A stretch of 52,996 nucleotides of DNA. Origin: Cypionkella sp. (GTDB lineage: Bacteria > Pseudomonadota > Alphaproteobacteria > Rhodobacterales > Rhodobacteraceae). The stretch lies in contig JALOSF010000007.1 of the NCBI GenBank assembly GCA_025458525.1, positions 1 through 52,996 of the forward strand, read 5' to 3'. A model generated the notes under the pieces. The model worked only from the letters and a program-made list of their open reading frames with translations, did no database searches and was not told where the DNA came from. Position numbers and translations under genes: made by a program. Of the stretch, positions 1-52,996 are shown one piece after another (the stretch's first letter is position 1; each line of letters begins with the position of its first letter).

Positions 1-55
1 CATGCGCCATGTCATTGAACAAGGCTTCATTGTCGCGGTCGATTTCGGTCTTCAT
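1..55 (-). CDS. Start of a gene running off the left edge (unknown product)
   Basis: A short reading frame on the minus strand begins with ATG at base 55 and reads MKTEIDRDNEALFNDMAH before leaving the window. A purine-rich AAAGGA lies about 8 bases upstream of the ATG, a good ribosome binding site. The residues are charged and hydrophilic, but too few to place in a family. It would be the next gene of the integrated element after the DUF3987 gene, separated from it by the AT-rich repeat region. Confidence 0.4.
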   Translation of the reverse strand, partial: MKTEIDRDNEALFNDMAH

Positions 56-106
56 TTCGGCGTTCCTTTCTTCCCACATTGGGGCGGTTTCGTTGTCGCA
101 GGCTTG

Positions 107-354
107 AAGTAGACGGGTGGAAAGTTTCCCCTCAAAATCTCCACCGACTAACCTGCTGTTTTTACTTACTATTATATAAGAAATAGAAAAGTAGAAGAAG
201 TAGACAAGAAGCAAGGAACAGCGGAAGAACGTACATTAAATAAAGGTCCGACCGTATTAAGAGAGATAGAGCAAAGTTCCTGTCTACTTTTCTAATTTGA
301 TACTTTTACGCAATATCAATGGGTTAGAGCATACTGCATCTGTCCACCTTTCTA
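107..354. repeat. AT-rich region with iteron-like repeats (possible replication or control region)
   Basis: This gene-free stretch is strikingly AT-rich beside the GC-rich surroundings. TGTCTACTTTTCTA (281-294) recurs as TGTCCACCTTTCTA (341-354), exactly 60 bases later, the second copy covering the DUF3987 stop codon. A perfect 12-base inverted copy, TAGAAAAGTAGA, lies at 184-195 against 283-294. Partial copies GTAGAC occur at 109-114 and 200-205. An AT-rich tract with clustered short repeats next to a primase/helicase-type gene is typical of small-element replication origins, but operators for an element regulator would look similar. The function is inferred. Confidence 0.5.
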
Positions 355-1839
355 CTCCAAAAAGCTTTCCGGGCGCGCTATGGCGTAGGCATTGCCCGCA
401 TAGTCGAAGTCTTTCGACAAAACAGCCTTTGACATTTCGGCCAGTTCGCCACTTTCGACCATAATTCGAAGCGTATGCTTTACAGCTTCACTTGATTTGC
501 CAAATGCAGCGTCCTTGAACGGTTTCAACTTCGTGACACTTCGAAGGATATATCCGTATGGAACAATTCGCATTCGATGCAACGCCGATGCATTGGCACC
601 CGCATACGAAGCTACTTCGGGCCATGCGACGACAAGATAACGGCGGATTGCGCGTCTAATTTCGTTTAGACGGGCGACTTCGCTTTGTGACACGTCGCCA
701 ACTTCGCCATCTTCGAACTTGTTCAACAGCCGTTCGATACTGCAAGTAACAAGAGATATGGCCCAACGTGCATCGCAGATTTCAATTGTGGGCTTATAGA
801 GATTGCGACCGACGGCAAGGACACCCGCAACGCGCGAAGCGTGGACATATCCCCGGCCCCAAACCGCCCGCTTGTATTCGTCCTGCGCTTGGTCGCGGCC
901 TTCGTCGCAAGTATTTCGAAAGTCGGTAAGTTCGGCTGTCGCGCTTTCGGATATTTCAACTTCTACGACGGTCTTTGCATGATTGAGATTTAGAGACTGA
1001 CTGCAAAGGCTTGCCAGTTCTTCAAGAAGTTGGGCGCTTGGTTCAACGCTTGCGTGACCTTCGTTGTAGGGCGCAACGCGGTCTTCGCTTTGCAGAATGA
1101 TGAACCGGGCGAAGAACCCGTTGCCCGTGTTGCGTTCGCTAACCACTTCGAAGAACGTCGTCGGGTTGCTGTCGCCAACTATCGTGACCGCCGGGGAATG
1201 CACGTCTTCAATGTTGTTGGCGCTGTCGGCGTATGCAGACTTCCGCAAGACGCTGCCTTTGCCGCCCTTTTCGGAAAGGTCCAATAGCATTTTTCGAAGG
1301 CTTTGCCGCGCTTCGCTGGCCTTCGGTGAAACGATTGGTTCAATCCATTCGCCAAACTCTGGAATGAACATGGCGAAGCAGGGCGGGTTCGACTTCGCCG
1401 TATAGCGGTGCAGAGCGGGCTTTGACGATACGTCGCCGGGTCCGATGAAGGTTGCCGCGTCTGGCACCTTTGCGACGACGGCGTTCAAAAGGATTTCCGG
1501 CCCTTTGGTCGCGGCTTCCTTACCCGACGCAGACGGCGCAAGAAGAACGAAATATTCGTTCAACCCGGAACCTTTGACGTTGTATGCCCTGCCCACAATC
1601 CCGGCTACGAACCCAAGCGCACCGATCAACGCTGCCGACCGCATAGGGCGCGGGGCCTTCGCTTCGATGAACGCGGCGATTTCGCCAACAAGCCCGATAG
1701 GCAACGCGGGAAATTCGGGGAAATCTTCGGCTTCCGTCACGATGTATGAGTAGGGGCGTTCGACGGGCCACGACATGCTTTCGCCAAGCCAAGGCTTGTG
1801 GTCGCGGGCATTGAACGGGGTAAGCAATTTCGAAGACAT
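352..1839 (-). CDS. DUF3987-family primase/helicase-like protein of the integrated element
   Basis: A 495-residue protein resembling the DUF3987/YfjI family of plasmid, phage and island replication-associated proteins, which have a RecA/helicase-like P-loop core. A Walker-A-like APSASGKEA sits near residue 105; the final T/S is replaced by E, as I recall for other members. A hydrophobic stretch ending IPEFGEW looks like the Walker B position. I chose ATG at 1839; an in-frame TTG at 1860 would add seven residues but falls inside a tandem repeat. It follows alpA on the same strand with a hairpin between them, and is followed by the AT-rich repeat region. It may initiate or license replication of the element. 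Family call fairly sure, role inferred. Confidence 0.7.
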   Translation of the reverse strand: MSSKLLTPFNARDHKPWLGESMSWPVERPYSYIVTEAEDFPEFPALPIGLVGEIAAFIEAKAPRPMRSAALIGALGFVAGIVGRAYNVKGSGLNEYFVLLAPSASGKEAATKGPEILLNAVVAKVPDAATFIGPGDVSSKPALHRYTAKSNPPCFAMFIPEFGEWIEPIVSPKASEARQSLRKMLLDLSEKGGKGSVLRKSAYADSANNIEDVHSPAVTIVGDSNPTTFFEVVSERNTGNGFFARFIILQSEDRVAPYNEGHASVEPSAQLLEELASLCSQSLNLNHAKTVVEVEISESATAELTDFRNTCDEGRDQAQDEYKRAVWGRGYVHASRVAGVLAVGRNLYKPTIEICDARWAISLVTCSIERLLNKFEDGEVGDVSQSEVARLNEIRRAIRRYLVVAWPEVASYAGANASALHRMRIVPYGYILRSVTKLKPFKDAAFGKSSEAVKHTLRIMVESGELAEMSKAVLSKDFDYAGNAYAIARPESFLE

Positions 1840-1851
1840 TTTCGGCCCGAT

Positions 1852-1871
1852 CTTAGGCAAGGCTTAGGCAA
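1852..1871. promoter_or_regulatory. Tandem 11-base repeat upstream of the DUF3987 gene
   Basis: CTTAGGCAA occurs at 1852-1860 and 1863-1871, one helical turn apart. The complement of the second copy, TTGCCTAAGC, is also found in tandem just upstream of the integrase (4951-4969). Direct repeats at helical spacing are typical binding sites for excisionase/AlpA-type proteins or integrase arm domains. The protein that binds them is inferred. Confidence 0.45.
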
Positions 1872-1933
1872 AGCGCCGCTTCCCTGCACATTGTTATGAA
1901 TTTCAATGGTTTAAGGTTATCTATTTCGGTAAA

Positions 1934-1954
1934 TGGAAGCCAATACGGCTTCCA
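1934..1954 (-). terminator. Hairpin immediately after alpA
   Basis: TGGAAGCC (1934-1941) and GGCTTCCA (1947-1954) form a perfect 8-base stem with a 5-base loop, directly after the alpA stop codon. On the minus strand it is followed by a weak ATTTACC tract. It could partly separate alpA from the DUF3987 gene or set transcript levels. Confidence 0.5.
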
Positions 1955-2266
1955 TCACGCGCAACGCTTGCGATTTTCGGTCAATTCAACGACCAAGGCG
2001 CGAAGGTCGTCTTCGGTCGCGCCACGAATGCGGGCGGCAAGAATTGCGTTCACTTCGGAAGCGGGCCATGCCGACGACTTTTCGCCAAGCTTGACAGGCC
2101 GAATGAAGGTGCCCTTCGCCATAGCTTCATACAGCGTTGGGCGGGCCATGCCCGTTACCGCGCAAACGTCGGGTGTGCGAAGCAAGGCGTTCGGCACAAG
2201 GGCCGCAGGCGTGAACGCCCGGTCGGGGCTGCCGTAGGAAGCGTTCGGGTTCGCGGGGGTATTCAT
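1955..2266 (-). CDS. AlpA-family excisionase-like DNA-binding protein
   Basis: A 103-residue protein with a MerR/AlpA-type winged helix: LLRTPDVCAVTGMARPTLYE is the helix-turn-helix, followed by a wing (FIRPVKLGEKSSAWP) and the usual closing helix SEVNAILAARI. AlpA proteins of integrative elements activate excision or the integrase promoter. ATG at 2266 is preceded by GGAG at 8 bases. The N-terminal 28 residues are low complexity and probably disordered. It lies between the HEPN-like gene and the DUF3987 gene on the same strand. The tandem 11-base repeats before the DUF3987 gene and the integrase are candidate targets (inference). Confidence 0.82.
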   Translation of the reverse strand: MNTPANPNASYGSPDRAFTPAALVPNALLRTPDVCAVTGMARPTLYEAMAKGTFIRPVKLGEKSSAWPASEVNAILAARIRGATEDDLRALVVELTENRKRCA

Positions 2267-2372
2267 GGGGCTGTCTCCACAAGTTCGGGCATGATTGCCC
2301 GTCTTGCGAAGGTTTGCCCTAGCCCCGCCCGCAGATATGCCACCAAAGGCGCGGGATTAGTGGCAGACGGCT

Positions 2373-2984
2373 TTAGGGTCGCGTCACGACAGGCTTGCCC
2401 GGCCCTGCACCGCCCGGAAACTGGTAGCCCATGTGGGTTACGGTATCTATTACGGAACAAATCAGGTCAGTAACATGCGCCTGAACTTGCGAAAGAAATT
2501 CAATATCGACCTTGCTTTCAAACTGAACCAAATTCCCTGTCGCACGATCCTTCTTCGTAAAGCGCGGAAGCGACCTGCCTTCATTGTCTGGCACCATCCA
2601 ACTGCCATGACAAAGCGTGTTCCGTAAGCTTGCGGCTTCTTTGATTGTCGCGACAAGTTCGCCGATGTTTTCGGTTGAATTGTTGGGGTTAGAGTTTGCG
2701 GCGTCTTCGAACTCTTTCGCCAAGTTCCAAAGCTGCGCCGTCATAATGCGTTCAAGTTGCTTTCCCCATTCTGCCACGGCCTTTTCGGCTTCTTCGGGTG
2801 GAATTGGTCTTGTCCCGGTGAATGCGAATATCCCCCGGCGCAATGTGTCTTCTAGAAACCCAAAGCTTGCAATCGCACGGCCCAAGTGTTCCCAAAATTC
2901 GGGCGTGTGGCGATGGGTCGGCCATTGCGACGGAAGGCTATTTCGATCAGTTATTGCCCGCTTCACTTCGCCGTCTTCTGACAC
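2373..2984 (-). CDS. HEPN-like hypothetical protein with an RNxxxH motif
   Basis: A 203-residue, mostly helical protein that I do not recognise as a named family. Residues 121-126 read RNTLCH, matching the R-polar-X3-H signature of HEPN-fold ribonucleases; it sits at the start of a predicted helix after an acidic helix (ENIGELVATIKEAA), as in that fold. HEPN proteins are common toxins and defence effectors on mobile elements. The start is GTG at 2984, 12 bases after the upstream stop, with only a weak GGCGG. No antitoxin (MNT nucleotidyltransferase) gene is visible next to it. The nuclease role is an inference from one motif. Confidence 0.45.
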   Translation of the reverse strand: MSEDGEVKRAITDRNSLPSQWPTHRHTPEFWEHLGRAIASFGFLEDTLRRGIFAFTGTRPIPPEEAEKAVAEWGKQLERIMTAQLWNLAKEFEDAANSNPNNSTENIGELVATIKEAASLRNTLCHGSWMVPDNEGRSLPRFTKKDRATGNLVQFESKVDIEFLSQVQAHVTDLICSVIDTVTHMGYQFPGGAGPGKPVVTRP

Positions 2985-2996
2985 GCTACACCGCCA

Positions 2997-3536
2997 TTAC
3001 TTAGGGTTGTGGGCAACATGACATGCGGCCCGGTAGGCGTCACGGAATTTTTGAAGCTGCGAACGTTGAAACTTGCCGAACGTTTCATCGTCAACTTGAT
3101 CCAAAGCGGCTTCGGGCTTCATACGTTCGTAAGCGATTTCGCCGATTGCCATTGGCTTCACTTCGTCGGGTTGCACGCCATAGGGTCGCAGAACTTCGGG
3201 GTTGCTCATGGTCGTATGCCGTGCCTGAACTTCGTCGGGGTTCAAGCCGAAGTCTTCAAGTTCGCAGATACGTTTGCCCACAATAAGCCAAGCATCGGGG
3301 TCGGCTGCGGGCTTGCCGCGACCGTTCTTCAAGCCAAGACGGCGCAACAGTTCGGCGGGGTCGCGGTTGGCATAGTGAATGGCTTCGCCAAGCCATGCGG
3401 CAAGTTCACGCGGCACCGCTTCGCGTTTTTCTAGCGATAGCTGCACATCCTCTAGCCTTTCCCATGCTTCGGCTTGGTTTTTTGGGCGTGAGGTATCGGC
3501 GTGGCCGTCGAAGCCATAGGGAAGCGTCGCCATCAT
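2997..3536 (-). CDS. Hypothetical protein coupled to the integrase
   Basis: A 179-residue soluble protein starting MMATLPYGFDGH. The ATG at 3536 overlaps the integrase stop codon (ATGA), so it is probably translated by coupling; a longer reading from 3602 would run through the integrase C-terminus and is unlikely. It has an acidic, helix-rich middle, a short ELLRRLGLKNGRGKPA segment and a C-terminal KFQRSQLQKFRDAYRAAC helix. I do not recognise a family. The coupling suggests a role tied to integrase expression, or a cargo gene relying on the integrase transcript. Confidence 0.6.
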   Translation of the reverse strand: MMATLPYGFDGHADTSRPKNQAEAWERLEDVQLSLEKREAVPRELAAWLGEAIHYANRDPAELLRRLGLKNGRGKPAADPDAWLIVGKRICELEDFGLNPDEVQARHTTMSNPEVLRPYGVQPDEVKPMAIGEIAYERMKPEAALDQVDDETFGKFQRSQLQKFRDAYRAACHVAHNPK

Positions 3537-4936
3537 GCCACCCCCGCCCGCAGTTGAACGACCTTCGCGGCAACCGCTTCGCCCTGACAGAAGCCCGCCC
3601 AAGCCGCCATCATGGCCCGGCGCTGTTCAACAAGATCGGTTCGGCGATATCGCTGTTCGACTTCGTTGCCGACGCGATGCGCCAAGGCGATTTCGGATTG
3701 AATGTTGTCGATACCCGCTTCTGTCGCCCAATCCTTGAAGGTGCTGCGAAGGCCATGCGGCACGGCAGGGCGCGGTTGCGGGGTTTCGGCGGGGTCTTCG
3801 GGTTGTGTCAGAACATGCGGGTCAATCCAGCCCTTGCCGTTCTTCTTCGCCTTGGCTTCGTTCATGCGTTTCATAACGGCGGAAATTGTGGCGTCTGACA
3901 TTTCGCCACCACGCGGGGCCGGGAAGACAAGCGCCTTCGGGTCTTTGTGATCGGCTTCGAAGTTCGGAAGCGCCTTCAAGACGACAATCGCGGCGTCGGA
4001 TAAGGGCACCGAATGCGGCTTTTTCATCTTCATGCGAACGGCGGGGATAGTCCAAATCTTCGCCGCAAGGTCAATTTCGCCCCATGTCGCGCCGCGAACT
4101 TCGCCCGACCGCGACGCGCAAAGGGTCACAAATTCCAGCGCCCGCGCTGCCATGCCTTCACGCTGGCGAAGATCGGCAAACCATGTGGGCAAGTCGGCTT
4201 GCGGGATTGCAGGATGGTTCTGCGCTTCGGCCTTCTTTTGATTCCCTATCCAGACTTCAAGCGTCTTCGGCGACGCCGGGTTGTCGGTTTCGCGGCAACC
4301 TTCGTCAATCGCCCAAGCGAACACGCTTTCCATACGACCGCGAACCCGGCGGGCCGTGTCGGTCTTCGTCGCCCAAATCGGCTTCAAAACTTCCTTCACG
4401 TCGTCAATCGTGATGGTGCCCACATCCTTGTCACCGATCTTTGGCACGGCATGAAGGTCAAGGCTTGCCCGCCATTGCTTGCGGTGCTTATCGCTGCGGA
4501 AATCTTCGATGCGACCCGACTTCATGTATTCCTCAAGCGCGTCGGCAAAGGTCACAATCTTCGGCGCGTCGGGGGTAGACTTCTTCGCGCGGTTCACTTC
4601 GACGGGGTTTTGCCCGGCTTCGACCATTTCCAAAAGTTCGGCGGAACGCTTGCGGGCTTCTTTGACCGATAGCCCGCGTTGCGTCTTCGGTTCGCCGTTC
4701 GGCGGCGTTGGCACCCAACGACCTAAACCCGTGCAGGAAGTCTTGCCATTCATGGTGAAGTAGAATTCCCATGACTTCGATACCTGTTCGACGCCCTTTG
4801 CGTTGACGTGCTTCGTCACCCGCAGGAACAGCCCGTCGGCCAACTTGTCGCGCAGGCGCATGACGGTCTTGCCCGGTTCCGGCCCCTTGACCGAAGCGAC
4901 GAACTTATCATCCAGCTTTTCATACTTGGGCGACAT
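3533..4936 (-). CDS. Tyrosine site-specific integrase (P4/DUF4102 type)
   Basis: A 467-residue integrase catalysing integration and excision of the element. Order: N-terminal arm-binding (DUF4102) domain at about 5-115, including a GLGRWVP-type strand; SAM-like core-binding domain at about 130-225; catalytic domain at 240-450. Visible active-site residues are Arg276 (ASRSGEVRGATW), His394 and Arg397 (PHGLRSTF), His420 (LAHRVGN) and nucleophile Tyr430 (VEQRYRRTDL). The complete set indicates an active enzyme. ATG at 4936 follows tandem TTGCCTAAGC repeats within 35 bases. It is the rightmost gene of the element, so the attachment site is expected in the 330 bases beyond. Confidence 0.93.
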   Translation of the reverse strand: MSPKYEKLDDKFVASVKGPEPGKTVMRLRDKLADGLFLRVTKHVNAKGVEQVSKSWEFYFTMNGKTSCTGLGRWVPTPPNGEPKTQRGLSVKEARKRSAELLEMVEAGQNPVEVNRAKKSTPDAPKIVTFADALEEYMKSGRIEDFRSDKHRKQWRASLDLHAVPKIGDKDVGTITIDDVKEVLKPIWATKTDTARRVRGRMESVFAWAIDEGCRETDNPASPKTLEVWIGNQKKAEAQNHPAIPQADLPTWFADLRQREGMAARALEFVTLCASRSGEVRGATWGEIDLAAKIWTIPAVRMKMKKPHSVPLSDAAIVVLKALPNFEADHKDPKALVFPAPRGGEMSDATISAVMKRMNEAKAKKNGKGWIDPHVLTQPEDPAETPQPRPAVPHGLRSTFKDWATEAGIDNIQSEIALAHRVGNEVEQRYRRTDLVEQRRAMMAAWAGFCQGEAVAAKVVQLRAGVA

Positions 4937-5270
4937 GCCAAAACCCTTCTGCCTAAGCGTTGCCTAAGCAAAAGCGCAGAAATAGGCGGTCAATGCAAGA
5001 CGGGTGCAGACGACACAATGCGGCAAGCAATTGGAAACAATGGGTATTTCAGACAGCCCTAGACGGTAGCAGACATACCAATGGAAGCCCTACGGGCCAC
5101 CAATTTACCCATAGGCTGACATCGACGGCTCAGGTTGTTTATGACTTGCTAGTCCCTTGGCGCGCTGGTGTTTGGCGTCCGCTATCTCTCCATCTTACCT
5201 GACCCTAGGTGCATCGATCCGTCAATCCGGACACGACCAATGCCGCGTCGGGCCTGTGTGCGGCGGGTGG
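4937..5270. other. Gene-free junction beside the integrase; tandem TTGCCTAAGC repeat at 4951-4969
   Basis: GCCTAAGC occurs at 4951-4958 and 4962-4969, spaced 11 bases, just upstream of the integrase start; the same repeat in the opposite orientation precedes the DUF3987 gene. The stretch to about 5200 is less GC-rich than what follows, so the element probably ends here. I looked for a tRNA or tmRNA 3' end, the usual target for this integrase class, and saw none. The right attachment site is therefore probably within this stretch but not located. Confidence 0.5.
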
Positions 5271-6173
5271 TCAGGGTTTCGGCCGCATGACCTCTCCCGC
5301 CGCCCCGGCCCTGGTTGGCCAGACTTCGAGCAGACCCGACAGGATCACCAGCGCCCCACCCAGCACTTCGGTTGCCGACAGACGCTCACCCGCAAAGACC
5401 GCGGCCGTGGCCGCGCCAAACACCACCTCTGTCATCAAAAGAATGCCGACCCGTGCCGGATCAAGCCGCACCGCGGCCCACAAAAGCGCGGCAATCGACA
5501 GCACCCACCAGACCACGCCGGTTGCAACCACCTGAAGCGCAACCGCGGACAAGTCGCCGGGGGCAAGGCTTGGCACAGGCTCCAGCAGCGGCGCGCAGAG
5601 CAAGGACGTGACAGCCGCGCCAAGCGCGAACAGCAAGGCGGAAGGCAGGGGCGCCAGGTCTGATCTGACCCGCATTCCGGCGGTGGCAAAGGCCCAGATC
5701 AGCCCTCCGGCGAAAGCCATCGCCTCTCCCAGACTGCCGGGCAGCGGCACCCCGCCATCGCCGCCCAGCATGATGATCAGACCGGCCATCCCCACGGCGA
5801 TGGCGACAAGACGCAACCGCGGCACCGGCGCGCGCAGCAGGTATTTTGCGATCAGCACGCTCCACACCGGGCTGAAGAACCACAGCAACACCACCAGCGC
5901 GACCTTGCCGTAAAGAAACCCGATGGAATAGAGCGCGAATGCAGCCCCCCCAAGCGCGATGGACGCCATCCCGACACGGTCCTTGCCACGCAGCGCAAAG
6001 CTGTCTTTCACCACAAAGGGAAGCAGCACAAGCGTCGAGGCCAACGTGATCGCCGCAGTCCCCCAGGCGCCGTCAAGCCCAAGGTCGGCAATCGCCCGCA
6101 CCGGCACCCAGTAAACGCCCCAGATGATACCCGTGGCAAGCACGACGGCCGAGGCCAGAACACTTGTGGTCAT
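5271..6173 (-). CDS. EamA/DMT-family membrane transporter
   Basis: A 300-residue inner-membrane protein with about ten hydrophobic segments in two EamA halves, as in the drug/metabolite transporter superfamily. Typical features are the N-terminal IIWGVYWVPVRAIADLG segment and a second-half LLMTEVVFGAATAAV segment. Substrate unknown; members export amino acids, bases or drugs, or take up nucleotide sugars. I place the start at ATG 6173 (MTTSVLAS), preceded by AGGAACAG; the in-frame ATG at 6191 merely reads through that binding site. It is the first host-like gene right of the integrated element and is divergent from the glycosyltransferase, so a link to that cluster is possible but not shown. 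Confidence 0.8.
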   Translation of the reverse strand: MTTSVLASAVVLATGIIWGVYWVPVRAIADLGLDGAWGTAAITLASTLVLLPFVVKDSFALRGKDRVGMASIALGGAAFALYSIGFLYGKVALVVLLWFFSPVWSVLIAKYLLRAPVPRLRLVAIAVGMAGLIIMLGGDGGVPLPGSLGEAMAFAGGLIWAFATAGMRVRSDLAPLPSALLFALGAAVTSLLCAPLLEPVPSLAPGDLSAVALQVVATGVVWWVLSIAALLWAAVRLDPARVGILLMTEVVFGAATAAVFAGERLSATEVLGGALVILSGLLEVWPTRAGAAGEVMRPKP

Positions 6174-6613
6174 CTTCTGTTCCTGTTCCATTCGCCCTGT
6201 CAAGGAGAGAGGGCATCTCCCGCGTCCCTCGGGCAAGGCGGCCCCTGCGGGTCAGATGCCTTTAGAATGCATGCCGGCCCGCGACGCGCCAGAGTGAAAC
6301 ACCAAACGCCGCCACCGGCGACGCTTTGCCCGCCCTGCTTGGCGCATCTGGCAGCACCGCTCCGGCGGGTTCGGGGCGCCGCGCGTTGCCTTGCTGGGTC
6401 CGCACCGCCAGCCATCAAGACGCCAGGCCATCGCGTTGACCGCCCCGTTCGTCGCTGGCCCCGGGGCCGGCCCCCCGCCCGAACCCGCGCCTTCACCGCG
6501 CGCGCATCCGGCGATTCCAGACCGCACGGCGGCGCGCTGCGGGAGCAGCCGCCTTGTCAGCCCGGCGAATGGCCCTAGAGTTCCGACCCGCTGACCCTGA
6601 CAAAGGCCTGTCG
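6174..6613. other. 440-base divergent intergenic region
   Basis: Very GC-rich spacer between the EamA transporter (minus) and the glycosyltransferase (plus). It contains palindromic GGCCCCGGGGCC near 6456-6467 and a TTGACC hexamer near 6436 that could be a -35 element. I see no convincing gene, RNA or repeat. Confidence 0.35.
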
Positions 6614-7672
6614 ATGATCCCTGCCGCCCTCGCCGTGCCCGGCGACATCACCACCGTCACCGGCGGTTACATCTATGACCGCCGCCTGCTGGAGGAGCTT
6701 CGCCATGCCGGGCGCACCATGCGCCTGATCCCTCTGTCGGACAGCTTCCCCTTTCCGACCGCGGCAGAAATGGCCGCCGATCTGGCGCTGTTGCAGGCGA
6801 TCCCGCCCGACTGCCCGGTGATGATCGACGGGCTGGCCTTTGGCGCGATGGACCCTGCGGGCGTTGCGGCGATTGTGGCGCCGATCGTCGCCCTGGTGCA
6901 TCATCCGCTGGCGCTGGAAACCGGGCTTGCCCCGGCCGAGGCGGCGCGCCTGTTTGAAACCGAGCGCGCCAACCTGCGCCACGCAGCCGAGGTGGTGGTG
7001 CCCAGCCCCCATACGGCGGCCCTGTTGGCCGAGCGTTACGGGGTGCCCGTGCAGCGCCTTCATGTGGCCCGGCCCGGAACGCAGCCACCGCCCGCCAACC
7101 CGCCGCGCCAGCCGGTGACACCGCCGCTGATCCTGTCTGTCGGCATCCTGCACCCCCGCAAGGGGCATGATGTGCTGATCGCGGCGCTGGCCCGGATCGA
7201 TGATCTGGACTGGCAGGCGCAGATCGTGGGCACACCCTGGCAGGCCGGTCACTCGGACAGCTTGCGTCAGCAGATCTCGGCCCTGGGGCTTGCGTCGCGG
7301 CTGCGGCTGGCAGAGGCTGTGCCAGCCGAGGCGCTGGCCGGGCTTTATGCCCAGGCCAGTGTCTTTGCACTGGCCACCCGCCACGAAGGCTATGGCATCG
7401 TGTTCAACGAGGCGCTGGCCCATGGCTTGCCCATCGTGTCCTGCCGCACCGGCGCCGTGCCCGACACGGTGCCCGGGGATGCGGGGATCCTTGTGCCCTG
7501 CGACGATGCGGCGGCCTTTGCCGAGGCCTTGCGCGCGCTGCTGACCGACCAAGGTCTGAGAACCGCCCTGTCCGACGCGGCACGCCGGCATGGCGCGACC
7601 CTGACGGATTGGGCCGAAACCGCGCGTATCGCCGGGCGGGCGCTGGACGCCGCAGCAAGGGGTGCCGCATGA
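6614..7672 (+). CDS. GT4-family glycosyltransferase
   Basis: A 352-residue GT-B fold glycosyltransferase. The N-terminal acceptor half starts MIPAALAVPGDI with a glycine-rich TVTGGYIYDRRL; the C-terminal half has the nucleotide-sugar strand LILSVGILHPRKGHDVL and the GT4 motif EGYGIVFNEAL. It would transfer a sugar from a nucleotide donor to an unknown acceptor in the cytoplasm. ATG at 6614 follows AAAGG at 7 bases; the upstream in-frame ATG at 6554 lacks such a site. Its last four bases overlap the start of the phosphatase gene (ATGA). Because of the RibA/PTPS/RibD-type genes nearby, the acceptor may be a small heterocycle rather than a polysaccharide (inference). Confidence 0.85.
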   Translation: MIPAALAVPGDITTVTGGYIYDRRLLEELRHAGRTMRLIPLSDSFPFPTAAEMAADLALLQAIPPDCPVMIDGLAFGAMDPAGVAAIVAPIVALVHHPLALETGLAPAEAARLFETERANLRHAAEVVVPSPHTAALLAERYGVPVQRLHVARPGTQPPPANPPRQPVTPPLILSVGILHPRKGHDVLIAALARIDDLDWQAQIVGTPWQAGHSDSLRQQISALGLASRLRLAEAVPAEALAGLYAQASVFALATRHEGYGIVFNEALAHGLPIVSCRTGAVPDTVPGDAGILVPCDDAAAFAEALRALLTDQGLRTALSDAARRHGATLTDWAETARIAGRALDAAARGAA

Positions 7673-8493
7673 CCACCGATCCCACCCCACAGGACAAGGC
7701 CGATCTGGCGCTGGCCCAGCAGGCTGCGACAGAGGCGGGGCAGATCCTGCTGCGCCACTGGGCCGCGCGGGCCGACCTGACGGTCACAACCAAACGGGCC
7801 GGTGATTTCCTGTCGCAGGCCGATGTTGCGGCGGAAACCTGCCTGCGCACCATCCTGCTGGGCGCCCGGCCCGAGGATGGCTGGCTGGGCGAGGAAACCG
7901 GCGAAACCGGCCCGGCCCGGCGCCGCTGGATCGTCGATCCTCTGGACGGCACGACCAATTTCCTGCGCGGCATCCCCCATTGGGCGGTGTCCGTCGCGCT
8001 GGAGGTCGAGGGCCTGCGCCGCATCGGCGTGGTGCATGACCCAGTCAAGGGCGAAACCTTCGCGGCCCGTTTGGGCGGGGGGGCCACGCTGAACGGGCGG
8101 CCGATCCGTGTGGCGCAAACCCGCGATCTTTCGGCGGCCCTGTTCGGCACGGGCATTCCGTTTGGCGCGATGAACCATATCGACGATCACGCCGCCGACA
8201 TCGCGCGGCTGGTGCCGCATTGCGCGGGCGTGCGGCGGATGGGGGCGGCGGCGCTCGACCTTGCCTATGTGGCGGCGGGGCGGCTCGATGGGTTCTGGGA
8301 ACGCCGCCTGCGCCCCTGGGATATCGCGGCGGGCCTTGTGCTGCTGCACGAGGCGGGCGCGCAGACCGCCGCGCTCGACAAAGGCGACCGACCAGAGGCT
8401 TCGGGCACGGTGCTGACCGCAACGCCCGCGCTGTTTGCGGCCTTTGCCAGTATCTTGCGCGATCAGCCCACGGCCGAGGGCAGCCGCGCATAA
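7669..8493 (+). CDS. Inositol monophosphatase-family phosphatase
   Basis: A 274-residue metal-dependent phosphatase of the IMPase/CysQ/histidinol-phosphatase family. Visible motifs are EETGE (metal-binding acid), WIVDPLDGTTNF (signature metal site) and RPWDIAAG near the C-terminus (third metal Asp). Family substrates include inositol phosphate, 3'-phosphoadenosine phosphate and sugar phosphates; the sequence does not say which. It is translationally coupled to the glycosyltransferase (ATGA), suggesting removal of a phosphate from the same pathway intermediate. Its 3' end overlaps the convergent FkbM gene by 31 bases. Confidence 0.85.
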   Translation: MTTDPTPQDKADLALAQQAATEAGQILLRHWAARADLTVTTKRAGDFLSQADVAAETCLRTILLGARPEDGWLGEETGETGPARRRWIVDPLDGTTNFLRGIPHWAVSVALEVEGLRRIGVVHDPVKGETFAARLGGGATLNGRPIRVAQTRDLSAALFGTGIPFGAMNHIDDHAADIARLVPHCAGVRRMGAAALDLAYVAAGRLDGFWERRLRPWDIAAGLVLLHEAGAQTAALDKGDRPEASGTVLTATPALFAAFASILRDQPTAEGSRA

Positions 8494-9206
8494 AGATCGC
8501 CGGACCCCGCCTCGGGGCCAAGCCCGCGCAGCCACGCCCGCGTGTCCTCGGGGCCTTGCCAGCGGTCCCACAGAAAGGCCGCGGCCTCGCCCCGCACGGG
8601 ATTGAACTGATAGGGTCCAAGCTGCATCAGCCGGTCAATCACCGCCAGCGTCAGATCCGGAAAGCCCGGCAGATATTCGACCGAGACATAGTCCACCGGC
8701 TGGCTGAGGCCCGAAAGCACTTCGAGTTCATAGCCTTCGACATCGATCTTGATATAACGCGGCACGCCTTCCTCGGCGATCAGACGGTCAAGCGTCGTGA
8801 CCTGCACCTGCTGTGCTGTGTCCCAACGCACATGTTCGAAGCCCGGCGCCGCGGCGGCCTGCTCGACGAAGCCGGTCTTGAGCGACGACACCGTCGGGTG
8901 GCGCGACGACACCGCCATCTGCGCCACGCTGACCGAACCGCCTGCCGCCGCCTCGACCAGCCGGATGTCGTCCGGCAAGGTCAGGCGCAAATAGCGCGCA
9001 AAGATCCCCTGCGGCTCCAGCGCCACGACACGCGCGCCGGCAGCCCGCATCGCCCGCGCGCGGGTGCCGACATGGGCGCCGATGTCAAAGGCCAGATCGC
9101 CGGGACGCAGCAGGCCGCCGTAAAACCGGCGCAGGGGCCGCGTCCTCACCGGGTTGTGATAGATCACGACCGAGCGCAACAGACCGAGCCACTTCGTCAC
9201 CTTCAC
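8463..9206 (-). CDS. FkbM-family SAM-dependent methyltransferase
   Basis: A 247-residue protein with the FkbM methyltransferase core: motif I LAFDIGAHVGTRA, a following ALEP acid strand, and the family block YIKIDVEGYELEVLSGL. FkbM enzymes O-methylate sugars and polyketides. I set the start at GTG 9206 (MKVTKWLG) because GGGGAG lies 7 bases upstream; starts at 9239 and 9320 have no binding site. The gene is divergent from ribA and convergent with the phosphatase inside the metabolic cluster, so it may methylate the same product or be an unrelated insertion. Confidence 0.8.
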   Translation of the reverse strand: MKVTKWLGLLRSVVIYHNPVRTRPLRRFYGGLLRPGDLAFDIGAHVGTRARAMRAAGARVVALEPQGIFARYLRLTLPDDIRLVEAAAGGSVSVAQMAVSSRHPTVSSLKTGFVEQAAAAPGFEHVRWDTAQQVQVTTLDRLIAEEGVPRYIKIDVEGYELEVLSGLSQPVDYVSVEYLPGFPDLTLAVIDRLMQLGPYQFNPVRGEAAAFLWDRWQGPEDTRAWLRGLGPEAGSGDLYARLPSAVG

Positions 9207-9375
9207 TCCCGATCTCCCCTTTTTGCGTTGCAAACCCATGTGCCGGGCAAGGCAGATAGCGTGCTTGCGCAAAGTCCCAAGGGGCTTGGCGAAAGATCGC
9301 GCAAGTGCTTTGCCACGCACGGAAAGTGGCGGGGGGCACTTGTCTGCCCCAATGTGACACTATGTAGAAGGCGCT

Positions 9376-10533
9376 GTGACATCCATTGGTTTTCTCATGA
9401 ACGCACCTTCCCTCAGCCGCCTGGTGGCGGCGCATAGTCCCTCGGCCCTTGCGCCCGATCTTACCGCGCGGGTGATGCGCGTGAAGGGCGATGTGCGGCT
9501 GGGTGTTCCGGTCGTGCTGACCGATGGTCATGCGGCGGCGCTGATCGTCGCGATCGAGGCCCTGACGGCCGACCGTCTGGCCGCGCTTCAGGCGATGGGA
9601 TCGGTGCCCGAGGTCGCGATCACCCGCCCGCGCGCGGCGTTCCTTGGCCATGGCGATTTGCCGGTGGCAAAGGTTCTGGCGCTCGACCTGCCGCCCGGGG
9701 CCGACCTTGCGGCGGTGCGCGCGATGGCAGAACCGGCGGCGCGGGCCGGCACGCCCCCGCCCCTGCATGACAGGTTGCGCGCGGGCGATGCCTTGCATCA
9801 GGCGGCCATCGCGCTGTGCAAATCGGCGCAGCTGTTGCCCGCCGCGCTGGTGCTGCCGGTGGCCGACGGGCTGGCCGAGGCGCAGCGCCATGGCCTGTGC
9901 CTGATCGCCGCGACAGATGTGCTTGCCGATCTGAAATCGGCGCGGGCGCAACGCCCGGTGTCGTCGGCCCCGCTGCCGATGGCGGTTCATGCCGCGGGGC
10001 GCGTGCATGTGTTTCGCCCCGATGACGGCGGGATCGAACATTACGCCATCGAAATCGGCGCGCCAGACCTGCGCGCCCCCGTTCTGGTGCGGCTGCATTC
10101 GGCCTGCTTCACCGGCGATGTGATGGGCAGCCTGAAATGCGATTGCGGCCCGCAGCTGCATGCCGCCTGTGCGGCGATGGCGGCCGAGGGAGGCGGGGTG
10201 CTGCTTTACCTCAATCAGGAAGGGCGCGGCATCGGCATGGCGAACAAGATGCGCGCCTATGCCCTGCAAGAGGCCGGTCACGACACGGTCGAGGCCAACC
10301 ACCACCTGGGCTTTGACGATGACGAGCGGGATTTCCGCATCGGTGCGGCGCTGCTGTCGCAGCTGGGGATTGGGTCGGTGCGGCTGTTGACGAACAATCC
10401 GGCCAAGGTTCGGATGCTGTCGGCCCATGGCATCGACATCGTGGACCGCGTGCCGCTGGCCGTGGGCAAGACCGAACAAAACGCCCGCTACCTTGCCACG
10501 AAGGCCAGCAAATCGGGCCATTTGCTGCCATGA
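9376..10533 (+). CDS. ribA: GTP cyclohydrolase II (RibA) with a long N-terminal domain
   Basis: A 385-residue protein. The C-terminal 190 residues are GTP cyclohydrolase II, which opens GTP to 2,5-diamino-6-ribosylamino-pyrimidinone phosphate, formate and pyrophosphate. The zinc site is clear (HSACFTGDVMGSLKCDCG, three Cys), as is the NQEGRGIGMANKMRAYALQ loop. The N-terminal 190 residues are not a recognisable dihydroxybutanone-phosphate synthase; alphaproteobacterial RibA often carries such an extension. The likely start is GTG 9376 behind AGAAGG; ATG 9397 is possible. Its stop overlaps the next gene (ATGA), placing it first in a five-gene operon. It may be the housekeeping riboflavin enzyme or one dedicated to this pathway. 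Confidence 0.88.
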   Translation: MTSIGFLMNAPSLSRLVAAHSPSALAPDLTARVMRVKGDVRLGVPVVLTDGHAAALIVAIEALTADRLAALQAMGSVPEVAITRPRAAFLGHGDLPVAKVLALDLPPGADLAAVRAMAEPAARAGTPPPLHDRLRAGDALHQAAIALCKSAQLLPAALVLPVADGLAEAQRHGLCLIAATDVLADLKSARAQRPVSSAPLPMAVHAAGRVHVFRPDDGGIEHYAIEIGAPDLRAPVLVRLHSACFTGDVMGSLKCDCGPQLHAACAAMAAEGGGVLLYLNQEGRGIGMANKMRAYALQEAGHDTVEANHHLGFDDDERDFRIGAALLSQLGIGSVRLLTNNPAKVRMLSAHGIDIVDRVPLAVGKTEQNARYLATKASKSGHLLP

Positions 10534-11480
10534 TGGCGCAGGCCCTTTGGTGCACCGCCCCGGACCGGGCCGAAATCCGCGCAGCAAACCTGGGCGAAGG
10601 CATTGCGGTTCAGACCCTGTTCACCGGCATCAGCCGGGGGACGGAGCGGCTGGTGTCCAAGGGTCTTGTGCCGCGCTCGGAACAGGTGCGGATGCGCGGG
10701 CCGGGGATGGAGGGCGATTTTCCGTTTCCGGTCAAATACGGCTATTGCAACGTGGGCCGGGTGCTTGAAGGCGCCGATGCCGGGCGGGCGGTCTTTGCGC
10801 TGTTCCCGCATCAGACTGCCTATCGCCTGCCACAGTCGGCGCTGACCCTGCTGCCCGAGGCGCTGCCGCCGGGCCGGGCGGTGCTGGCCGCGAACATGGA
10901 AACCGCGCTCAACATCCTGTGGGACAGCGGCGCGGGCGCGGGCGACCGCATCGCGGTGATCGGCGCGGGCGTCGTCGGCACCTTGACAGCCTGGCTTGCC
11001 GCGCGCCTGCCGGGGGCCGAGGTCACGCTGTGCGACATCAGCCCGGCACGCGCCGGGCTTGCCGCCACGCTTGGCCTGCGCTTTGCCGCGCCGCAGGATG
11101 TGCCGCAGGACTGCGATGTGGTGATCCACACCAGCGCGTCAGAGGCGGGTCTGGCGCAGGCGCTGTCGCTGGCAGGGCTGGGGGCCACGGTGGTCGAGGC
11201 CAGCTGGTATGGCGACCGGCCTGTCACCCTGCCGCTGGGCGAGGCGTTTCACAGCCGCCGCCTGCGCCTGATCAGCAGTCAGGTGGGCAATCTGCCGCCC
11301 GAGCGCAGCCCGCGCTGGACCTATGCCCGACGCCTGGCCAAGGCGCTGGATCTGCTGTGCGATCCCGCGCTTGATGCGCTGATCTCGGGCGAGACGGACT
11401 TTGCCGCCCTGCCCGATGTTTACAGCAAAATTCTCGATGCGCCTGAAACTCTGTGCCACCGCATTCGGTTTACAGGCTGA
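10530..11480 (+). CDS. BchC-like medium-chain dehydrogenase lacking obvious zinc ligands
   Basis: A 316-residue medium-chain dehydrogenase/reductase resembling the BchC/zinc-binding dehydrogenase group: TGISRGTERL in the N-terminal catalytic domain and a Rossmann nucleotide site VIGAGVVGTLTAWLAA near residue 150. The usual catalytic-zinc His-Glu pair is replaced by KYGYCNVGRV, and no structural-zinc Cys cluster is present, so it may be zinc-free. It would reduce or oxidise a hydroxyl/carbonyl using NAD(P). ATG 10530 overlaps the ribA stop. This is unlikely to be a photosynthesis gene: no other bch genes are near, and its neighbours point to pterin/flavin-type chemistry. Confidence 0.75.
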   Translation: MMAQALWCTAPDRAEIRAANLGEGIAVQTLFTGISRGTERLVSKGLVPRSEQVRMRGPGMEGDFPFPVKYGYCNVGRVLEGADAGRAVFALFPHQTAYRLPQSALTLLPEALPPGRAVLAANMETALNILWDSGAGAGDRIAVIGAGVVGTLTAWLAARLPGAEVTLCDISPARAGLAATLGLRFAAPQDVPQDCDVVIHTSASEAGLAQALSLAGLGATVVEASWYGDRPVTLPLGEAFHSRRLRLISSQVGNLPPERSPRWTYARRLAKALDLLCDPALDALISGETDFAALPDVYSKILDAPETLCHRIRFTG

Positions 11481-11527
11481 CCCCGCCGATCCCACCACGC
11501 GCCGACCCCACCCTGCAAGGAGCCGCT

Positions 11528-11923
11528 ATGTACGCCGTCGAAGTCCGTGACCATATCATGATCGCCCATTCCTTTCCCTCGCCGCTGTTCGGCCCGGCGC
11601 AGGGGGTGCATGGGGCGACCTTCACGGTGGATGTGGCATTCTTTGCCGATGACATCGACGAACACGGGCTGGTGGTGGACATCGGCCTTGCGATCGAGGC
11701 GCTGTCACAGGTGTTGCAGCCGCTGCGCTACAAGAACCTGGACGAGGCCGAGGAATTCAAAGGCATTTTCACCACCACCGAGTTCCTCTCGGGCCATATC
11801 TTTCGCGAAATGGCGGCGCGCGTGCGGGCGGGCGATCTGAAGGACGCAGGCCGCGTCAAACGGCTGCGCGTCACGCTGCACGAAAGCCATCTGGCGCGCG
11901 GCTGGTATGAGGCCGAGATCTGA
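11528..11923 (+). CDS. 6-pyruvoyl/6-carboxytetrahydropterin synthase-fold protein with altered active site
   Basis: A 131-residue T-fold protein aligning end to end with QueD/PTPS: AHSF (first zinc His, residue 14), LVVDIGLA, the T-x-E segment TTTEFLSGH, and a C-terminal Glu (residue 119). Canonical HGH is HGA (28-30), so one zinc ligand is missing; the catalytic Cys position is Ala24 (PAQGVHG); and the Asp-His pair of LDHH is replaced in LRYKN (66-70). It is therefore probably not a normal QueD and may bind a different substrate or act differently. ATG 11528 is preceded by AAGGAG. It lies 47 bases after the dehydrogenase and 3 bases before the methyltransferase. Confidence 0.8.
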   Translation: MYAVEVRDHIMIAHSFPSPLFGPAQGVHGATFTVDVAFFADDIDEHGLVVDIGLAIEALSQVLQPLRYKNLDEAEEFKGIFTTTEFLSGHIFREMAARVRAGDLKDAGRVKRLRVTLHESHLARGWYEAEI

Positions 11924-11926
11924 GCC

Positions 11927-12706
11927 ATGGGATTTTCCGCATCCTGGCTGGCCTTGCGCGAACCTGCCGACCATGCGGCGCGGGACGAGGGCCTGTTGCG
12001 GGCGGCGGTCCAGGCGGCAGGCGCCGACCCGGTGATCGTCGATCTGGGCAGTGGCACGGGGTCCACCTTGCGCGCCTTTGCGCCGCATCTGGGGCGACCC
12101 GCGCGCTGGCGGCCGGTCGATCATGACCCGACCCTTCTGGCCCATGCGGCAGCGTCTGCCGATGGTCTGGCAACGACGCATCAGATCGATCTGCGCGACC
12201 TTGAGGCCCTGCCGCTCGACCAGGCCAGTCTTGTCACCGCTTCGGCGCTGCTGGACCTGTGTTCCGAGGCTTGGGTGCGCGGGCTTGCCCAGCGGCTTGC
12301 GGCGCGGTCGCTGCCGTTTTACGCGGCGCTGAACTATGACGGGGTGATGCATTGGTCGCCGCCCGCTCTGGCCGATGCGGATGTGACACAGGCCTTCAAC
12401 CGCCATCAGCGCGGCGACAAGGGCTTTGGCCCGGCCCTTGGCCCGGATGCAGCGTCGGCGATTGCCGATATCTTCGGCGCTGCCGGCTTTACCGTTTTGC
12501 GCGCGCAAAGCCCGTGGCGGCTTGGTCCCGAGGACGCGGCATTGCAGCGCGAGCTGCTGGCCGGCATCGCCCAGGCCGCCGCCGAGGCGGGGGCAGAGGC
12601 CGCGCCAGACTGGCTGCGCACCCGGCTGGATGCCCTGCCGCAAGCCCAGTGCCACATCGGCCACCTCGATATTCTTGCGCTGCCCCCGGATCAGGGCGCG
12701 AGATGA
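11927..12706 (+). CDS. Class I SAM-dependent methyltransferase
   Basis: A 259-residue Rossmann-fold methyltransferase. Motif I is VIVDLGSGTGS (about residue 37), followed by an RPVDHDPTLL acid strand and a motif IV-like SLVTASALLDLCSE. The C-terminal half carries ALNYDGVMHWSP, probably substrate-facing. The ATG at 11927 lies 3 bases after the preceding stop, so the two genes are coupled. Substrate unknown; by context it would methylate the heterocycle made by its operon partners. Confidence 0.8.
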   Translation: MGFSASWLALREPADHAARDEGLLRAAVQAAGADPVIVDLGSGTGSTLRAFAPHLGRPARWRPVDHDPTLLAHAAASADGLATTHQIDLRDLEALPLDQASLVTASALLDLCSEAWVRGLAQRLAARSLPFYAALNYDGVMHWSPPALADADVTQAFNRHQRGDKGFGPALGPDAASAIADIFGAAGFTVLRAQSPWRLGPEDAALQRELLAGIAQAAAEAGAEAAPDWLRTRLDALPQAQCHIGHLDILALPPDQGAR

Positions 12707-12728
12707 GCGGCACCACAGGAGGACAGCG

Positions 12729-13574
12729 ATGCAAGCGGTGACAGTGACCCCCAAAGTCTGGGAACGCATCCTTTCGGTGCGTGCGGGCCTTTCCTGCGCC
12801 TGTTGCGGCAACTGGACCGAGGGCGAGCGCGCGGCGCTGGCGCTTTATGGCCCCTTGGCGCGGCGCGATCTGGGCCCGGTCGCGGTGGCGCAGATCGGCC
12901 AGTCGCTGGACGGGCGGGTGGCGACTGTTTCGGGCGATGCGCGCGATGTGTCGGGCCCCGATGGTCTTGCGCATCTGCACCGGATGCGGGCGCTGGTCGA
13001 TGGCGTGGTGATCGGGGTCGGCACGGCGCTGCACGATCAGGCGCGGTTGACCGTGCGGCTGTGCAGCGGCCCGAACCCGGCGCGGATCGTGATCGACCCC
13101 AAGGGCCGCTTGCCCGACGATGCCCCTGCCCTGCGCGCCGATGGCACCCGCCGCATCGTGGTGCAGGCGGTGGATCGGCCGCGTCCTGCCGGGGTCGAGG
13201 TGCTGCGCCTGCCGTTGTGCGACGGGGTGTTCCGCCCCGAGACCCTGTGTGACGCCCTGCATGAGGCCGGTTTGCAGACCCTGCTGATCGAAGGGGGCGC
13301 CATCACCATCGCAGCCTTTCTGGAGGCGGGGCTTCTGGCGCGGCTTCAGGTGGCGGTGGCGCCCCTCTTGATCGGCGCGGGGCCTGCGGCGCTGACCACC
13401 CGGCAGCCCAAGCTCAAGCTGGCCGATTGCCTGCGCCCCGAAATGCGGGTGTTCGGGCTTGGGTCGGATGTGCTGTTCGATTGCAGCCTGTCGCCCCAGG
13501 CTGCCGCCGCCCTCCTGCCGCTGCACCATCCCGCCGAACGGCGGCCGCGCCGGGCGGCCTCGCTTCTGTCCTGA
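12729..13574 (+). CDS. RibD C-terminal (reductase)-domain protein
   Basis: A 281-residue protein whose main part is the DHFR-like RibD_C/HTP reductase domain: IGQSLDGRVA, GVVIGVGTAL, PARIVIDPKGRLP and LLIEGG are the family landmarks. In riboflavin synthesis this domain reduces the ribosyl side chain with NADPH. The deaminase domain of full RibD (HAE and PCxxxxxC zinc motifs) is absent; instead the first 55 residues contain CACCGNW. ATG 12729 follows GGAGG. It is the last gene of the ribA operon, so a role on the RibA product or a derivative is likely, but whether it serves riboflavin or a side pathway is open. Confidence 0.82.
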   Translation: MQAVTVTPKVWERILSVRAGLSCACCGNWTEGERAALALYGPLARRDLGPVAVAQIGQSLDGRVATVSGDARDVSGPDGLAHLHRMRALVDGVVIGVGTALHDQARLTVRLCSGPNPARIVIDPKGRLPDDAPALRADGTRRIVVQAVDRPRPAGVEVLRLPLCDGVFRPETLCDALHEAGLQTLLIEGGAITIAAFLEAGLLARLQVAVAPLLIGAGPAALTTRQPKLKLADCLRPEMRVFGLGSDVLFDCSLSPQAAAALLPLHHPAERRPRRAASLLS

Positions 13575-13614
13575 CGCCGGCGCGTCTGGTCCGGCACGGG
13601 CGACCCGGCGGCGG

Positions 13615-14394
13615 CTAGTCCACCATCTGCGTCGCAAGGGCGAAATCGGTCAGTTCCGCCTCGACAAGGATATAGATGTCTTGCGGCGGGGTTTGCATCG
13701 CACGGGCCGCCAGCCGCAGATCGATCCCCATCTCGGTCAGATAATCCAGCACCTCGGCCTGGCCGTGCTGGATGCTTTCCACCGCCAGAAAGGCGGGCAG
13801 CAAGGTGTTTTCGCCGAAATAGTGCTGATGCACCCCGACCAGCGCGCCACGGCTGACGATGCGCTCGGTTCCGGCAGCAAGGATATAGGGGCAGGCCGAA
13901 AAGCAGGCGGCCCCGTCTTGCATCGCAACGGGCCAGCCTGCCGCGCGGATGGTCCGCCCGATGTCAAGCGCGTCGGCCACCGACCCGCCGGGGCTGTGCA
14001 AAGCGATGCGGTCGGGCGTGACCGCATCGCCCTGCGCCAGATGCTGCGCAAAACGGGTCGCATCGCCGGGCGCGATTTCGCCTTCCAGCAGCAGGGTCAG
14101 GCCGCCCGCGTCGCGCACTTCGGTGAATTGCAGCCGGGCGGGCAGCGTGTCGCTGCGGGGAAAACCGGGGCTGGCGGGGCGATCCTGCGGCAGATCGCGC
14201 GGGCTGTAGCGCCGGGTCTGATCGCCGGGGCGCACCGGAACTGCGGCGGGCGGTGGCGGATCGGCACGCAGCATCTCGGGCACCAGCCGCTGGAAATCGC
14301 CAAACACGATCACCCCCGCCAGCGCGATCTGCAAGACCAGCATCGCCTGCAACACCCGCCCCGCGCGAGACACGCGCCTGCCCTGCGCCGCCAT
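13615..14394 (-). CDS. ClpP/SppA-like COG3904-type membrane-anchored protein
   Basis: A 259-residue protein with one N-terminal membrane segment (about 16-33, LQAMLVLQIALAGVIVF) and a probable periplasmic crotonase/ClpP-like domain. Landmarks are RIALHSPGGSVADALDIG (the oxyanion-type glycine turn) and CFSACPYILAAG, where the Ser matches the nucleophile position of ClpP/SppA relatives, then GVHQHYF with a possible catalytic His. Activity is unproven for this group. It starts 7 bases after the stop of the 446-residue membrane protein and is surely co-transcribed with it. It converges with the RibD-like gene. Confidence 0.7.
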   Translation of the reverse strand: MAAQGRRVSRAGRVLQAMLVLQIALAGVIVFGDFQRLVPEMLRADPPPPAAVPVRPGDQTRRYSPRDLPQDRPASPGFPRSDTLPARLQFTEVRDAGGLTLLLEGEIAPGDATRFAQHLAQGDAVTPDRIALHSPGGSVADALDIGRTIRAAGWPVAMQDGAACFSACPYILAAGTERIVSRGALVGVHQHYFGENTLLPAFLAVESIQHGQAEVLDYLTEMGIDLRLAARAMQTPPQDIYILVEAELTDFALATQMVD

Positions 14395-14401
14395 GACCGC
14401 G

Positions 14402-15742
14402 CTACCGCCGGGCGCCCAGCACGATGGCGGGCGGCTCTGGCTCGGGGCTGGCAGAGGGTGCGGCGGGGTCGGCCGTTCCCTTGCGCATCGGCGATGCGGC
14501 GCCCTGTGGCGCGTCCTGTGCCGGGCCTTCGACGCTTTCCAGATCGCGCAGCGCCGTCACCGCAGCGCGCAATTCGGCCAGCGTCATGGTTTCGGCGGGG
14601 TCCGTGCTTTCACGGTCGGCACGGATCGCGCCTTGCGCCACCATCATGATGAACACCAGCACCGCAGGCAGCAGATCGATCGCAATCGCCCCCGCCCACG
14701 AGGGGATGAAGTCCCCGGCATAGCGCAAGACCGCGTCGGCGGTCGAAATCGGGCTGTAGGTGGTGTCATCCGGGGTGGGCATCGCCAGCACCTCATCGGC
14801 AGCGGCCTTGAGAGTGCCCGCCCGCTGCGCCAGCAAGCCCAGCACCGCGTCGATGGTGCTGCGCTGATCGTTGCGGATGCTGTCGGTCGATCCGTCGAGT
14901 TCCGGCACCACGACCGAAGCCGACAGATCCTGCGCTGCCCGCGCGACCAGAGGCGCCACCGACAGTTGCCGCAATTGCGCGATCAACCCGGCCAGACGCA
15001 CCGATTCTTCGGCGAATTCGACCGACCGCTGCTCGATGTCGCCGCTTGACGCGGTCAGCGCGCGCATCCGGCTCAGGATCTGGTTGCCCTCGGCAAAGGC
15101 GGCCTCGACCAGCGGCCCCTGCGCCGTGATCTGCGCTTCGAGCCCCGCAAGCTCATCCGCCTTCTGGGTCAGCACGCGAAACACCGCGCCACGCCCGGCG
15201 GTGCCCGACAGGTTGCCCGTCGCCTCTTGCGCCGACAGATCGGCAAAGCTCTGGCGCGTGCGGGCCACATCCAGCGACAGGCCCTGTGCCGCCACCGCAA
15301 CGCGGTGCGCCTGTTCCAGCCCGGTCTGATACTGCTGCACGGTGCGGGCAAGATGCTGTTCCACAGCCGCCGATCCGGCCAGCGCGGCGGCATTCAGCCA
15401 ACTTGACATGGCGATGATCGCAAGCGAGCCAAGCGCCATCGACAAAAACAGCCCTAGCCGCGCCGCGCCCGTGCGCACCGCCGGCAACAGGCGGATCATA
15501 TAGCTCCAGAACACGAAGATCGCGACGGACACGGCCAGCGAATAGGCAACCGCCGCAAGGAATGACAGCGCCCCGGTCCCGTTGAGCAGGGACGACACCC
15601 CAAGGTAGGTGTAGATGCCAGAGGCCACCGAAAGGACGCCCAGGGCCATTGGGGTAAAGGTTTCCAGCGCCGCCAGATGGCCTTCGATCTCGCGCGCGGA
15701 ATGCAGGCCACGCGTTTCGGCGGCGGTCGGTCTGGCGGGCAT
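14402..15742 (-). CDS. Four-segment membrane protein with a long coiled-coil domain (unknown function)
   Basis: A 446-residue protein that I do not recognise. Hydrophobic segments lie at about 31-51, 57-79, 95-113 and 350-372; between the third and fourth is a 230-residue Ala/Gln/Glu-rich helical, coiled-coil-like region that should be on one side of the membrane, plausibly the periplasm. The C-terminal 70 residues are Pro/Ala-rich and disordered. ATG 15742 has AAGGAG at 8 bases. It forms a two-gene unit with the ClpP-like protein downstream, suggesting a membrane scaffold plus protease-fold partner (inference). Confidence 0.6.
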   Translation of the reverse strand: MPARPTAAETRGLHSAREIEGHLAALETFTPMALGVLSVASGIYTYLGVSSLLNGTGALSFLAAVAYSLAVSVAIFVFWSYMIRLLPAVRTGAARLGLFLSMALGSLAIIAMSSWLNAAALAGSAAVEQHLARTVQQYQTGLEQAHRVAVAAQGLSLDVARTRQSFADLSAQEATGNLSGTAGRGAVFRVLTQKADELAGLEAQITAQGPLVEAAFAEGNQILSRMRALTASSGDIEQRSVEFAEESVRLAGLIAQLRQLSVAPLVARAAQDLSASVVVPELDGSTDSIRNDQRSTIDAVLGLLAQRAGTLKAAADEVLAMPTPDDTTYSPISTADAVLRYAGDFIPSWAGAIAIDLLPAVLVFIMMVAQGAIRADRESTDPAETMTLAELRAAVTALRDLESVEGPAQDAPQGAASPMRKGTADPAAPSASPEPEPPAIVLGARR

Positions 15743-16005
15743 CGGGCCGGCTCCTTGGCTCTGGTGTGCGGGACATGGCCTTTGCCCAGGACGGGTGGGT
15801 GGGCCGTGCGCATGCAGGTCTTAACAAACGGTAAACAGCATATTGTCATAAATAGAGGTCCAGACCCGCATCACCAAGTGCCAAGCGCGTGAACACGGCA
15901 TCGCTGCGCCTTGGCGGGAACCCTGCCCCCGCCGCTGGCGTTGATCCCGCAACAGGCGAGCCGGAGCAGGACGCGCCGCGCCGCCGCCGCAGGAAAGGAA
16001 TTCTC
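15743..16005. promoter_or_regulatory. Divergent promoter region with a CtrA-like half match
   Basis: The region between the 446-residue membrane protein gene and the PPOX gene includes TTAACAAACGGTAAA at 15821-15835, which resembles the CtrA box TTAA-N7-TTAA with one mismatch, in an AT-rich patch (15821-15855). This is the most promoter-like sequence here; the CtrA reading is tentative. Confidence 0.3.
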
Positions 16006-16464
16006 ATGTCGGCTGACACATTCTGGAAAGAGATGGAGGGCGTGCATTCGGCCATGCTTTCGATCGGCAGCGCGCGTCATGTCCCGATGTCGCCCTATGC
16101 GCGGCAGGCGGATGATGCGATCTGGTTCATCACCGCCCAAGGCACCGATCTGGTGCGCGCGGCCGAAAGCGGCGACAGCGCGGCCTCGCTCATCGTGACG
16201 GGCGAGAGCAATATCCATGCGCGGATCGAGGGCGAGGCCACGCTGGTTCAGAACCGCGCCAAACTGGAGGAGTTGTGGAACCCGGTTGCCGCGACATGGT
16301 TCGACGGGATCGATGACCCCGATCTGCGGCTGGTCAAACTTGTGCCCTCGACGGCCGAAGTCTGGCTGACCTCGGGCGCGCTTGGTTTTGCCTTTGAGCT
16401 GGTGAAGGCCAAGGTCACGGGAAAACAGCCCGATATGGGCGAGCATTTCACGCTGGCGTTCTAG
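16006..16464 (+). CDS. Pyridoxamine 5'-phosphate oxidase-fold (general stress protein 26-like) protein
   Basis: A 152-residue flavin-reductase-like split-barrel protein. FWKEMEGVHSAML at the N-terminus, ADDAIWFITAQGTDLV in the first barrel sheet and ELWNPVAATWFDGIDDPDLR are landmarks of the general stress protein 26 group, which binds FMN or a deazaflavin; substrate unknown. ATG 16006 is preceded by AGGAAAGGAA; a frame open from 15889 adds an Arg/Pro-rich stretch without its own binding site. A stable hairpin follows it. Confidence 0.8.
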   Translation: MSADTFWKEMEGVHSAMLSIGSARHVPMSPYARQADDAIWFITAQGTDLVRAAESGDSAASLIVTGESNIHARIEGEATLVQNRAKLEELWNPVAATWFDGIDDPDLRLVKLVPSTAEVWLTSGALGFAFELVKAKVTGKQPDMGEHFTLAF

Positions 16465-16495
16465 CCGCGCGCCGGCAACGGGCCGGCACGGCAAG

Positions 16496-16520
16496 GCCCC
16501 GGTCCTGACCGGGCCGGGGC
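16496..16520 (+). terminator. GC-rich hairpin after the PPOX-type gene
   Basis: GCCCCGG (16496-16502) pairs with CCGGGGC (16514-16520). There is no T-run after it, so it is a weak or factor-assisted terminator at best. Confidence 0.4.
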
Positions 16521-16555
16521 TATGCCTTTGCGCGCGGGGGCATTAGACTGCACGC

Positions 16556-16774
16556 ATGACCACGCGCCCTGTCAAACACTCGCTGACCCTGCACGGCCAT
16601 CGCACCAGCGTGTCGCTTGAGGCGCCGTTCTGGGAGGCGTTTCGCGCCATTGCCGCCGAACGTGGCGAAACGGTCAACGCGCTGGCCGCCCGGGTCGATG
16701 CGGGGCGCGCGGGCGACGAAGGCCTTGCCTCGGCGATCCGGGTCTTTGTCTTGCGGCACTATCGCGGCAAATAG
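16556..16774 (+). CDS. Ribbon-helix-helix domain protein
   Basis: A 72-residue protein of the RHH_4 group: VKHSLTLHGHRTSVSLE forms the strand, and PFWEAFRAIAAERGETVNALAARVD the two helices. Proteins of this type are common, small and unlinked in Rhodobacteraceae; some are DNA-binding repressors, but no target is visible. The ATG at 16556 lacks a strong ribosome binding site. The gene lies 71 bases upstream of purQ in the same direction. Confidence 0.75.
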   Translation: MTTRPVKHSLTLHGHRTSVSLEAPFWEAFRAIAAERGETVNALAARVDAGRAGDEGLASAIRVFVLRHYRGK

Positions 16775-16845
16775 ACCAATCCCGCTCTGGCAGCGCGGCG
16801 CGGCTTGCGCTATGGGGCAAGCATCACAGCATCAGGGAGCGCCCC

Positions 16846-17514
16846 ATGAAAGCCGCCGTTGTCACCTTTCCCGGGTCGAACTGCGACCGTGATCTGGCCA
16901 AGGCCTTTGAACAGGCCGGGTTTCAGGTGACGCGGGTCTGGCACAAGGACACCAGCCTGCCGCATGGCGTGGATGTGGTGGGGGTGCCCGGCGGGTTTTC
17001 CTTTGGCGACTATCTGCGCTGCGGGGCGATTGCCGCACAATCCCCCATCGCCGCGGCGGTAAAATCCCACGCACAGGCGGGCGGGTATGTGCTGGGCATT
17101 TGCAACGGCTTTCAGGTGCTGACCGAAATGGGGCTGCTGCCCGGCGTGCTGATGCGCAACGCAGGGCTGAAATTCGCCTGCAAGCGGGTGACGCTGCGGG
17201 TGGCGACCACCGACAGCGCCTTTACCAGCGGCTATGGGCGCGGGCAGGAAATCGTGATCCCGATCGCCCATCACGATGGCAATTACACCATCGACGCCGA
17301 AGGTCTGGCCCGGCTTCAGGGCGAGGATCGCATCGCCCTGACCTATGCGCAGAACCCCAATGGCTCGATGGCCGATATTGCGGGCATCCTGTCCGACAAC
17401 CGCCGTGTGCTGGGCATGATGCCCCACCCCGAACGCGCCTGCGAGCGGGTGCAGGGGGGCGCGGATGGGGCGCAAATGTTTGCGTCGCTCATGGGCGGGA
17501 TGGCGCTTGCCTGA
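16846..17514 (+). CDS. purQ: Phosphoribosylformylglycinamidine synthase, glutaminase subunit PurQ
   Basis: A 222-residue class I glutamine amidotransferase. It releases ammonia from glutamine for the PurL step that converts FGAR to FGAM, in a complex with PurS and PurL. The catalytic triad is visible: Cys86 in LGICNGFQ, and His194 and Glu196 in MMPHPER; the N-terminal KAAVVTFPGSNCDRD is diagnostic. ATG 16846 has CAGGGAG upstream. In most alphaproteobacteria purS and purQ are adjacent, but here purS and purC lie 11 kb away on the other strand, which points to a rearrangement. Confidence 0.95.
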   Translation: MKAAVVTFPGSNCDRDLAKAFEQAGFQVTRVWHKDTSLPHGVDVVGVPGGFSFGDYLRCGAIAAQSPIAAAVKSHAQAGGYVLGICNGFQVLTEMGLLPGVLMRNAGLKFACKRVTLRVATTDSAFTSGYGRGQEIVIPIAHHDGNYTIDAEGLARLQGEDRIALTYAQNPNGSMADIAGILSDNRRVLGMMPHPERACERVQGGADGAQMFASLMGGMALA

Positions 17515-17560
17515 ACCGCCCCGGCTTGAGGCGGTCCGGGGCAGCGCCTAGAGTCGCGCC

Positions 17561-19330
17561 ATGGCAGACAAGGGCACCTTTCCCGATCAGAGCGAAGACG
17601 CGCAAGGCATTTCCTGGCGCGTCAAGCTGGTGATTGCGCTGATGATCGTGCTGGCCATCGGCGTGGTGCTGGTCACGAATCGCTGGTTGACCGAGCGGTT
17701 TTCGGAAACCACTCGCAACCGGGCGGATCTGCGCCTTGCGCTTTATTCCGGCAACATGATCTCGGAATTGCAGCGCACCTCGGTGGTGCCGCTGCTGTTG
17801 TCCACCGATCCCGCCTTTGCCGAAGCCTTGCGGGTCGGCAATTTCTCCTCCACGTCGCAGCGGCTGATCAAGCTGCAATCGGAAATCGGCGTGGCCTCGA
17901 TCATGCTGCTCGATCGCGACGGCCGGGTGGTGGGGGCAACCAACCGCAACCTTTTGGGCACGCTCTATCGGTCCGAGAGCTTTTATGTCGATGCCTTGCG
18001 CGCCAAGGACACGATTTTCACCGCCGCCCGCCGCGGCACGGCGGGGTTCGATTTCACCTATTCGCGTGCCGTGGTGGTGGATGGACGCCCCGTCGGCGTG
18101 ATCGCGGTGGCGGTCGATCTGATGAAATACGAACGCGCCTGGGCCGGGTTTCAGGACGCGGTTCTGGTGACGGACAGCGAAGGCACCGTGATCCTTGCGA
18201 CCGAGCCGCGCTGGCGCGGTCTGCCGGTGGACGAGGCGCTGGCCGTGCGCGAGCCGATGTCGGCTTTTGGCCGGGCCATTCAGGCCACCACCGACTGGGC
18301 ACAAAACCCGCCCGATGCCTATGTCGCGGGGCAAGCCGTGATGAAAACCGAAGCGCGCGTGCCGTTTCGCGGCTGGCGGATGGTCACGTTCACCGCCTAC
18401 GATTCGGTGCGCGAACGGGTGAATGGCGTGCTTGCGCTGGAAATCATGGGCTTTGCCATCCTGCTGGCGCTGACCTTTTACGGGCTGTCGCGCAAGGCCT
18501 GGTCACAGACCATGTCCTTCCAGCGCGAATCGGCCGAATTGCGGCTGCTGAACGCGCGGCTTCAGCGCGAGATTGCCGAGCGCGAGAAGGTACAAAAAGA
18601 CCTTGCCGTGGCGGAACTCACGCTGGCGCAATCGTCGAAACTGGCCGCGCTTGGCGAAATGTCGGCCGCGGTCAGCCATGAGTTGAACCAGCCCCTGGCC
18701 GCGATGAAAACCTATCTCGCCGGCGCGCGGCTGCTTTTGCAACGCCGCCGCCCCGAGGAGGCGCTGTCGTCGTTCCAGCGCATCGACGATCTGATCGAAC
18801 GGATGGGGGCGATCACGCGGCAGCTCAAATCCTATGCCCGCAAGGGCGGCGAGGCGTTCGAGCCGGTGGACATGCGGCTTGCCCTGTCATCCGCCCTGTC
18901 GATGATGGAGCCGCAACTCAAGGCGCGGGTGGTCAAGATCACGCGCACCCTGCCCCGCCAGCCGGTGATGGTGATGGCAGACCGCATCCGGCTGGAGCAG
19001 GTGATCATCAACCTGCTGCGCAACGCGCTGGACGCAACCAAGGACCGACCCGGCCCGCAGATCGACCTGATCCTGAGCCAGGGCGAAACCGCCATGCTTT
19101 TGGTGCGCGACAATGGCACCGGCATTGCCGATCTCGATAACCTTTTCGAGCCGTTCTACACGACCAAGAAACCGGGTGAGGGGGTGGGCCTTGGCCTTGC
19201 GATTTCCAGCGGGATCGTGGGCGATCTTGGGGGTCGTCTGACCGCGCGCAACGCAACCGGCGGTGGCGCGGTGTTTGAAATGCAATTGCCCCTCATGGGG
19301 CCAATCAAAGAGCAGGAAGCAGCGGAATGA
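17561..19330 (+). CDS. dctB: DctB-like sensor histidine kinase
   Basis: A 589-residue membrane kinase: segment 1 at about 20-42, a periplasmic double-Cache-like sensor to about residue 285, segment 2 (EIMGFAILLALTFYGLS), a coiled-coil linker, the H box with phospho-acceptor His373 (AVSHELNQPLAAMKTYL), N box NLLRNALDAT, and G boxes RDNGTGIADL and GVGLGLAIS. This is the DctB architecture for sensing C4-dicarboxylates. The regulator gene follows after 7 bases. No dicarboxylate transporter (dctA or dctPQM) is in the window, so the ligand is inferred from similarity only. Confidence 0.85.
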   Translation: MADKGTFPDQSEDAQGISWRVKLVIALMIVLAIGVVLVTNRWLTERFSETTRNRADLRLALYSGNMISELQRTSVVPLLLSTDPAFAEALRVGNFSSTSQRLIKLQSEIGVASIMLLDRDGRVVGATNRNLLGTLYRSESFYVDALRAKDTIFTAARRGTAGFDFTYSRAVVVDGRPVGVIAVAVDLMKYERAWAGFQDAVLVTDSEGTVILATEPRWRGLPVDEALAVREPMSAFGRAIQATTDWAQNPPDAYVAGQAVMKTEARVPFRGWRMVTFTAYDSVRERVNGVLALEIMGFAILLALTFYGLSRKAWSQTMSFQRESAELRLLNARLQREIAEREKVQKDLAVAELTLAQSSKLAALGEMSAAVSHELNQPLAAMKTYLAGARLLLQRRRPEEALSSFQRIDDLIERMGAITRQLKSYARKGGEAFEPVDMRLALSSALSMMEPQLKARVVKITRTLPRQPVMVMADRIRLEQVIINLLRNALDATKDRPGPQIDLILSQGETAMLLVRDNGTGIADLDNLFEPFYTTKKPGEGVGLGLAISSGIVGDLGGRLTARNATGGGAVFEMQLPLMGPIKEQEAAE

Positions 19331-19337
19331 GGGTATC

Positions 19338-20666
19338 ATGTCGCGCGCAATGAAAGTGGCCATCGTCGATGACGAGGCCGATATGCGTCAATCCATCAGC
19401 CAATGGCTGGCCCTGTCGGGGTTCGACACCGAAACCTATGCCAGCGCCGAAGACGCGCTCAAGGGCATCAGTCCCGATTTCGCGGGTGTCGTGGTCAGCG
19501 ACATCAAGATGCCCGGCATGGATGGGATGGCCTTTCTCAAACGGTTGATGAGCATGGACTCGGGCCTGCCGGTGATCATGATCACCGGGCATGGCGATGT
19601 GCCCATGGCGGTGGAGGCGATGCGCGTCGGGGCCTATGATTTCCTTGAAAAGCCGTTCAACCCCGACCGGATGACGGAACTGGCCAAGCGGGCGACGCAG
19701 GCGCGGCGCATGACGCTCGACAACCGCGCGCTGCGGCGCGAGCTGTCGGACGGCTCGGTCCTGATGAAAAAGCTGATCGGGGCCAGCCCGGTGATGGAAC
19801 GCCTGCGCGAGGATATCCTTGATCTGGGTCAGGCGGATTCGCATGTGCTGATCGATGGCGAAACCGGCACCGGCAAGACATTGGTGGCCCATGCGCTGCA
19901 TGCCGTGGGGCCGCGTGCGTCCAAGAAATTTGTCACCATTTCCTGCGCCGCATGGTCCGAGGATCAGCTGGTCGCCAAACTGTTCGGCCCGGCCGAGGAC
20001 GGCGCCATCCCCCTGGTCGAGGAGGCCCGCGGCGGCACGCTTTGCCTTGAGGATGTCGAGGCTTTGAGCCATTCGCTGCAAGCCCGGCTTCTGACGCTGA
20101 TCAACGAGAACGGGACGCCGCCGGAAACGCGGATCATCGCGATCTGCAACGAACACGCGCCCGACAAGACATTGGAAGATGCGTTGCGCGCCGATCTTTA
20201 CTATCGCCTTGGCGCGATGACGATCCTGTGCCCGCCCCTGCGGTCGCGCGGCGAGGATATTCTGACGCTGTTCACCCGGATGTCGGAACAGTTTGCCGAA
20301 GAATACGGCTGCGAGGCCCCGCAGGTCACGGCGCAAGAGGCGGCGCAGCTGCTGCAAGCGCCGTGGCCGGGGAATGTGCGCCAGTTGGTCAACATCGCCG
20401 AACGCGCCGTCTTGCAAAACCGGCGCGGGTCCGGGTCCATCGCCAGCCTGTTGATGGCCGACAACGAAGCGACCGGCCCTGCGATGACGACCGAAGGCAA
20501 GCCGTTGAAGGAATATGTCGAAAGTTTCGAGAAGATGCTGATCGACAATACGATGCGCCGCCACAAGGGCAGCATCGTCGCGGTGATGGACGAACTCTGC
20601 CTGCCGCGTCGCACGCTGAACGAAAAGATGGCGAAGTATGGCTTGCAGCGGCAGGATTACACCTGA
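19338..20666 (+). CDS. dctD: DctD/NtrC-family response regulator without the GAFTGA loop
   Basis: A 442-residue regulator: receiver domain with Asp55, Thr83 and Lys105; AAA+ domain with Walker A GETGTGKT (174-181), arginine-finger region ALRADLYYRL, and PWPGNVRQL; C-terminal Fis helix-turn-helix (CLPRRTLNEKMAKYGL). Between LFG (215-217) and GGTLCLED (232-239) only 14 residues remain, without GAFTGA, the loop that contacts sigma-54; the Walker B acids are swapped (LED for LDE). It therefore should not activate sigma-54 normally. Rhodobacter capsulatus NtrC also lacks this loop and works with the sigma-70-type polymerase. ATG 19338 sits in GAGGGTATC context. Confidence 0.87.
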   Translation: MSRAMKVAIVDDEADMRQSISQWLALSGFDTETYASAEDALKGISPDFAGVVVSDIKMPGMDGMAFLKRLMSMDSGLPVIMITGHGDVPMAVEAMRVGAYDFLEKPFNPDRMTELAKRATQARRMTLDNRALRRELSDGSVLMKKLIGASPVMERLREDILDLGQADSHVLIDGETGTGKTLVAHALHAVGPRASKKFVTISCAAWSEDQLVAKLFGPAEDGAIPLVEEARGGTLCLEDVEALSHSLQARLLTLINENGTPPETRIIAICNEHAPDKTLEDALRADLYYRLGAMTILCPPLRSRGEDILTLFTRMSEQFAEEYGCEAPQVTAQEAAQLLQAPWPGNVRQLVNIAERAVLQNRRGSGSIASLLMADNEATGPAMTTEGKPLKEYVESFEKMLIDNTMRRHKGSIVAVMDELCLPRRTLNEKMAKYGLQRQDYT

Positions 20667-20701
20667 CGCTGTCGCATTCCTGTTACCATGCCGGGGGTAA
20701 T

Positions 20702-20735
20702 CACGGCGGGACATGTCCGATAGGTGCCCGCCGTG
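20702..20735 (+). promoter_or_regulatory. Inverted repeat overlapping the ppk2 start
   Basis: CACGGCGGG (20702-20710) and CCCGCCGTG (20727-20735) are a perfect 9-base inverted repeat with a 16-base loop. The 3' arm ends with the probable GTG start codon of ppk2, and the AGGTG binding site lies in the loop, so folding could limit translation. A DNA operator is the alternative. Confidence 0.45.
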
Positions 20736-21638
20736 AATACCCCCGCGCAAGACTGGCTCGAAGCCGAACTCGCCGATACCTTTGACGAGGATTTCGAACT
20801 GGAGCTGGAGGACGCGCAGCTTTCGCTCGAAATCGCGCGGATCTACAAGCAAAAGCACCCCGATACCATCGACCGCCATGCCTATTTCAGCGCGCTGATC
20901 CGCATGCAGTCGGAACTGATCAAACTTCAGGACTGGGTGCAGTATCACAAGAAAAAGGTCGTGGTGATCTTTGAAGGCCGCGACAGCGCGGGCAAGGGTG
21001 GCGTGATCAAGCGCATCACCCAACGCCTGAACCCGCGCGTGGTGCGTGCCGTGGCCCTGCCCGCCCCGTCCGACCGCGAAAAGACCCAGTGGTATTTCCA
21101 GCGCTATGTGCCGCATCTTCCCGCGGGCGGCGAAATCGTGCTGTTCGATCGCAGCTGGTATAACCGTGCCGGGGTCGAACGGGTGATGGGCTTTGCCACC
21201 GAGGATCAGGTCGAGCAGTTCTTTCACGACGTGCCCGAATTCGAACGCATGCTGGTGCGGTCTGGCATCACGGTGATCAAATACTGGTTCTCGATCACCG
21301 ATGAGGAACAGCAGATGCGGTTCCTGATGCGAATCCATGACCCGATGAAGCAATGGAAACTGTCGCCGATGGATCTGCAAAGCCGCGTGCGATGGGAACA
21401 ATACACCAAGGCGAAAGAGGATATGATGGCCCGCACCAACATTCCCGAAGCGCCGTGGTATATCGTCGAGGGCAACGACAAGAAGCGGGCGCGGCTCAAT
21501 TGCATCGACCACTTGCTGGGCCTGATCCCGTATGAGCCAGTGCCGCACGAAGATATCCGCCTGCCCGAGCGGGTGTTCAACCCCGATTACGAACGCGCGG
21601 TTCTGCCCCCCGAACTCTATGTTCCGGCGAAATACTGA
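20733..21638 (+). CDS. ppk2: Polyphosphate kinase 2
   Basis: A 301-residue PPK2-family kinase that transfers phosphate between polyphosphate and nucleotides. Walker A is EGRDSAGKGGVIKR, the lid and Walker B region DRSWYNRAGVERVMGF, and KYWFSITDEEQ a further family block; one PPK2 domain makes this the short class. I favour GTG 20733 (MNTPAQDW), with AGGTG at 6 bases; GTG at 20724 is possible. The start lies in an inverted repeat. It follows the dctBD pair in the same direction, but after a 66-base gap. Confidence 0.9.
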   Translation: MNTPAQDWLEAELADTFDEDFELELEDAQLSLEIARIYKQKHPDTIDRHAYFSALIRMQSELIKLQDWVQYHKKKVVVIFEGRDSAGKGGVIKRITQRLNPRVVRAVALPAPSDREKTQWYFQRYVPHLPAGGEIVLFDRSWYNRAGVERVMGFATEDQVEQFFHDVPEFERMLVRSGITVIKYWFSITDEEQQMRFLMRIHDPMKQWKLSPMDLQSRVRWEQYTKAKEDMMARTNIPEAPWYIVEGNDKKRARLNCIDHLLGLIPYEPVPHEDIRLPERVFNPDYERAVLPPELYVPAKY

Positions 21639-21811
21639 ACCGCACAGACAGGCCCGTCACCCAAAATTGCCCATTGCTCTTGCGCGCGCTTTGCCGCTAG
21701 GGTTGCCGGGCACGGGATGTCCCTTGCACGGAATTCTCTGCCTGCCTTGGCCGAAGCGATGAAACGCTGCGCCGGGCACGCAGTCGGATCGGCCGAAAGG
21801 CTGTTGTCATT

Positions 21812-21842
21812 GCCCGTATGTCCTTGGATGCGCGGGCTTTTT
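21812..21842 (+). terminator. Terminator-like hairpin downstream of ppk2
   Basis: GCCCG/CGGGC stem (extended by TAT/ATG with a two-base bulge) followed by five T. It lies 174 bases after ppk2 and could end that transcript or a short RNA. Confidence 0.5.
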
Positions 21843-21993
21843 GAAGGTGGGGGGTGCCTTGCACCCTTCAGACGTGAACCGCGATGACGTGCGCGATACA
21901 AACGGCAGACGGCGTGGGGTGCCCATCGGGCATTCCGCTGTCATGCGTTCCGCGCGCCTCCGCCCGAACAAGACGCCTCGCTTTGTATGAAAA

Positions 21994-22018
21994 TCCCTCC
22001 GGTCCGCCGGGGGGTTTT
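21994..22018 (+). terminator. Terminator-like hairpin just before rne
   Basis: CCCTCCGG, loop TCCG, then CCGGGGGG and TTTT on the plus strand; only 27 bases separate it from the rne start. It resembles an intrinsic terminator inside a leader. A T-run also follows on the minus strand, so it may act in both directions. Confidence 0.5.
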
Positions 22019-22044
22019 CTGCCTGTCAGGCGCTATGGAACATT

Positions 22045-24834
22045 ATGGCCAAGAAAATGCTCATCGACGCCACCCATCCCGAGGAAACTCGGGTTGTGGT
22101 GGTGGACGGAAACAAGGTCGAGGAATTCGATTTTGAGACCGTCAACAAACGCCAGCTTGCTGGCAACATCTATCTGGCAAAGGTAACGCGGGTCGAACCC
22201 TCGCTTCAGGCGGCCTTTGTCGATTACGGCGGCAACCGGCACGGATTTCTGGCTTTTGCCGAAATCCATCCCGATTACTATCAGATCCCGGTCGCCGACC
22301 GCAAAGCGCTGATCGAAGAAGAACGTGCCTATGCGCGCGCCGAGGAGGAGGAGGAAAACCGCCGCTCGCGCAAGCGCGCGCCGCGCCCCAAGCCCCTGTC
22401 CGAGGAGGCGAAATCCGCCGATGCCGTGACCACGGGACCGGCGGGCATGGATGTCGTCGATCTGGATGACACGGATGCCGAAGGGCACGCCCCGACCGCC
22501 GACGCCGCAGGGCCGGATCATGCTCATGAGCATGACCATGACCACAGCCCCGAAAACGGCGAGGCCGACGAAAAGCCTTACCGCGCGATGGACAACGCCT
22601 CGGAAACCGACGACGAGATCGAATCGATCGCCGAGGAGGACGTGGCCGAGGAAATCAGCGCCCCGCGCAAACCCCGTGCGCGGCGCTACAAGATCCAGGA
22701 AGTCATCAAGGTCCGGCAGATCATGCTGGTGCAGGTGGTCAAGGAAGAACGCGGCAACAAGGGGGCCGCGCTGACCACCTATCTGTCGCTGGCAGGGCGT
22801 TACTGCGTTCTGATGCCGAACACCGCCCGTGGCGGTGGCATCAGCCGCAAGATCACCAATGCCGCCGACCGCAAGAAGCTCAAGGAAATCGCGGGCGAGA
22901 TGGAGGTGCCTGAAGGCGCGGGCCTGATCATCCGCACCGCGGGTGCCAAGCGCACCAAGGCGGAAATCAAGCGCGACTACGAATATCTGATGCGGCTGTG
23001 GGAACAGATCCGCGAGCTGACGCTGAAATCCATCGCGCCTGCCCAGATCTATGAGGAAGGCAACCTGATCAAACGCTCGATCCGCGATCTTTACAACCGC
23101 GAGATCGACGAGGTTCTGGTCGAGGGCGAGGACGGCTTCCGCACCGCCAAGGATTTCATGCGCATGATCATGCCCAGCCATGCCAAGGCGGTGCAGCGCT
23201 ATACCGACCCGACGCCGCTGTTCGCGCGCTATCAGGTCGAAGGCTATCTGGGCGGCATGTTCAACCCGACCGTGCAGCTTAAATCCGGCGGCTATATCGT
23301 GATCGGCATCACCGAGGCGCTGGTCGCCATCGACGTGAACTCGGGCCGCGCGACGAAAGAAGGCTCGATCGAGGAAACCGCGCTGAAAACCAACCTGGAG
23401 GCCGCCGAAGAAGTGGCGCGCCAGTTGCGTCTGCGCGACCTTGCCGGCCTGATCGTGATCGATTTCATCGACATGGAAGAACGGCGCAACAATGCCGCCG
23501 TCGAAAAGCGGCTGAAGGACAAGCTGAAAACCGACCGCGCGCGGATTCAGGTCGGCCGCATCTCGGGCTTTGGCCTGATGGAGATGAGCCGCCAGCGTCT
23601 GCGCCCCGGCATGCTCGAATCGACCACCCAGCCCTGCCCGCATTGCCATGGCACCGGCCTGATCCGGTCTGATGACAGCATGGCGTTGCAAGTGCTGCGC
23701 GCGCTGGAGGAGGAAGGCACGCGCAAGCGGTCCAAGGAGGTGCTGCTGAAGGCGCCGGTGGGGATCATCAACTATCTGATCAACCAGAAGCGCGAACATA
23801 TCGCCCTGATCGAGGCGCGCTATGGCATGTCGGTGCGGATGGAGGCCGACCCGTCGCTGATCAGCCCCGATTACACCATCGAAAAGTTCAAGACCGCGCT
23901 GCGCGTGGTCCCCGAACCGGGGGCGGTGATTTCGGGCAATTCGAGCCTGATGGGCGCGCCCGTGGCCGAGGATGAGGACGAAGACCTGCCGATCGAGGAG
24001 GATGTCGAGGACGACGCCGACACCGACGACGAGGGCGAGGCCGATGACAAGGGCGCGTCCCGGTCAGAGGCGCGCGATGGCGACGGCAACGGCGGCAAGA
24101 AAAAGCGCCGTCGGCGGCGGCGTCGCAAGGGCTCGGGCCCGAACGGCAACGGCAGCGACGAGGCAGGCGGCGACGACGCGGGCACCGACGATGCAGGTTC
24201 GGACGAGCCGGGCGCAGAAGGTGGCCGCGCCGCCGACGCGGGCGAGGACGGGGTCGAAAGTGCGGTCCCGGCGGCAGCCGAGCCTGTGGCGGGGCCTGAT
24301 CCTGTCGTGGCCTCTGACAGCGGGGCCCCCGCGCCAGACGCCGAGGACAAGCCAAAGCGCAGCTCGCGCAGCCGCAGCCGCAAGCCAAAGGCCGACTCCG
24401 AAGGCGAAGCGACGGGCGAAGCGGTCGCAAAGCCTGCACCAAAGTCATCGGCAAAATTGGCGACCGCCGCGGCGGACGTGCCGGCCGCAGAGGGTGACGC
24501 GCCGAAAAAAACGACGCGCAGCCGCAGCCGCAAGCCCAAGGTCGAGGAGGCGGTGACAGAACCCGCGGCCACCGAACCTGTGGCGGCAGAACCTGTGGCG
24601 GCGGAACCTGTGGCGCCCGAACCTGTGGCGCCCGAACCTGCCGCGCCGGCCGCTTTGGCCGAGCCTGCCCCCGTGGTCGAATCGGCGCCTGAACCAGCGC
24701 CAGCGGTGGCAGAACCGGCCGCAGAGCCGCTGGCAGAGGCGCAGGACGCCGCAACGCAGGCCCCTGCCGCGCCACAGGCCGAGGACACGGCCGCAAAGCC
24801 CAAGCGCAAGGGCTGGTGGTCCTTGGGCCGCTGA
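22045..24834 (+). CDS. rne: Ribonuclease E
   Basis: A 929-residue RNase E/G-family endonuclease, the core of the RNA degradosome. The S1 domain begins near residue 35 and is split by a roughly 120-residue acidic, His-rich insert (HAHEHDHDH), as in other alphaproteobacteria. Catalytic Mg-binding acids are Asp430 (LVAIDVNSGR) and Asp473 (IDFIDME), 43 residues apart as in E. coli. The zinc-link is CPHCHG (Cys531 and Cys534). After about residue 620 the protein is disordered: acidic stretches, an RRRRRRRKG patch for RNA binding, and Ala-Glu-Pro repeats. ATG 22045 follows a 406-base leader. Confidence 0.95.
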   Translation: MAKKMLIDATHPEETRVVVVDGNKVEEFDFETVNKRQLAGNIYLAKVTRVEPSLQAAFVDYGGNRHGFLAFAEIHPDYYQIPVADRKALIEEERAYARAEEEEENRRSRKRAPRPKPLSEEAKSADAVTTGPAGMDVVDLDDTDAEGHAPTADAAGPDHAHEHDHDHSPENGEADEKPYRAMDNASETDDEIESIAEEDVAEEISAPRKPRARRYKIQEVIKVRQIMLVQVVKEERGNKGAALTTYLSLAGRYCVLMPNTARGGGISRKITNAADRKKLKEIAGEMEVPEGAGLIIRTAGAKRTKAEIKRDYEYLMRLWEQIRELTLKSIAPAQIYEEGNLIKRSIRDLYNREIDEVLVEGEDGFRTAKDFMRMIMPSHAKAVQRYTDPTPLFARYQVEGYLGGMFNPTVQLKSGGYIVIGITEALVAIDVNSGRATKEGSIEETALKTNLEAAEEVARQLRLRDLAGLIVIDFIDMEERRNNAAVEKRLKDKLKTDRARIQVGRISGFGLMEMSRQRLRPGMLESTTQPCPHCHGTGLIRSDDSMALQVLRALEEEGTRKRSKEVLLKAPVGIINYLINQKREHIALIEARYGMSVRMEADPSLISPDYTIEKFKTALRVVPEPGAVISGNSSLMGAPVAEDEDEDLPIEEDVEDDADTDDEGEADDKGASRSEARDGDGNGGKKKRRRRRRRKGSGPNGNGSDEAGGDDAGTDDAGSDEPGAEGGRAADAGEDGVESAVPAAAEPVAGPDPVVASDSGAPAPDAEDKPKRSSRSRSRKPKADSEGEATGEAVAKPAPKSSAKLATAAADVPAAEGDAPKKTTRSRSRKPKVEEAVTEPAATEPVAAEPVAAEPVAPEPVAPEPAAPAALAEPAPVVESAPEPAPAVAEPAAEPLAEAQDAATQAPAAPQAEDTAAKPKRKGWWSLGR
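24574..24648 (+). repeat. In-frame 15-base tandem repeat in the rne tail
   Basis: GAACCTGTGGCG begins at 24574, 24589, 24604 and 24619, with a variant at 24634, encoding repeated EPVA[A/P]. It gives an Ala/Pro/Glu linker in the disordered C-terminus and is a likely site of length variation between strains. Confidence 0.8.
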
Positions 24835-24854
24835 GTGGCCACAGATAAAGCATG

Positions 24855-24887
24855 GGGCGGCGGGGCAACCTGCCGCCCTTTGTGTTT
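24855..24887 (+). terminator. Intrinsic terminator after rne
   Basis: GGGCGGC (24855-24861) pairs with GCCGCCC (24872-24878), followed by TTTGTGTTTT. It starts 20 bases after the rne stop. Confidence 0.8.
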
Positions 24888-24978
24888 TGCGATGTTTCAA
24901 ACGGCCACGGCGATGTGACACCCCGCCCCCGTGACGCGCCGCGCGCCACAGGCTATGTCGTGGTCAAAGGGGACAGAC

Positions 24979-25737
24979 ATGTTCGGAATCGACCTGATCG
25001 ACGCGGCGCTTGTGCCTGCCATGCTGATCGCGCTGATGGCGGGCGTCTTGTCGTTCCTGTCGCCTTGCGTGCTGCCCATCGTGCCGCCCTATCTGGCCTA
25101 TATGGGCGGCATCTCGATGGGCGAGATGCGCGCAGACGGGGCAGCGCGCCGCCGGGTCATCCTGCCAGCCCTGTTCTTTGTGCTGGGCCTGTCCACGGTG
25201 TTCTTGCTTCTGGGCTTCACCGCCTCGGCATTCGGGGCGTTCTTCTTGCAAAATCAGGTGCTGTTCTCGCGCTTGTCGGGGGCGGTCGTGCTGGTGTTCG
25301 GGCTGCATTTCATCGGGCTGTTCCGCATCCCGCTTCTGGACCGCGAGGCGCGGCTGGATGCGGGGGATCGCGGCGGATCGGCCTTTGGCGCCTATGTCCT
25401 CGGACTCGCCTTCGCCTTTGGCTGGACCCCTTGCATCGGTCCGCAACTGGGCGCGATCCTGTCACTGGCGGCCCAGGAAGGCTCGGTCCAGCGCGGCACC
25501 GTGCTGCTGGGCGTCTATGCGCTTGGCCTTGGCCTTCCCTTTCTTCTGGCCGCCCTGTTCGTCGAACGCTCGCTTGGCCTGATGCAGCGGCTGAAGCCGC
25601 ATATGAAAACCATCGAGCGGGTGATGGGGGCCTTGCTGATCCTGGTCGGGCTTGCCCTTCTGACCGGGGCGTTCACCGATTTCAGCTGGTGGCTCTTGGA
25701 AACCTTTGACCGTTTCGGAATTCCGCTGCTTGGCTGA
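24979..25737 (+). CDS. ccdA: Cytochrome c biogenesis protein CcdA
   Basis: A 252-residue membrane protein of the CcdA/DsbD core family, which carries electrons from thioredoxin across the inner membrane to periplasmic thiol proteins, mainly for cytochrome c maturation. Six hydrophobic segments are visible; the two redox Cys lie in SPCVLPIVPPYLAY (segment 1) and GWTPCIGPQLGA (segment 4). ATG 24979 has AAAGGGG upstream. It follows the rne terminator, so it has its own promoter. Confidence 0.9.
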   Translation: MFGIDLIDAALVPAMLIALMAGVLSFLSPCVLPIVPPYLAYMGGISMGEMRADGAARRRVILPALFFVLGLSTVFLLLGFTASAFGAFFLQNQVLFSRLSGAVVLVFGLHFIGLFRIPLLDREARLDAGDRGGSAFGAYVLGLAFAFGWTPCIGPQLGAILSLAAQEGSVQRGTVLLGVYALGLGLPFLLAALFVERSLGLMQRLKPHMKTIERVMGALLILVGLALLTGAFTDFSWWLLETFDRFGIPLLG

Positions 25738-25797
25738 CGGGTTTTCCCTTATTTCTGCCCAGAATCGCGCCTAGACTGCCCGCGAACGGAGCGGCAG

Positions 25798-27030
25798 ATG
25801 ACAAGGATGGACCCGTTGACCCCGAAGGCACCGGCGCAGGGCGAAAGGCTCTTTCGCCGCAGGGTGTTCTATATTCCGGGCTATGACCCGATCCATCCCC
25901 GCCGCTACCGCGAACTCTACCGCAAGGAAGCCGCAGATCAGGCCGCGATTTCCGGCTATCACATCACTCTGCGCCCCAAGACGACCAAAGGCCCCTATGG
26001 CTGGCGCGTGCAGGGCACCATGGGTGCGGCCATGGCCGAGGCCGATATCGAGGTTCTGGTCTGGTCCGACATAGTGCGCGACAGCATGTCACCCTCGATA
26101 CCCGCGACCTATGCGCAACTGGTGCGCACGGCCTGGGCCTATATCGGGTCGGGCGCGCTGTTCCGGCTGATGCGTTTGCGCAAGGGGCCGGTGATTGCCG
26201 CGCTTTATCCGATCGTGTTCCTGCTTGCGCAACTGGCCTTTGCCTGTGCGGTCGGCTGGGGCCTTGGGTCCATCCTCGCCGCCTGGGTCCATCCGGCGCT
26301 GATGCTGGCCGGGGTGATCCCGGTGCCGTTCATCCTGCGCTGGTTCAAGGCCAAGGATGGCAAGGTCTTTGCCTATTACCTGATGCATGACTATGCCTTT
26401 TCCGCCCGCTGGAACGGGGCCAATCCCCCGGCGCTGGAGCAGCGGATGGCCGAGTTTGGCGCCGCAATCCGCCAGGCGATGGCGGGCGATTATGACGAGG
26501 TGCTGGTGGTCGGCCATTCTTCGGGCGCGCATCTGGGCGTGCAGGTGCTTGCCGATCTGCTGCGCGCGGGGCTGCCGCAGGGGCATCCGCCGCTTGCCTT
26601 TCTGTCGCTGGGTCAGGTGGTGCCGATGGTCAGCTTCCTGCCCGGGGCCACGCGCCTGCGCGCCGATCTGGCCTTTTTATCGACCCGAGACGACATCACC
26701 TGGGTCGATGTGACGGCCCCCGGCGATGGCTGCGCCTTTGCGCTGTGCGATCCGGTCGCGGTGACGGGGGTGGCCCCGCCGGGGCAGCGCTGGCCGCTGG
26801 TGATCTCGGCTGCCTTCACCAAGACGCTGTCGCCCGCCCGCTGGAAGGAACTGCGCTGGCGGTTTTTCCGCCTGCATTTCCAGTATCTTTGCGCCTTTGA
26901 CCGGCCCGGGGATTACGACTATTTCCAGATCACCGCCGGGCCAAGGACGCTGGCCGCGCGCTATGCCGGGCGCGCGCCATCGAACAGCCGCATCACCCGC
27001 GCCGTCAACCGCTTTACATCCACGGCATGA
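25798..27030 (+). CDS. Membrane-associated alpha/beta-hydrolase-like protein
   Basis: A 410-residue conserved protein that I cannot name. The nucleophile elbow VVGHSSGAHLG fits alpha/beta hydrolases (Ser in G-x-S-x-G), and an N-terminal FYIPGYDPIHPRRYRELYR is a probable first strand. Two or three hydrophobic segments in the middle (about 135-190, PIVFLLAQLAFACAVGWGLG) insert between domain halves and should place it at the membrane. ATG 25798 has GGAG upstream. Its stop overlaps the P450 start (ATGA), so the pair is co-translated, suggesting hydrolysis and hydroxylation of one lipophilic substrate (inference). Confidence 0.65.
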   Translation: MTRMDPLTPKAPAQGERLFRRRVFYIPGYDPIHPRRYRELYRKEAADQAAISGYHITLRPKTTKGPYGWRVQGTMGAAMAEADIEVLVWSDIVRDSMSPSIPATYAQLVRTAWAYIGSGALFRLMRLRKGPVIAALYPIVFLLAQLAFACAVGWGLGSILAAWVHPALMLAGVIPVPFILRWFKAKDGKVFAYYLMHDYAFSARWNGANPPALEQRMAEFGAAIRQAMAGDYDEVLVVGHSSGAHLGVQVLADLLRAGLPQGHPPLAFLSLGQVVPMVSFLPGATRLRADLAFLSTRDDITWVDVTAPGDGCAFALCDPVAVTGVAPPGQRWPLVISAAFTKTLSPARWKELRWRFFRLHFQYLCAFDRPGDYDYFQITAGPRTLAARYAGRAPSNSRITRAVNRFTSTA

Positions 27031-28373
27031 CCCCGCCCAAGCCACAGCCCCGCCCTGACCGTGTCTCGCTCTGGCGACACCTGCGCCTGTTCCGGCAAGA
27101 CATCCTCTCGGCCCAGCCTGCGCGGCTTTATCGCGCCTGGATGGCCGAATTCCGCACGCCGTTCTTTCGCAGCTACATGTGCAACGATCCGGCGCTGATC
27201 GATCTGGTGCTGAAAGCCCGGCCCGATGATTTTCCCAAATCGAACCGCATCCGCGAAGGGCTGAACCCGCTTTTGGGCAATTCGGTCTTTGTGACGAACG
27301 GCGAGGTCTGGAAACGCCAGCGCCGGATCATCGACCCCGCCTTCGAAGGCGGCCGGCTGCGCGACACCTTCCCCGCGATGTGGGATGCCGCCTGCGCCGC
27401 CACGGCCCGCCTGCACGCGGGCACGGTCGAGGTCGAGGAGGAAATGAGCCACGCCGCCGCAGACGTGATCTTTCGCACGCTGTTCTCGATCCCGATCGAG
27501 CATCAGATTGCGCAAGACGTGTTCCACGAATTCCGCGCCTATCAGCGCACCCAGCCCATCCTCAACATCGCGGCCTTCCTGCCGCTGCCGCGCTGGATGC
27601 CGCGGCTGCACCGGCGGGCGACGTTGCGTGCGGCTGCCCGGATCCGCGCGCTGATCACCCGCATGACCGAAACGCGGGCGGCCGAGATCGCGGCAGGCAC
27701 GGCACCCGATGACCTGGCCACCAAGATCATGCTGACGCCCGATCCGCAGACCGGCCAAAGGTTCGACACCGAGGAAATGGTCGATCAGGTCGCGATCTTC
27801 TTTCTTGCCGGGCACGAAACCAGCGCCTCGGCCCTCGCCTGGGCGCTTTACCTGCTGGCGACCCACCCGCAGGCCCAGGCCCGTGTCGCGGCCGAGGCCG
27901 CCACCCTGCCCGACCAGCCGGATTTCGCCGCGCTGTCGCGGCTGAAATTCACCCGCGACGTGTTTCGCGAAACCCTGCGGCTTTACCCCCCGGTGCCGAT
28001 GATGGTGCGCGAAAACGCCTGCCCCGAGGTTCTGCGGGGCCGCGCTGTCGCCCCCGGCGCGCAGATCGTGCTGTCGCCCTGGCACCTGCACCGGCACGAA
28101 AGGCTTTGGGCCGACCCCGATTGCTTTGATCCCGACCGTTGGTCCCGGGACGACATCAAGACCTGTGCGCGCGACGCTTACCTGCCGTTTTCCGCAGGCC
28201 CGCGGGTCTGCACCGGCGCGGGCTTCGCCATGGTCGAAGGCACGTTGCTGCTGGCGCACCTGATCCGCAGTTTCCGCTTTGATCCGGTGCCGGGTGATGT
28301 TCCGGTGCCCGTCGCACACCTGACCGTGCGCGCAGCCAACGGAATACGCCTGCGCCTGACCCGCCGCGATTGA
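27027..28373 (+). CDS. Cytochrome P450
   Basis: A 448-residue soluble P450. The I-helix oxygen-activation motif is AGHETSASALAW, the K-helix FRETLRLYPPVP (ExxR), and the heme loop FSAGPRVCTGAGFA with ligand Cys395. It lacks a membrane anchor and needs an external ferredoxin or flavodoxin system, none of which is adjacent. The substrate is unknown; bacterial relatives with this LAGHET/PRVCxGxxFA pattern oxidise fatty acids, alkanes or terpenoids. It is coupled to the membrane hydrolase (ATGA). Confidence 0.93.
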   Translation: MTPPKPQPRPDRVSLWRHLRLFRQDILSAQPARLYRAWMAEFRTPFFRSYMCNDPALIDLVLKARPDDFPKSNRIREGLNPLLGNSVFVTNGEVWKRQRRIIDPAFEGGRLRDTFPAMWDAACAATARLHAGTVEVEEEMSHAAADVIFRTLFSIPIEHQIAQDVFHEFRAYQRTQPILNIAAFLPLPRWMPRLHRRATLRAAARIRALITRMTETRAAEIAAGTAPDDLATKIMLTPDPQTGQRFDTEEMVDQVAIFFLAGHETSASALAWALYLLATHPQAQARVAAEAATLPDQPDFAALSRLKFTRDVFRETLRLYPPVPMMVRENACPEVLRGRAVAPGAQIVLSPWHLHRHERLWADPDCFDPDRWSRDDIKTCARDAYLPFSAGPRVCTGAGFAMVEGTLLLAHLIRSFRFDPVPGDVPVPVAHLTVRAANGIRLRLTRRD

Positions 28374-28454
28374 CGCCTGGAATCCGGCCCCAAGCCCGGG
28401 CGGCCGGCTGCGACGATGTGTGCGGATGGATCGAGCCTGACCGCCGACGCGGGG

Positions 28455-28694
28455 TCAGAGGATTTCGACGCGGTAGCTTTCGATCACCGTATTGGCCAAG
28501 AGCTTTTCGCACATCGCCTTGACCTCGGTCTCGGCTGTGGCGGCATCGGTCTGTGCCAGCTCAAGCTCGATCACCTTGCCCTGGCGCACGCCCGTCACAC
28601 CTGCAAAGCCCAGCGTGCCCAGCGCGTGGCGGACAGCTTCGCCCTGAACATCCAGAACGCCGTTCTTCAGCATGACGGTGACTCGGGCTTTCAT
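28455..28694 (-). CDS. purS: Phosphoribosylformylglycinamidine synthase subunit PurS
   Basis: A 79-residue protein with the PurS ferredoxin-like fold: KARVTVMLKNGVLDVQGEAV is diagnostic, with a GVTGVRQGKVIELEL strand and the C-terminal NTVIESYRVEIL. PurS bridges PurQ and PurL in the FGAM synthase complex. ATG 28694 is preceded by GAGG. It follows purC by 93 bases. The expected downstream partner purQ is missing here and lies at 16846 on the other strand. Confidence 0.93.
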   Translation of the reverse strand: MKARVTVMLKNGVLDVQGEAVRHALGTLGFAGVTGVRQGKVIELELAQTDAATAETEVKAMCEKLLANTVIESYRVEIL

Positions 28695-28787
28695 CGCACT
28701 TCCTCAAAATGGCTGATCGGTTGCGCCCTTCCCTTAACGCCCGCTCCCCTGCGGGGCAAGGGGTCGCGCGGGCCTGACCAGCGCCAG

Positions 28788-29558
28788 CTAATTGATCAAC
28801 GTGGGCTTGGGGCTATGCGTCACGTTGCTTGGCAAGACCCCAAGGCGCCGGGCAAGTTCGGTATAGACATCCGCCATCGGCCCCGGCTCTGCCACCGGCT
28901 GACCATCGCCCCGGTCGATCACGGGCCGCATGTCCCACAGGCGGCAATTGTCGGGGCTGATCTCGTCGGCGATGATCAGGCGCATGTAATCGCCCTCCCA
29001 CACCCGGCCCACCTCGATCCGGAAATCGGCCAGGCGGACGCCCACCCCCATCATCACGCCTGACAGGAAGTCGTTGACCCGCAGCGCCAGCGCGACCACG
29101 TCGTCAAGATCTTGCTGGCTGGCCCAGCCAAAGGCGACGATATGTTCCTCGGCCACCATGGGCGAGGACAGGCGGTCATCCTTGTAATAATATTCCACGA
29201 TCGGGCGCGGCAGGGCAGTGCCTTCGGGGATCCCCAGTTTGGTGGACAACTCGCCCGCGGCAAAGTTGCGCACCACCACCTCCAGCGGCAGGATCTCGGC
29301 CATGCGCACCAGTTGTTCGCGCATGTTCAGCCGCTTGATGAAATGCGTCGGAACCCCGATGCTGTTCAGCCCGGTCATGAAAAATTCCGACAGGCGGTTG
29401 TTCAGCACGCCCTTGCCTTCGGTGCCCTTCGCCTCGCTGGTGACGGGTGCCTCGGACGAGATGCCTTCATCCTTGAAATACTGGATCAGCGTGCCGGGTT
29501 CGGGGCCGTCATAGAGGATCTTGGTCTTGCCTTCATAGACCTTCTTGCGCCGTGCCAT
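28788..29558 (-). CDS. purC: SAICAR synthetase PurC
   Basis: A 256-residue phosphoribosylaminoimidazole-succinocarboxamide synthase, which joins aspartate to CAIR with ATP in purine synthesis. The start MARRKKVYEGKTKILYDGPE is typical, with IKRLNMREQLVR, EVVVRNFAAGEL and the DEISPDNCRLWD signature. ATG 29558 has GGAG at 7 bases; the longer open frame upstream is GC-driven. A hairpin-forming repeat lies 26 bases before the ATG. It is first in a purC-purS unit. Confidence 0.95.
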   Translation of the reverse strand: MARRKKVYEGKTKILYDGPEPGTLIQYFKDEGISSEAPVTSEAKGTEGKGVLNNRLSEFFMTGLNSIGVPTHFIKRLNMREQLVRMAEILPLEVVVRNFAAGELSTKLGIPEGTALPRPIVEYYYKDDRLSSPMVAEEHIVAFGWASQQDLDDVVALALRVNDFLSGVMMGVGVRLADFRIEVGRVWEGDYMRLIIADEISPDNCRLWDMRPVIDRGDGQPVAEPGPMADVYTELARRLGVLPSNVTHSPKPTLIN

Positions 29559-29907
29559 GAACTCTCCGAAACACAAATGCAGTCGGGGGCGGTGAAGCAC
29601 CACCCCCCTGTCGTCGCCCCGCGTATAGGACATGGCACGGGGCGCTGCAAGCGCACAGGCCCGCAAACCCGCGCGGGCAAGGCACATGGCCGCCGGATGA
29701 CGCGGGGCCGGGCGCAGGGCATGGCCTGTCCTGGTGCCGGGCCCCGTTCCGAACCATGCCGCGCCCCGTGGCCGCGACGAATCACAGGGCGCGGCAAAGC
29801 GCGGCATCGCGGCTCTGCCATGCGCTTTGGGCGCGCACGGCCCCTTGCGGCGATGGGCGGTGAAGGGCATATGGAACGGGACATACATCCATCAGGGGGA
29901 CCCACCC
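29559..29907. promoter_or_regulatory. Divergent purC/DUF1476 intergenic region with a leader hairpin
   Basis: 349 gene-free bases. GGGGG-C-GGTG (29585-29594) pairs with CACC-A-CCCCC (29598-29607), one mismatch and a three-base loop, in the purC 5' leader. A related pair, CACGGGGCG near 29637 and CGCGCCCCGT near 29760, could form a longer-range stem. Promoters for both genes must lie here; none is convincing by eye. Confidence 0.4.
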
Positions 29908-30222
29908 ATGTCCACGTTTGACGATCGCGAAAACGCCTTTGAAAACAAGTTCGCCCATGACGCGGAAATGCAATTCCGTGCCGAGGCGCGGCGCAACAAG
30001 CTGGTGGGCCTCTGGGCCGCCGGTCTGATGGGAAAGACGGGTGACGACGCCGCCGCCTATGCGATTTCGGTGGTCGAGGCCGATTTCGAAGAGGCAGGGA
30101 TCGAGGATGTGGTGCGCAAGGTTGCCGCCGATCTTGCCGGGCGCGCCAGCGTGGACGAGGTGCGCGCCAAGATGGCCGAGCTGCTGCCCGTCGCCAAGGC
30201 GCAGCTGATGACCGAGATCTGA
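29908..30222 (+). CDS. DUF1476 protein (zeta-type ATP synthase inhibitor family)
   Basis: A 104-residue all-helical protein. The N-terminal TFDDRENAFENKFAHDAEM and the LVGLWAAGLMG block are diagnostic for DUF1476. In Paracoccus the family member is the zeta subunit, a natural inhibitor of the F1Fo-ATPase that blocks ATP hydrolysis via its N-terminal helix; that role is probable here. ATG 29908 follows CAGGGGG. It is divergent from purC, a common arrangement in the family, and is closed by a strong terminator. Confidence 0.85.
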   Translation: MSTFDDRENAFENKFAHDAEMQFRAEARRNKLVGLWAAGLMGKTGDDAAAYAISVVEADFEEAGIEDVVRKVAADLAGRASVDEVRAKMAELLPVAKAQLMTEI

Positions 30223-30246
30223 GCCAACACCGAGCCAGCTTGTGCG

Positions 30247-30275
30247 GGGCCGCCGTCGGGCGGCCCTTTGCATTT
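30247..30275 (+). terminator. Intrinsic terminator after the DUF1476 gene
   Basis: GGGCCGCC (30247-30254), loop GTCG, GGCGGCCC (30259-30266), then TTTGCATTTTT. It begins 24 bases after the stop codon. Confidence 0.88.
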
Positions 30276-30354
30276 TTGAACAGCAATTTATCCGTTAAGG
30301 GGCTGTTTGCCCTCAGCTTGCCATGGTCGCCGTAGGTGACACAGGGCAAGGGCG

Positions 30355-32208
30355 ATGGCGATGCAGGGCAATGCGGGTCTGGGCGGCATCGTGCGGCAGC
30401 AGCTGTGGCGGGGCGGTCTTGGGCTTGCCTGTCTTGGCCTTTGTGTTGGCGCACTTTATCACCAGATCGGCGGTTTCGACACCGCCCTGCTCGGCGCAAC
30501 CCTCGCTGCGGTCAGCCCCTTGCAATGGGCCGGGGCGCTGGTGTTTTCGGCCCTGAGCTATCTGGCCATCGGTCACTATGACCTGATCCTGATGCGCCAT
30601 CTGGCCCTGCCCCATGATCCGGGCCAGGCACGCCGCGCGGGGATCACGGCGCTTGCCCTGTCGCAGACGCTTGGGCTTGGCCTGTTGACGGGCGCGCTGG
30701 TGCGCTGGCGGATGCTGCCGGGGCTGTCGCTGGTGCAGGCCCTGCGGCTGACGCTGGCGGTCAGCGCAACCTTCCTGGCGGCGGCGGCGGTGGTGGGCGC
30801 GGTCATTCTGGCGTCGCTGCACGGCTTTTGGGCCACGGTGGCGTCGGCCGCGGGTCTGGTGGTGCTGGTTGGGCTGGTGATCCTGCGGCCCGTGGGGATG
30901 CGGTGGCGCTGGCCCAATGTCTTTGCCATCGGGGCCATGCTGGCCTGCTCGGCCGCCGACCTCGCAGGGGCCTGCGCGGCGCTCTGGTGTGTCCTGCCCC
31001 CCGGCACCGCGATCGGCGATCTGATCTTTCGGTTTCTGCCCGCACTCGCCGCCGGCCTGATCTCGGGCGCACCTGCCGGGCTTGGCGCCTTTGACCTGCT
31101 CTTGGTGCAAGGATTGCCTGCGCTGCGCACGGAACAGGTGATGGCGGCCATCCTTGCCTGGCGGCTGGCCTATTTCGCCCTGCCCGCCGTGCTGGCCGCT
31201 GCCGCCATGGCCGTCGGGCCGCGGCGCGCCCTTGCGCTTCACCCCCTGCCGGCCCTGCCCCCGCTCTGGCCCGAGGCGCCTTTGCAGCGGCAGGGCCATC
31301 TGTCGCCGCTGCCGGGCACTGGCTGGATCATCGGGCGCACCGGCCATGTGCTGGTCGCCTTTGGCGATGTGCCACAGCCCGCCCGCGCATTGCCCCTGCT
31401 GCGCCGGGCGGCCCGTGCCGAAGCCCGCCTGCCCGCGCTTTACAAGGCGCCTGCCCGGCTTGCTGCCCGCAGCCGCGCCATGGGCATGACGGCGGTTGCC
31501 ATCGGCAAGGAGGCGTCGATCAATCCTGCCCGCTTTACCCTTGCCGGACCCGCCATGGCAGGTCTGCGCCGCAAACTGCGGCAAGCCAAGGCGGCGCAGA
31601 TCAGCACCGCGCACGAGGCACAGCCAAGGCTGGCCGAATTGTCCGGTCTGGCGCAAGACTGGGCCACACAGATGGGCGCCGAGAAGGGCTTTTCCATGGG
31701 GCGCTTCGATCCGGCCTATGTTGCGGGTCAACGTGTCTATGTCGCCCGGCAAGCCGGGGTCGCGGTGGCCTTTGTCACCTTCCACGAGACAGGCGCGGGC
31801 TGGACACTTGATCTGATGCGCGCGACCCCCTCTGCCCCGCCGGGCAGCATGCACGCGCTGATCACACAGGCGCTTGCCGATGCGGCACAAGGCGGCATCG
31901 CGCGGGTCGGTCTGGCCGCCGTGCCGATCACCGCCTTTGCTGCGGCCCCGCCCCTGGCACGGCTGGTGCGCCGGATCGCCCCGAAGGCGGGCTGGGGTCA
32001 GGGCCTCTATCAGTTCAAGTCGAGCTTTGGCCCGACGTGGACCCCGGTCTATCTCTGCGCCCCGAACCCTCTGGCGCTTGCCCTTGCGGCATTGTCGATC
32101 GCGCGGGCGGTGCATTACCCGCCCCCGTTGACCCGCCGCAGCCCCGATGCCGGCCCGGACCAAATGGGATTTGCCTCTGAGCCGCAGTTCTGGCATTCCC
32201 AAGGTTGA
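30355..32208 (+). CDS. MprF-like lysylphosphatidylglycerol synthase-type protein
   Basis: A 617-residue membrane protein. The first 290 residues contain about eight hydrophobic segments and the flippase-like ISGAPAGLGAFDLLLVQGL; the C-terminal 300 residues match the DUF2156 GNAT-type aminoacyltransferase domain (KEASINPARFTLAG, AEKGFSMGRFDP, WTLDLMRA, QFKSSFGPTW). MprF/LpiA proteins add lysine or alanine from tRNA to phosphatidylglycerol and flip the product, giving resistance to cationic peptides and acid. The membrane part is shorter than the 14 segments of full MprF, so flipping may be reduced. ATG 30355 lies close behind GGGCAAGGGCG. bmtB starts 20 bases downstream. Confidence 0.78.
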   Translation: MAMQGNAGLGGIVRQQLWRGGLGLACLGLCVGALYHQIGGFDTALLGATLAAVSPLQWAGALVFSALSYLAIGHYDLILMRHLALPHDPGQARRAGITALALSQTLGLGLLTGALVRWRMLPGLSLVQALRLTLAVSATFLAAAAVVGAVILASLHGFWATVASAAGLVVLVGLVILRPVGMRWRWPNVFAIGAMLACSAADLAGACAALWCVLPPGTAIGDLIFRFLPALAAGLISGAPAGLGAFDLLLVQGLPALRTEQVMAAILAWRLAYFALPAVLAAAAMAVGPRRALALHPLPALPPLWPEAPLQRQGHLSPLPGTGWIIGRTGHVLVAFGDVPQPARALPLLRRAARAEARLPALYKAPARLAARSRAMGMTAVAIGKEASINPARFTLAGPAMAGLRRKLRQAKAAQISTAHEAQPRLAELSGLAQDWATQMGAEKGFSMGRFDPAYVAGQRVYVARQAGVAVAFVTFHETGAGWTLDLMRATPSAPPGSMHALITQALADAAQGGIARVGLAAVPITAFAAAPPLARLVRRIAPKAGWGQGLYQFKSSFGPTWTPVYLCAPNPLALALAALSIARAVHYPPPLTRRSPDAGPDQMGFASEPQFWHSQG

Positions 32209-32228
32209 CCCAGCAACCCGAGGCTCCG

Positions 32229-33245
32229 ATGTCGCAAGATGCCCTGTCCCTGCTTTTGTCCACCCATGATTGGCTGATGGCCGATGGGGCCACCGGGACG
32301 AACCTTTTCAACATGGGCCTCTCGTCAGGCGAGCCGCCAGAATTCTGGAATGTGGAACAGCCCGACAACATCCGCACGCTGTATCGCAACGCGGTCGAGG
32401 CCGGGTCCGACATCTTTCTGACCAACACCTTCGGCGGCAATGCCAGCCGGCTGAAACTGCATCAAGCCCAGGGCCGCGTGCACGAGTTGAACCGGATCGG
32501 GGCCGCGCTGGGGCGCGAAATTGCCGATGCCGCGGGCCGCACGGTCGTGGTTGCCGGATCGGTCGGCCCAACGGGAGAGATTTTTGAACCGATGGGCAGC
32601 CTGACCCATGCGCTTGCGGTGGAGATGTTCCACGAACAGGCCGAGGGGTTGAAGGCGGGCGGCGCAGACGTGCTGTGGATCGAAACCATCAGTGCGCCCG
32701 AAGAATACAAGGCCGCTGCCGAAGCCGCTGCCCTGGCCGGGATGCCGTGGTGCGGCACGATGAGCTTTGACACCGCAGGCCGCACCATGATGGGCACCAC
32801 CTCGGCGGCCATGGCCGAACTGGTCGAAAAGCTGCCCAATCCGCCGATTGCCTTTGGCGCGAATTGCGGTGTGGGCGCCTCTGATCTGATGCGCACCGTG
32901 CTTGGCTTTGTCTCCACCGGCAGCGCGCGGCCGATCATTGCCAAGGGCAATGCCGGGATCCCCAAATACCACGATGGCCACATCCATTATGATGGCACGC
33001 CCGAATTGATGGGCGAATATGCGGTCCTTGCGCGTGACGCGGGCGCGCGGATCATCGGCGGGTGCTGCGGGACGATGCCGGAGCATCTGCGCGCGATGCG
33101 GGCCGCGCTGGAAAACACCCCCAAGGGGCCGCGCCCGACGCTCGAGGATATCTCGGGCAAGCTCGGCGGCTTTTCCTCGGCATCGGATGGCACCGGCGAC
33201 ACCTCGGGCGAGCCAAAGCGCGAACGCCGCGGCCGCCGCGGCTGA
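32229..33245 (+). CDS. bmtB: Betaine--homocysteine S-methyltransferase (BmtB type)
   Basis: A 338-residue homocysteine-binding methyltransferase of the Zn-dependent MetH-N/BHMT fold. Landmarks are MADGATGTNLF near the N-terminus, TNTFGGNASRL, ANCGVGASDL (first zinc Cys) and IIGGCCGTMPEHL (other two zinc Cys). It would move a methyl group from glycine betaine, or through a corrinoid protein, to homocysteine, giving methionine. ATG 32229 has GAGG; an in-frame TTG at 32205 overlaps the previous stop but lacks support. The C-terminal tail (SGEPKRERRGRRG) is basic. The likely corrinoid partner lies 1.3 kb downstream beyond the radical SAM gene. Confidence 0.85.
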   Translation: MSQDALSLLLSTHDWLMADGATGTNLFNMGLSSGEPPEFWNVEQPDNIRTLYRNAVEAGSDIFLTNTFGGNASRLKLHQAQGRVHELNRIGAALGREIADAAGRTVVVAGSVGPTGEIFEPMGSLTHALAVEMFHEQAEGLKAGGADVLWIETISAPEEYKAAAEAAALAGMPWCGTMSFDTAGRTMMGTTSAAMAELVEKLPNPPIAFGANCGVGASDLMRTVLGFVSTGSARPIIAKGNAGIPKYHDGHIHYDGTPELMGEYAVLARDAGARIIGGCCGTMPEHLRAMRAALENTPKGPRPTLEDISGKLGGFSSASDGTGDTSGEPKRERRGRRG

Positions 33246-33333
33246 CCCCGGTTAGGCTGCGAACACTCGACAGGCCCGAACCTTCGGTGGGACGTCGCTG
33301 TGGAGCGTGTTTTCGCAGACAACCCGCGCCCGG

Positions 33334-34422
33334 TCAGAACAGCGCAAGCTGATCGCCGGCCCGTGCAGGCGGCGCAAACAGATCGCAGAGCAAGGGTGGC
33401 ATCTGCTTGACCAGCCCCAGCCGGGCTGCGGCCTTGTCGAACCGTTGCGCGATCAGGTCGGCCCAGACGCCTTCTCCGCGCATCCGGCGGCCCCATTCGG
33501 GGTCGTAGTCACGCCCGCCGTGCATCTCGCGCACCCGCGCCATCACCTTGGCGGCGCGGTCCGGAACGTGGCGGACAAGCCAATCCCGAAACAGGGGCGA
33601 CACTTCCATCGGCAGGCGCAGCGCGATCCAGCTGGCCGCCTGCGCCCCCGCCGCGTGGCAGGCGGCAAGCAAGGGCTCCAGCTCGGGATCGGTCAGCCCC
33701 GGGATGACCGGCGCAAGCATCGCGCGCACCGGAATACCGGCCTCGGACAATCGGCGGATCGTGGCCAGCCGCCGTGCGGGAGCGGGCGCCCGCGGCTCCA
33801 GCCGCCGCGACAGCCCGTCGTCGAGCGTGGTGACAGAAATCCCGACGCGCAGCAGCCCCTTGGCCGCCATCGGCGCCAGAATGTCGATGTCGCGCTCGAT
33901 CAGCGTGCCCTTGGTGGTGATCGCCGTCGGATGGTTGAAGGCGGCCAGCACCTCCAGCACCTGCCGCATGATCCGGTGCTCTGCCTCGATCGGCTGATAG
34001 GGGTCGGTGTTGGTGCCAAGCGCAACCGTCGCCACGCGATAGGACCGCGCCCGCAATTCGGCCGCCAGCACCTCGGCGATCTCGGGCCGCGCGACCAGCC
34101 GTGTCTCGAAATCAAGCCCCGGCGACAGGTTCAGCCAGGCATGGCTTGGCCGCGCAAAGCAATAGATGCAGCCATGCTCGCAGCCCCGGTAGGGGTTGAC
34201 GCTGCGGTCGAACGGCAGATCGGGCGAGCGGTTGTAGCTCAGCGCCGAACGCGCCCGCTCCAGCCGCACCTCGGTGCGCAAGAGCCTGTCCTCCTCGGGC
34301 AGATCCCAACCATCCTCGGCCCGCTCGCGCCTGTGACGTTCATAGCGCCCTGCCGCATTGGACGCCGCCCCCCGGGCGCGCAGCCGTTGTCCTTGCATCA
34401 CGGTGGGGTCATCGCTTGCCAT
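33334..34422 (-). CDS. PA0069-family radical SAM protein
   Basis: A 362-residue radical SAM protein related to spore photoproduct lyase. The 4Fe-4S motif is CEHGCIYC (CxxxCxxC) after VNPYRG, followed by ALGTNTDPYQPIE and TKGTLIERDIDIL, all typical of the PA0069 group. The substrate is unknown for this family; a nucleic acid repair or modification role is possible. ATG 34422 is used. It lies on the opposite strand between bmtB and its corrinoid gene, apparently interrupting a functional pair. Confidence 0.87.
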   Translation of the reverse strand: MASDDPTVMQGQRLRARGAASNAAGRYERHRRERAEDGWDLPEEDRLLRTEVRLERARSALSYNRSPDLPFDRSVNPYRGCEHGCIYCFARPSHAWLNLSPGLDFETRLVARPEIAEVLAAELRARSYRVATVALGTNTDPYQPIEAEHRIMRQVLEVLAAFNHPTAITTKGTLIERDIDILAPMAAKGLLRVGISVTTLDDGLSRRLEPRAPAPARRLATIRRLSEAGIPVRAMLAPVIPGLTDPELEPLLAACHAAGAQAASWIALRLPMEVSPLFRDWLVRHVPDRAAKVMARVREMHGGRDYDPEWGRRMRGEGVWADLIAQRFDKAAARLGLVKQMPPLLCDLFAPPARAGDQLALF

Positions 34423-34584
34423 GCGCCAAACATGAACAAAACAGAAACATTTTGCAATAGACCCTGTGACACAACGACTTGCTGTCGGCTTTCATTCGGG
34501 GCATGTCGTAAACCGGAGAGTTGCGGGGACGTTTTGGCCCCATGCACAGTTCAAGACCAGCCCACGCCGCAGGAGCGCACCGCC

Positions 34585-35280
<696 letters not shown>

Positions 35281-35311
35281 CCGCAGGTCGGGCCAAACCG
35301 CCGGAACAAGG

Positions 35312-35342
35312 GCCCCACGGTCGCTGACCCGTGGGGCTTTTT
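35312..35342 (+). terminator. Intrinsic terminator after the corrinoid gene
   Basis: GCCCCACGG (35312-35320) pairs with CCGTGGGGC (35329-35337), followed by TTTTT. It is a textbook Rho-independent terminator. Confidence 0.92.
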
Positions 35343-35407
35343 CTTGATTTGGGGCTTGGCAATTGCGCGCAGCAGCGCCACATTCTGCACAGGAAAAGGA
35401 GAGTCCG

Positions 35408-35563
35408 ATGCCCCTTCCCCTGTTTCTGGCAATGCTGGCCTTTGTGATTGCTGCGGCCGGTGCCACCCTTGCCCTTGCGTTTTGGGCGCAGGTGCCGATG
35501 CTGGCCATCGCGCTTGCCGCACTCGCGGGCAGCCTGATGATGGGCCTGCGTCAGTGGCGCTGA
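35408..35563 (+). CDS. Small two-segment membrane protein
   Basis: A 51-residue protein, almost entirely hydrophobic (LFLAMLAFVIAAAGATLALAF, then VPMLAIALAALAGSLMM), likely two membrane helices with a short RQWR tail. ATG 35408 follows AAAAGGAGAG, a strong binding site, which supports a real gene. It overlaps the start of the DUF1638 gene by 10 bases. Function unknown. Confidence 0.65.
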   Translation: MPLPLFLAMLAFVIAAAGATLALAFWAQVPMLAIALAALAGSLMMGLRQWR

Positions 35564-36216
35564 AGCCGCCCGATGACACGACCCTTACCGTTGCAGGACT
35601 GCCGCCCAAGGGGACGGGACGGATCCTCCTGATCGCCTGCGGCGCCTTGGCGCATGAAATCCTTGCGCTCAAGCGGATGAACGGCTGGGATCATCTGGAT
35701 CTGCAATGCCTGCCCGCAAACCTGCATCTGTGGCCCGACCGCATTCCCGCCGCTGTGGAACAGGCGGTCAGGGCCAACCAGAGCGCCTATGATGACGTCT
35801 TTGTTGTCTATGCCGATTGCGGCACCGGCGGGCTGTTGCAGGCAAAATGCGACGACCTTGGCGTGTCCATGGTCGAAGGCCCGCATTGCTACAGCTTTTT
35901 CGAGGGCAACGCCGCCTTCGCCGCCAAGTCGGCCGAAGAATTCACCGCCTTTTACCTGACCGATTTTCTGGTGCGCCAGTTTGATGCCTTTGTCTGGCGT
36001 CCCATGGGCCTCGACCGGCACCCCGACCTTCGCGACATGTATTTCGGCAACTATACCAAACTGGTCTATCAGGCACAGACCGATGACCCGGCGTTGGATG
36101 AAAAGGCCCGCGCCTGCGCCGCACGGCTGAACCTTGCCTATGAAAGGCGCCTCACCGGCTATGGCGACCTTGCCCCGGTGCTGGCGTCAGTTGCAGCCGC
36201 GCGCGCCGCGTCCTAA
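35554..36216 (+). CDS. DUF1638 protein
   Basis: A 220-residue protein with the DUF1638 landmarks ILLIACGALAHEI, LQCLPANLHLWPDRIP, VVYADCGTGG and EGPHCYSFF. Conserved Cys and His suggest metal or cofactor binding. In Rhodobacterales this family often travels with corrinoid methyltransferases and the betaine or methylamine systems, as here. I use GTG 35554 (MALKPPDD), which overlaps the preceding small gene; the exact start is uncertain. It may assist corrinoid or methyl transfer, but the function is not established. Confidence 0.8.
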   Translation: MALKPPDDTTLTVAGLPPKGTGRILLIACGALAHEILALKRMNGWDHLDLQCLPANLHLWPDRIPAAVEQAVRANQSAYDDVFVVYADCGTGGLLQAKCDDLGVSMVEGPHCYSFFEGNAAFAAKSAEEFTAFYLTDFLVRQFDAFVWRPMGLDRHPDLRDMYFGNYTKLVYQAQTDDPALDEKARACAARLNLAYERRLTGYGDLAPVLASVAAARAAS

Positions 36217-36239
36217 CCTCGGCCCGACCGGAGGTTCGC

Positions 36240-37607
36240 ATGCCCATCACCGACGCCTTGCCCGAGCTTGCCTTTCTGGGGGACAGGCTGTGCCGTACCC
36301 GCGCGGTGCTTGACCATCACGCCCATTCCGAAAGCCATGTTCGGGCCGGCCTGCCCGACGCCGTCGCCTATCCGCAGACCACCGAGGAGGTCGCCCGCCT
36401 TGCCGCCGTGGCCGCCCGCCACCGCCTGCCGCTGATCGGCTGGGGCGCGGGCACGTCGCTCGAAGGGCATGCGCTTGCCCCCATGGGCGGCATCACGGTG
36501 GATTTCGGCAAGATGGCACAGCTTCTGGCCGTCTATCCCGAAGACATGCTGGCCGTGGTGCAACCCGGCATCACGCGCGAAGCGCTCAACACCCAGCTGC
36601 GCGACAGCGGCCTGTTCTTTCCGGTCGATCCGGGCGCCAATGCCTCGCTTGGCGGCATGGCGATGACCCGCGCCTCGGGCACCACCGCGGTGCGCTACGG
36701 CACGATGCGAGACAATGTGCTGGGGCTAGAAGTGGTTCTGGCAGGCGGACAGATCATTCGAACCGGGTCCAGCGCGCCGAAATCCTCGGCCGGCTACGAT
36801 CTGACCGCGCTCATGGTGGGGTCCGAAGGCACCCTTGGCCTTGTGACGGAACTTACCCTGCGCCTGCATGGCCAGCCAGAGGCAGTGTCGGCCGCTGTAT
36901 GCACCTTTCCCGACCTGGGCGCTGCGGTCGATTGTGTGATCGCAACGATCCAGATGGGCGTCCCCATGGCCCGGATCGAGTTTCTTGACACCGACGCTGT
37001 CGCCGCCTGCAACGCCTGGTCGGGGCAGACCCTGCCGCTGGCGCCGATGTTGCTGGTGGAATTCCACGGCAGCCCCGCCGGCGTGGCCGAACAGGCCAGC
37101 CGTTTTGGCGAAATTGCGCGCGACCATGGCTCGACCGGGTTTCAATGGGCCAAGGCGCAAGAGGACCGCAGCCGCCTGTGGAAGATGCGCCATCAGTCCT
37201 ATCCGGCAATCCTTGCCAGTCGTCCGGGCTGCACCGCGATTGTCACCGATGTCTGCGTCCCGATCTCGGCCCTTGCCGAAGCGGTCGAGGAAACCCGCGC
37301 CGACATTGCCGCCACCCCGATCGCCGGGCCGATCCTGGGCCATGTGGGGGATGGCAATTTCCACGCCATCCTGCTGGTGCGCCCCGGCGATCCGACCGAG
37401 GCCGCCATCGCACAGCGTCTGTCGGGCCGAATGGCTGACCGCGCCCTGCGGCTTGGCGGCACCATATCGGGCGAGCATGGCATCGGCATGGGAAAGCTGC
37501 CTTACATGAGCGCCGAACACGGACCCGCCTGGTCTGTCATGGGCGCGATCAAGCACGCGCTCGACCCGCTTGGCGTCATGAACCCCGGAAAACTGGTCCC
37601 CCAATGA
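36240..37607 (+). CDS. FAD-linked D-2-hydroxyacid dehydrogenase (GlcD/DLD type)
   Basis: A 455-residue FAD-binding oxidase of the vanillyl-alcohol-oxidase fold. The FAD domain has LPLIGWGAGTSLEG, FPVDPGANASLGGM and GSEGTLGLVTELTLRL; the C-terminal domain has GHVGDGNFHAILL and SGEHGIGMGKLPYM, with the last helix DPLGVMNPGKLVP. The enzyme oxidises D-lactate, glycolate or a similar 2-hydroxyacid, passing electrons to cytochrome c or quinone. ATG 36240 has GGAGG. It is followed by an overlapping NTF2-like gene (ATGA). Confidence 0.88.
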   Translation: MPITDALPELAFLGDRLCRTRAVLDHHAHSESHVRAGLPDAVAYPQTTEEVARLAAVAARHRLPLIGWGAGTSLEGHALAPMGGITVDFGKMAQLLAVYPEDMLAVVQPGITREALNTQLRDSGLFFPVDPGANASLGGMAMTRASGTTAVRYGTMRDNVLGLEVVLAGGQIIRTGSSAPKSSAGYDLTALMVGSEGTLGLVTELTLRLHGQPEAVSAAVCTFPDLGAAVDCVIATIQMGVPMARIEFLDTDAVAACNAWSGQTLPLAPMLLVEFHGSPAGVAEQASRFGEIARDHGSTGFQWAKAQEDRSRLWKMRHQSYPAILASRPGCTAIVTDVCVPISALAEAVEETRADIAATPIAGPILGHVGDGNFHAILLVRPGDPTEAAIAQRLSGRMADRALRLGGTISGEHGIGMGKLPYMSAEHGPAWSVMGAIKHALDPLGVMNPGKLVPQ

Positions 37608-37990
37608 GCGAGCCTGCCGATTTCTCCCGCGCCTTCGCCGCAGCCTTTGGCACACAAGACAGCGAGGCTTTTGCCGCCCTTTTCACGGATGATGGCAGCT
37701 TTCACAGCCTGACCGGCCATTTCGCCGAAACCCGCGCCGAAATCGCCAAAGGCCAGCGTGCAGAATTTGCCGGCCTGTCGCGCATGGCACGGCTTGTCAG
37801 TGGCAAGACCACCCTTCGCCCGCTTGGGCCCGGTGCTGCCATCTTGCACCAACGCTATGTGGTGACGGGCCTGCGCGATGCAAACGGCGCCGATCTGCCC
37901 CGGGTGGGCGCACTTCTGACGGCGGTTCTGGTGGCGAAAGGCGCGGGCTGGCAAGCCCTGACCGCCACCTTCGCGGTGCTTGACAGCTGA
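37604..37990 (+). CDS. NTF2-like (SnoaL/SgcJ-type) protein
   Basis: A 128-residue cone-fold protein: FSRAFAAAFGTQDSEAFAALF and TDDGSFHSLTGHF at the N-terminus and the TAVLVAKGAGWQALTATFAVL closing strands fit the DUF4440/SnoaL group. These are small-molecule binding or isomerase-like proteins; no specific substrate is visible. Its ATG overlaps the dehydrogenase stop by four bases, so it probably works with that enzyme or supports its metabolite. Confidence 0.75.
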   Translation: MSEPADFSRAFAAAFGTQDSEAFAALFTDDGSFHSLTGHFAETRAEIAKGQRAEFAGLSRMARLVSGKTTLRPLGPGAAILHQRYVVTGLRDANGADLPRVGALLTAVLVAKGAGWQALTATFAVLDS

Positions 37991-38008
37991 TCCCGACGGG
38001 CGCGCCGG

Positions 38009-39649
38009 CTATCCCAACAGCGCCCGCGCGGCCTCGCGCGCGGCATCGCTGACCGTATCGCCCGACAGCATGCGCGCGATTTCCTCGACCCGCTCGGCCG
38101 GGGCCAGCGGCACCACGGTGGACAGCGTCTGCCCGGCCTCGACCCGCTTTTCCACCCGCCAGTGATGCGCACCCAGTGCGGCGACCTGCGGGCTGTGCGT
38201 GACCACCAGAACCTGCGCCGTGTCGGAAAGCAGCTTCAGCCGCCGCCCCACCGCATCGGCCGTGGCCCCGCCCACCCCGCGGTCGATCTCGTCAAAGATC
38301 ATGGTCAGCCCCTCGGCCTGGCCCGTCAGACACACCTTCAGCGCCAGAAGAAACCGGCTCAATTCTCCGCCCGACGCGATCCGGTTCAGCGGCCCCGAGG
38401 GCGCGCCGGGATTGGTGGCCACGGTAAAGGTCACGTCATCGGCGCCGTCCGGCCCGCCCTCGCCCGGCGTCACCTCGGTTGCGAACACCGCCCGCTCCAT
38501 CTTGAGCGGGGCAAGCTCTGCCGCCATCGCCCGGTCAAGCCGCGCGGCCGCCGCGCGCCGCTGGGCCGTCAGGCGGGACGCTTCGGCGTGCCAGCGCGCC
38601 TCTGCCTCGGCCAGGGCTTTTTGCAACCGCCCGATCCCGGCCTCGCCGCTGTCCAGCGCGGCCAGACGCTTGCGCAGATCGACGGCAAAGCTGCCCAGAT
38701 CGTCGGGCAGCACCGAATGTTTGCGCGCCAAGGCACGAATGGCAAACAGACGCTCCTCCACCGCCTCCAACGCGCCGGGGTCCACATCCAGCCCCTGCAA
38801 ACAGGCCTCGACCCCCGCCTGCGCCTCGGAGAGTTCGATAAGCGCGCGGCCAATGGCCGCCAGCGGTGCCTCCAGCGCGCCTTGGGCCTTGTCGGCCGCG
38901 CCCTCAAGCCAGCGCGTCGCATCGCGCAACGCCGCCTCGGCCCCGTCCTCGGACAGCATCTGCAAGGCGCGCGCCACATCTGCCCTGATCCGCTCGGCCC
39001 CCTGCATCGCCCGGCGGCGGGCATCCAACAGCGCCTCCTCGCCCGGCTCGGGGTTGAGCTTGTCCAGCTCGGCCACCGCATGGCGCAGGAAATCCTCCTC
39101 GGCCCGTGCCGCGGCCAGCGCGGCCTCTGCCTCGGCCAAGGCCGCACGGGCCACCCGGGCCGCGGCCCAGGCGCTGCGCGAGGCCGTCACATCGACCCCG
39201 GCAAAGCGGTCCAGCAGATCGCGGTGCCCGCGCGGGTTCAACAAGCCGCGGTCGTCATGCTGCCCATGAAGTTCGACCAGCACCTCGGACAGGCCGCGCA
39301 GCACTTCGCCCGACACCCGCCGGTCGTTGACATAAGCGGTCTTGCGCCCGTCGGCCGTATTGACGCGACGCAGGATCAGGTCATCTTCGGCCTCGATGCC
39401 CGCCTCGTCCAGCACGGCGCGCGCCGCATGCCCGGGCGGCAGATCAAAGACCGCCGTCACCTCGCCCTGTGCCGCGCCCGCGCGCACCAGTTCGGCCCGC
39501 CCGCGCCAGCCAAGGACAAAGCCAAGCGCATCCAGCAAGATGGATTTGCCCGCGCCCGTCTCGCCGGTCAGCACATTGAGGCCGGCCCCCAGATCAAGGG
39601 TCAGCCGATCAATGATCAGCACATCGCGAATATCAAGCGAACGGAGCAT
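38009..39649 (-). CDS. recN: DNA repair protein RecN
   Basis: A 546-residue SMC-like ATPase for double-strand break repair. Walker A is TGETGAGKSILLDAL near the N-terminus; a long coiled coil fills about 150-360; the C-terminal half has the ABC signature ASGGELSRFLLALK and Walker B LTMIFDEIDRGVGG. ATG 39649 follows GGGAA. It follows bamD by 36 bases and closes the lpxC-bamD-recN unit, an order common in Rhodobacteraceae. I saw no clear LexA-type operator before it. Confidence 0.95.
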   Translation of the reverse strand: MLRSLDIRDVLIIDRLTLDLGAGLNVLTGETGAGKSILLDALGFVLGWRGRAELVRAGAAQGEVTAVFDLPPGHAARAVLDEAGIEAEDDLILRRVNTADGRKTAYVNDRRVSGEVLRGLSEVLVELHGQHDDRGLLNPRGHRDLLDRFAGVDVTASRSAWAAARVARAALAEAEAALAAARAEEDFLRHAVAELDKLNPEPGEEALLDARRRAMQGAERIRADVARALQMLSEDGAEAALRDATRWLEGAADKAQGALEAPLAAIGRALIELSEAQAGVEACLQGLDVDPGALEAVEERLFAIRALARKHSVLPDDLGSFAVDLRKRLAALDSGEAGIGRLQKALAEAEARWHAEASRLTAQRRAAAARLDRAMAAELAPLKMERAVFATEVTPGEGGPDGADDVTFTVATNPGAPSGPLNRIASGGELSRFLLALKVCLTGQAEGLTMIFDEIDRGVGGATADAVGRRLKLLSDTAQVLVVTHSPQVAALGAHHWRVEKRVEAGQTLSTVVPLAPAERVEEIARMLSGDTVSDAAREAARALLG

Positions 39650-39685
39650 CAGTTTTCCCGTAGCGCGGGGCTTACCCCGACGTGA

Positions 39686-40540
39686 TCACAGCCATTCGCC
39701 CCGGATCATCTGGCGATAGACCGTGCGCAGCCAGCTGTCGCCCTGCGCCTCTGGCGCAAGCCCCCGGCCCTTGAGCAGGCGGAAACTGTCGTCATAGAAC
39801 GGTGAGGACTGATAATTGTAGCCCAGAATGGCCGCGGCCGTCTGCGCCTCGGCGTTGAAGCCCAAGCCCAGATAGGCCTCCACCAGCCGGTGCAAGGCCT
39901 CGGCGGTGTGGGTGGTGGTCTGGAAATCCTGCACGACGGTGCGGAAACGGTTGATCGCCGCCGTATAATTGCGCCGCTTCAGGTAGTAGCGGCCGATTTC
40001 CATTTCCTTGCCCGCCAGATGATCGAAGGCCAGTTCGAACTTGAGCATCGCCGACCGCGCATAGTCGCTGTCAGGATATTGCTCGATCACCGTGCGCATG
40101 CCTTGCAGCGCCTGAAAGGTCAGCCCCTGGTCGCGCCCGACCTCGTCGATCTGGTCGTAATAGGACAGTGCCATCAGATAGGCGGCATAGGGCGCATCGT
40201 CGTCGCCCGGATAGGAATCGAGGAATCGCTGCGCGGTAGAGCGTGCCTCCTCATATTCCCCGGCCTTGTGCTGGCTGAAGGCCTGCATGATCAGCGCGCG
40301 CTTGGACCATTCGGAATAGGGATACAGCCGCTCGACTTCCTGGAAGTAACGGATCGCCTCATCGGGTTTGCCGCCCGCTTCCAACTGCAATTCGCCTTGC
40401 TTGTAGATTTCTTCAGCCGTGAAGCTGTCAAGCGGACGCTCCTGCGTGCCGCCGCCACAAGCTGCCAAGGTCGTGACAACGAGCGCGATGCCCACCCATT
40501 TCGCGCCCGTTTTTGCCAATGCCATCGTCTGTCTATCCAT
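39686..40540 (-). CDS. bamD: Outer membrane assembly lipoprotein BamD
   Basis: A 284-residue lipoprotein of the BAM complex, which inserts beta-barrel proteins. The signal peptide ends in a lipobox (TTLAACGGG), followed by five TPR-like helical repeats (EIYKQGELQLEAGGKPDEAI, SDYARSAMLKFELAF, GRYYLKRRNYTAAINRF and others). ATG 40540 is used; a preceding TTG at 40543 is in frame. It sits between lpxC and recN on the same strand, 113 bases after lpxC. Confidence 0.95.
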   Translation of the reverse strand: MDRQTMALAKTGAKWVGIALVVTTLAACGGGTQERPLDSFTAEEIYKQGELQLEAGGKPDEAIRYFQEVERLYPYSEWSKRALIMQAFSQHKAGEYEEARSTAQRFLDSYPGDDDAPYAAYLMALSYYDQIDEVGRDQGLTFQALQGMRTVIEQYPDSDYARSAMLKFELAFDHLAGKEMEIGRYYLKRRNYTAAINRFRTVVQDFQTTTHTAEALHRLVEAYLGLGFNAEAQTAAAILGYNYQSSPFYDDSFRLLKGRGLAPEAQGDSWLRTVYRQMIRGEWL

Positions 40541-40653
40541 CAAACCACCCGGATCGCGCGCCAGAGGCCGCGCTGACTCCGCCCTGTTGCAGACGTCCTA
40601 GCACAGAAAAATCGGCTGCGCAAAACGCCTTTGCGCGGCAGATCACAACCCTG

Positions 40654-41574
40654 TCAGGCCGTTGCGGGAAGATCGCTGCGATGCACCCCGACGCCGGGCA
40701 ACTTGCCCACGGTCTGCGCGCCGCATTCCACCATGCGCCAGGCGGTCGGGTCGGCAAACAGGGCCCGCAGCAGCCGGTTGGTCATGGCATGGCCTGACCG
40801 CACCCCGGTGTAGCGGCCAAGGATCGGACCGCCCGCCAGATAAAGATCGCCCATCGCATCCAGCATCTTGTGGCGCACGGGTTCATCGGCATAGCGCAGG
40901 CCCCCCGGCGACAATACACGGTCGCCTTCGAACACCACCGCATTGTCCAGCGTGCCGCCCAGCGCAAGCCCCTTGGCGCGCATGGCATCGACATCCGATT
41001 GGCGGCAGAAGGTGCGGCTGTCGGACAACTCACGCACGAATGCGCCGTTCGACAGGTTCAGATGCTTGGCCTGAGATCCGATGGCCGCCTCGTCGAAATG
41101 GATCGAGAAATCGATCTCCAGCATATCTGCCGGGTCAAGCCGGGCCACAGCCTCGCCATCGCGCACCTCGACGGGCTTCAGCACCCGGATGGCGCGCACG
41201 GGGGCGCATTGCTCGATCAGGCCCTTGGCAAGAAATCCTTCGACGAAAGGCACGGCAGAGCCATCAAGGATCGGCACTTCGGGCCCGTCAATCTCGATCA
41301 CCGCATTATGGATGGCACAGCCGGCAAGCGCCGCCATGACATGTTCGATGGTCGAGACCTCTGCCCCGGCCTCATTGCGGATCAATGTGCAAAGCCGAGA
41401 CGGCACCACCTGATCCCAGCGCGCCGCAATCATCACATCGGTCGCGTCCAGATCGACGCGCTTGAACCAGATGCCGTAATCTGCCGAAGCAGGCCGCACC
41501 ACCATGCGCACGGGCGCGCCAGAGTGCAAACCCCGGCCTTCAAACACCACAGCGGATTTCAGCGTATTCTGCAC
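40654..41574 (-). CDS. lpxC: UDP-3-O-acyl-N-acetylglucosamine deacetylase LpxC
   Basis: A 306-residue zinc deacetylase for the committed step of lipid A synthesis. Zinc ligands lie in STIEHVMAAL and VRHKMLDAMGDL (HxxxD); FEGRGLHSG at the N-terminus and DGSAVPFV are also typical. I choose GTG 41574 (MQNTLKSAVVF) with AGGGG at 7 bases, which matches the length and N-terminus of E. coli LpxC; the ATG at 41598 has no binding site. It follows ftsZ, past a terminator, in the dcw region. Confidence 0.95.
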   Translation of the reverse strand: MQNTLKSAVVFEGRGLHSGAPVRMVVRPASADYGIWFKRVDLDATDVMIAARWDQVVPSRLCTLIRNEAGAEVSTIEHVMAALAGCAIHNAVIEIDGPEVPILDGSAVPFVEGFLAKGLIEQCAPVRAIRVLKPVEVRDGEAVARLDPADMLEIDFSIHFDEAAIGSQAKHLNLSNGAFVRELSDSRTFCRQSDVDAMRAKGLALGGTLDNAVVFEGDRVLSPGGLRYADEPVRHKMLDAMGDLYLAGGPILGRYTGVRSGHAMTNRLLRALFADPTAWRMVECGAQTVGKLPGVGVHRSDLPATA

Positions 41575-41714
41575 GGACAGACCCCTAGACCAGTTCATCA
41601 AGAAACGCCGCGCAAGGCAGGCTTGTTCCCTGACAATGAGTTAAGCAGTCACACGCCAAAAGCCAACTCACGGATTATGTCGGGACGCATCAGGCCAAAG
41701 AGAAGCCAAGGCCA

Positions 41715-41753
41715 TGATAAAAAACAAGAAAGCCCGCCAAGGAAGCGGGCTTT
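41715..41753 (-). terminator. Intrinsic terminator after ftsZ
   Basis: On the minus strand AAAGCCCGC (41753-41745) and GCGGGCTTT (41737-41729) form a 9-base stem with a 7-base loop, followed by CTTGTTTTTT. It lies 23 bases after the ftsZ stop and separates ftsZ from lpxC. Confidence 0.9.
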
Positions 41754-41776
41754 CGTGCAATTGTTACAAGCCTGTA

Positions 41777-43426
41777 TCAGTTCGCCTGACGGCGCAGGAA
41801 CGCCGGGATCTCGATCCGCTCCTGATCTGCGCTCATCTCCTGCTCGTCGTCATAGGAGGTGACGGGCGGCTGCTGGCGGCTTGCGGGGGCCGCGCGTTCG
41901 GCGGGCTGCTGGTCGTGACCGCCCCCTGCCATCCGGTTGATCAACGAGCCGATGCCAAAGCGCGGGCGGGCCTGCTCGGCGGGTTTCTGTGCCGCCGGTT
42001 GCGGTGCCGCAGCGGCTGCGGGGCGCGGGGCCTGGGCCGGGCCGCGCGACACTGCGGCTTGCAGACGGGCCAACGCCTCGGGCGACGGGGTGCCGGCGGC
42101 CCGCGGACGCGGCGCGACAAAGGCTGCGGCATCGTCGTTCATCGGAACCGTGCGCGACACCTGGGCTGCGGCAGGCTGCGGGCGATAGGCCGGCTCGGGC
42201 AGCTCGTCCTGCTGCGCAGCGGCCGGGGCGGCATAGGGCGCGCGCTCCACCTGGTCGAACAACTGCGGCTGCTGGGCGGCAACCGGGGCGGGCTGCGGTG
42301 CGGCGGGCTGCGGCGCGGGCGCCTGTGCAACGGGCGCCGGGGCAAAAACCGGCTGCTGCACCGGCTGCTGCACCGGCGCCGGTGCCGGCGCGGTCAGATG
42401 CGACGGCAGCGGCGCCGCCATCGACCGGCGTGCCACCGGCTGATCGGCCTTGGCTTGCGCGACATCGATGCCGGTCGCCACAACCGAAACCCGCAGACGG
42501 CCTTCCATCGTGGTGTCGAGCGTCGAGCCGACGATGATATTGGCGTCCGGGTCCACCTTTTCGCGGATGATGTTCGCGGCCTCGTCCAGCTCAAACAGGG
42601 TCAGATCATAGCCGCCGGTGATGTTGATCAGCACGCCCTTGGCGCCATTCAGGCTGATCTCGTCCAAAAGCGGGTTGGCAATGGCCTTCTCGGCCGCCTG
42701 CACGGCGCGGTCTTCGCCCTCGGCCTCGCCCGTGCCCATCATGGCCTTGCCCATCTCGTCCATCACCGCGCGCACGTCGGCGAAATCGAGGTTGATCAGC
42801 CCCGGGCGCACCATCAGATCGGTCACACCCTTCACGCCCTGATACAGCACATCATCGGCCATGGCGAAGGCTTCGGTAAAAGTGGTGCGTTCGTTGGCCA
42901 GCCGGAACAGGTTCTGGTTGGGGATGATGATCAGCGTATCAACCACCTTTTGCAGCGCCTCGATGCCTTCTTCGGCCTGACGCATCCGCTTGTTGCCCTC
43001 GAACTGGAACGGCTTTGTCACGACACCCACGGTCAGCACGCCCAGCTCACGCGCGGCCTGCGCGATGATCGGGGCAGCGCCCGTGCCGGTGCCGCCGCCC
43101 ATCCCGGCGGTGATAAAGCACATGTGCGCGCCAGCCAGATGATCGACAATCTCCTCGATCGTTTCTTCGGCGGCAGCGGCCCCCACGGTCGGGCGCGCGC
43201 CCGCACCGAGGCCTTCCGTGACCTTGATCCCCATCTGGATCTTGGCGGTCGCCTTGGACTGTTGCAGAGCCTGCGCATCGGTGTTCGCAACCACGAACTC
43301 AACCCCTTCGAGGTTCTGTTCGATCATGTTGTTGACCGCATTGCCGCCCGCCCCACCGACACCGAACACGGTGATGCGGGGCTTCAGCTCTTCGCGCTGC
43401 GCGTTCACGATGAAGTTGAGTGCCAT
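41777..43426 (-). CDS. ftsZ: Cell division protein FtsZ
   Basis: A 549-residue tubulin-like GTPase that forms the division ring. The GTP-binding domain has [14 protein letters not shown], the signature [13 protein letters not shown] and the T7 loop [11 protein letters not shown]. After about residue 320 comes a very long Ala/Pro/Gln linker ([20 protein letters not shown]), making it much longer than the 380-residue norm, as in other Rhodobacterales. The C-terminal peptide [13 protein letters not shown] is the FtsA/ZipA-type interaction tail. ATG 43426 has AGGCGG at 7 bases. A strong terminator lies between ftsA and ftsZ, so it has its own promoter. Confidence 0.97.
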
Positions 43427-43571
43427 TGACTATCCGCCTGTCTTTTGTTGTGCCGCCAGAGGTCTTCTTGCCGCCGCGTGGTTTTTCCGTGTCGGGTGTC
43501 AGGCGTCTGTCCCGGACGCATTGTTTCCCGAATTATCGGTTAGAATATCCACATGGCCGGCGGTCGTCACG

Positions 43572-43612
43572 AAAAAAAGCGCCCAAACCCCACAAAATAT
43601 GGGGTGTTGGGC
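43572..43612 (-). terminator. Strong intrinsic terminator between ftsA and ftsZ
   Basis: On the minus strand GCCCAA-C-ACCCCA (43612-43600) pairs with TGGGGT-TTGGGC (43592-43581), a 12-base stem with one bulge, followed after GC by seven T (43578-43572). It should end the ftsQA transcript. Confidence 0.92.
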
Positions 43613-43655
43613 TGGTATTTCAGCGGGATTTCGCCGCTGACGCAAGATTTGGGGT

Positions 43656-44987
43656 TCACCAGTTGTCTTTGAACCATTTCACCACCCGCTTGAGCGACCG
43701 CGCCGGATAACGCTCGGCGGGAATTTCAAAGTCCCACCATTCGTCTTGCGGATGCGCCGCGAACAGGCACAGCCCCACGGTCGATGAAAACGCGGCCCCC
43801 GTCGCGGCCTGCGGCAGCCCCTGCACCCGCAGCGGGCGGCCCAGACGCACGCGCTGGCCAAGGATGCGGCTGGCCAGCCCGTCAAGCCCGGGGATCTGGC
43901 TTGCGCCCCCCGTCAGCACGATCTGCTGGCTGGGAAGGCTGTCGAAACCGGCGGCATCGAGGCGCGCGCGGACCTCCTCCAGGATCTCCTCGACCCGCGG
44001 GCGCATGATGCCGATCAGCTCGGTCCGGCTGATCTGGCGGCGGTCCTTTTCCCAGTCGCCACTGTCGCCGCCGACCTCGATCATCTCGCGGTCGTCCATC
44101 CCGGTGGCCTGCACGCCACCATGCTTGGTCTTGATCCGTTCCGCCACCGCCAGCGGCACCATCAGGCCCTTGGAAATGTCGCTGGTGACATGATCCCCGC
44201 CCATGCGCACCGCATCGGCATAGATCATGTGCTTCTTGATGAAGACCGAAATCCCGGTGGACCCGCCGCCCATGTCGATACAGGCGGCCCCCAGTTCCTG
44301 CTCGTCCTCGACCAGCGCGGAAATGCCCGAGACATAGGCCGAGGACGCAAGCCCCGCCAGTTCCAGATCACAGCGCTGGATGCAGTGCAGGATGTTCTGC
44401 ACCACCGTGCCGTCGATCGACAGAAGATGCATGTCAGTGGCCAGACGGTTTCCGATCTGCCCGCGCGGATCGCCAAGGCCAGAGCGGTGGTCCAGCGCGA
44501 AGTTCACCGGCTGCGCGTGCAACACCTCGCGCCCCTGCCCGATGTCGGGCACGTCACAGGCCGCCAGCACCCGGGCCACATCCTGTTCGGTGACGACCGA
44601 GTCTTCCAGATCGATCTCGCCCGCAAGGCCATAGCTGCGCGGCTCGGCGCCCGAAAAGCAGGCGATCACATGATCGACCCGCACATTGGCCATCTTTTGC
44701 GCGGCCTGCACCGCGGTGCGCACCGCCCGCTCGGTTTCGGCCATCACCGCGATTTCGCCAAAGCGCACGCCGCGTGACCGCGTGGTTGCCGCGCCGATCA
44801 CCCGGAACGACGACTGGCCCGCCATCGGCCCCACGGTATCATCGCCAAGACTGTCCGACCCGTCAAAGCGCAGGATCAGACAAGCGATCTTCGATGTGCC
44901 GATATCCAGAATCGCAATGACGCCGCGTTGCATCGCGGCGCGGCGCATGTTCCTCATGGCGCGTTGCGCCTGATAGAGATCGGTCAT
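43656..44987 (-). CDS. ftsA: Cell division protein FtsA
   Basis: A 443-residue actin-fold ATPase that anchors FtsZ to the membrane. IAILDIGTSKIACLIL is the phosphate-1 motif; CIDMGGGSTGISVF phosphate-2; QQIVLTGGASQIPGLDGLA the adenosine motif; the C-terminal SLKRVVKWFKDNW is the amphipathic membrane helix. ATG 44987 overlaps the ftsQ stop by four bases. The terminator downstream separates it from ftsZ. Confidence 0.96.
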   Translation of the reverse strand: MTDLYQAQRAMRNMRRAAMQRGVIAILDIGTSKIACLILRFDGSDSLGDDTVGPMAGQSSFRVIGAATTRSRGVRFGEIAVMAETERAVRTAVQAAQKMANVRVDHVIACFSGAEPRSYGLAGEIDLEDSVVTEQDVARVLAACDVPDIGQGREVLHAQPVNFALDHRSGLGDPRGQIGNRLATDMHLLSIDGTVVQNILHCIQRCDLELAGLASSAYVSGISALVEDEQELGAACIDMGGGSTGISVFIKKHMIYADAVRMGGDHVTSDISKGLMVPLAVAERIKTKHGGVQATGMDDREMIEVGGDSGDWEKDRRQISRTELIGIMRPRVEEILEEVRARLDAAGFDSLPSQQIVLTGGASQIPGLDGLASRILGQRVRLGRPLRVQGLPQAATGAAFSSTVGLCLFAAHPQDEWWDFEIPAERYPARSLKRVVKWFKDNW

Positions 44988-45934
44988 AGCTGGCTCCCGC
45001 TGGTGTCGATGCCCTGGGACTGGCGCAGCTGGTTCAGCGCGTAAGGCGCCAGCCGCAACACAGGGCGGTGATCGGTTCGAAGGTCCACGGTCAGAATGTC
45101 GCGACCCAGAAGATCGCCCGCCTGATGCAGGGCGATCAGCCGCTCGATGGCGGCAATCGGTTTGTCCTGTGGCAGCAGGATGCGCTGGTTGCGGTCCAGA
45201 ACCACATCCCAGCGCCGCTCGCCCACCCGCACCAGACCGCGCAGCCGGTCCTGGATCGGGCGCGCCGCGGCAAAAAGCGCCAGCGCCTCGGCGGTCACGC
45301 TGTCGGCCCCATCCCCGGCGATGATCGGCAGATCGGGCCGGTCGGTGCGCGCGGCCAGGCTGGCCACACGGTGCCCGGTGGCATCCAGCATCTCGATCCC
45401 GGTTTCGGTGCGCCACAGCACAACGGGCACCCGTTCGGTGATCGCCACCTCCAGCACCCCGCCCGAGCGCACGATGAGATCGGCACGCGCCACGGCGTCC
45501 AGTTCCTGAATCCGCGCGCGCGCCGCCTCCAGATCGATGTCGAACGAGGATTGCGGCAGCTTGATATCAAGCCGCGCCCGCACCGCATCGGCCAGTTCGG
45601 GCGAGGCGCCAACCACAGACACCAGCCCCACCATGAATTCGGGGCGGTTCTCGAACTTGGTGCGGATTTCGGCGATGCCGCCGGAAATCATCTCGCGCCG
45701 GTCCTGATCGGCCAAGAAAATCCCGACCGTCGCCGCCAGAACGAACCCCGGCACCCCGACACGGAACATGACGCGAAACACCGGCGTCAGCCAAAGCCGC
45801 TGCATGCGGTATTGCCATTTCGACGGTGCCGGATCGCGGCGCAGCAATCCGGGTGCCGCCCCGCGCGCGGCCTCGGCGCGTGGCGTGTCATAGCGCGGCA
45901 TGTCATGCCGAGGGGGGGCGCTCAGCGGTCGCAT
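44984..45934 (-). CDS. ftsQ: Cell division protein FtsQ
   Basis: A 316-residue bitopic membrane protein of the divisome. A cytoplasmic tail of about 65 residues ([20 protein letters not shown]) precedes one membrane helix ([15 protein letters not shown]); the POTRA domain begins with [20 protein letters not shown], and the beta domain has [23 protein letters not shown] 45934 has GGAGG at 7 bases and overlaps the ddl 3' end by 13 bases; its stop overlaps ftsA. Confidence 0.94.
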
Positions 45935-46839
45935 GACGCATCCTCCACGATCCAGCGGCACAGATCGGGAAAGCTGTAGCCCACATGCGCCGCCTGTTCC
46001 GGCGACAGCGAGGTGGGCGTCATCCCCGGCTGGGTATTCGTCTCGAGCAGGATCAGCCCGGCCAGCCCCTTGCTTTCGTCCCAGCGGAAATCGGTGCGGC
46101 TCAGCCCGCGGCACCCCAGCGCCCGGTGCGCGCGCAAGGCGTAATCCAGACAGGCCGCCTCGATCTCGGCCGGGATCTGCGCGGGCACCACATGGCGGCT
46201 GCCGCCCGGCTTGTATTTGGCATCGTAATCATACCAGCCGTCGGTGATGATGTCGGTCACGCACAGCGCGCGGTCCCCCATCACGCTGACGGTGAATTCG
46301 CGGCCCGGAATATAGTCCTCGACCATCACCTGCGCGGGCATCTGCGCGGCCAGACGCGGCGCATTGCTGCCCGGATGCACCAGATAAACCCCAACCGACG
46401 AGCCTTCGGCATTGGGCTTGACCACATAGGGTGGCGGCAGCACATGCCCCGCCTCGACCGCCTCGCGCGCAACGATCACGCTTTGCGCGACCGGCAGGCC
46501 GACGGCGCGGTAAACCTCTTTGCTGCGCTGCTTGTCCATCGCAAGCGCAGAGGCAAGAACGCCCGAATGGGTATAGGGAATGCGCAGCCATTCCAGCAGG
46601 CCCTGCACACAGCCATCTTCGCCCCAGCGGCCATGAAGCGCGTTGAACACGACCTCGGGTTTGATGTCGGCCAGACGTGCGGGCAGATCCGGGCCGGCAT
46701 CGACCTCGATCACCTCATACCCCGCCTCGCGCAGCGCCGCAGCACAGGACTTGCCTGTGGACAGGGAAACCTCCCGCTCTGCGGAAAGCCCACCCATTAT
46801 GACCGCCACGCGGGACACCCTGCCAGATGCACCCGCCAT
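45922..46839 (-). CDS. ddl: D-alanine--D-alanine ligase
   Basis: A 305-residue ATP-grasp ligase joining two D-alanines for peptidoglycan precursors. Visible are [36 protein letters not shown], the ATP loop [23 protein letters not shown] and the metal site [17 protein letters not shown] 46839 follows GAGAGG. It lies between murB (59-base gap) and ftsQ (13-base overlap). Confidence 0.96.
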
Positions 46840-46898
46840 TTACTGCCTCTCGGGCCACGTTGGACCCTTATTCTTGTTATATTGCCGCTGGTTGGGCG

Positions 46899-47819
46899 TT
46901 ACGCTTCGCCAACGCGCATGATTTCCCACTCTAGCGTGATCCCGCTGGTTTGGAAAACCCTTTTTCGCACCTCCTCGCCCAGATTTTCCAGATCCGCGGC
47001 AGTGGCGCCACCTGTGTTGATCAGGAAATTGGAATGCATCTGGCTCATCTGCGCGCCGCCCCGTGTGGCGCCGCGCATTCCGGCGTCATCGATGACTTTC
47101 CAGGCTTTCAACTCGTGGCTGTCATCGGCCCGCCCGGTCGAGGAATGGCCGACGGGATTGCGAAAGGTTGATCCGGCGCTGCGCTCCTTGGTAGGTTGGG
47201 TCGCGTCGCGCTTGGCGATCTGCTCCTCCATCCGGGCCGCCAATGCCTCGGGAGCGCCCGGCGCCGCCCGGAACCGTGCCGAGACGATCACCGCGCCGTC
47301 GGGCAGGTCGGATTGCCGATAGCGCAGGTTCAGCGCAGAGGCGGGCCAGTCCTCGACCCGCCCGCTGCGCAGGACCACGCGCACGCTTTCCAGCACATCC
47401 GCGACATAGGCGCCGTAGCAGCCCGCGTTCATCCGCACCGCACCACCGATGCTGCCCGGAATGGTGCGCAAGAAGGTCAGATCCAGCCCCGCCTCGGCGG
47501 CGCGCCGGGCGACATGCGCATCCAGTGCCGCCGCCCCGGCGGTGACGGTGTTGCCGTCGATGGCGATCTGGTTGAAGCCGCGCCCCAGACGGATCACCAC
47601 GGCGCGCAACCCGCCATCGCGCACGATCAGGTTGCTGCCCACCCCCATCGGAAACACCGCCACATCGGCGGGCAAAGCGGCCAGAAACGCCGCAAGATCG
47701 GCTTCGTCGGCGGGCTGAAACAGCCAATCCGCAGGTCCGCCGACCCGCAGCCAGGTCAGGTCGGCCAAGGGCCGGTCAGGGGTAAGGGTGCCGCGGGGGG
47801 TGGGAAGGATGTGGCGCAT
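46899..47819 (-). CDS. murB: UDP-N-acetylenolpyruvoylglucosamine reductase MurB
   Basis: A 306-residue FAD enzyme completing UDP-MurNAc. [20 protein letters not shown] opens the FAD domain, with [33 protein letters not shown], and the catalytic Ser in [32 protein letters not shown] is the C-terminal block. ATG 47819 begins [13 protein letters not shown]-rich hairpin lies before it. In relatives murB follows the DUF2484 gene closely; here two extra genes intervene. Confidence 0.95.
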
Positions 47820-47897
47820 GATGCCCCTTGCTATCCGGCCTGCCCCCGGAAAGGCAAGTCCACCCCGCCGCCGCAATGCAAAAGGGAGGCATGCAAA

Positions 47898-47927
47898 GGG
47901 GCGGGCGCCGATCACAGCGCCCGCCCC
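47898..47927 (-). terminator. Perfect hairpin after the PRC-barrel gene
   Basis: GGGGCGGGCGC (47898-47908) and GCGCCCGCCCC (47917-47927) form an 11-base stem with an 8-base loop. On the minus strand it follows the PRC-barrel gene by 39 bases and precedes murB; only TTTG follows, so the T-run is short. Confidence 0.65.
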
Positions 47928-47966
47928 GACATGCCACGCGCGCCCTGTGTCAGAGCAGCGCGGCGG

Positions 47967-48350
47967 TCACATCCAATAGGGCGCCACGCCGTAATGCTCG
48001 TGACTGCGCTTCTGCCAGTCACGGTCGTTGCGCCATGTTTCTTCCTGCTTCGGGGCGGCTTCCAGCTGTTCCTTGGTCAGGTCGGTGACATAGCCGTCGC
48101 GGGCCGCGTCATACGTCAGCTTGGCAAAGGGAATGGCATGATGATCGCTGCCAATTCCCAGGAAACCGCCGAATTGCAACACGCCATAGACCGTGCGCCC
48201 GGTCGCGGTGTCGATCATCACGTCGTCGATATGGCCAAGCTCATCGCCCGCCGGGCTATAGACCCGGGTGCCCTGTATCGACTTGCCGGAAATCAACGCG
48301 GCCCCCTTGGGCATGGTCGAGGTCTGCTGGGCAAAAGATGTCGTCTGCAT
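47967..48350 (-). CDS. PRC-barrel domain protein
   Basis: A 127-residue protein with one PRC-barrel: GKSIQGTRVYSPAGDELGHI, DDVMIDTATGRTVYGVLQFG and GIGSDHHAIPFAKLTYD. Such proteins are small-barrel adaptors in RNA maturation, photosynthesis or envelope stress. The C-terminal tail (HEHYGVAPYWM) is aromatic-rich. ATG 48350 has GGAG at 7 bases. It is inserted in the dcw cluster between murB and the DUF2484 gene, divergent from a small membrane gene. Role unknown. Confidence 0.82.
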   Translation of the reverse strand: MQTTSFAQQTSTMPKGAALISGKSIQGTRVYSPAGDELGHIDDVMIDTATGRTVYGVLQFGGFLGIGSDHHAIPFAKLTYDAARDGYVTDLTKEQLEAAPKQEETWRNDRDWQKRSHEHYGVAPYWM

Positions 48351-48565
48351 GGTTCGCTCCTCCGATCTGGGCAAGGCCGTGGCCAGGCTGGCCGATGCCT
48401 TGCGTGATGCAGGGTCAACGCGGCGGCAGGCCCTCAGGTTCCGGTCCGCGGCAGGCGCGACCCCCCGCCCCTCGGCCATATCCGGCCGAGGAACCAAGCG
48501 AGCCCGTCGGCGTTGCACATGGGATGACCGGGCAGCCCTGCCCTGCACAGCGAAAGGATGCCAAG

Positions 48566-48865
48566 ATGCGCTTTCCCTATTTGCGCTCCACCATCGTGCC
48601 CCTCGCGGTTGGCTGCTGTGCCGGCGTGGTGATCGTTGCGGGGCTGGCGGCGGGTCTTTACGGATGGCCGCTGTTTGCCGCCGCCTTGGGCATCGGTCTG
48701 GCAACCGGGGTACCGCTCGGGCTGTGGGCCGTTGGTCGCATGCGAGGCACGGACCCGCTGCTTCGCCCCGAAAGCGCGACGATGGACCCGACCTCTGCCC
48801 GTCGCGCGGTCAACCCCGCGCAGGCGGCGCCCTATCCGCCCGCCACGGATCAGGGGCGCGGCTGA
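48566..48865 (+). CDS. Small membrane protein (hypothetical)
   Basis: A 99-residue protein with two hydrophobic segments (VPLAVGCCAGVVIVAGLAAG and LFAAALGIGLATGVPLGLWA) and a Pro-rich polar tail. ATG 48566 follows AAAGGA at 7 bases. It is on the plus strand against the dcw direction, ends 4 bases before the convergent DUF2484 gene, and is divergent from the PRC-barrel gene. I do not recognise a family. Confidence 0.6.
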   Translation: MRFPYLRSTIVPLAVGCCAGVVIVAGLAAGLYGWPLFAAALGIGLATGVPLGLWAVGRMRGTDPLLRPESATMDPTSARRAVNPAQAAPYPPATDQGRG

Positions 48866-48869
48866 CGTT

Positions 48870-49127
48870 TTACTCTGCCGAGGGGCCGGTCTTGCCCTTG
48901 GCCCAGCGCCACAGATGGATCAGCGGCCAACGCAGGACCGAGGCCCCCGCCGCAAGGATCAACATGCCCCAGATCGGCCCACTTTGCACCGTGACCCACC
49001 CCAAAAGCGGGATGCCGATCGCGATCAGCACATAGGCCGCGCGCCAATGGTGGTCGCGGCTGGGCAGCATCGCGATCACATTGGCCACCACCAACCACAA
49101 AAGCGCCGCCGTCAACGCCGAGGTCAT
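48870..49127 (-). CDS. DUF2484 membrane protein
   Basis: An 85-residue protein with three hydrophobic stretches; ALLWLVVANVIAMLPSRDHHWR and AYVLIAIGIPLLGWVTVQSGP are the DUF2484 landmarks. The family is found in Rhodobacterales, regularly between murC and murB, as here. ATG 49127 is chosen over longer in-frame starts because the extra 55 residues are basic and unlike the family. Function unknown, probably envelope-related. Confidence 0.8.
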   Translation of the reverse strand: MTSALTAALLWLVVANVIAMLPSRDHHWRAAYVLIAIGIPLLGWVTVQSGPIWGMLILAAGASVLRWPLIHLWRWAKGKTGPSAE

Positions 49128-49215
49128 GACAACGCCCCCGAAGCGCCGGTCGGGCGCAAAGGTTTGCACGACAGTCGGGCCGCTTGTGCCCGCGATCCTT
49201 CTGGTGCGGTTCCGG

Positions 49216-50628
49216 TCATGCGGCCTGGCCCAGCAGCTTGGCAGGCAGGCCATTGGCCCAGGTGCTGATCGTGCCGGCACCGAGGCAAACAAAGATATCT
49301 CCCGGCAGCGCCTGCTCCCGGAACAGCCGCGCCAGATCGGCCTCGTCCATCACGGCACGCGCGTGACGATGGCCATGCGCGATCAACCCCGCCACCAGAT
49401 CGTCGCGACTTGCCCCCTCGATCGGATCCTCGCCGGCGGCATAGACCTCGGCGATGCCGACCACATCGGCCTCGTTGAAACAGGTGCAGAAATCCTCGAA
49501 CAGGCTCGACAAGCGGGTGTAGCGATGCGGCTGGTGGATGGCGATCACCCGGCCCTTGGTCGATTGCCGGGCGGCGCGCAGCACCGCAGCAATCTCGACC
49601 GGATGGTGGCCATAATCGTCGATGATGGTGACGCCCTTGACCTCGGCCACTTTGGTAAAGCGGCGGTTCACCCCGGCAAAACCGGCCAGCGCCTCGCGGA
49701 TTTCGTCCTTTTTCATGCCAAGGTGACGCGCGACCGCGACAGCCGACAGCGCGTTCGAGACGTTGTGATCGCCCGGCATCGGCAAGGTGCAGTTTTCGAT
49801 TTTCGAACCTTCGCCTTCGCCGTTCAACAAGATATCAAAATGCGCTGTGCCATTTTCGAACCGAAGGTTCACAGCCCGCACATCGGCTTGCGCGTTGAAG
49901 CCAAAGGTCACGACGCGCCTGTCAGCCACCTTGCCGACAAGGGCCTGCACCTCGGGATGATCGGTGCAGCACACCGCAAGACCATAAAAGGGGATGTTCG
50001 AGACAAAATCGAGAAACCCTTTGCGCAAGGCGTCAAAGCTGCCCCAATGTTCCATATGCTCGGGGTCGATATTGGTGACGATGGCTATGGTCGCGGGCAG
50101 CCGGTTGAACGAGCCGTCGGATTCATCCGCCTCGACCACCATCCATTCGCCCGCCCCCGCACGCGCATTGGACCCGTAGGAATGGATCACCCCGCCATTG
50201 ATGACCGTCGGGTCAAACCCGCCCTTGTCAAGAAGCGTCGCCACCATCGTCGTGGTCGTCGTCTTGCCATGCGTGCCCGCCACCGCGATGTTCGACCGCA
50301 TCCGCATCAGTTCGGCCAGCATTTCGGCCCGCCGCACAACAGGCAACTTGCGCCGCCGCGCCTCCTCAAGCTCGGGGTTGCCCTTCTTGATGGCCGAGGA
50401 AATCACCACCACGGCGGCGGTGCCGATGTTTTCGGCCGCCTGCCCTTCAAAGACCGTCGCCCCCAGCCCGACCAGACGGTCGGTGATCTTGCTGGCCTTG
50501 GCGTCAGACCCCTGAACGCGATACCCCAGCGTCATCAAGACCTCGGCAATCCCCGACATGCCGATCCCGCCGATGCCGACAAAATGGATCGGCCCCAGTT
50601 CCAGAGGCAGTTTCGTAGCGGCATTCAT
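49216..50628 (-). CDS. murC: UDP-N-acetylmuramate--L-alanine ligase MurC
   Basis: A 470-residue Mur ligase adding L-Ala to UDP-MurNAc. [18 protein letters not shown] is the N-terminal UDP-binding loop, [17 protein letters not shown] the ATP P-loop, EADESDGSF the Mg site, and [18 protein letters not shown] the C-terminal block. ATG 50628 has AGGAG at 8 bases and overlaps the murG stop (ATGA). Confidence 0.97.
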
Positions 50629-51725
50629 TGCGGGGCTCCTTCTGCAAGGGCTTCGACAAGGGCGACCAGACGGGTCGTGGCATCGGGCCTGCCCAAGGCA
50701 AGCGCGTTGGCCGCCATTTGGGTCGCAGCACCCGGTTGAGACAGCACCGCCGCCATGTGGCCGCTGAGACTTGCGGCGTCAAGCGCCTTTTCCGGGATCA
50801 GGATCGCGGCCTGCCCCTCGACAAGGCCGCGGGCGTTGGCGCTTTGGTGATCCCCGGTGGCCGCCGCGAAGGGGATAAGGATCGAGGGACGCCCGATCAC
50901 ACTGATATCGGCGATCGATGACGCGCCAGAGCGGGAAATCACCAGCTGCGCCTCGGACAGGCGCGCCGGAATGTCGGTGAAGAAGGGCTGAACCTCGGCC
51001 CTGATACCCGCATCCTCATAGGCCCGCACCACGCGGTCAAGATCTTCGGCCCGCGCCTGATGCGCCACGCGCAGATTGCGCCGGATCGCGTCGGGCAGCA
51101 TCGCCACCGCCGCGGGCACCACATCCGACAGGATGCGCGCGCCCTGACTGCCCCCCATCACCAAAAGGCTCATCGGGTAATCGCCCGGCGCGATATACCC
51201 CGCCCCTGCCCGGTCCAGCACCGCCAGACGCACGGGGTTGCCGGTATGAACACCCTCGACCCCGGCGGGCAACACGGTCGGCCATGTGCCACAGGCCACC
51301 TTATCGACCCTTGGCGCGAAAAGCTGGTTCACCCGGCCCAGGACGCCGTTCTGTTCATGGATCATCCGCGGGCGCCGCAGGATCCAGGCCGCCGACAACG
51401 CCGGAATGGTAGGATAGCCGCCAAAGCCCACCACAACCGCGGGCTTGTCGCGCAGCATGCCCAGCACCGCGCCCAGAATGCCGCCCGCGATCCGCAGCGG
51501 GACCAGCGCCTTTGCCAGAACGCCGCCGCGGGCGAAGGTCGCGGATGACACCTGCTCCACCGCCACCACATGCGGAAATCCACCCGCATAGCGCGCGCCC
51601 CGTGCATCGGTGGACAGCTTCACGCGCCAGCCCTTGCGCACCATCGCCTCGGCCAGGGCCTGCGCGGGGAACATATGCCCGCCGGTGCCGCCGGCCGCGA
51701 TCAGTAACAGCTTGCCCTGCGCCAT
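50625..51725 (-). CDS. murG: UDP-GlcNAc:undecaprenyl-PP-MurNAc-pentapeptide transferase MurG
   Basis: A 366-residue GT28 glycosyltransferase making lipid II at the inner face of the membrane. The N-terminal loop is [59 protein letters not shown] and [20 protein letters not shown] are the conserved G-loops and donor-binding motifs. I take ATG 51725, with AGGGGG upstream; the adjacent GTG 51728 is possible. The start overlaps the ftsW stop. Confidence 0.96.
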
Positions 51726-52888
51726 CACCGCCCCCTGCGAAGGATATCGCCGATCTCTCCCTGCGGCCGCGTGCGGGTCAAGGCCAGCAGCATCCCCACC
51801 GTGATGCCCGCCGCGATCACAGAACTGCCGCCATAGCTGACAAAGGGCAGCGTCATCCCCTTGGCCGGCAACAGCCGCACCGCCACGCCCATGTTGATCA
51901 TGGCCTGAACGCCGAAAATGCAGGCCAGCCCCGTGCCCGCCAAGCGGATGAAGGGGTCACGCTCGCGCATCAGGCGGAACAGGCTGCGCACCACGATGGT
52001 GGCATAAAGGGCCAGGATCACCAGCACCAGAATCAGCCCGTATTCCTCGGCCGCGACCGCGATGATGAAATCGGTATGCGCATCCGGCAGCGTCCACTTC
52101 ACCTGCCCTTCGCCCACGCCCACACCAAAGAAGCCACCTTCCTGAATGGCGTTGGTGGCATAGCCGATCTGGCTGCGCGGATCGATCTCGGGGTTCAGGA
52201 ACCCGTCGATCCGGCGCGCAAAATGCTCGGAGCTTTCATAGGCGATCGTGCCGCCGAATATGACCATCCCGAGGATGATCGCGATCAGCGTGATTGGAGC
52301 GCCTCCCACAAAATAGATCACACCCCAGCCAAACAGGATCAGCGCCGCCTGCCCGAAATCTGGCTGGATCACCAAAAGCAGCATCACCACCAGCATCAGG
52401 CCAAACGAGACCGATTTGCCCGGAGGCCCGTTCAGATCCTGCGAGGCCGCCATAAGCCAGGCCACCACCACCATGAAGCCGGGCTTGAGAAATTCGGACG
52501 GCTGGATCGAGGCAAAACCAAAGGAAAACCAGCGCACCGCCCCCTTGCCGAAATCGGTCCCGACAAAGGGCAAGAGCATGAGGGCGATCAGCGTGAACAC
52601 AAACCCGATCACGCCCAGGCGACGGATCATCACCGGCGGCATCATCGAAACACCCGCCATCGTGATCAGGGCCACCACACCAAAGAACGCCTGCCGCTGC
52701 ACGTAATGAAAGTCGTCAAGACCATTGCGGCTGGCCAAGGGCACACTGGCCGCAAGGCCCAGCAGCAAGCCGATGCCGAACAACACCATGATCGCCGTCA
52801 GCGACCATTTGTCGATGGTGCGCCACCAACGGGGAATAACAGGTTCCGTCACCCGCATGGGGCTGGAGCCATAGACCATTTCAGTCAT
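51725..52888 (-). CDS. ftsW: Cell division protein FtsW
   Basis: A 387-residue SEDS-family membrane protein with about ten segments, the septal peptidoglycan polymerase partner of FtsI. Landmarks are [50 protein letters not shown], the catalytic-loop [21 protein letters not shown] and [19 protein letters not shown] 52888 (MTEMVYGSS) has AGGCGG upstream. murG follows without a gap. The upstream neighbour lies outside the window. Confidence 0.95.
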
Positions 52889-52996
52889 GGGAAAACCGCC
52901 TGTGTCGTCTGCTCTGCCGATTGCCCGTTTGCCGGGTCTGGGTGAAACCCTACCCAAGATCGCGCCGCAAAGCCAGAGGAAAGCAAGCGCCGCGTC
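52889..52996. other. Right edge, upstream of ftsW
   Basis: 108 bases with no supported gene; they hold the ribosome binding site of ftsW and perhaps its promoter or the intergenic space to murD, which often precedes ftsW. Confidence 0.3.

Follow-up and report, generated by a model that had tools for sequence, protein, structure and literature searches.

What product a bacterium with ordinary riboflavin genes might draw from GTP through an additional RibA is the question raised by a locus of Cypionkella sp. in which RibA and a RibD_C reductase stand beside a PTPS-like protein, a dehydrogenase, two methyltransferases and a glycosyltransferase. The locus lies within the window, the whole 52,996-nucleotide stretch of contig that was analysed, and comprises the following features:

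6614-7672, plus strand: GT4 glycosyltransferase (Pfam Glycos_transf_1, 1.6e-28; PDB relatives; orthologue in 26/149 genomes of the family)
7669-8493, plus strand: inositol-monophosphatase-family phosphatase, IMPase (Pfam Inositol_P, 7.8e-58; 32/127 loci)
8463-9320, minus strand: FkbM-type methyltransferase (Pfam FkbM, 7.7e-15; NCBIfam; 48/127 loci)
9397-10533, plus strand: RibA (GTP cyclohydrolase II) with an N-terminal extension (Pfam GTP_cyclohydro2, 1.9e-58; alignment with PDB 2bz0; family alignment)
10530-11480, plus strand: BchC-like MDR-type dehydrogenase, a core gene (NCBIfam; strong orthologue in 13/149 genomes)
11528-11923, plus strand: PTPS-like T-fold protein of the SCO6650 (3d7j) family (Pfam PTPS, 3e-20; PDB; residue alignments)
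11927-12706, plus strand: class I SAM methyltransferase, a core gene (Pfam Methyltransf_25, 5.9e-7, above cut-off; 119/127 loci)
12729-13574, plus strand: stand-alone RibD_C reductase (Pfam RibD_C, 3.1e-31; PDB 2azn, 6p8c; 11/149 genomes, all PTPS-like positive)

Proteins of the locus

All eight open reading frames are intact and their translations have no internal stops. GT4 and IMPase overlap by 4 bases, as do RibA and the BchC-like gene, and gaps of 47, 3 and 22 bases follow between the BchC-like, PTPS-like, methyltransferase and RibD_C genes; the coordinates bear out the gene places and gaps (-4, 47, 3, 22) given in the earlier note. The dehydrogenase scores below threshold against Pfam ADH_zinc_N (25.8 bits, cut-off 31.8). 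Its nearest NCBIfam model is BchC, at 45.7 bits against an equivalog cut-off of 291, and that of the PTPS-like protein is QueD, at 29.2 bits against 89.25; because these scores fall far under the cut-offs, we place the dehydrogenase outside BchC and the PTPS-like protein outside QueD. In the plasmid records examined, members of the PTPS-like and RibA groups carry queuosine-gene and riboflavin-gene annotations.

Against the PDB, the PTPS-like protein matches S. coelicolor SCO6650 (3d7j) at E 9.9e-35 over residues 1-129, the next match being at E 0.11, and by this alignment it is a member of the SCO6650-type family. Canonical PTPS/QueD enzymes have three zinc histidines, an HGH motif among them, and a catalytic Cys plus Asp-His. 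From the zinc set, His 14 and His 28 alone are kept: the third histidine is gone, with HGA in 129/129 members of the protein family, FGPAQ occupies the catalytic-Cys position in 128/129, and Tyr68, invariant among 84 aligned sequences, stands at the catalytic-His position. The lost third zinc histidine and lost catalytic residues rule out a canonical PTPS/QueD identity, and because the PTPS catalytic set is missing, action on dihydroneopterin triphosphate, which the earlier note had read from the fold, cannot be assumed. What the protein family retains is the fold together with the Glu and Thr-Glu positions, which, going by PTPS structures, we take to suit a 2-amino-4-oxo ring.

Among cluster RibA proteins, C248, C250 and Y288 are found in 35/35 aligned sequences and C237 in 34/35. 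The window RibA keeps the active-site Cys and Tyr288, and the 2bz0 alignment places in it the zinc Cys set and the Tyr of the RAYxxQ motif, so that by its residues it qualifies as a GTP cyclohydrolase II. The RibD_C protein, whose nearest PDB relatives are 2azn and 6p8c, has no N-terminal deaminase domain by Pfam and is thus not a bifunctional RibD. The same genome has a separate riboflavin set elsewhere, in which contig 24 carries ribE-type, ribBA, ribH and nusB genes, contig 129 a full RibD and contig 181 a third RibA; the second ribA and full ribD that the earlier note proposed to look for are both present. The rib neighbours sit on other contigs, and Rfam at gathering cut-offs gave no match within the window, hence no FMN riboswitch; the locus is not a riboflavin operon. 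An Rfam scan of six loci returned one tRNA. A search for GTP cyclohydrolase I in the genome (87% complete) gave no match to PF01227; it covered the first type only, and we draw no inference from it. A single-protein query found no close relatives in the viral collection.

Recurrence across genomes and the GT4 pattern

The 13 of 149 family genomes with a strong PTPS-like orthologue are also those with a strong BchC-like one (Fisher p 6e-19, a value that overstates independence because the genomes are related), and RibD_C at E <= 1e-25 occurs in 11 of the 149, all within these 13. It was not found in the remaining two cluster genomes, G008 (82% complete) and G017. Genome G083 carries the BchC-like gene, the PTPS-like gene with GT4, and RibD_C on three separate contigs, all retained. 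Across 127 loci chosen by their PTPS-like gene, which is therefore at 100% by construction, the BchC-like gene is present in 122, the methyltransferase in 119, GT4 in 108, RibD_C in 93 and RibA in 52, with matches below 60 bits dropped and with loci truncated at roughly 20 kb or where the contig stops, so that absence from a locus is not absence from the genome. FkbM (48) and IMPase (32) are frequent but inconstant members. The count excludes L047 (a stretch without the PTPS-like gene), L039, and L157 and L158, the last two lying outside the locus ranges. With seven genes considered and cut and partial sets included, the 127 loci show 31 gene orders. Much the same set is found on Streptomyces, Microbacterium and Thiodictyon plasmids and in genomes of other classes; RibD_C was not found in the Streptomyces fungicidicus stretch, nor were the methyltransferase and RibD_C in the Arthrobacter stretch. 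Because the set recurs in other genomes, a chance arrangement is excluded, and the cluster is genuine. The earlier note would have called it incidental if, among other conditions, ribA were the sole copy and the other genes did not co-occur; the separate riboflavin set, the 13 shared genomes and the 127 loci contradict this. Its list of members stands for GT4, which belongs to the system, and less so for IMPase (32/127) and FkbM (48/127), which are not constant.

GT4 has orthologues in all 25 family genomes with the PTPS-like gene or an importer binding protein, plus G147. Thirteen GT4 genomes lack the PTPS-like gene: 12 have an ABC importer and the thirteenth, G147, shows an importer permease beside GT4, and in 11 the importer adjoins GT4. 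The importer consists of a binding protein, an ATPase and a fused permease. In the PDB the binding protein matches 4nmy first, then ThiY (3ix1) and THI13/THI5, the best E of 1.6e-7 being weak; it belongs to a broad Pfam family and has only a sub-threshold SsuA match in NCBIfam. For the ATPase and permease, the closest models are of the nitrate, sulfonate, taurine and Sao types. Because of this weak similarity and these other affinities, the importer, whose direction is itself predicted, might carry another ligand. The distribution of GT4 looks like synthesis versus import of the same ring compound or a near relative. The association of GT4 with synthesis or import in the 149 genomes is newly described here; it offers a handle on the molecule, for which the importer binding protein could serve as bait.

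The system extends beyond the window, to the importer/GT4 set and to a module of phosphatidyltransferase, flippase-like and sulfatase-fold proteins. In other-class loci the CDP-alcohol phosphatidyltransferase is present in 12/12 and the flippase-like gene in 10/12. Within the family, the phosphatidyltransferase occurs in 6 of 13 cluster genomes, the own-genome copy being on contig 73, and in 14 of the 136 other genomes, which lack the cluster. It also occurs in 2 of 14 genomes of other alphaproteobacterial families, these 14 being all the PTPS-like-positive ones found, in a test that was not blind, as 7 family genomes and 14/20 controls had previously been negative. The motif D..DG..AR........G...D...D (G/A and R/Q allowed at two places) is kept in 80/81 phosphatidyltransferases. 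Among sulfatase-fold membrane proteins, 18/25 match Pfam Sulfatase; against the PDB a single sequence gave no match and a profile gave two ATP-synthase subunits only (E 0.08-0.09). The module suggests a product linked to the envelope. Because the phosphatidyltransferase is found in 6/13 family and 2/14 other-family cluster genomes, a lipid end-product is not obligatory, and we rejected that candidate.

A proposed route and its rivals

Our main reading, to which we give a probability of about 0.55, is that the locus would encode a dedicated branch from GTP, with a RibA/RibD_C front end, to a methylated, glycosylated pterin-type product. From its family chemistry and intact residues, RibA would convert GTP to 2,5-diamino-6-ribosylamino-4(3H)-pyrimidinone 5'-phosphate, and RibD_C, to judge from its closest relatives, would turn the ribosyl chain into ribityl without deamination, in the archaeal and fungal order. 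The BchC-like dehydrogenase would oxidise a side-chain alcohol, and the catalytically degenerate PTPS-fold protein may bind the 2-amino-4-oxo ring and aid condensation; on purely chemical reasoning we prefer a variant in which the 2'-OH is oxidised and the 5-amino group closes the ring, giving a 7,8-dihydroneopterin-type pterin. By computed masses, such a closure would take the ribityl intermediate (355.09), by losing 2 H and water, to 335.06, which is dihydroneopterin monophosphate. The methyltransferase would methylate, the IMPase-family phosphatase, if present, would dephosphorylate, and GT4 would glycosylate the product, in an order that is likewise putative. Relatives that keep GT4 without the synthesis genes would take up the aglycone or a near compound through the ABC transporter, and the phosphatidyltransferase, flippase-like and sulfatase-fold proteins, carried by many bacteria and by this genome, may deliver it to lipid or periplasm. 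A more specific version appears quite unlikely as a whole: a pterin built without GTP cyclohydrolase I, by RibA, RibD_C, side-chain oxidation and closure on a zinc-less PTPS fold, would be glycosylated, methylated and joined to either a phospholipid or a periplasmic glucan, forming a redox-active group of the envelope, non-synthesisers importing the ring from neighbours. The earlier note's pathway, from GTP or riboflavin intermediates to a modified pterin or pyrimidine, gains from the co-occurrence and the separate riboflavin set and loses by the absent PTPS catalytic set. A link between the creatininase-family gene and Met-type RibA, for formyl removal, was rejected, since four Tyr-type loci carry the gene (one Met and 55 Tyr RibA proteins in that comparison).

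The product may instead be a pterin glycoside that stays soluble or is secreted and serves in signalling or in light or redox protection; the module of phosphatidyltransferase, flippase and sulfatase would then be no more than a frequent neighbour. Absence of the phosphatidyltransferase from 12/14 other-family cluster genomes and its presence without the cluster in 14/136 family genomes fit this, and parts of PMC13259868 supply precedents in pterin glycosides made by cyanobacteria and in periplasmic pterins with which Agrobacterium signals. We consider it a serious if unlikely alternative, as the phosphatidyltransferase lies inside the cluster in other classes and on two actinomycete plasmids, and in Rhodobacterales is often beside GT4 and the importer. 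Nor need the ring close: a glycoside of the ribitylamino-diaminopyrimidinone, with the PTPS-like protein binding or transferring it, accords with the lost catalytic residues and with an importer binding protein weakly nearest pyrimidine binders among named-ligand structures. Such an outcome is possible though improbable, given that the protein family retains the fold and has kept Glu and Thr-Glu at positions that presumably suit a 2-amino-4-oxo ring, and it leaves the need for a dehydrogenase less clear. That RibA and RibD_C are riboflavin families could also mean a spare riboflavin supply, with duplicated ribA/ribD pieces lying by chance beside unrelated genes, but the separate riboflavin genes, missing deaminase domain, missing FMN riboswitch and strict co-occurrence of RibD_C with the PTPS-like and BchC-like genes largely contradict this, and it is very improbable.

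Comparison with known systems

Many bacteria carry a conserved set that would turn GTP into a sugar-bearing pterin- or pyrimidine-like molecule, possibly destined for the envelope and, it would seem, imported in some relatives. The pterin branch that we prefer would assign a product to a widespread unexplained gene set, and should that product prove to be a pterin of the periplasm, it would touch on the way in which pterins pass the membrane in proteobacterial signalling, a passage stated as an open question in part of a 2026 review (PMC13259868). We noticed no description of the gene set in the open-licence literature, a scope mostly outside subscription papers, and portions of PMC3223725 and PMC12871164 contain nothing on it at the terms looked for.

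The window PTPS-like protein shares its family with SCO6650 of S. coelicolor, and the Streptomyces fungicidicus plasmid brings together the dehydrogenase, PTPS-like, GT4 and methyltransferase genes, along with flippase-like, creatininase-family, RibA and phosphatidyltransferase genes. SCO6655 is reported, in work from the Bandarian laboratory, to go no further than the formyl product owing to a Met in place of the Tyr; the S. fungicidicus RibA has Met, whereas the window RibA keeps Tyr. With the riboflavin pathway the cluster has its first two enzyme families (RibA, RibD) in common, but it is without deaminase, lumazine synthase or riboflavin synthase and adds the PTPS-like protein, dehydrogenase, methyltransferase and GT4. 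The nearest solved relatives of GT4 include the GT4 enzymes MshA of mycothiol and PimA and PimB' of phosphatidylinositol mannosides, and we found no evidence for inositol here. ThiXYZ-type pyrimidine importers resemble the importer in having an ATPase and fused permease and a binding protein weakly near ThiY and THI5/THI13; they differ in that the ATPase and permease here are nearest other importer types and have GT4 and the lipid module, like the binding-protein gene, as gene neighbours. Cyanobacterial pterin glycosides are made by a glycosyltransferase and from GTP cyclohydrolase I, in contrast to the RibA/RibD_C front end of the cluster. In joining a pterin to a sugar, as described in part of PMC13259868, they are alike to the product proposed here.

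The cluster and the riboflavin genes of its genome

The window, contig 132 of a 3.43-Mb draft genome (completeness 87%), carries at 6614..13574 genes for a GT4 glycosyltransferase, IMPase, FkbM, RibA, a BchC-like dehydrogenase, a PTPS-like protein, a methyltransferase and RibD_C. An earlier note had read these as diverting GTP or riboflavin intermediates; ORF and sequence checks found all eight intact, with the coordinates and spacings it claimed, and Pfam and NCBIfam matched its domain names. A genome search returned three RibA-type genes and three RibD_C matches, and both a second ribA and a full ribD, which that note had left to be looked for, lie outside the window: a full RibD including the deaminase is on contig 129, and a ribE-type gene for a lumazine-binding protein is found on contig 24 together with ribBA, ribH and nusB. 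Apart from the window's PTPS-like gene, the genome gave no PTPS match. An Rfam search of the window gave no match, hence no FMN riboswitch there, and six related loci searched for RNA families yielded a single tRNA and nothing else. Given the separate rib genes and the lack of an FMN riboswitch in the window, we consider a riboflavin-supply role for the cluster very unlikely.

At the left end of the window (352-4936), DUF3987, an AlpA-like regulator and a tyrosine integrase are the remains of an integrative element; a tRNA search of the window found none. For the two genes right of the cluster (13615-15742), homologues lie close to the cluster in only 2 of the 80 loci counted below (L091, L111); neither gene has a Pfam match, and one has a weak ClpP-like match in NCBIfam.

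Co-occurrence across genomes

In a family survey of 149 genomes from 148 genera, BchC-like matches at E 1e-3 occurred in 84, as a large enzyme superfamily would lead one to expect, and strong orthologues in 13 (E at most 3.8e-82; next best 7.2e-14), the identical 13 genomes that carry the PTPS-like gene. At E at most 1e-25, RibD_C was found in 11 genomes, all within these 13 (missing from G008 and G017), and GT4 in 26. The co-occurrence of PTPS-like, dehydrogenase and RibD_C genes, which the earlier note had proposed as a check, was borne out. In one genome (G083), the BchC-like gene (C20), PTPS-like and GT4 genes (C42) and RibD_C (C28) lie on three contigs, and co-retention there is therefore independent of linkage.

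A scan of named genomes gave at least 593 stretches with the pattern, at least 576 of them relatives, of which the best 80 were retained for counting; among the matches listed, the best PTPS-like relatives were from Rhodobacteraceae, which makes Rhodobacterales the most likely order of the window's genome. In a phylum survey, the PTPS-like gene was present in 27 of 398 genomes (20 of 213 genera). Counts among those best 80 relatives and among 127 PTPS-like loci were, respectively, 77 and 122 for the BchC-like gene, 78 and 119 for the methyltransferase, 68 and 108 for GT4, 58 and 93 for RibD_C, 36 and 52 for RibA, 36 and 48 for FkbM, and 26 and 32 for IMPase. All four core genes occur jointly in 102 of the 127 loci, in which 31 gene orders were seen, including partial ones. 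A Rhodobacterales-type cluster is also carried by L071, whose record bears the actinomycete name Aquiluna sp., reflecting wrong binning or transfer.

Twenty plasmid records contain a PTPS-like gene (for example in Streptomyces, Microbacterium, Arthrobacter, Thiodictyon, Methylosinus and Agrobacterium), and 10 of these were inspected. Two of the three Streptomyces plasmids inspected (L135, L136) have only lone PTPS-like paralogues, with cupin, MBL-fold and sigma-70 genes nearby and the rest of the cluster absent from the stretch.

The importer and envelope-associated genes

The 26 GT4-positive family genomes comprise the 13 with PTPS-like genes and 13 others, and in 11 of the latter GT4 adjoins an importer consisting of an ATPase, a fused permease and a binding protein of the NMT1/THI5 type; in G048 and G125 importer and GT4 are on separate contigs. 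The binding protein occurs at 72% identity or more in 14 genomes, including the window's own (G000) and G063, which both have the PTPS-like as well as the importer set; five further genomes with matches only at 33-35% were counted as paralogues. GT4 is present in 25 of 25 genomes with the PTPS-like gene or binding protein (Fisher p 1.6e-27, overstated because the genomes are related). In the single genome with GT4 and neither of these (G147), the importer's permease (79%) adjoins GT4 at a contig start. A midpoint-rooted GT4 tree places 27 cluster copies, including the window's, with all 13 importer-linked and 4 unlinked copies in one clade of 44 of 127 tips (support 0.998).

The closest solved structures to the binding protein are 4nmy (a binder of an unnamed ligand), 3ix1 (a thiamine-pyrimidine binder), THI13, 3qsl and THI5, with E values of 1.6e-7 to 6e-4 that mark each similarity as weak; in NCBIfam it has a sub-threshold SsuA match and nothing else, and the ATPase and permease are nearest to nitrate, sulfonate, taurine and Sao-type models. 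The importer may take the place of synthesis in genomes lacking the PTPS-like gene, but its ligand can only be guessed from these weak resemblances and the gene context.

In the window's own genome, contig 116 (L229) carries the importer set, a second GT4 (60% identity to the window copy) and, at its end, a flippase-like gene; contig 73 (L156) starts with a flippase-like gene, after which come the genes for the sulfatase-fold protein, the phosphatidyltransferase and cytochrome b561. The two are likely one locus split by assembly. Among the 127 loci, 61 have a CDP-alcohol phosphatidyltransferase (12/12 in other classes, 2/5 actinomycete plasmid loci, 47/110 remaining loci), 50 a flippase-like gene, 48 a sulfatase-fold membrane protein, 46 cytochrome b561 and 41 an OpgH-like glucosyltransferase. 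The phosphatidyltransferase subfamily keeps the catalytic motif in 80 of 81, and in L040 one open frame spans this enzyme and the sulfatase-fold domain.

The subfamily is present in 6 of 13 cluster genomes versus 14 of 136 others in the 149-genome set, which counts against a general lipid role, and in 2 of 14 cluster genomes from other families of the same class. A profile search of 21 PTPS-like-positive and 20 negative genomes (7 family genomes and 14 controls being known negatives beforehand) matched 18 of 41 at E 1e-8; only G408 and G164, the two positives among those 14, and the control G327 reached subfamily-level scores (>180 bits), the others staying below 46 bits. Phosphatidyltransferase and OpgH occur together in 10 of the 127 loci, alone in 51 and 31, respectively, and neither in 35, joint presence being rarer than expected (p 3e-4). 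We therefore treat the phosphatidyltransferase as a variable delivery module. In L044, L047 and L049, genes for DUF1611 and a class IV aminotransferase lie close to the OpgH-like gene, joined in L044 and L047 by one of the MR_MLE family (BLAST grouping, with Pfam on L044 and L049 members).

Cluster enzymes and a proposed ring closure

In the cluster RibA, C248, C250 and Tyr288 (RAYxxQ motif) are kept in 35 of 35 aligned sequences and C237 in 34; over loci, the motif residue is Tyr in 55 and Met in one (Streptomyces fungicidicus). RibD_C is without the deaminase and closest in the PDB to archaeal-type reductases (2azn, 6p8c). The dehydrogenase scores far under the NCBIfam BchC cut-off, its sole PDB match being an alcohol dehydrogenase (E 2.3e-5). 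For GT4, the PDB ranking runs from the predicted glycosyltransferases 3c4q/3c48, which we take to be MshA, to cyanobacterial 6kih, MshA-type 7qsg, PimB' and PimA.

The PTPS-like protein groups with SCO6650 of Streptomyces coelicolor (3d7j, E 9.9e-35). Its family has Ala at the third zinc His position (129/129) and FGPAQ at the catalytic-Cys position (128/129), and invariant positions in the alignment include Tyr68, Thr83-Thr84-Glu85 and Glu119; these presumably replace canonical PTPS residues, if the alignment is read against the known features of the family.

In excerpts of the literature, SCO6655 of S. coelicolor is listed as GTP cyclohydrolase II among genes with expression anticorrelated with predicted flux (PMC2853524), and 2006 Streptomyces work is cited (PMC3509567); the excerpts of these two, and of PMC3223725 and PMC12871164, which concern other subject matter, hold no description of the gene set.

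From chemical reasoning, we propose the idea of a ring-closure route, with which computed masses are consistent; a reductase and a dehydrogenase may lie beside a T-fold protein because such a route would need them. Closure onto the 5-amino group would give a dihydroneopterin skeleton. Preceding it, C1' reduction and then C2' oxidation would produce a ketone matching that of GTP cyclohydrolase I, whose rearrangement yields such a C2' ketone.
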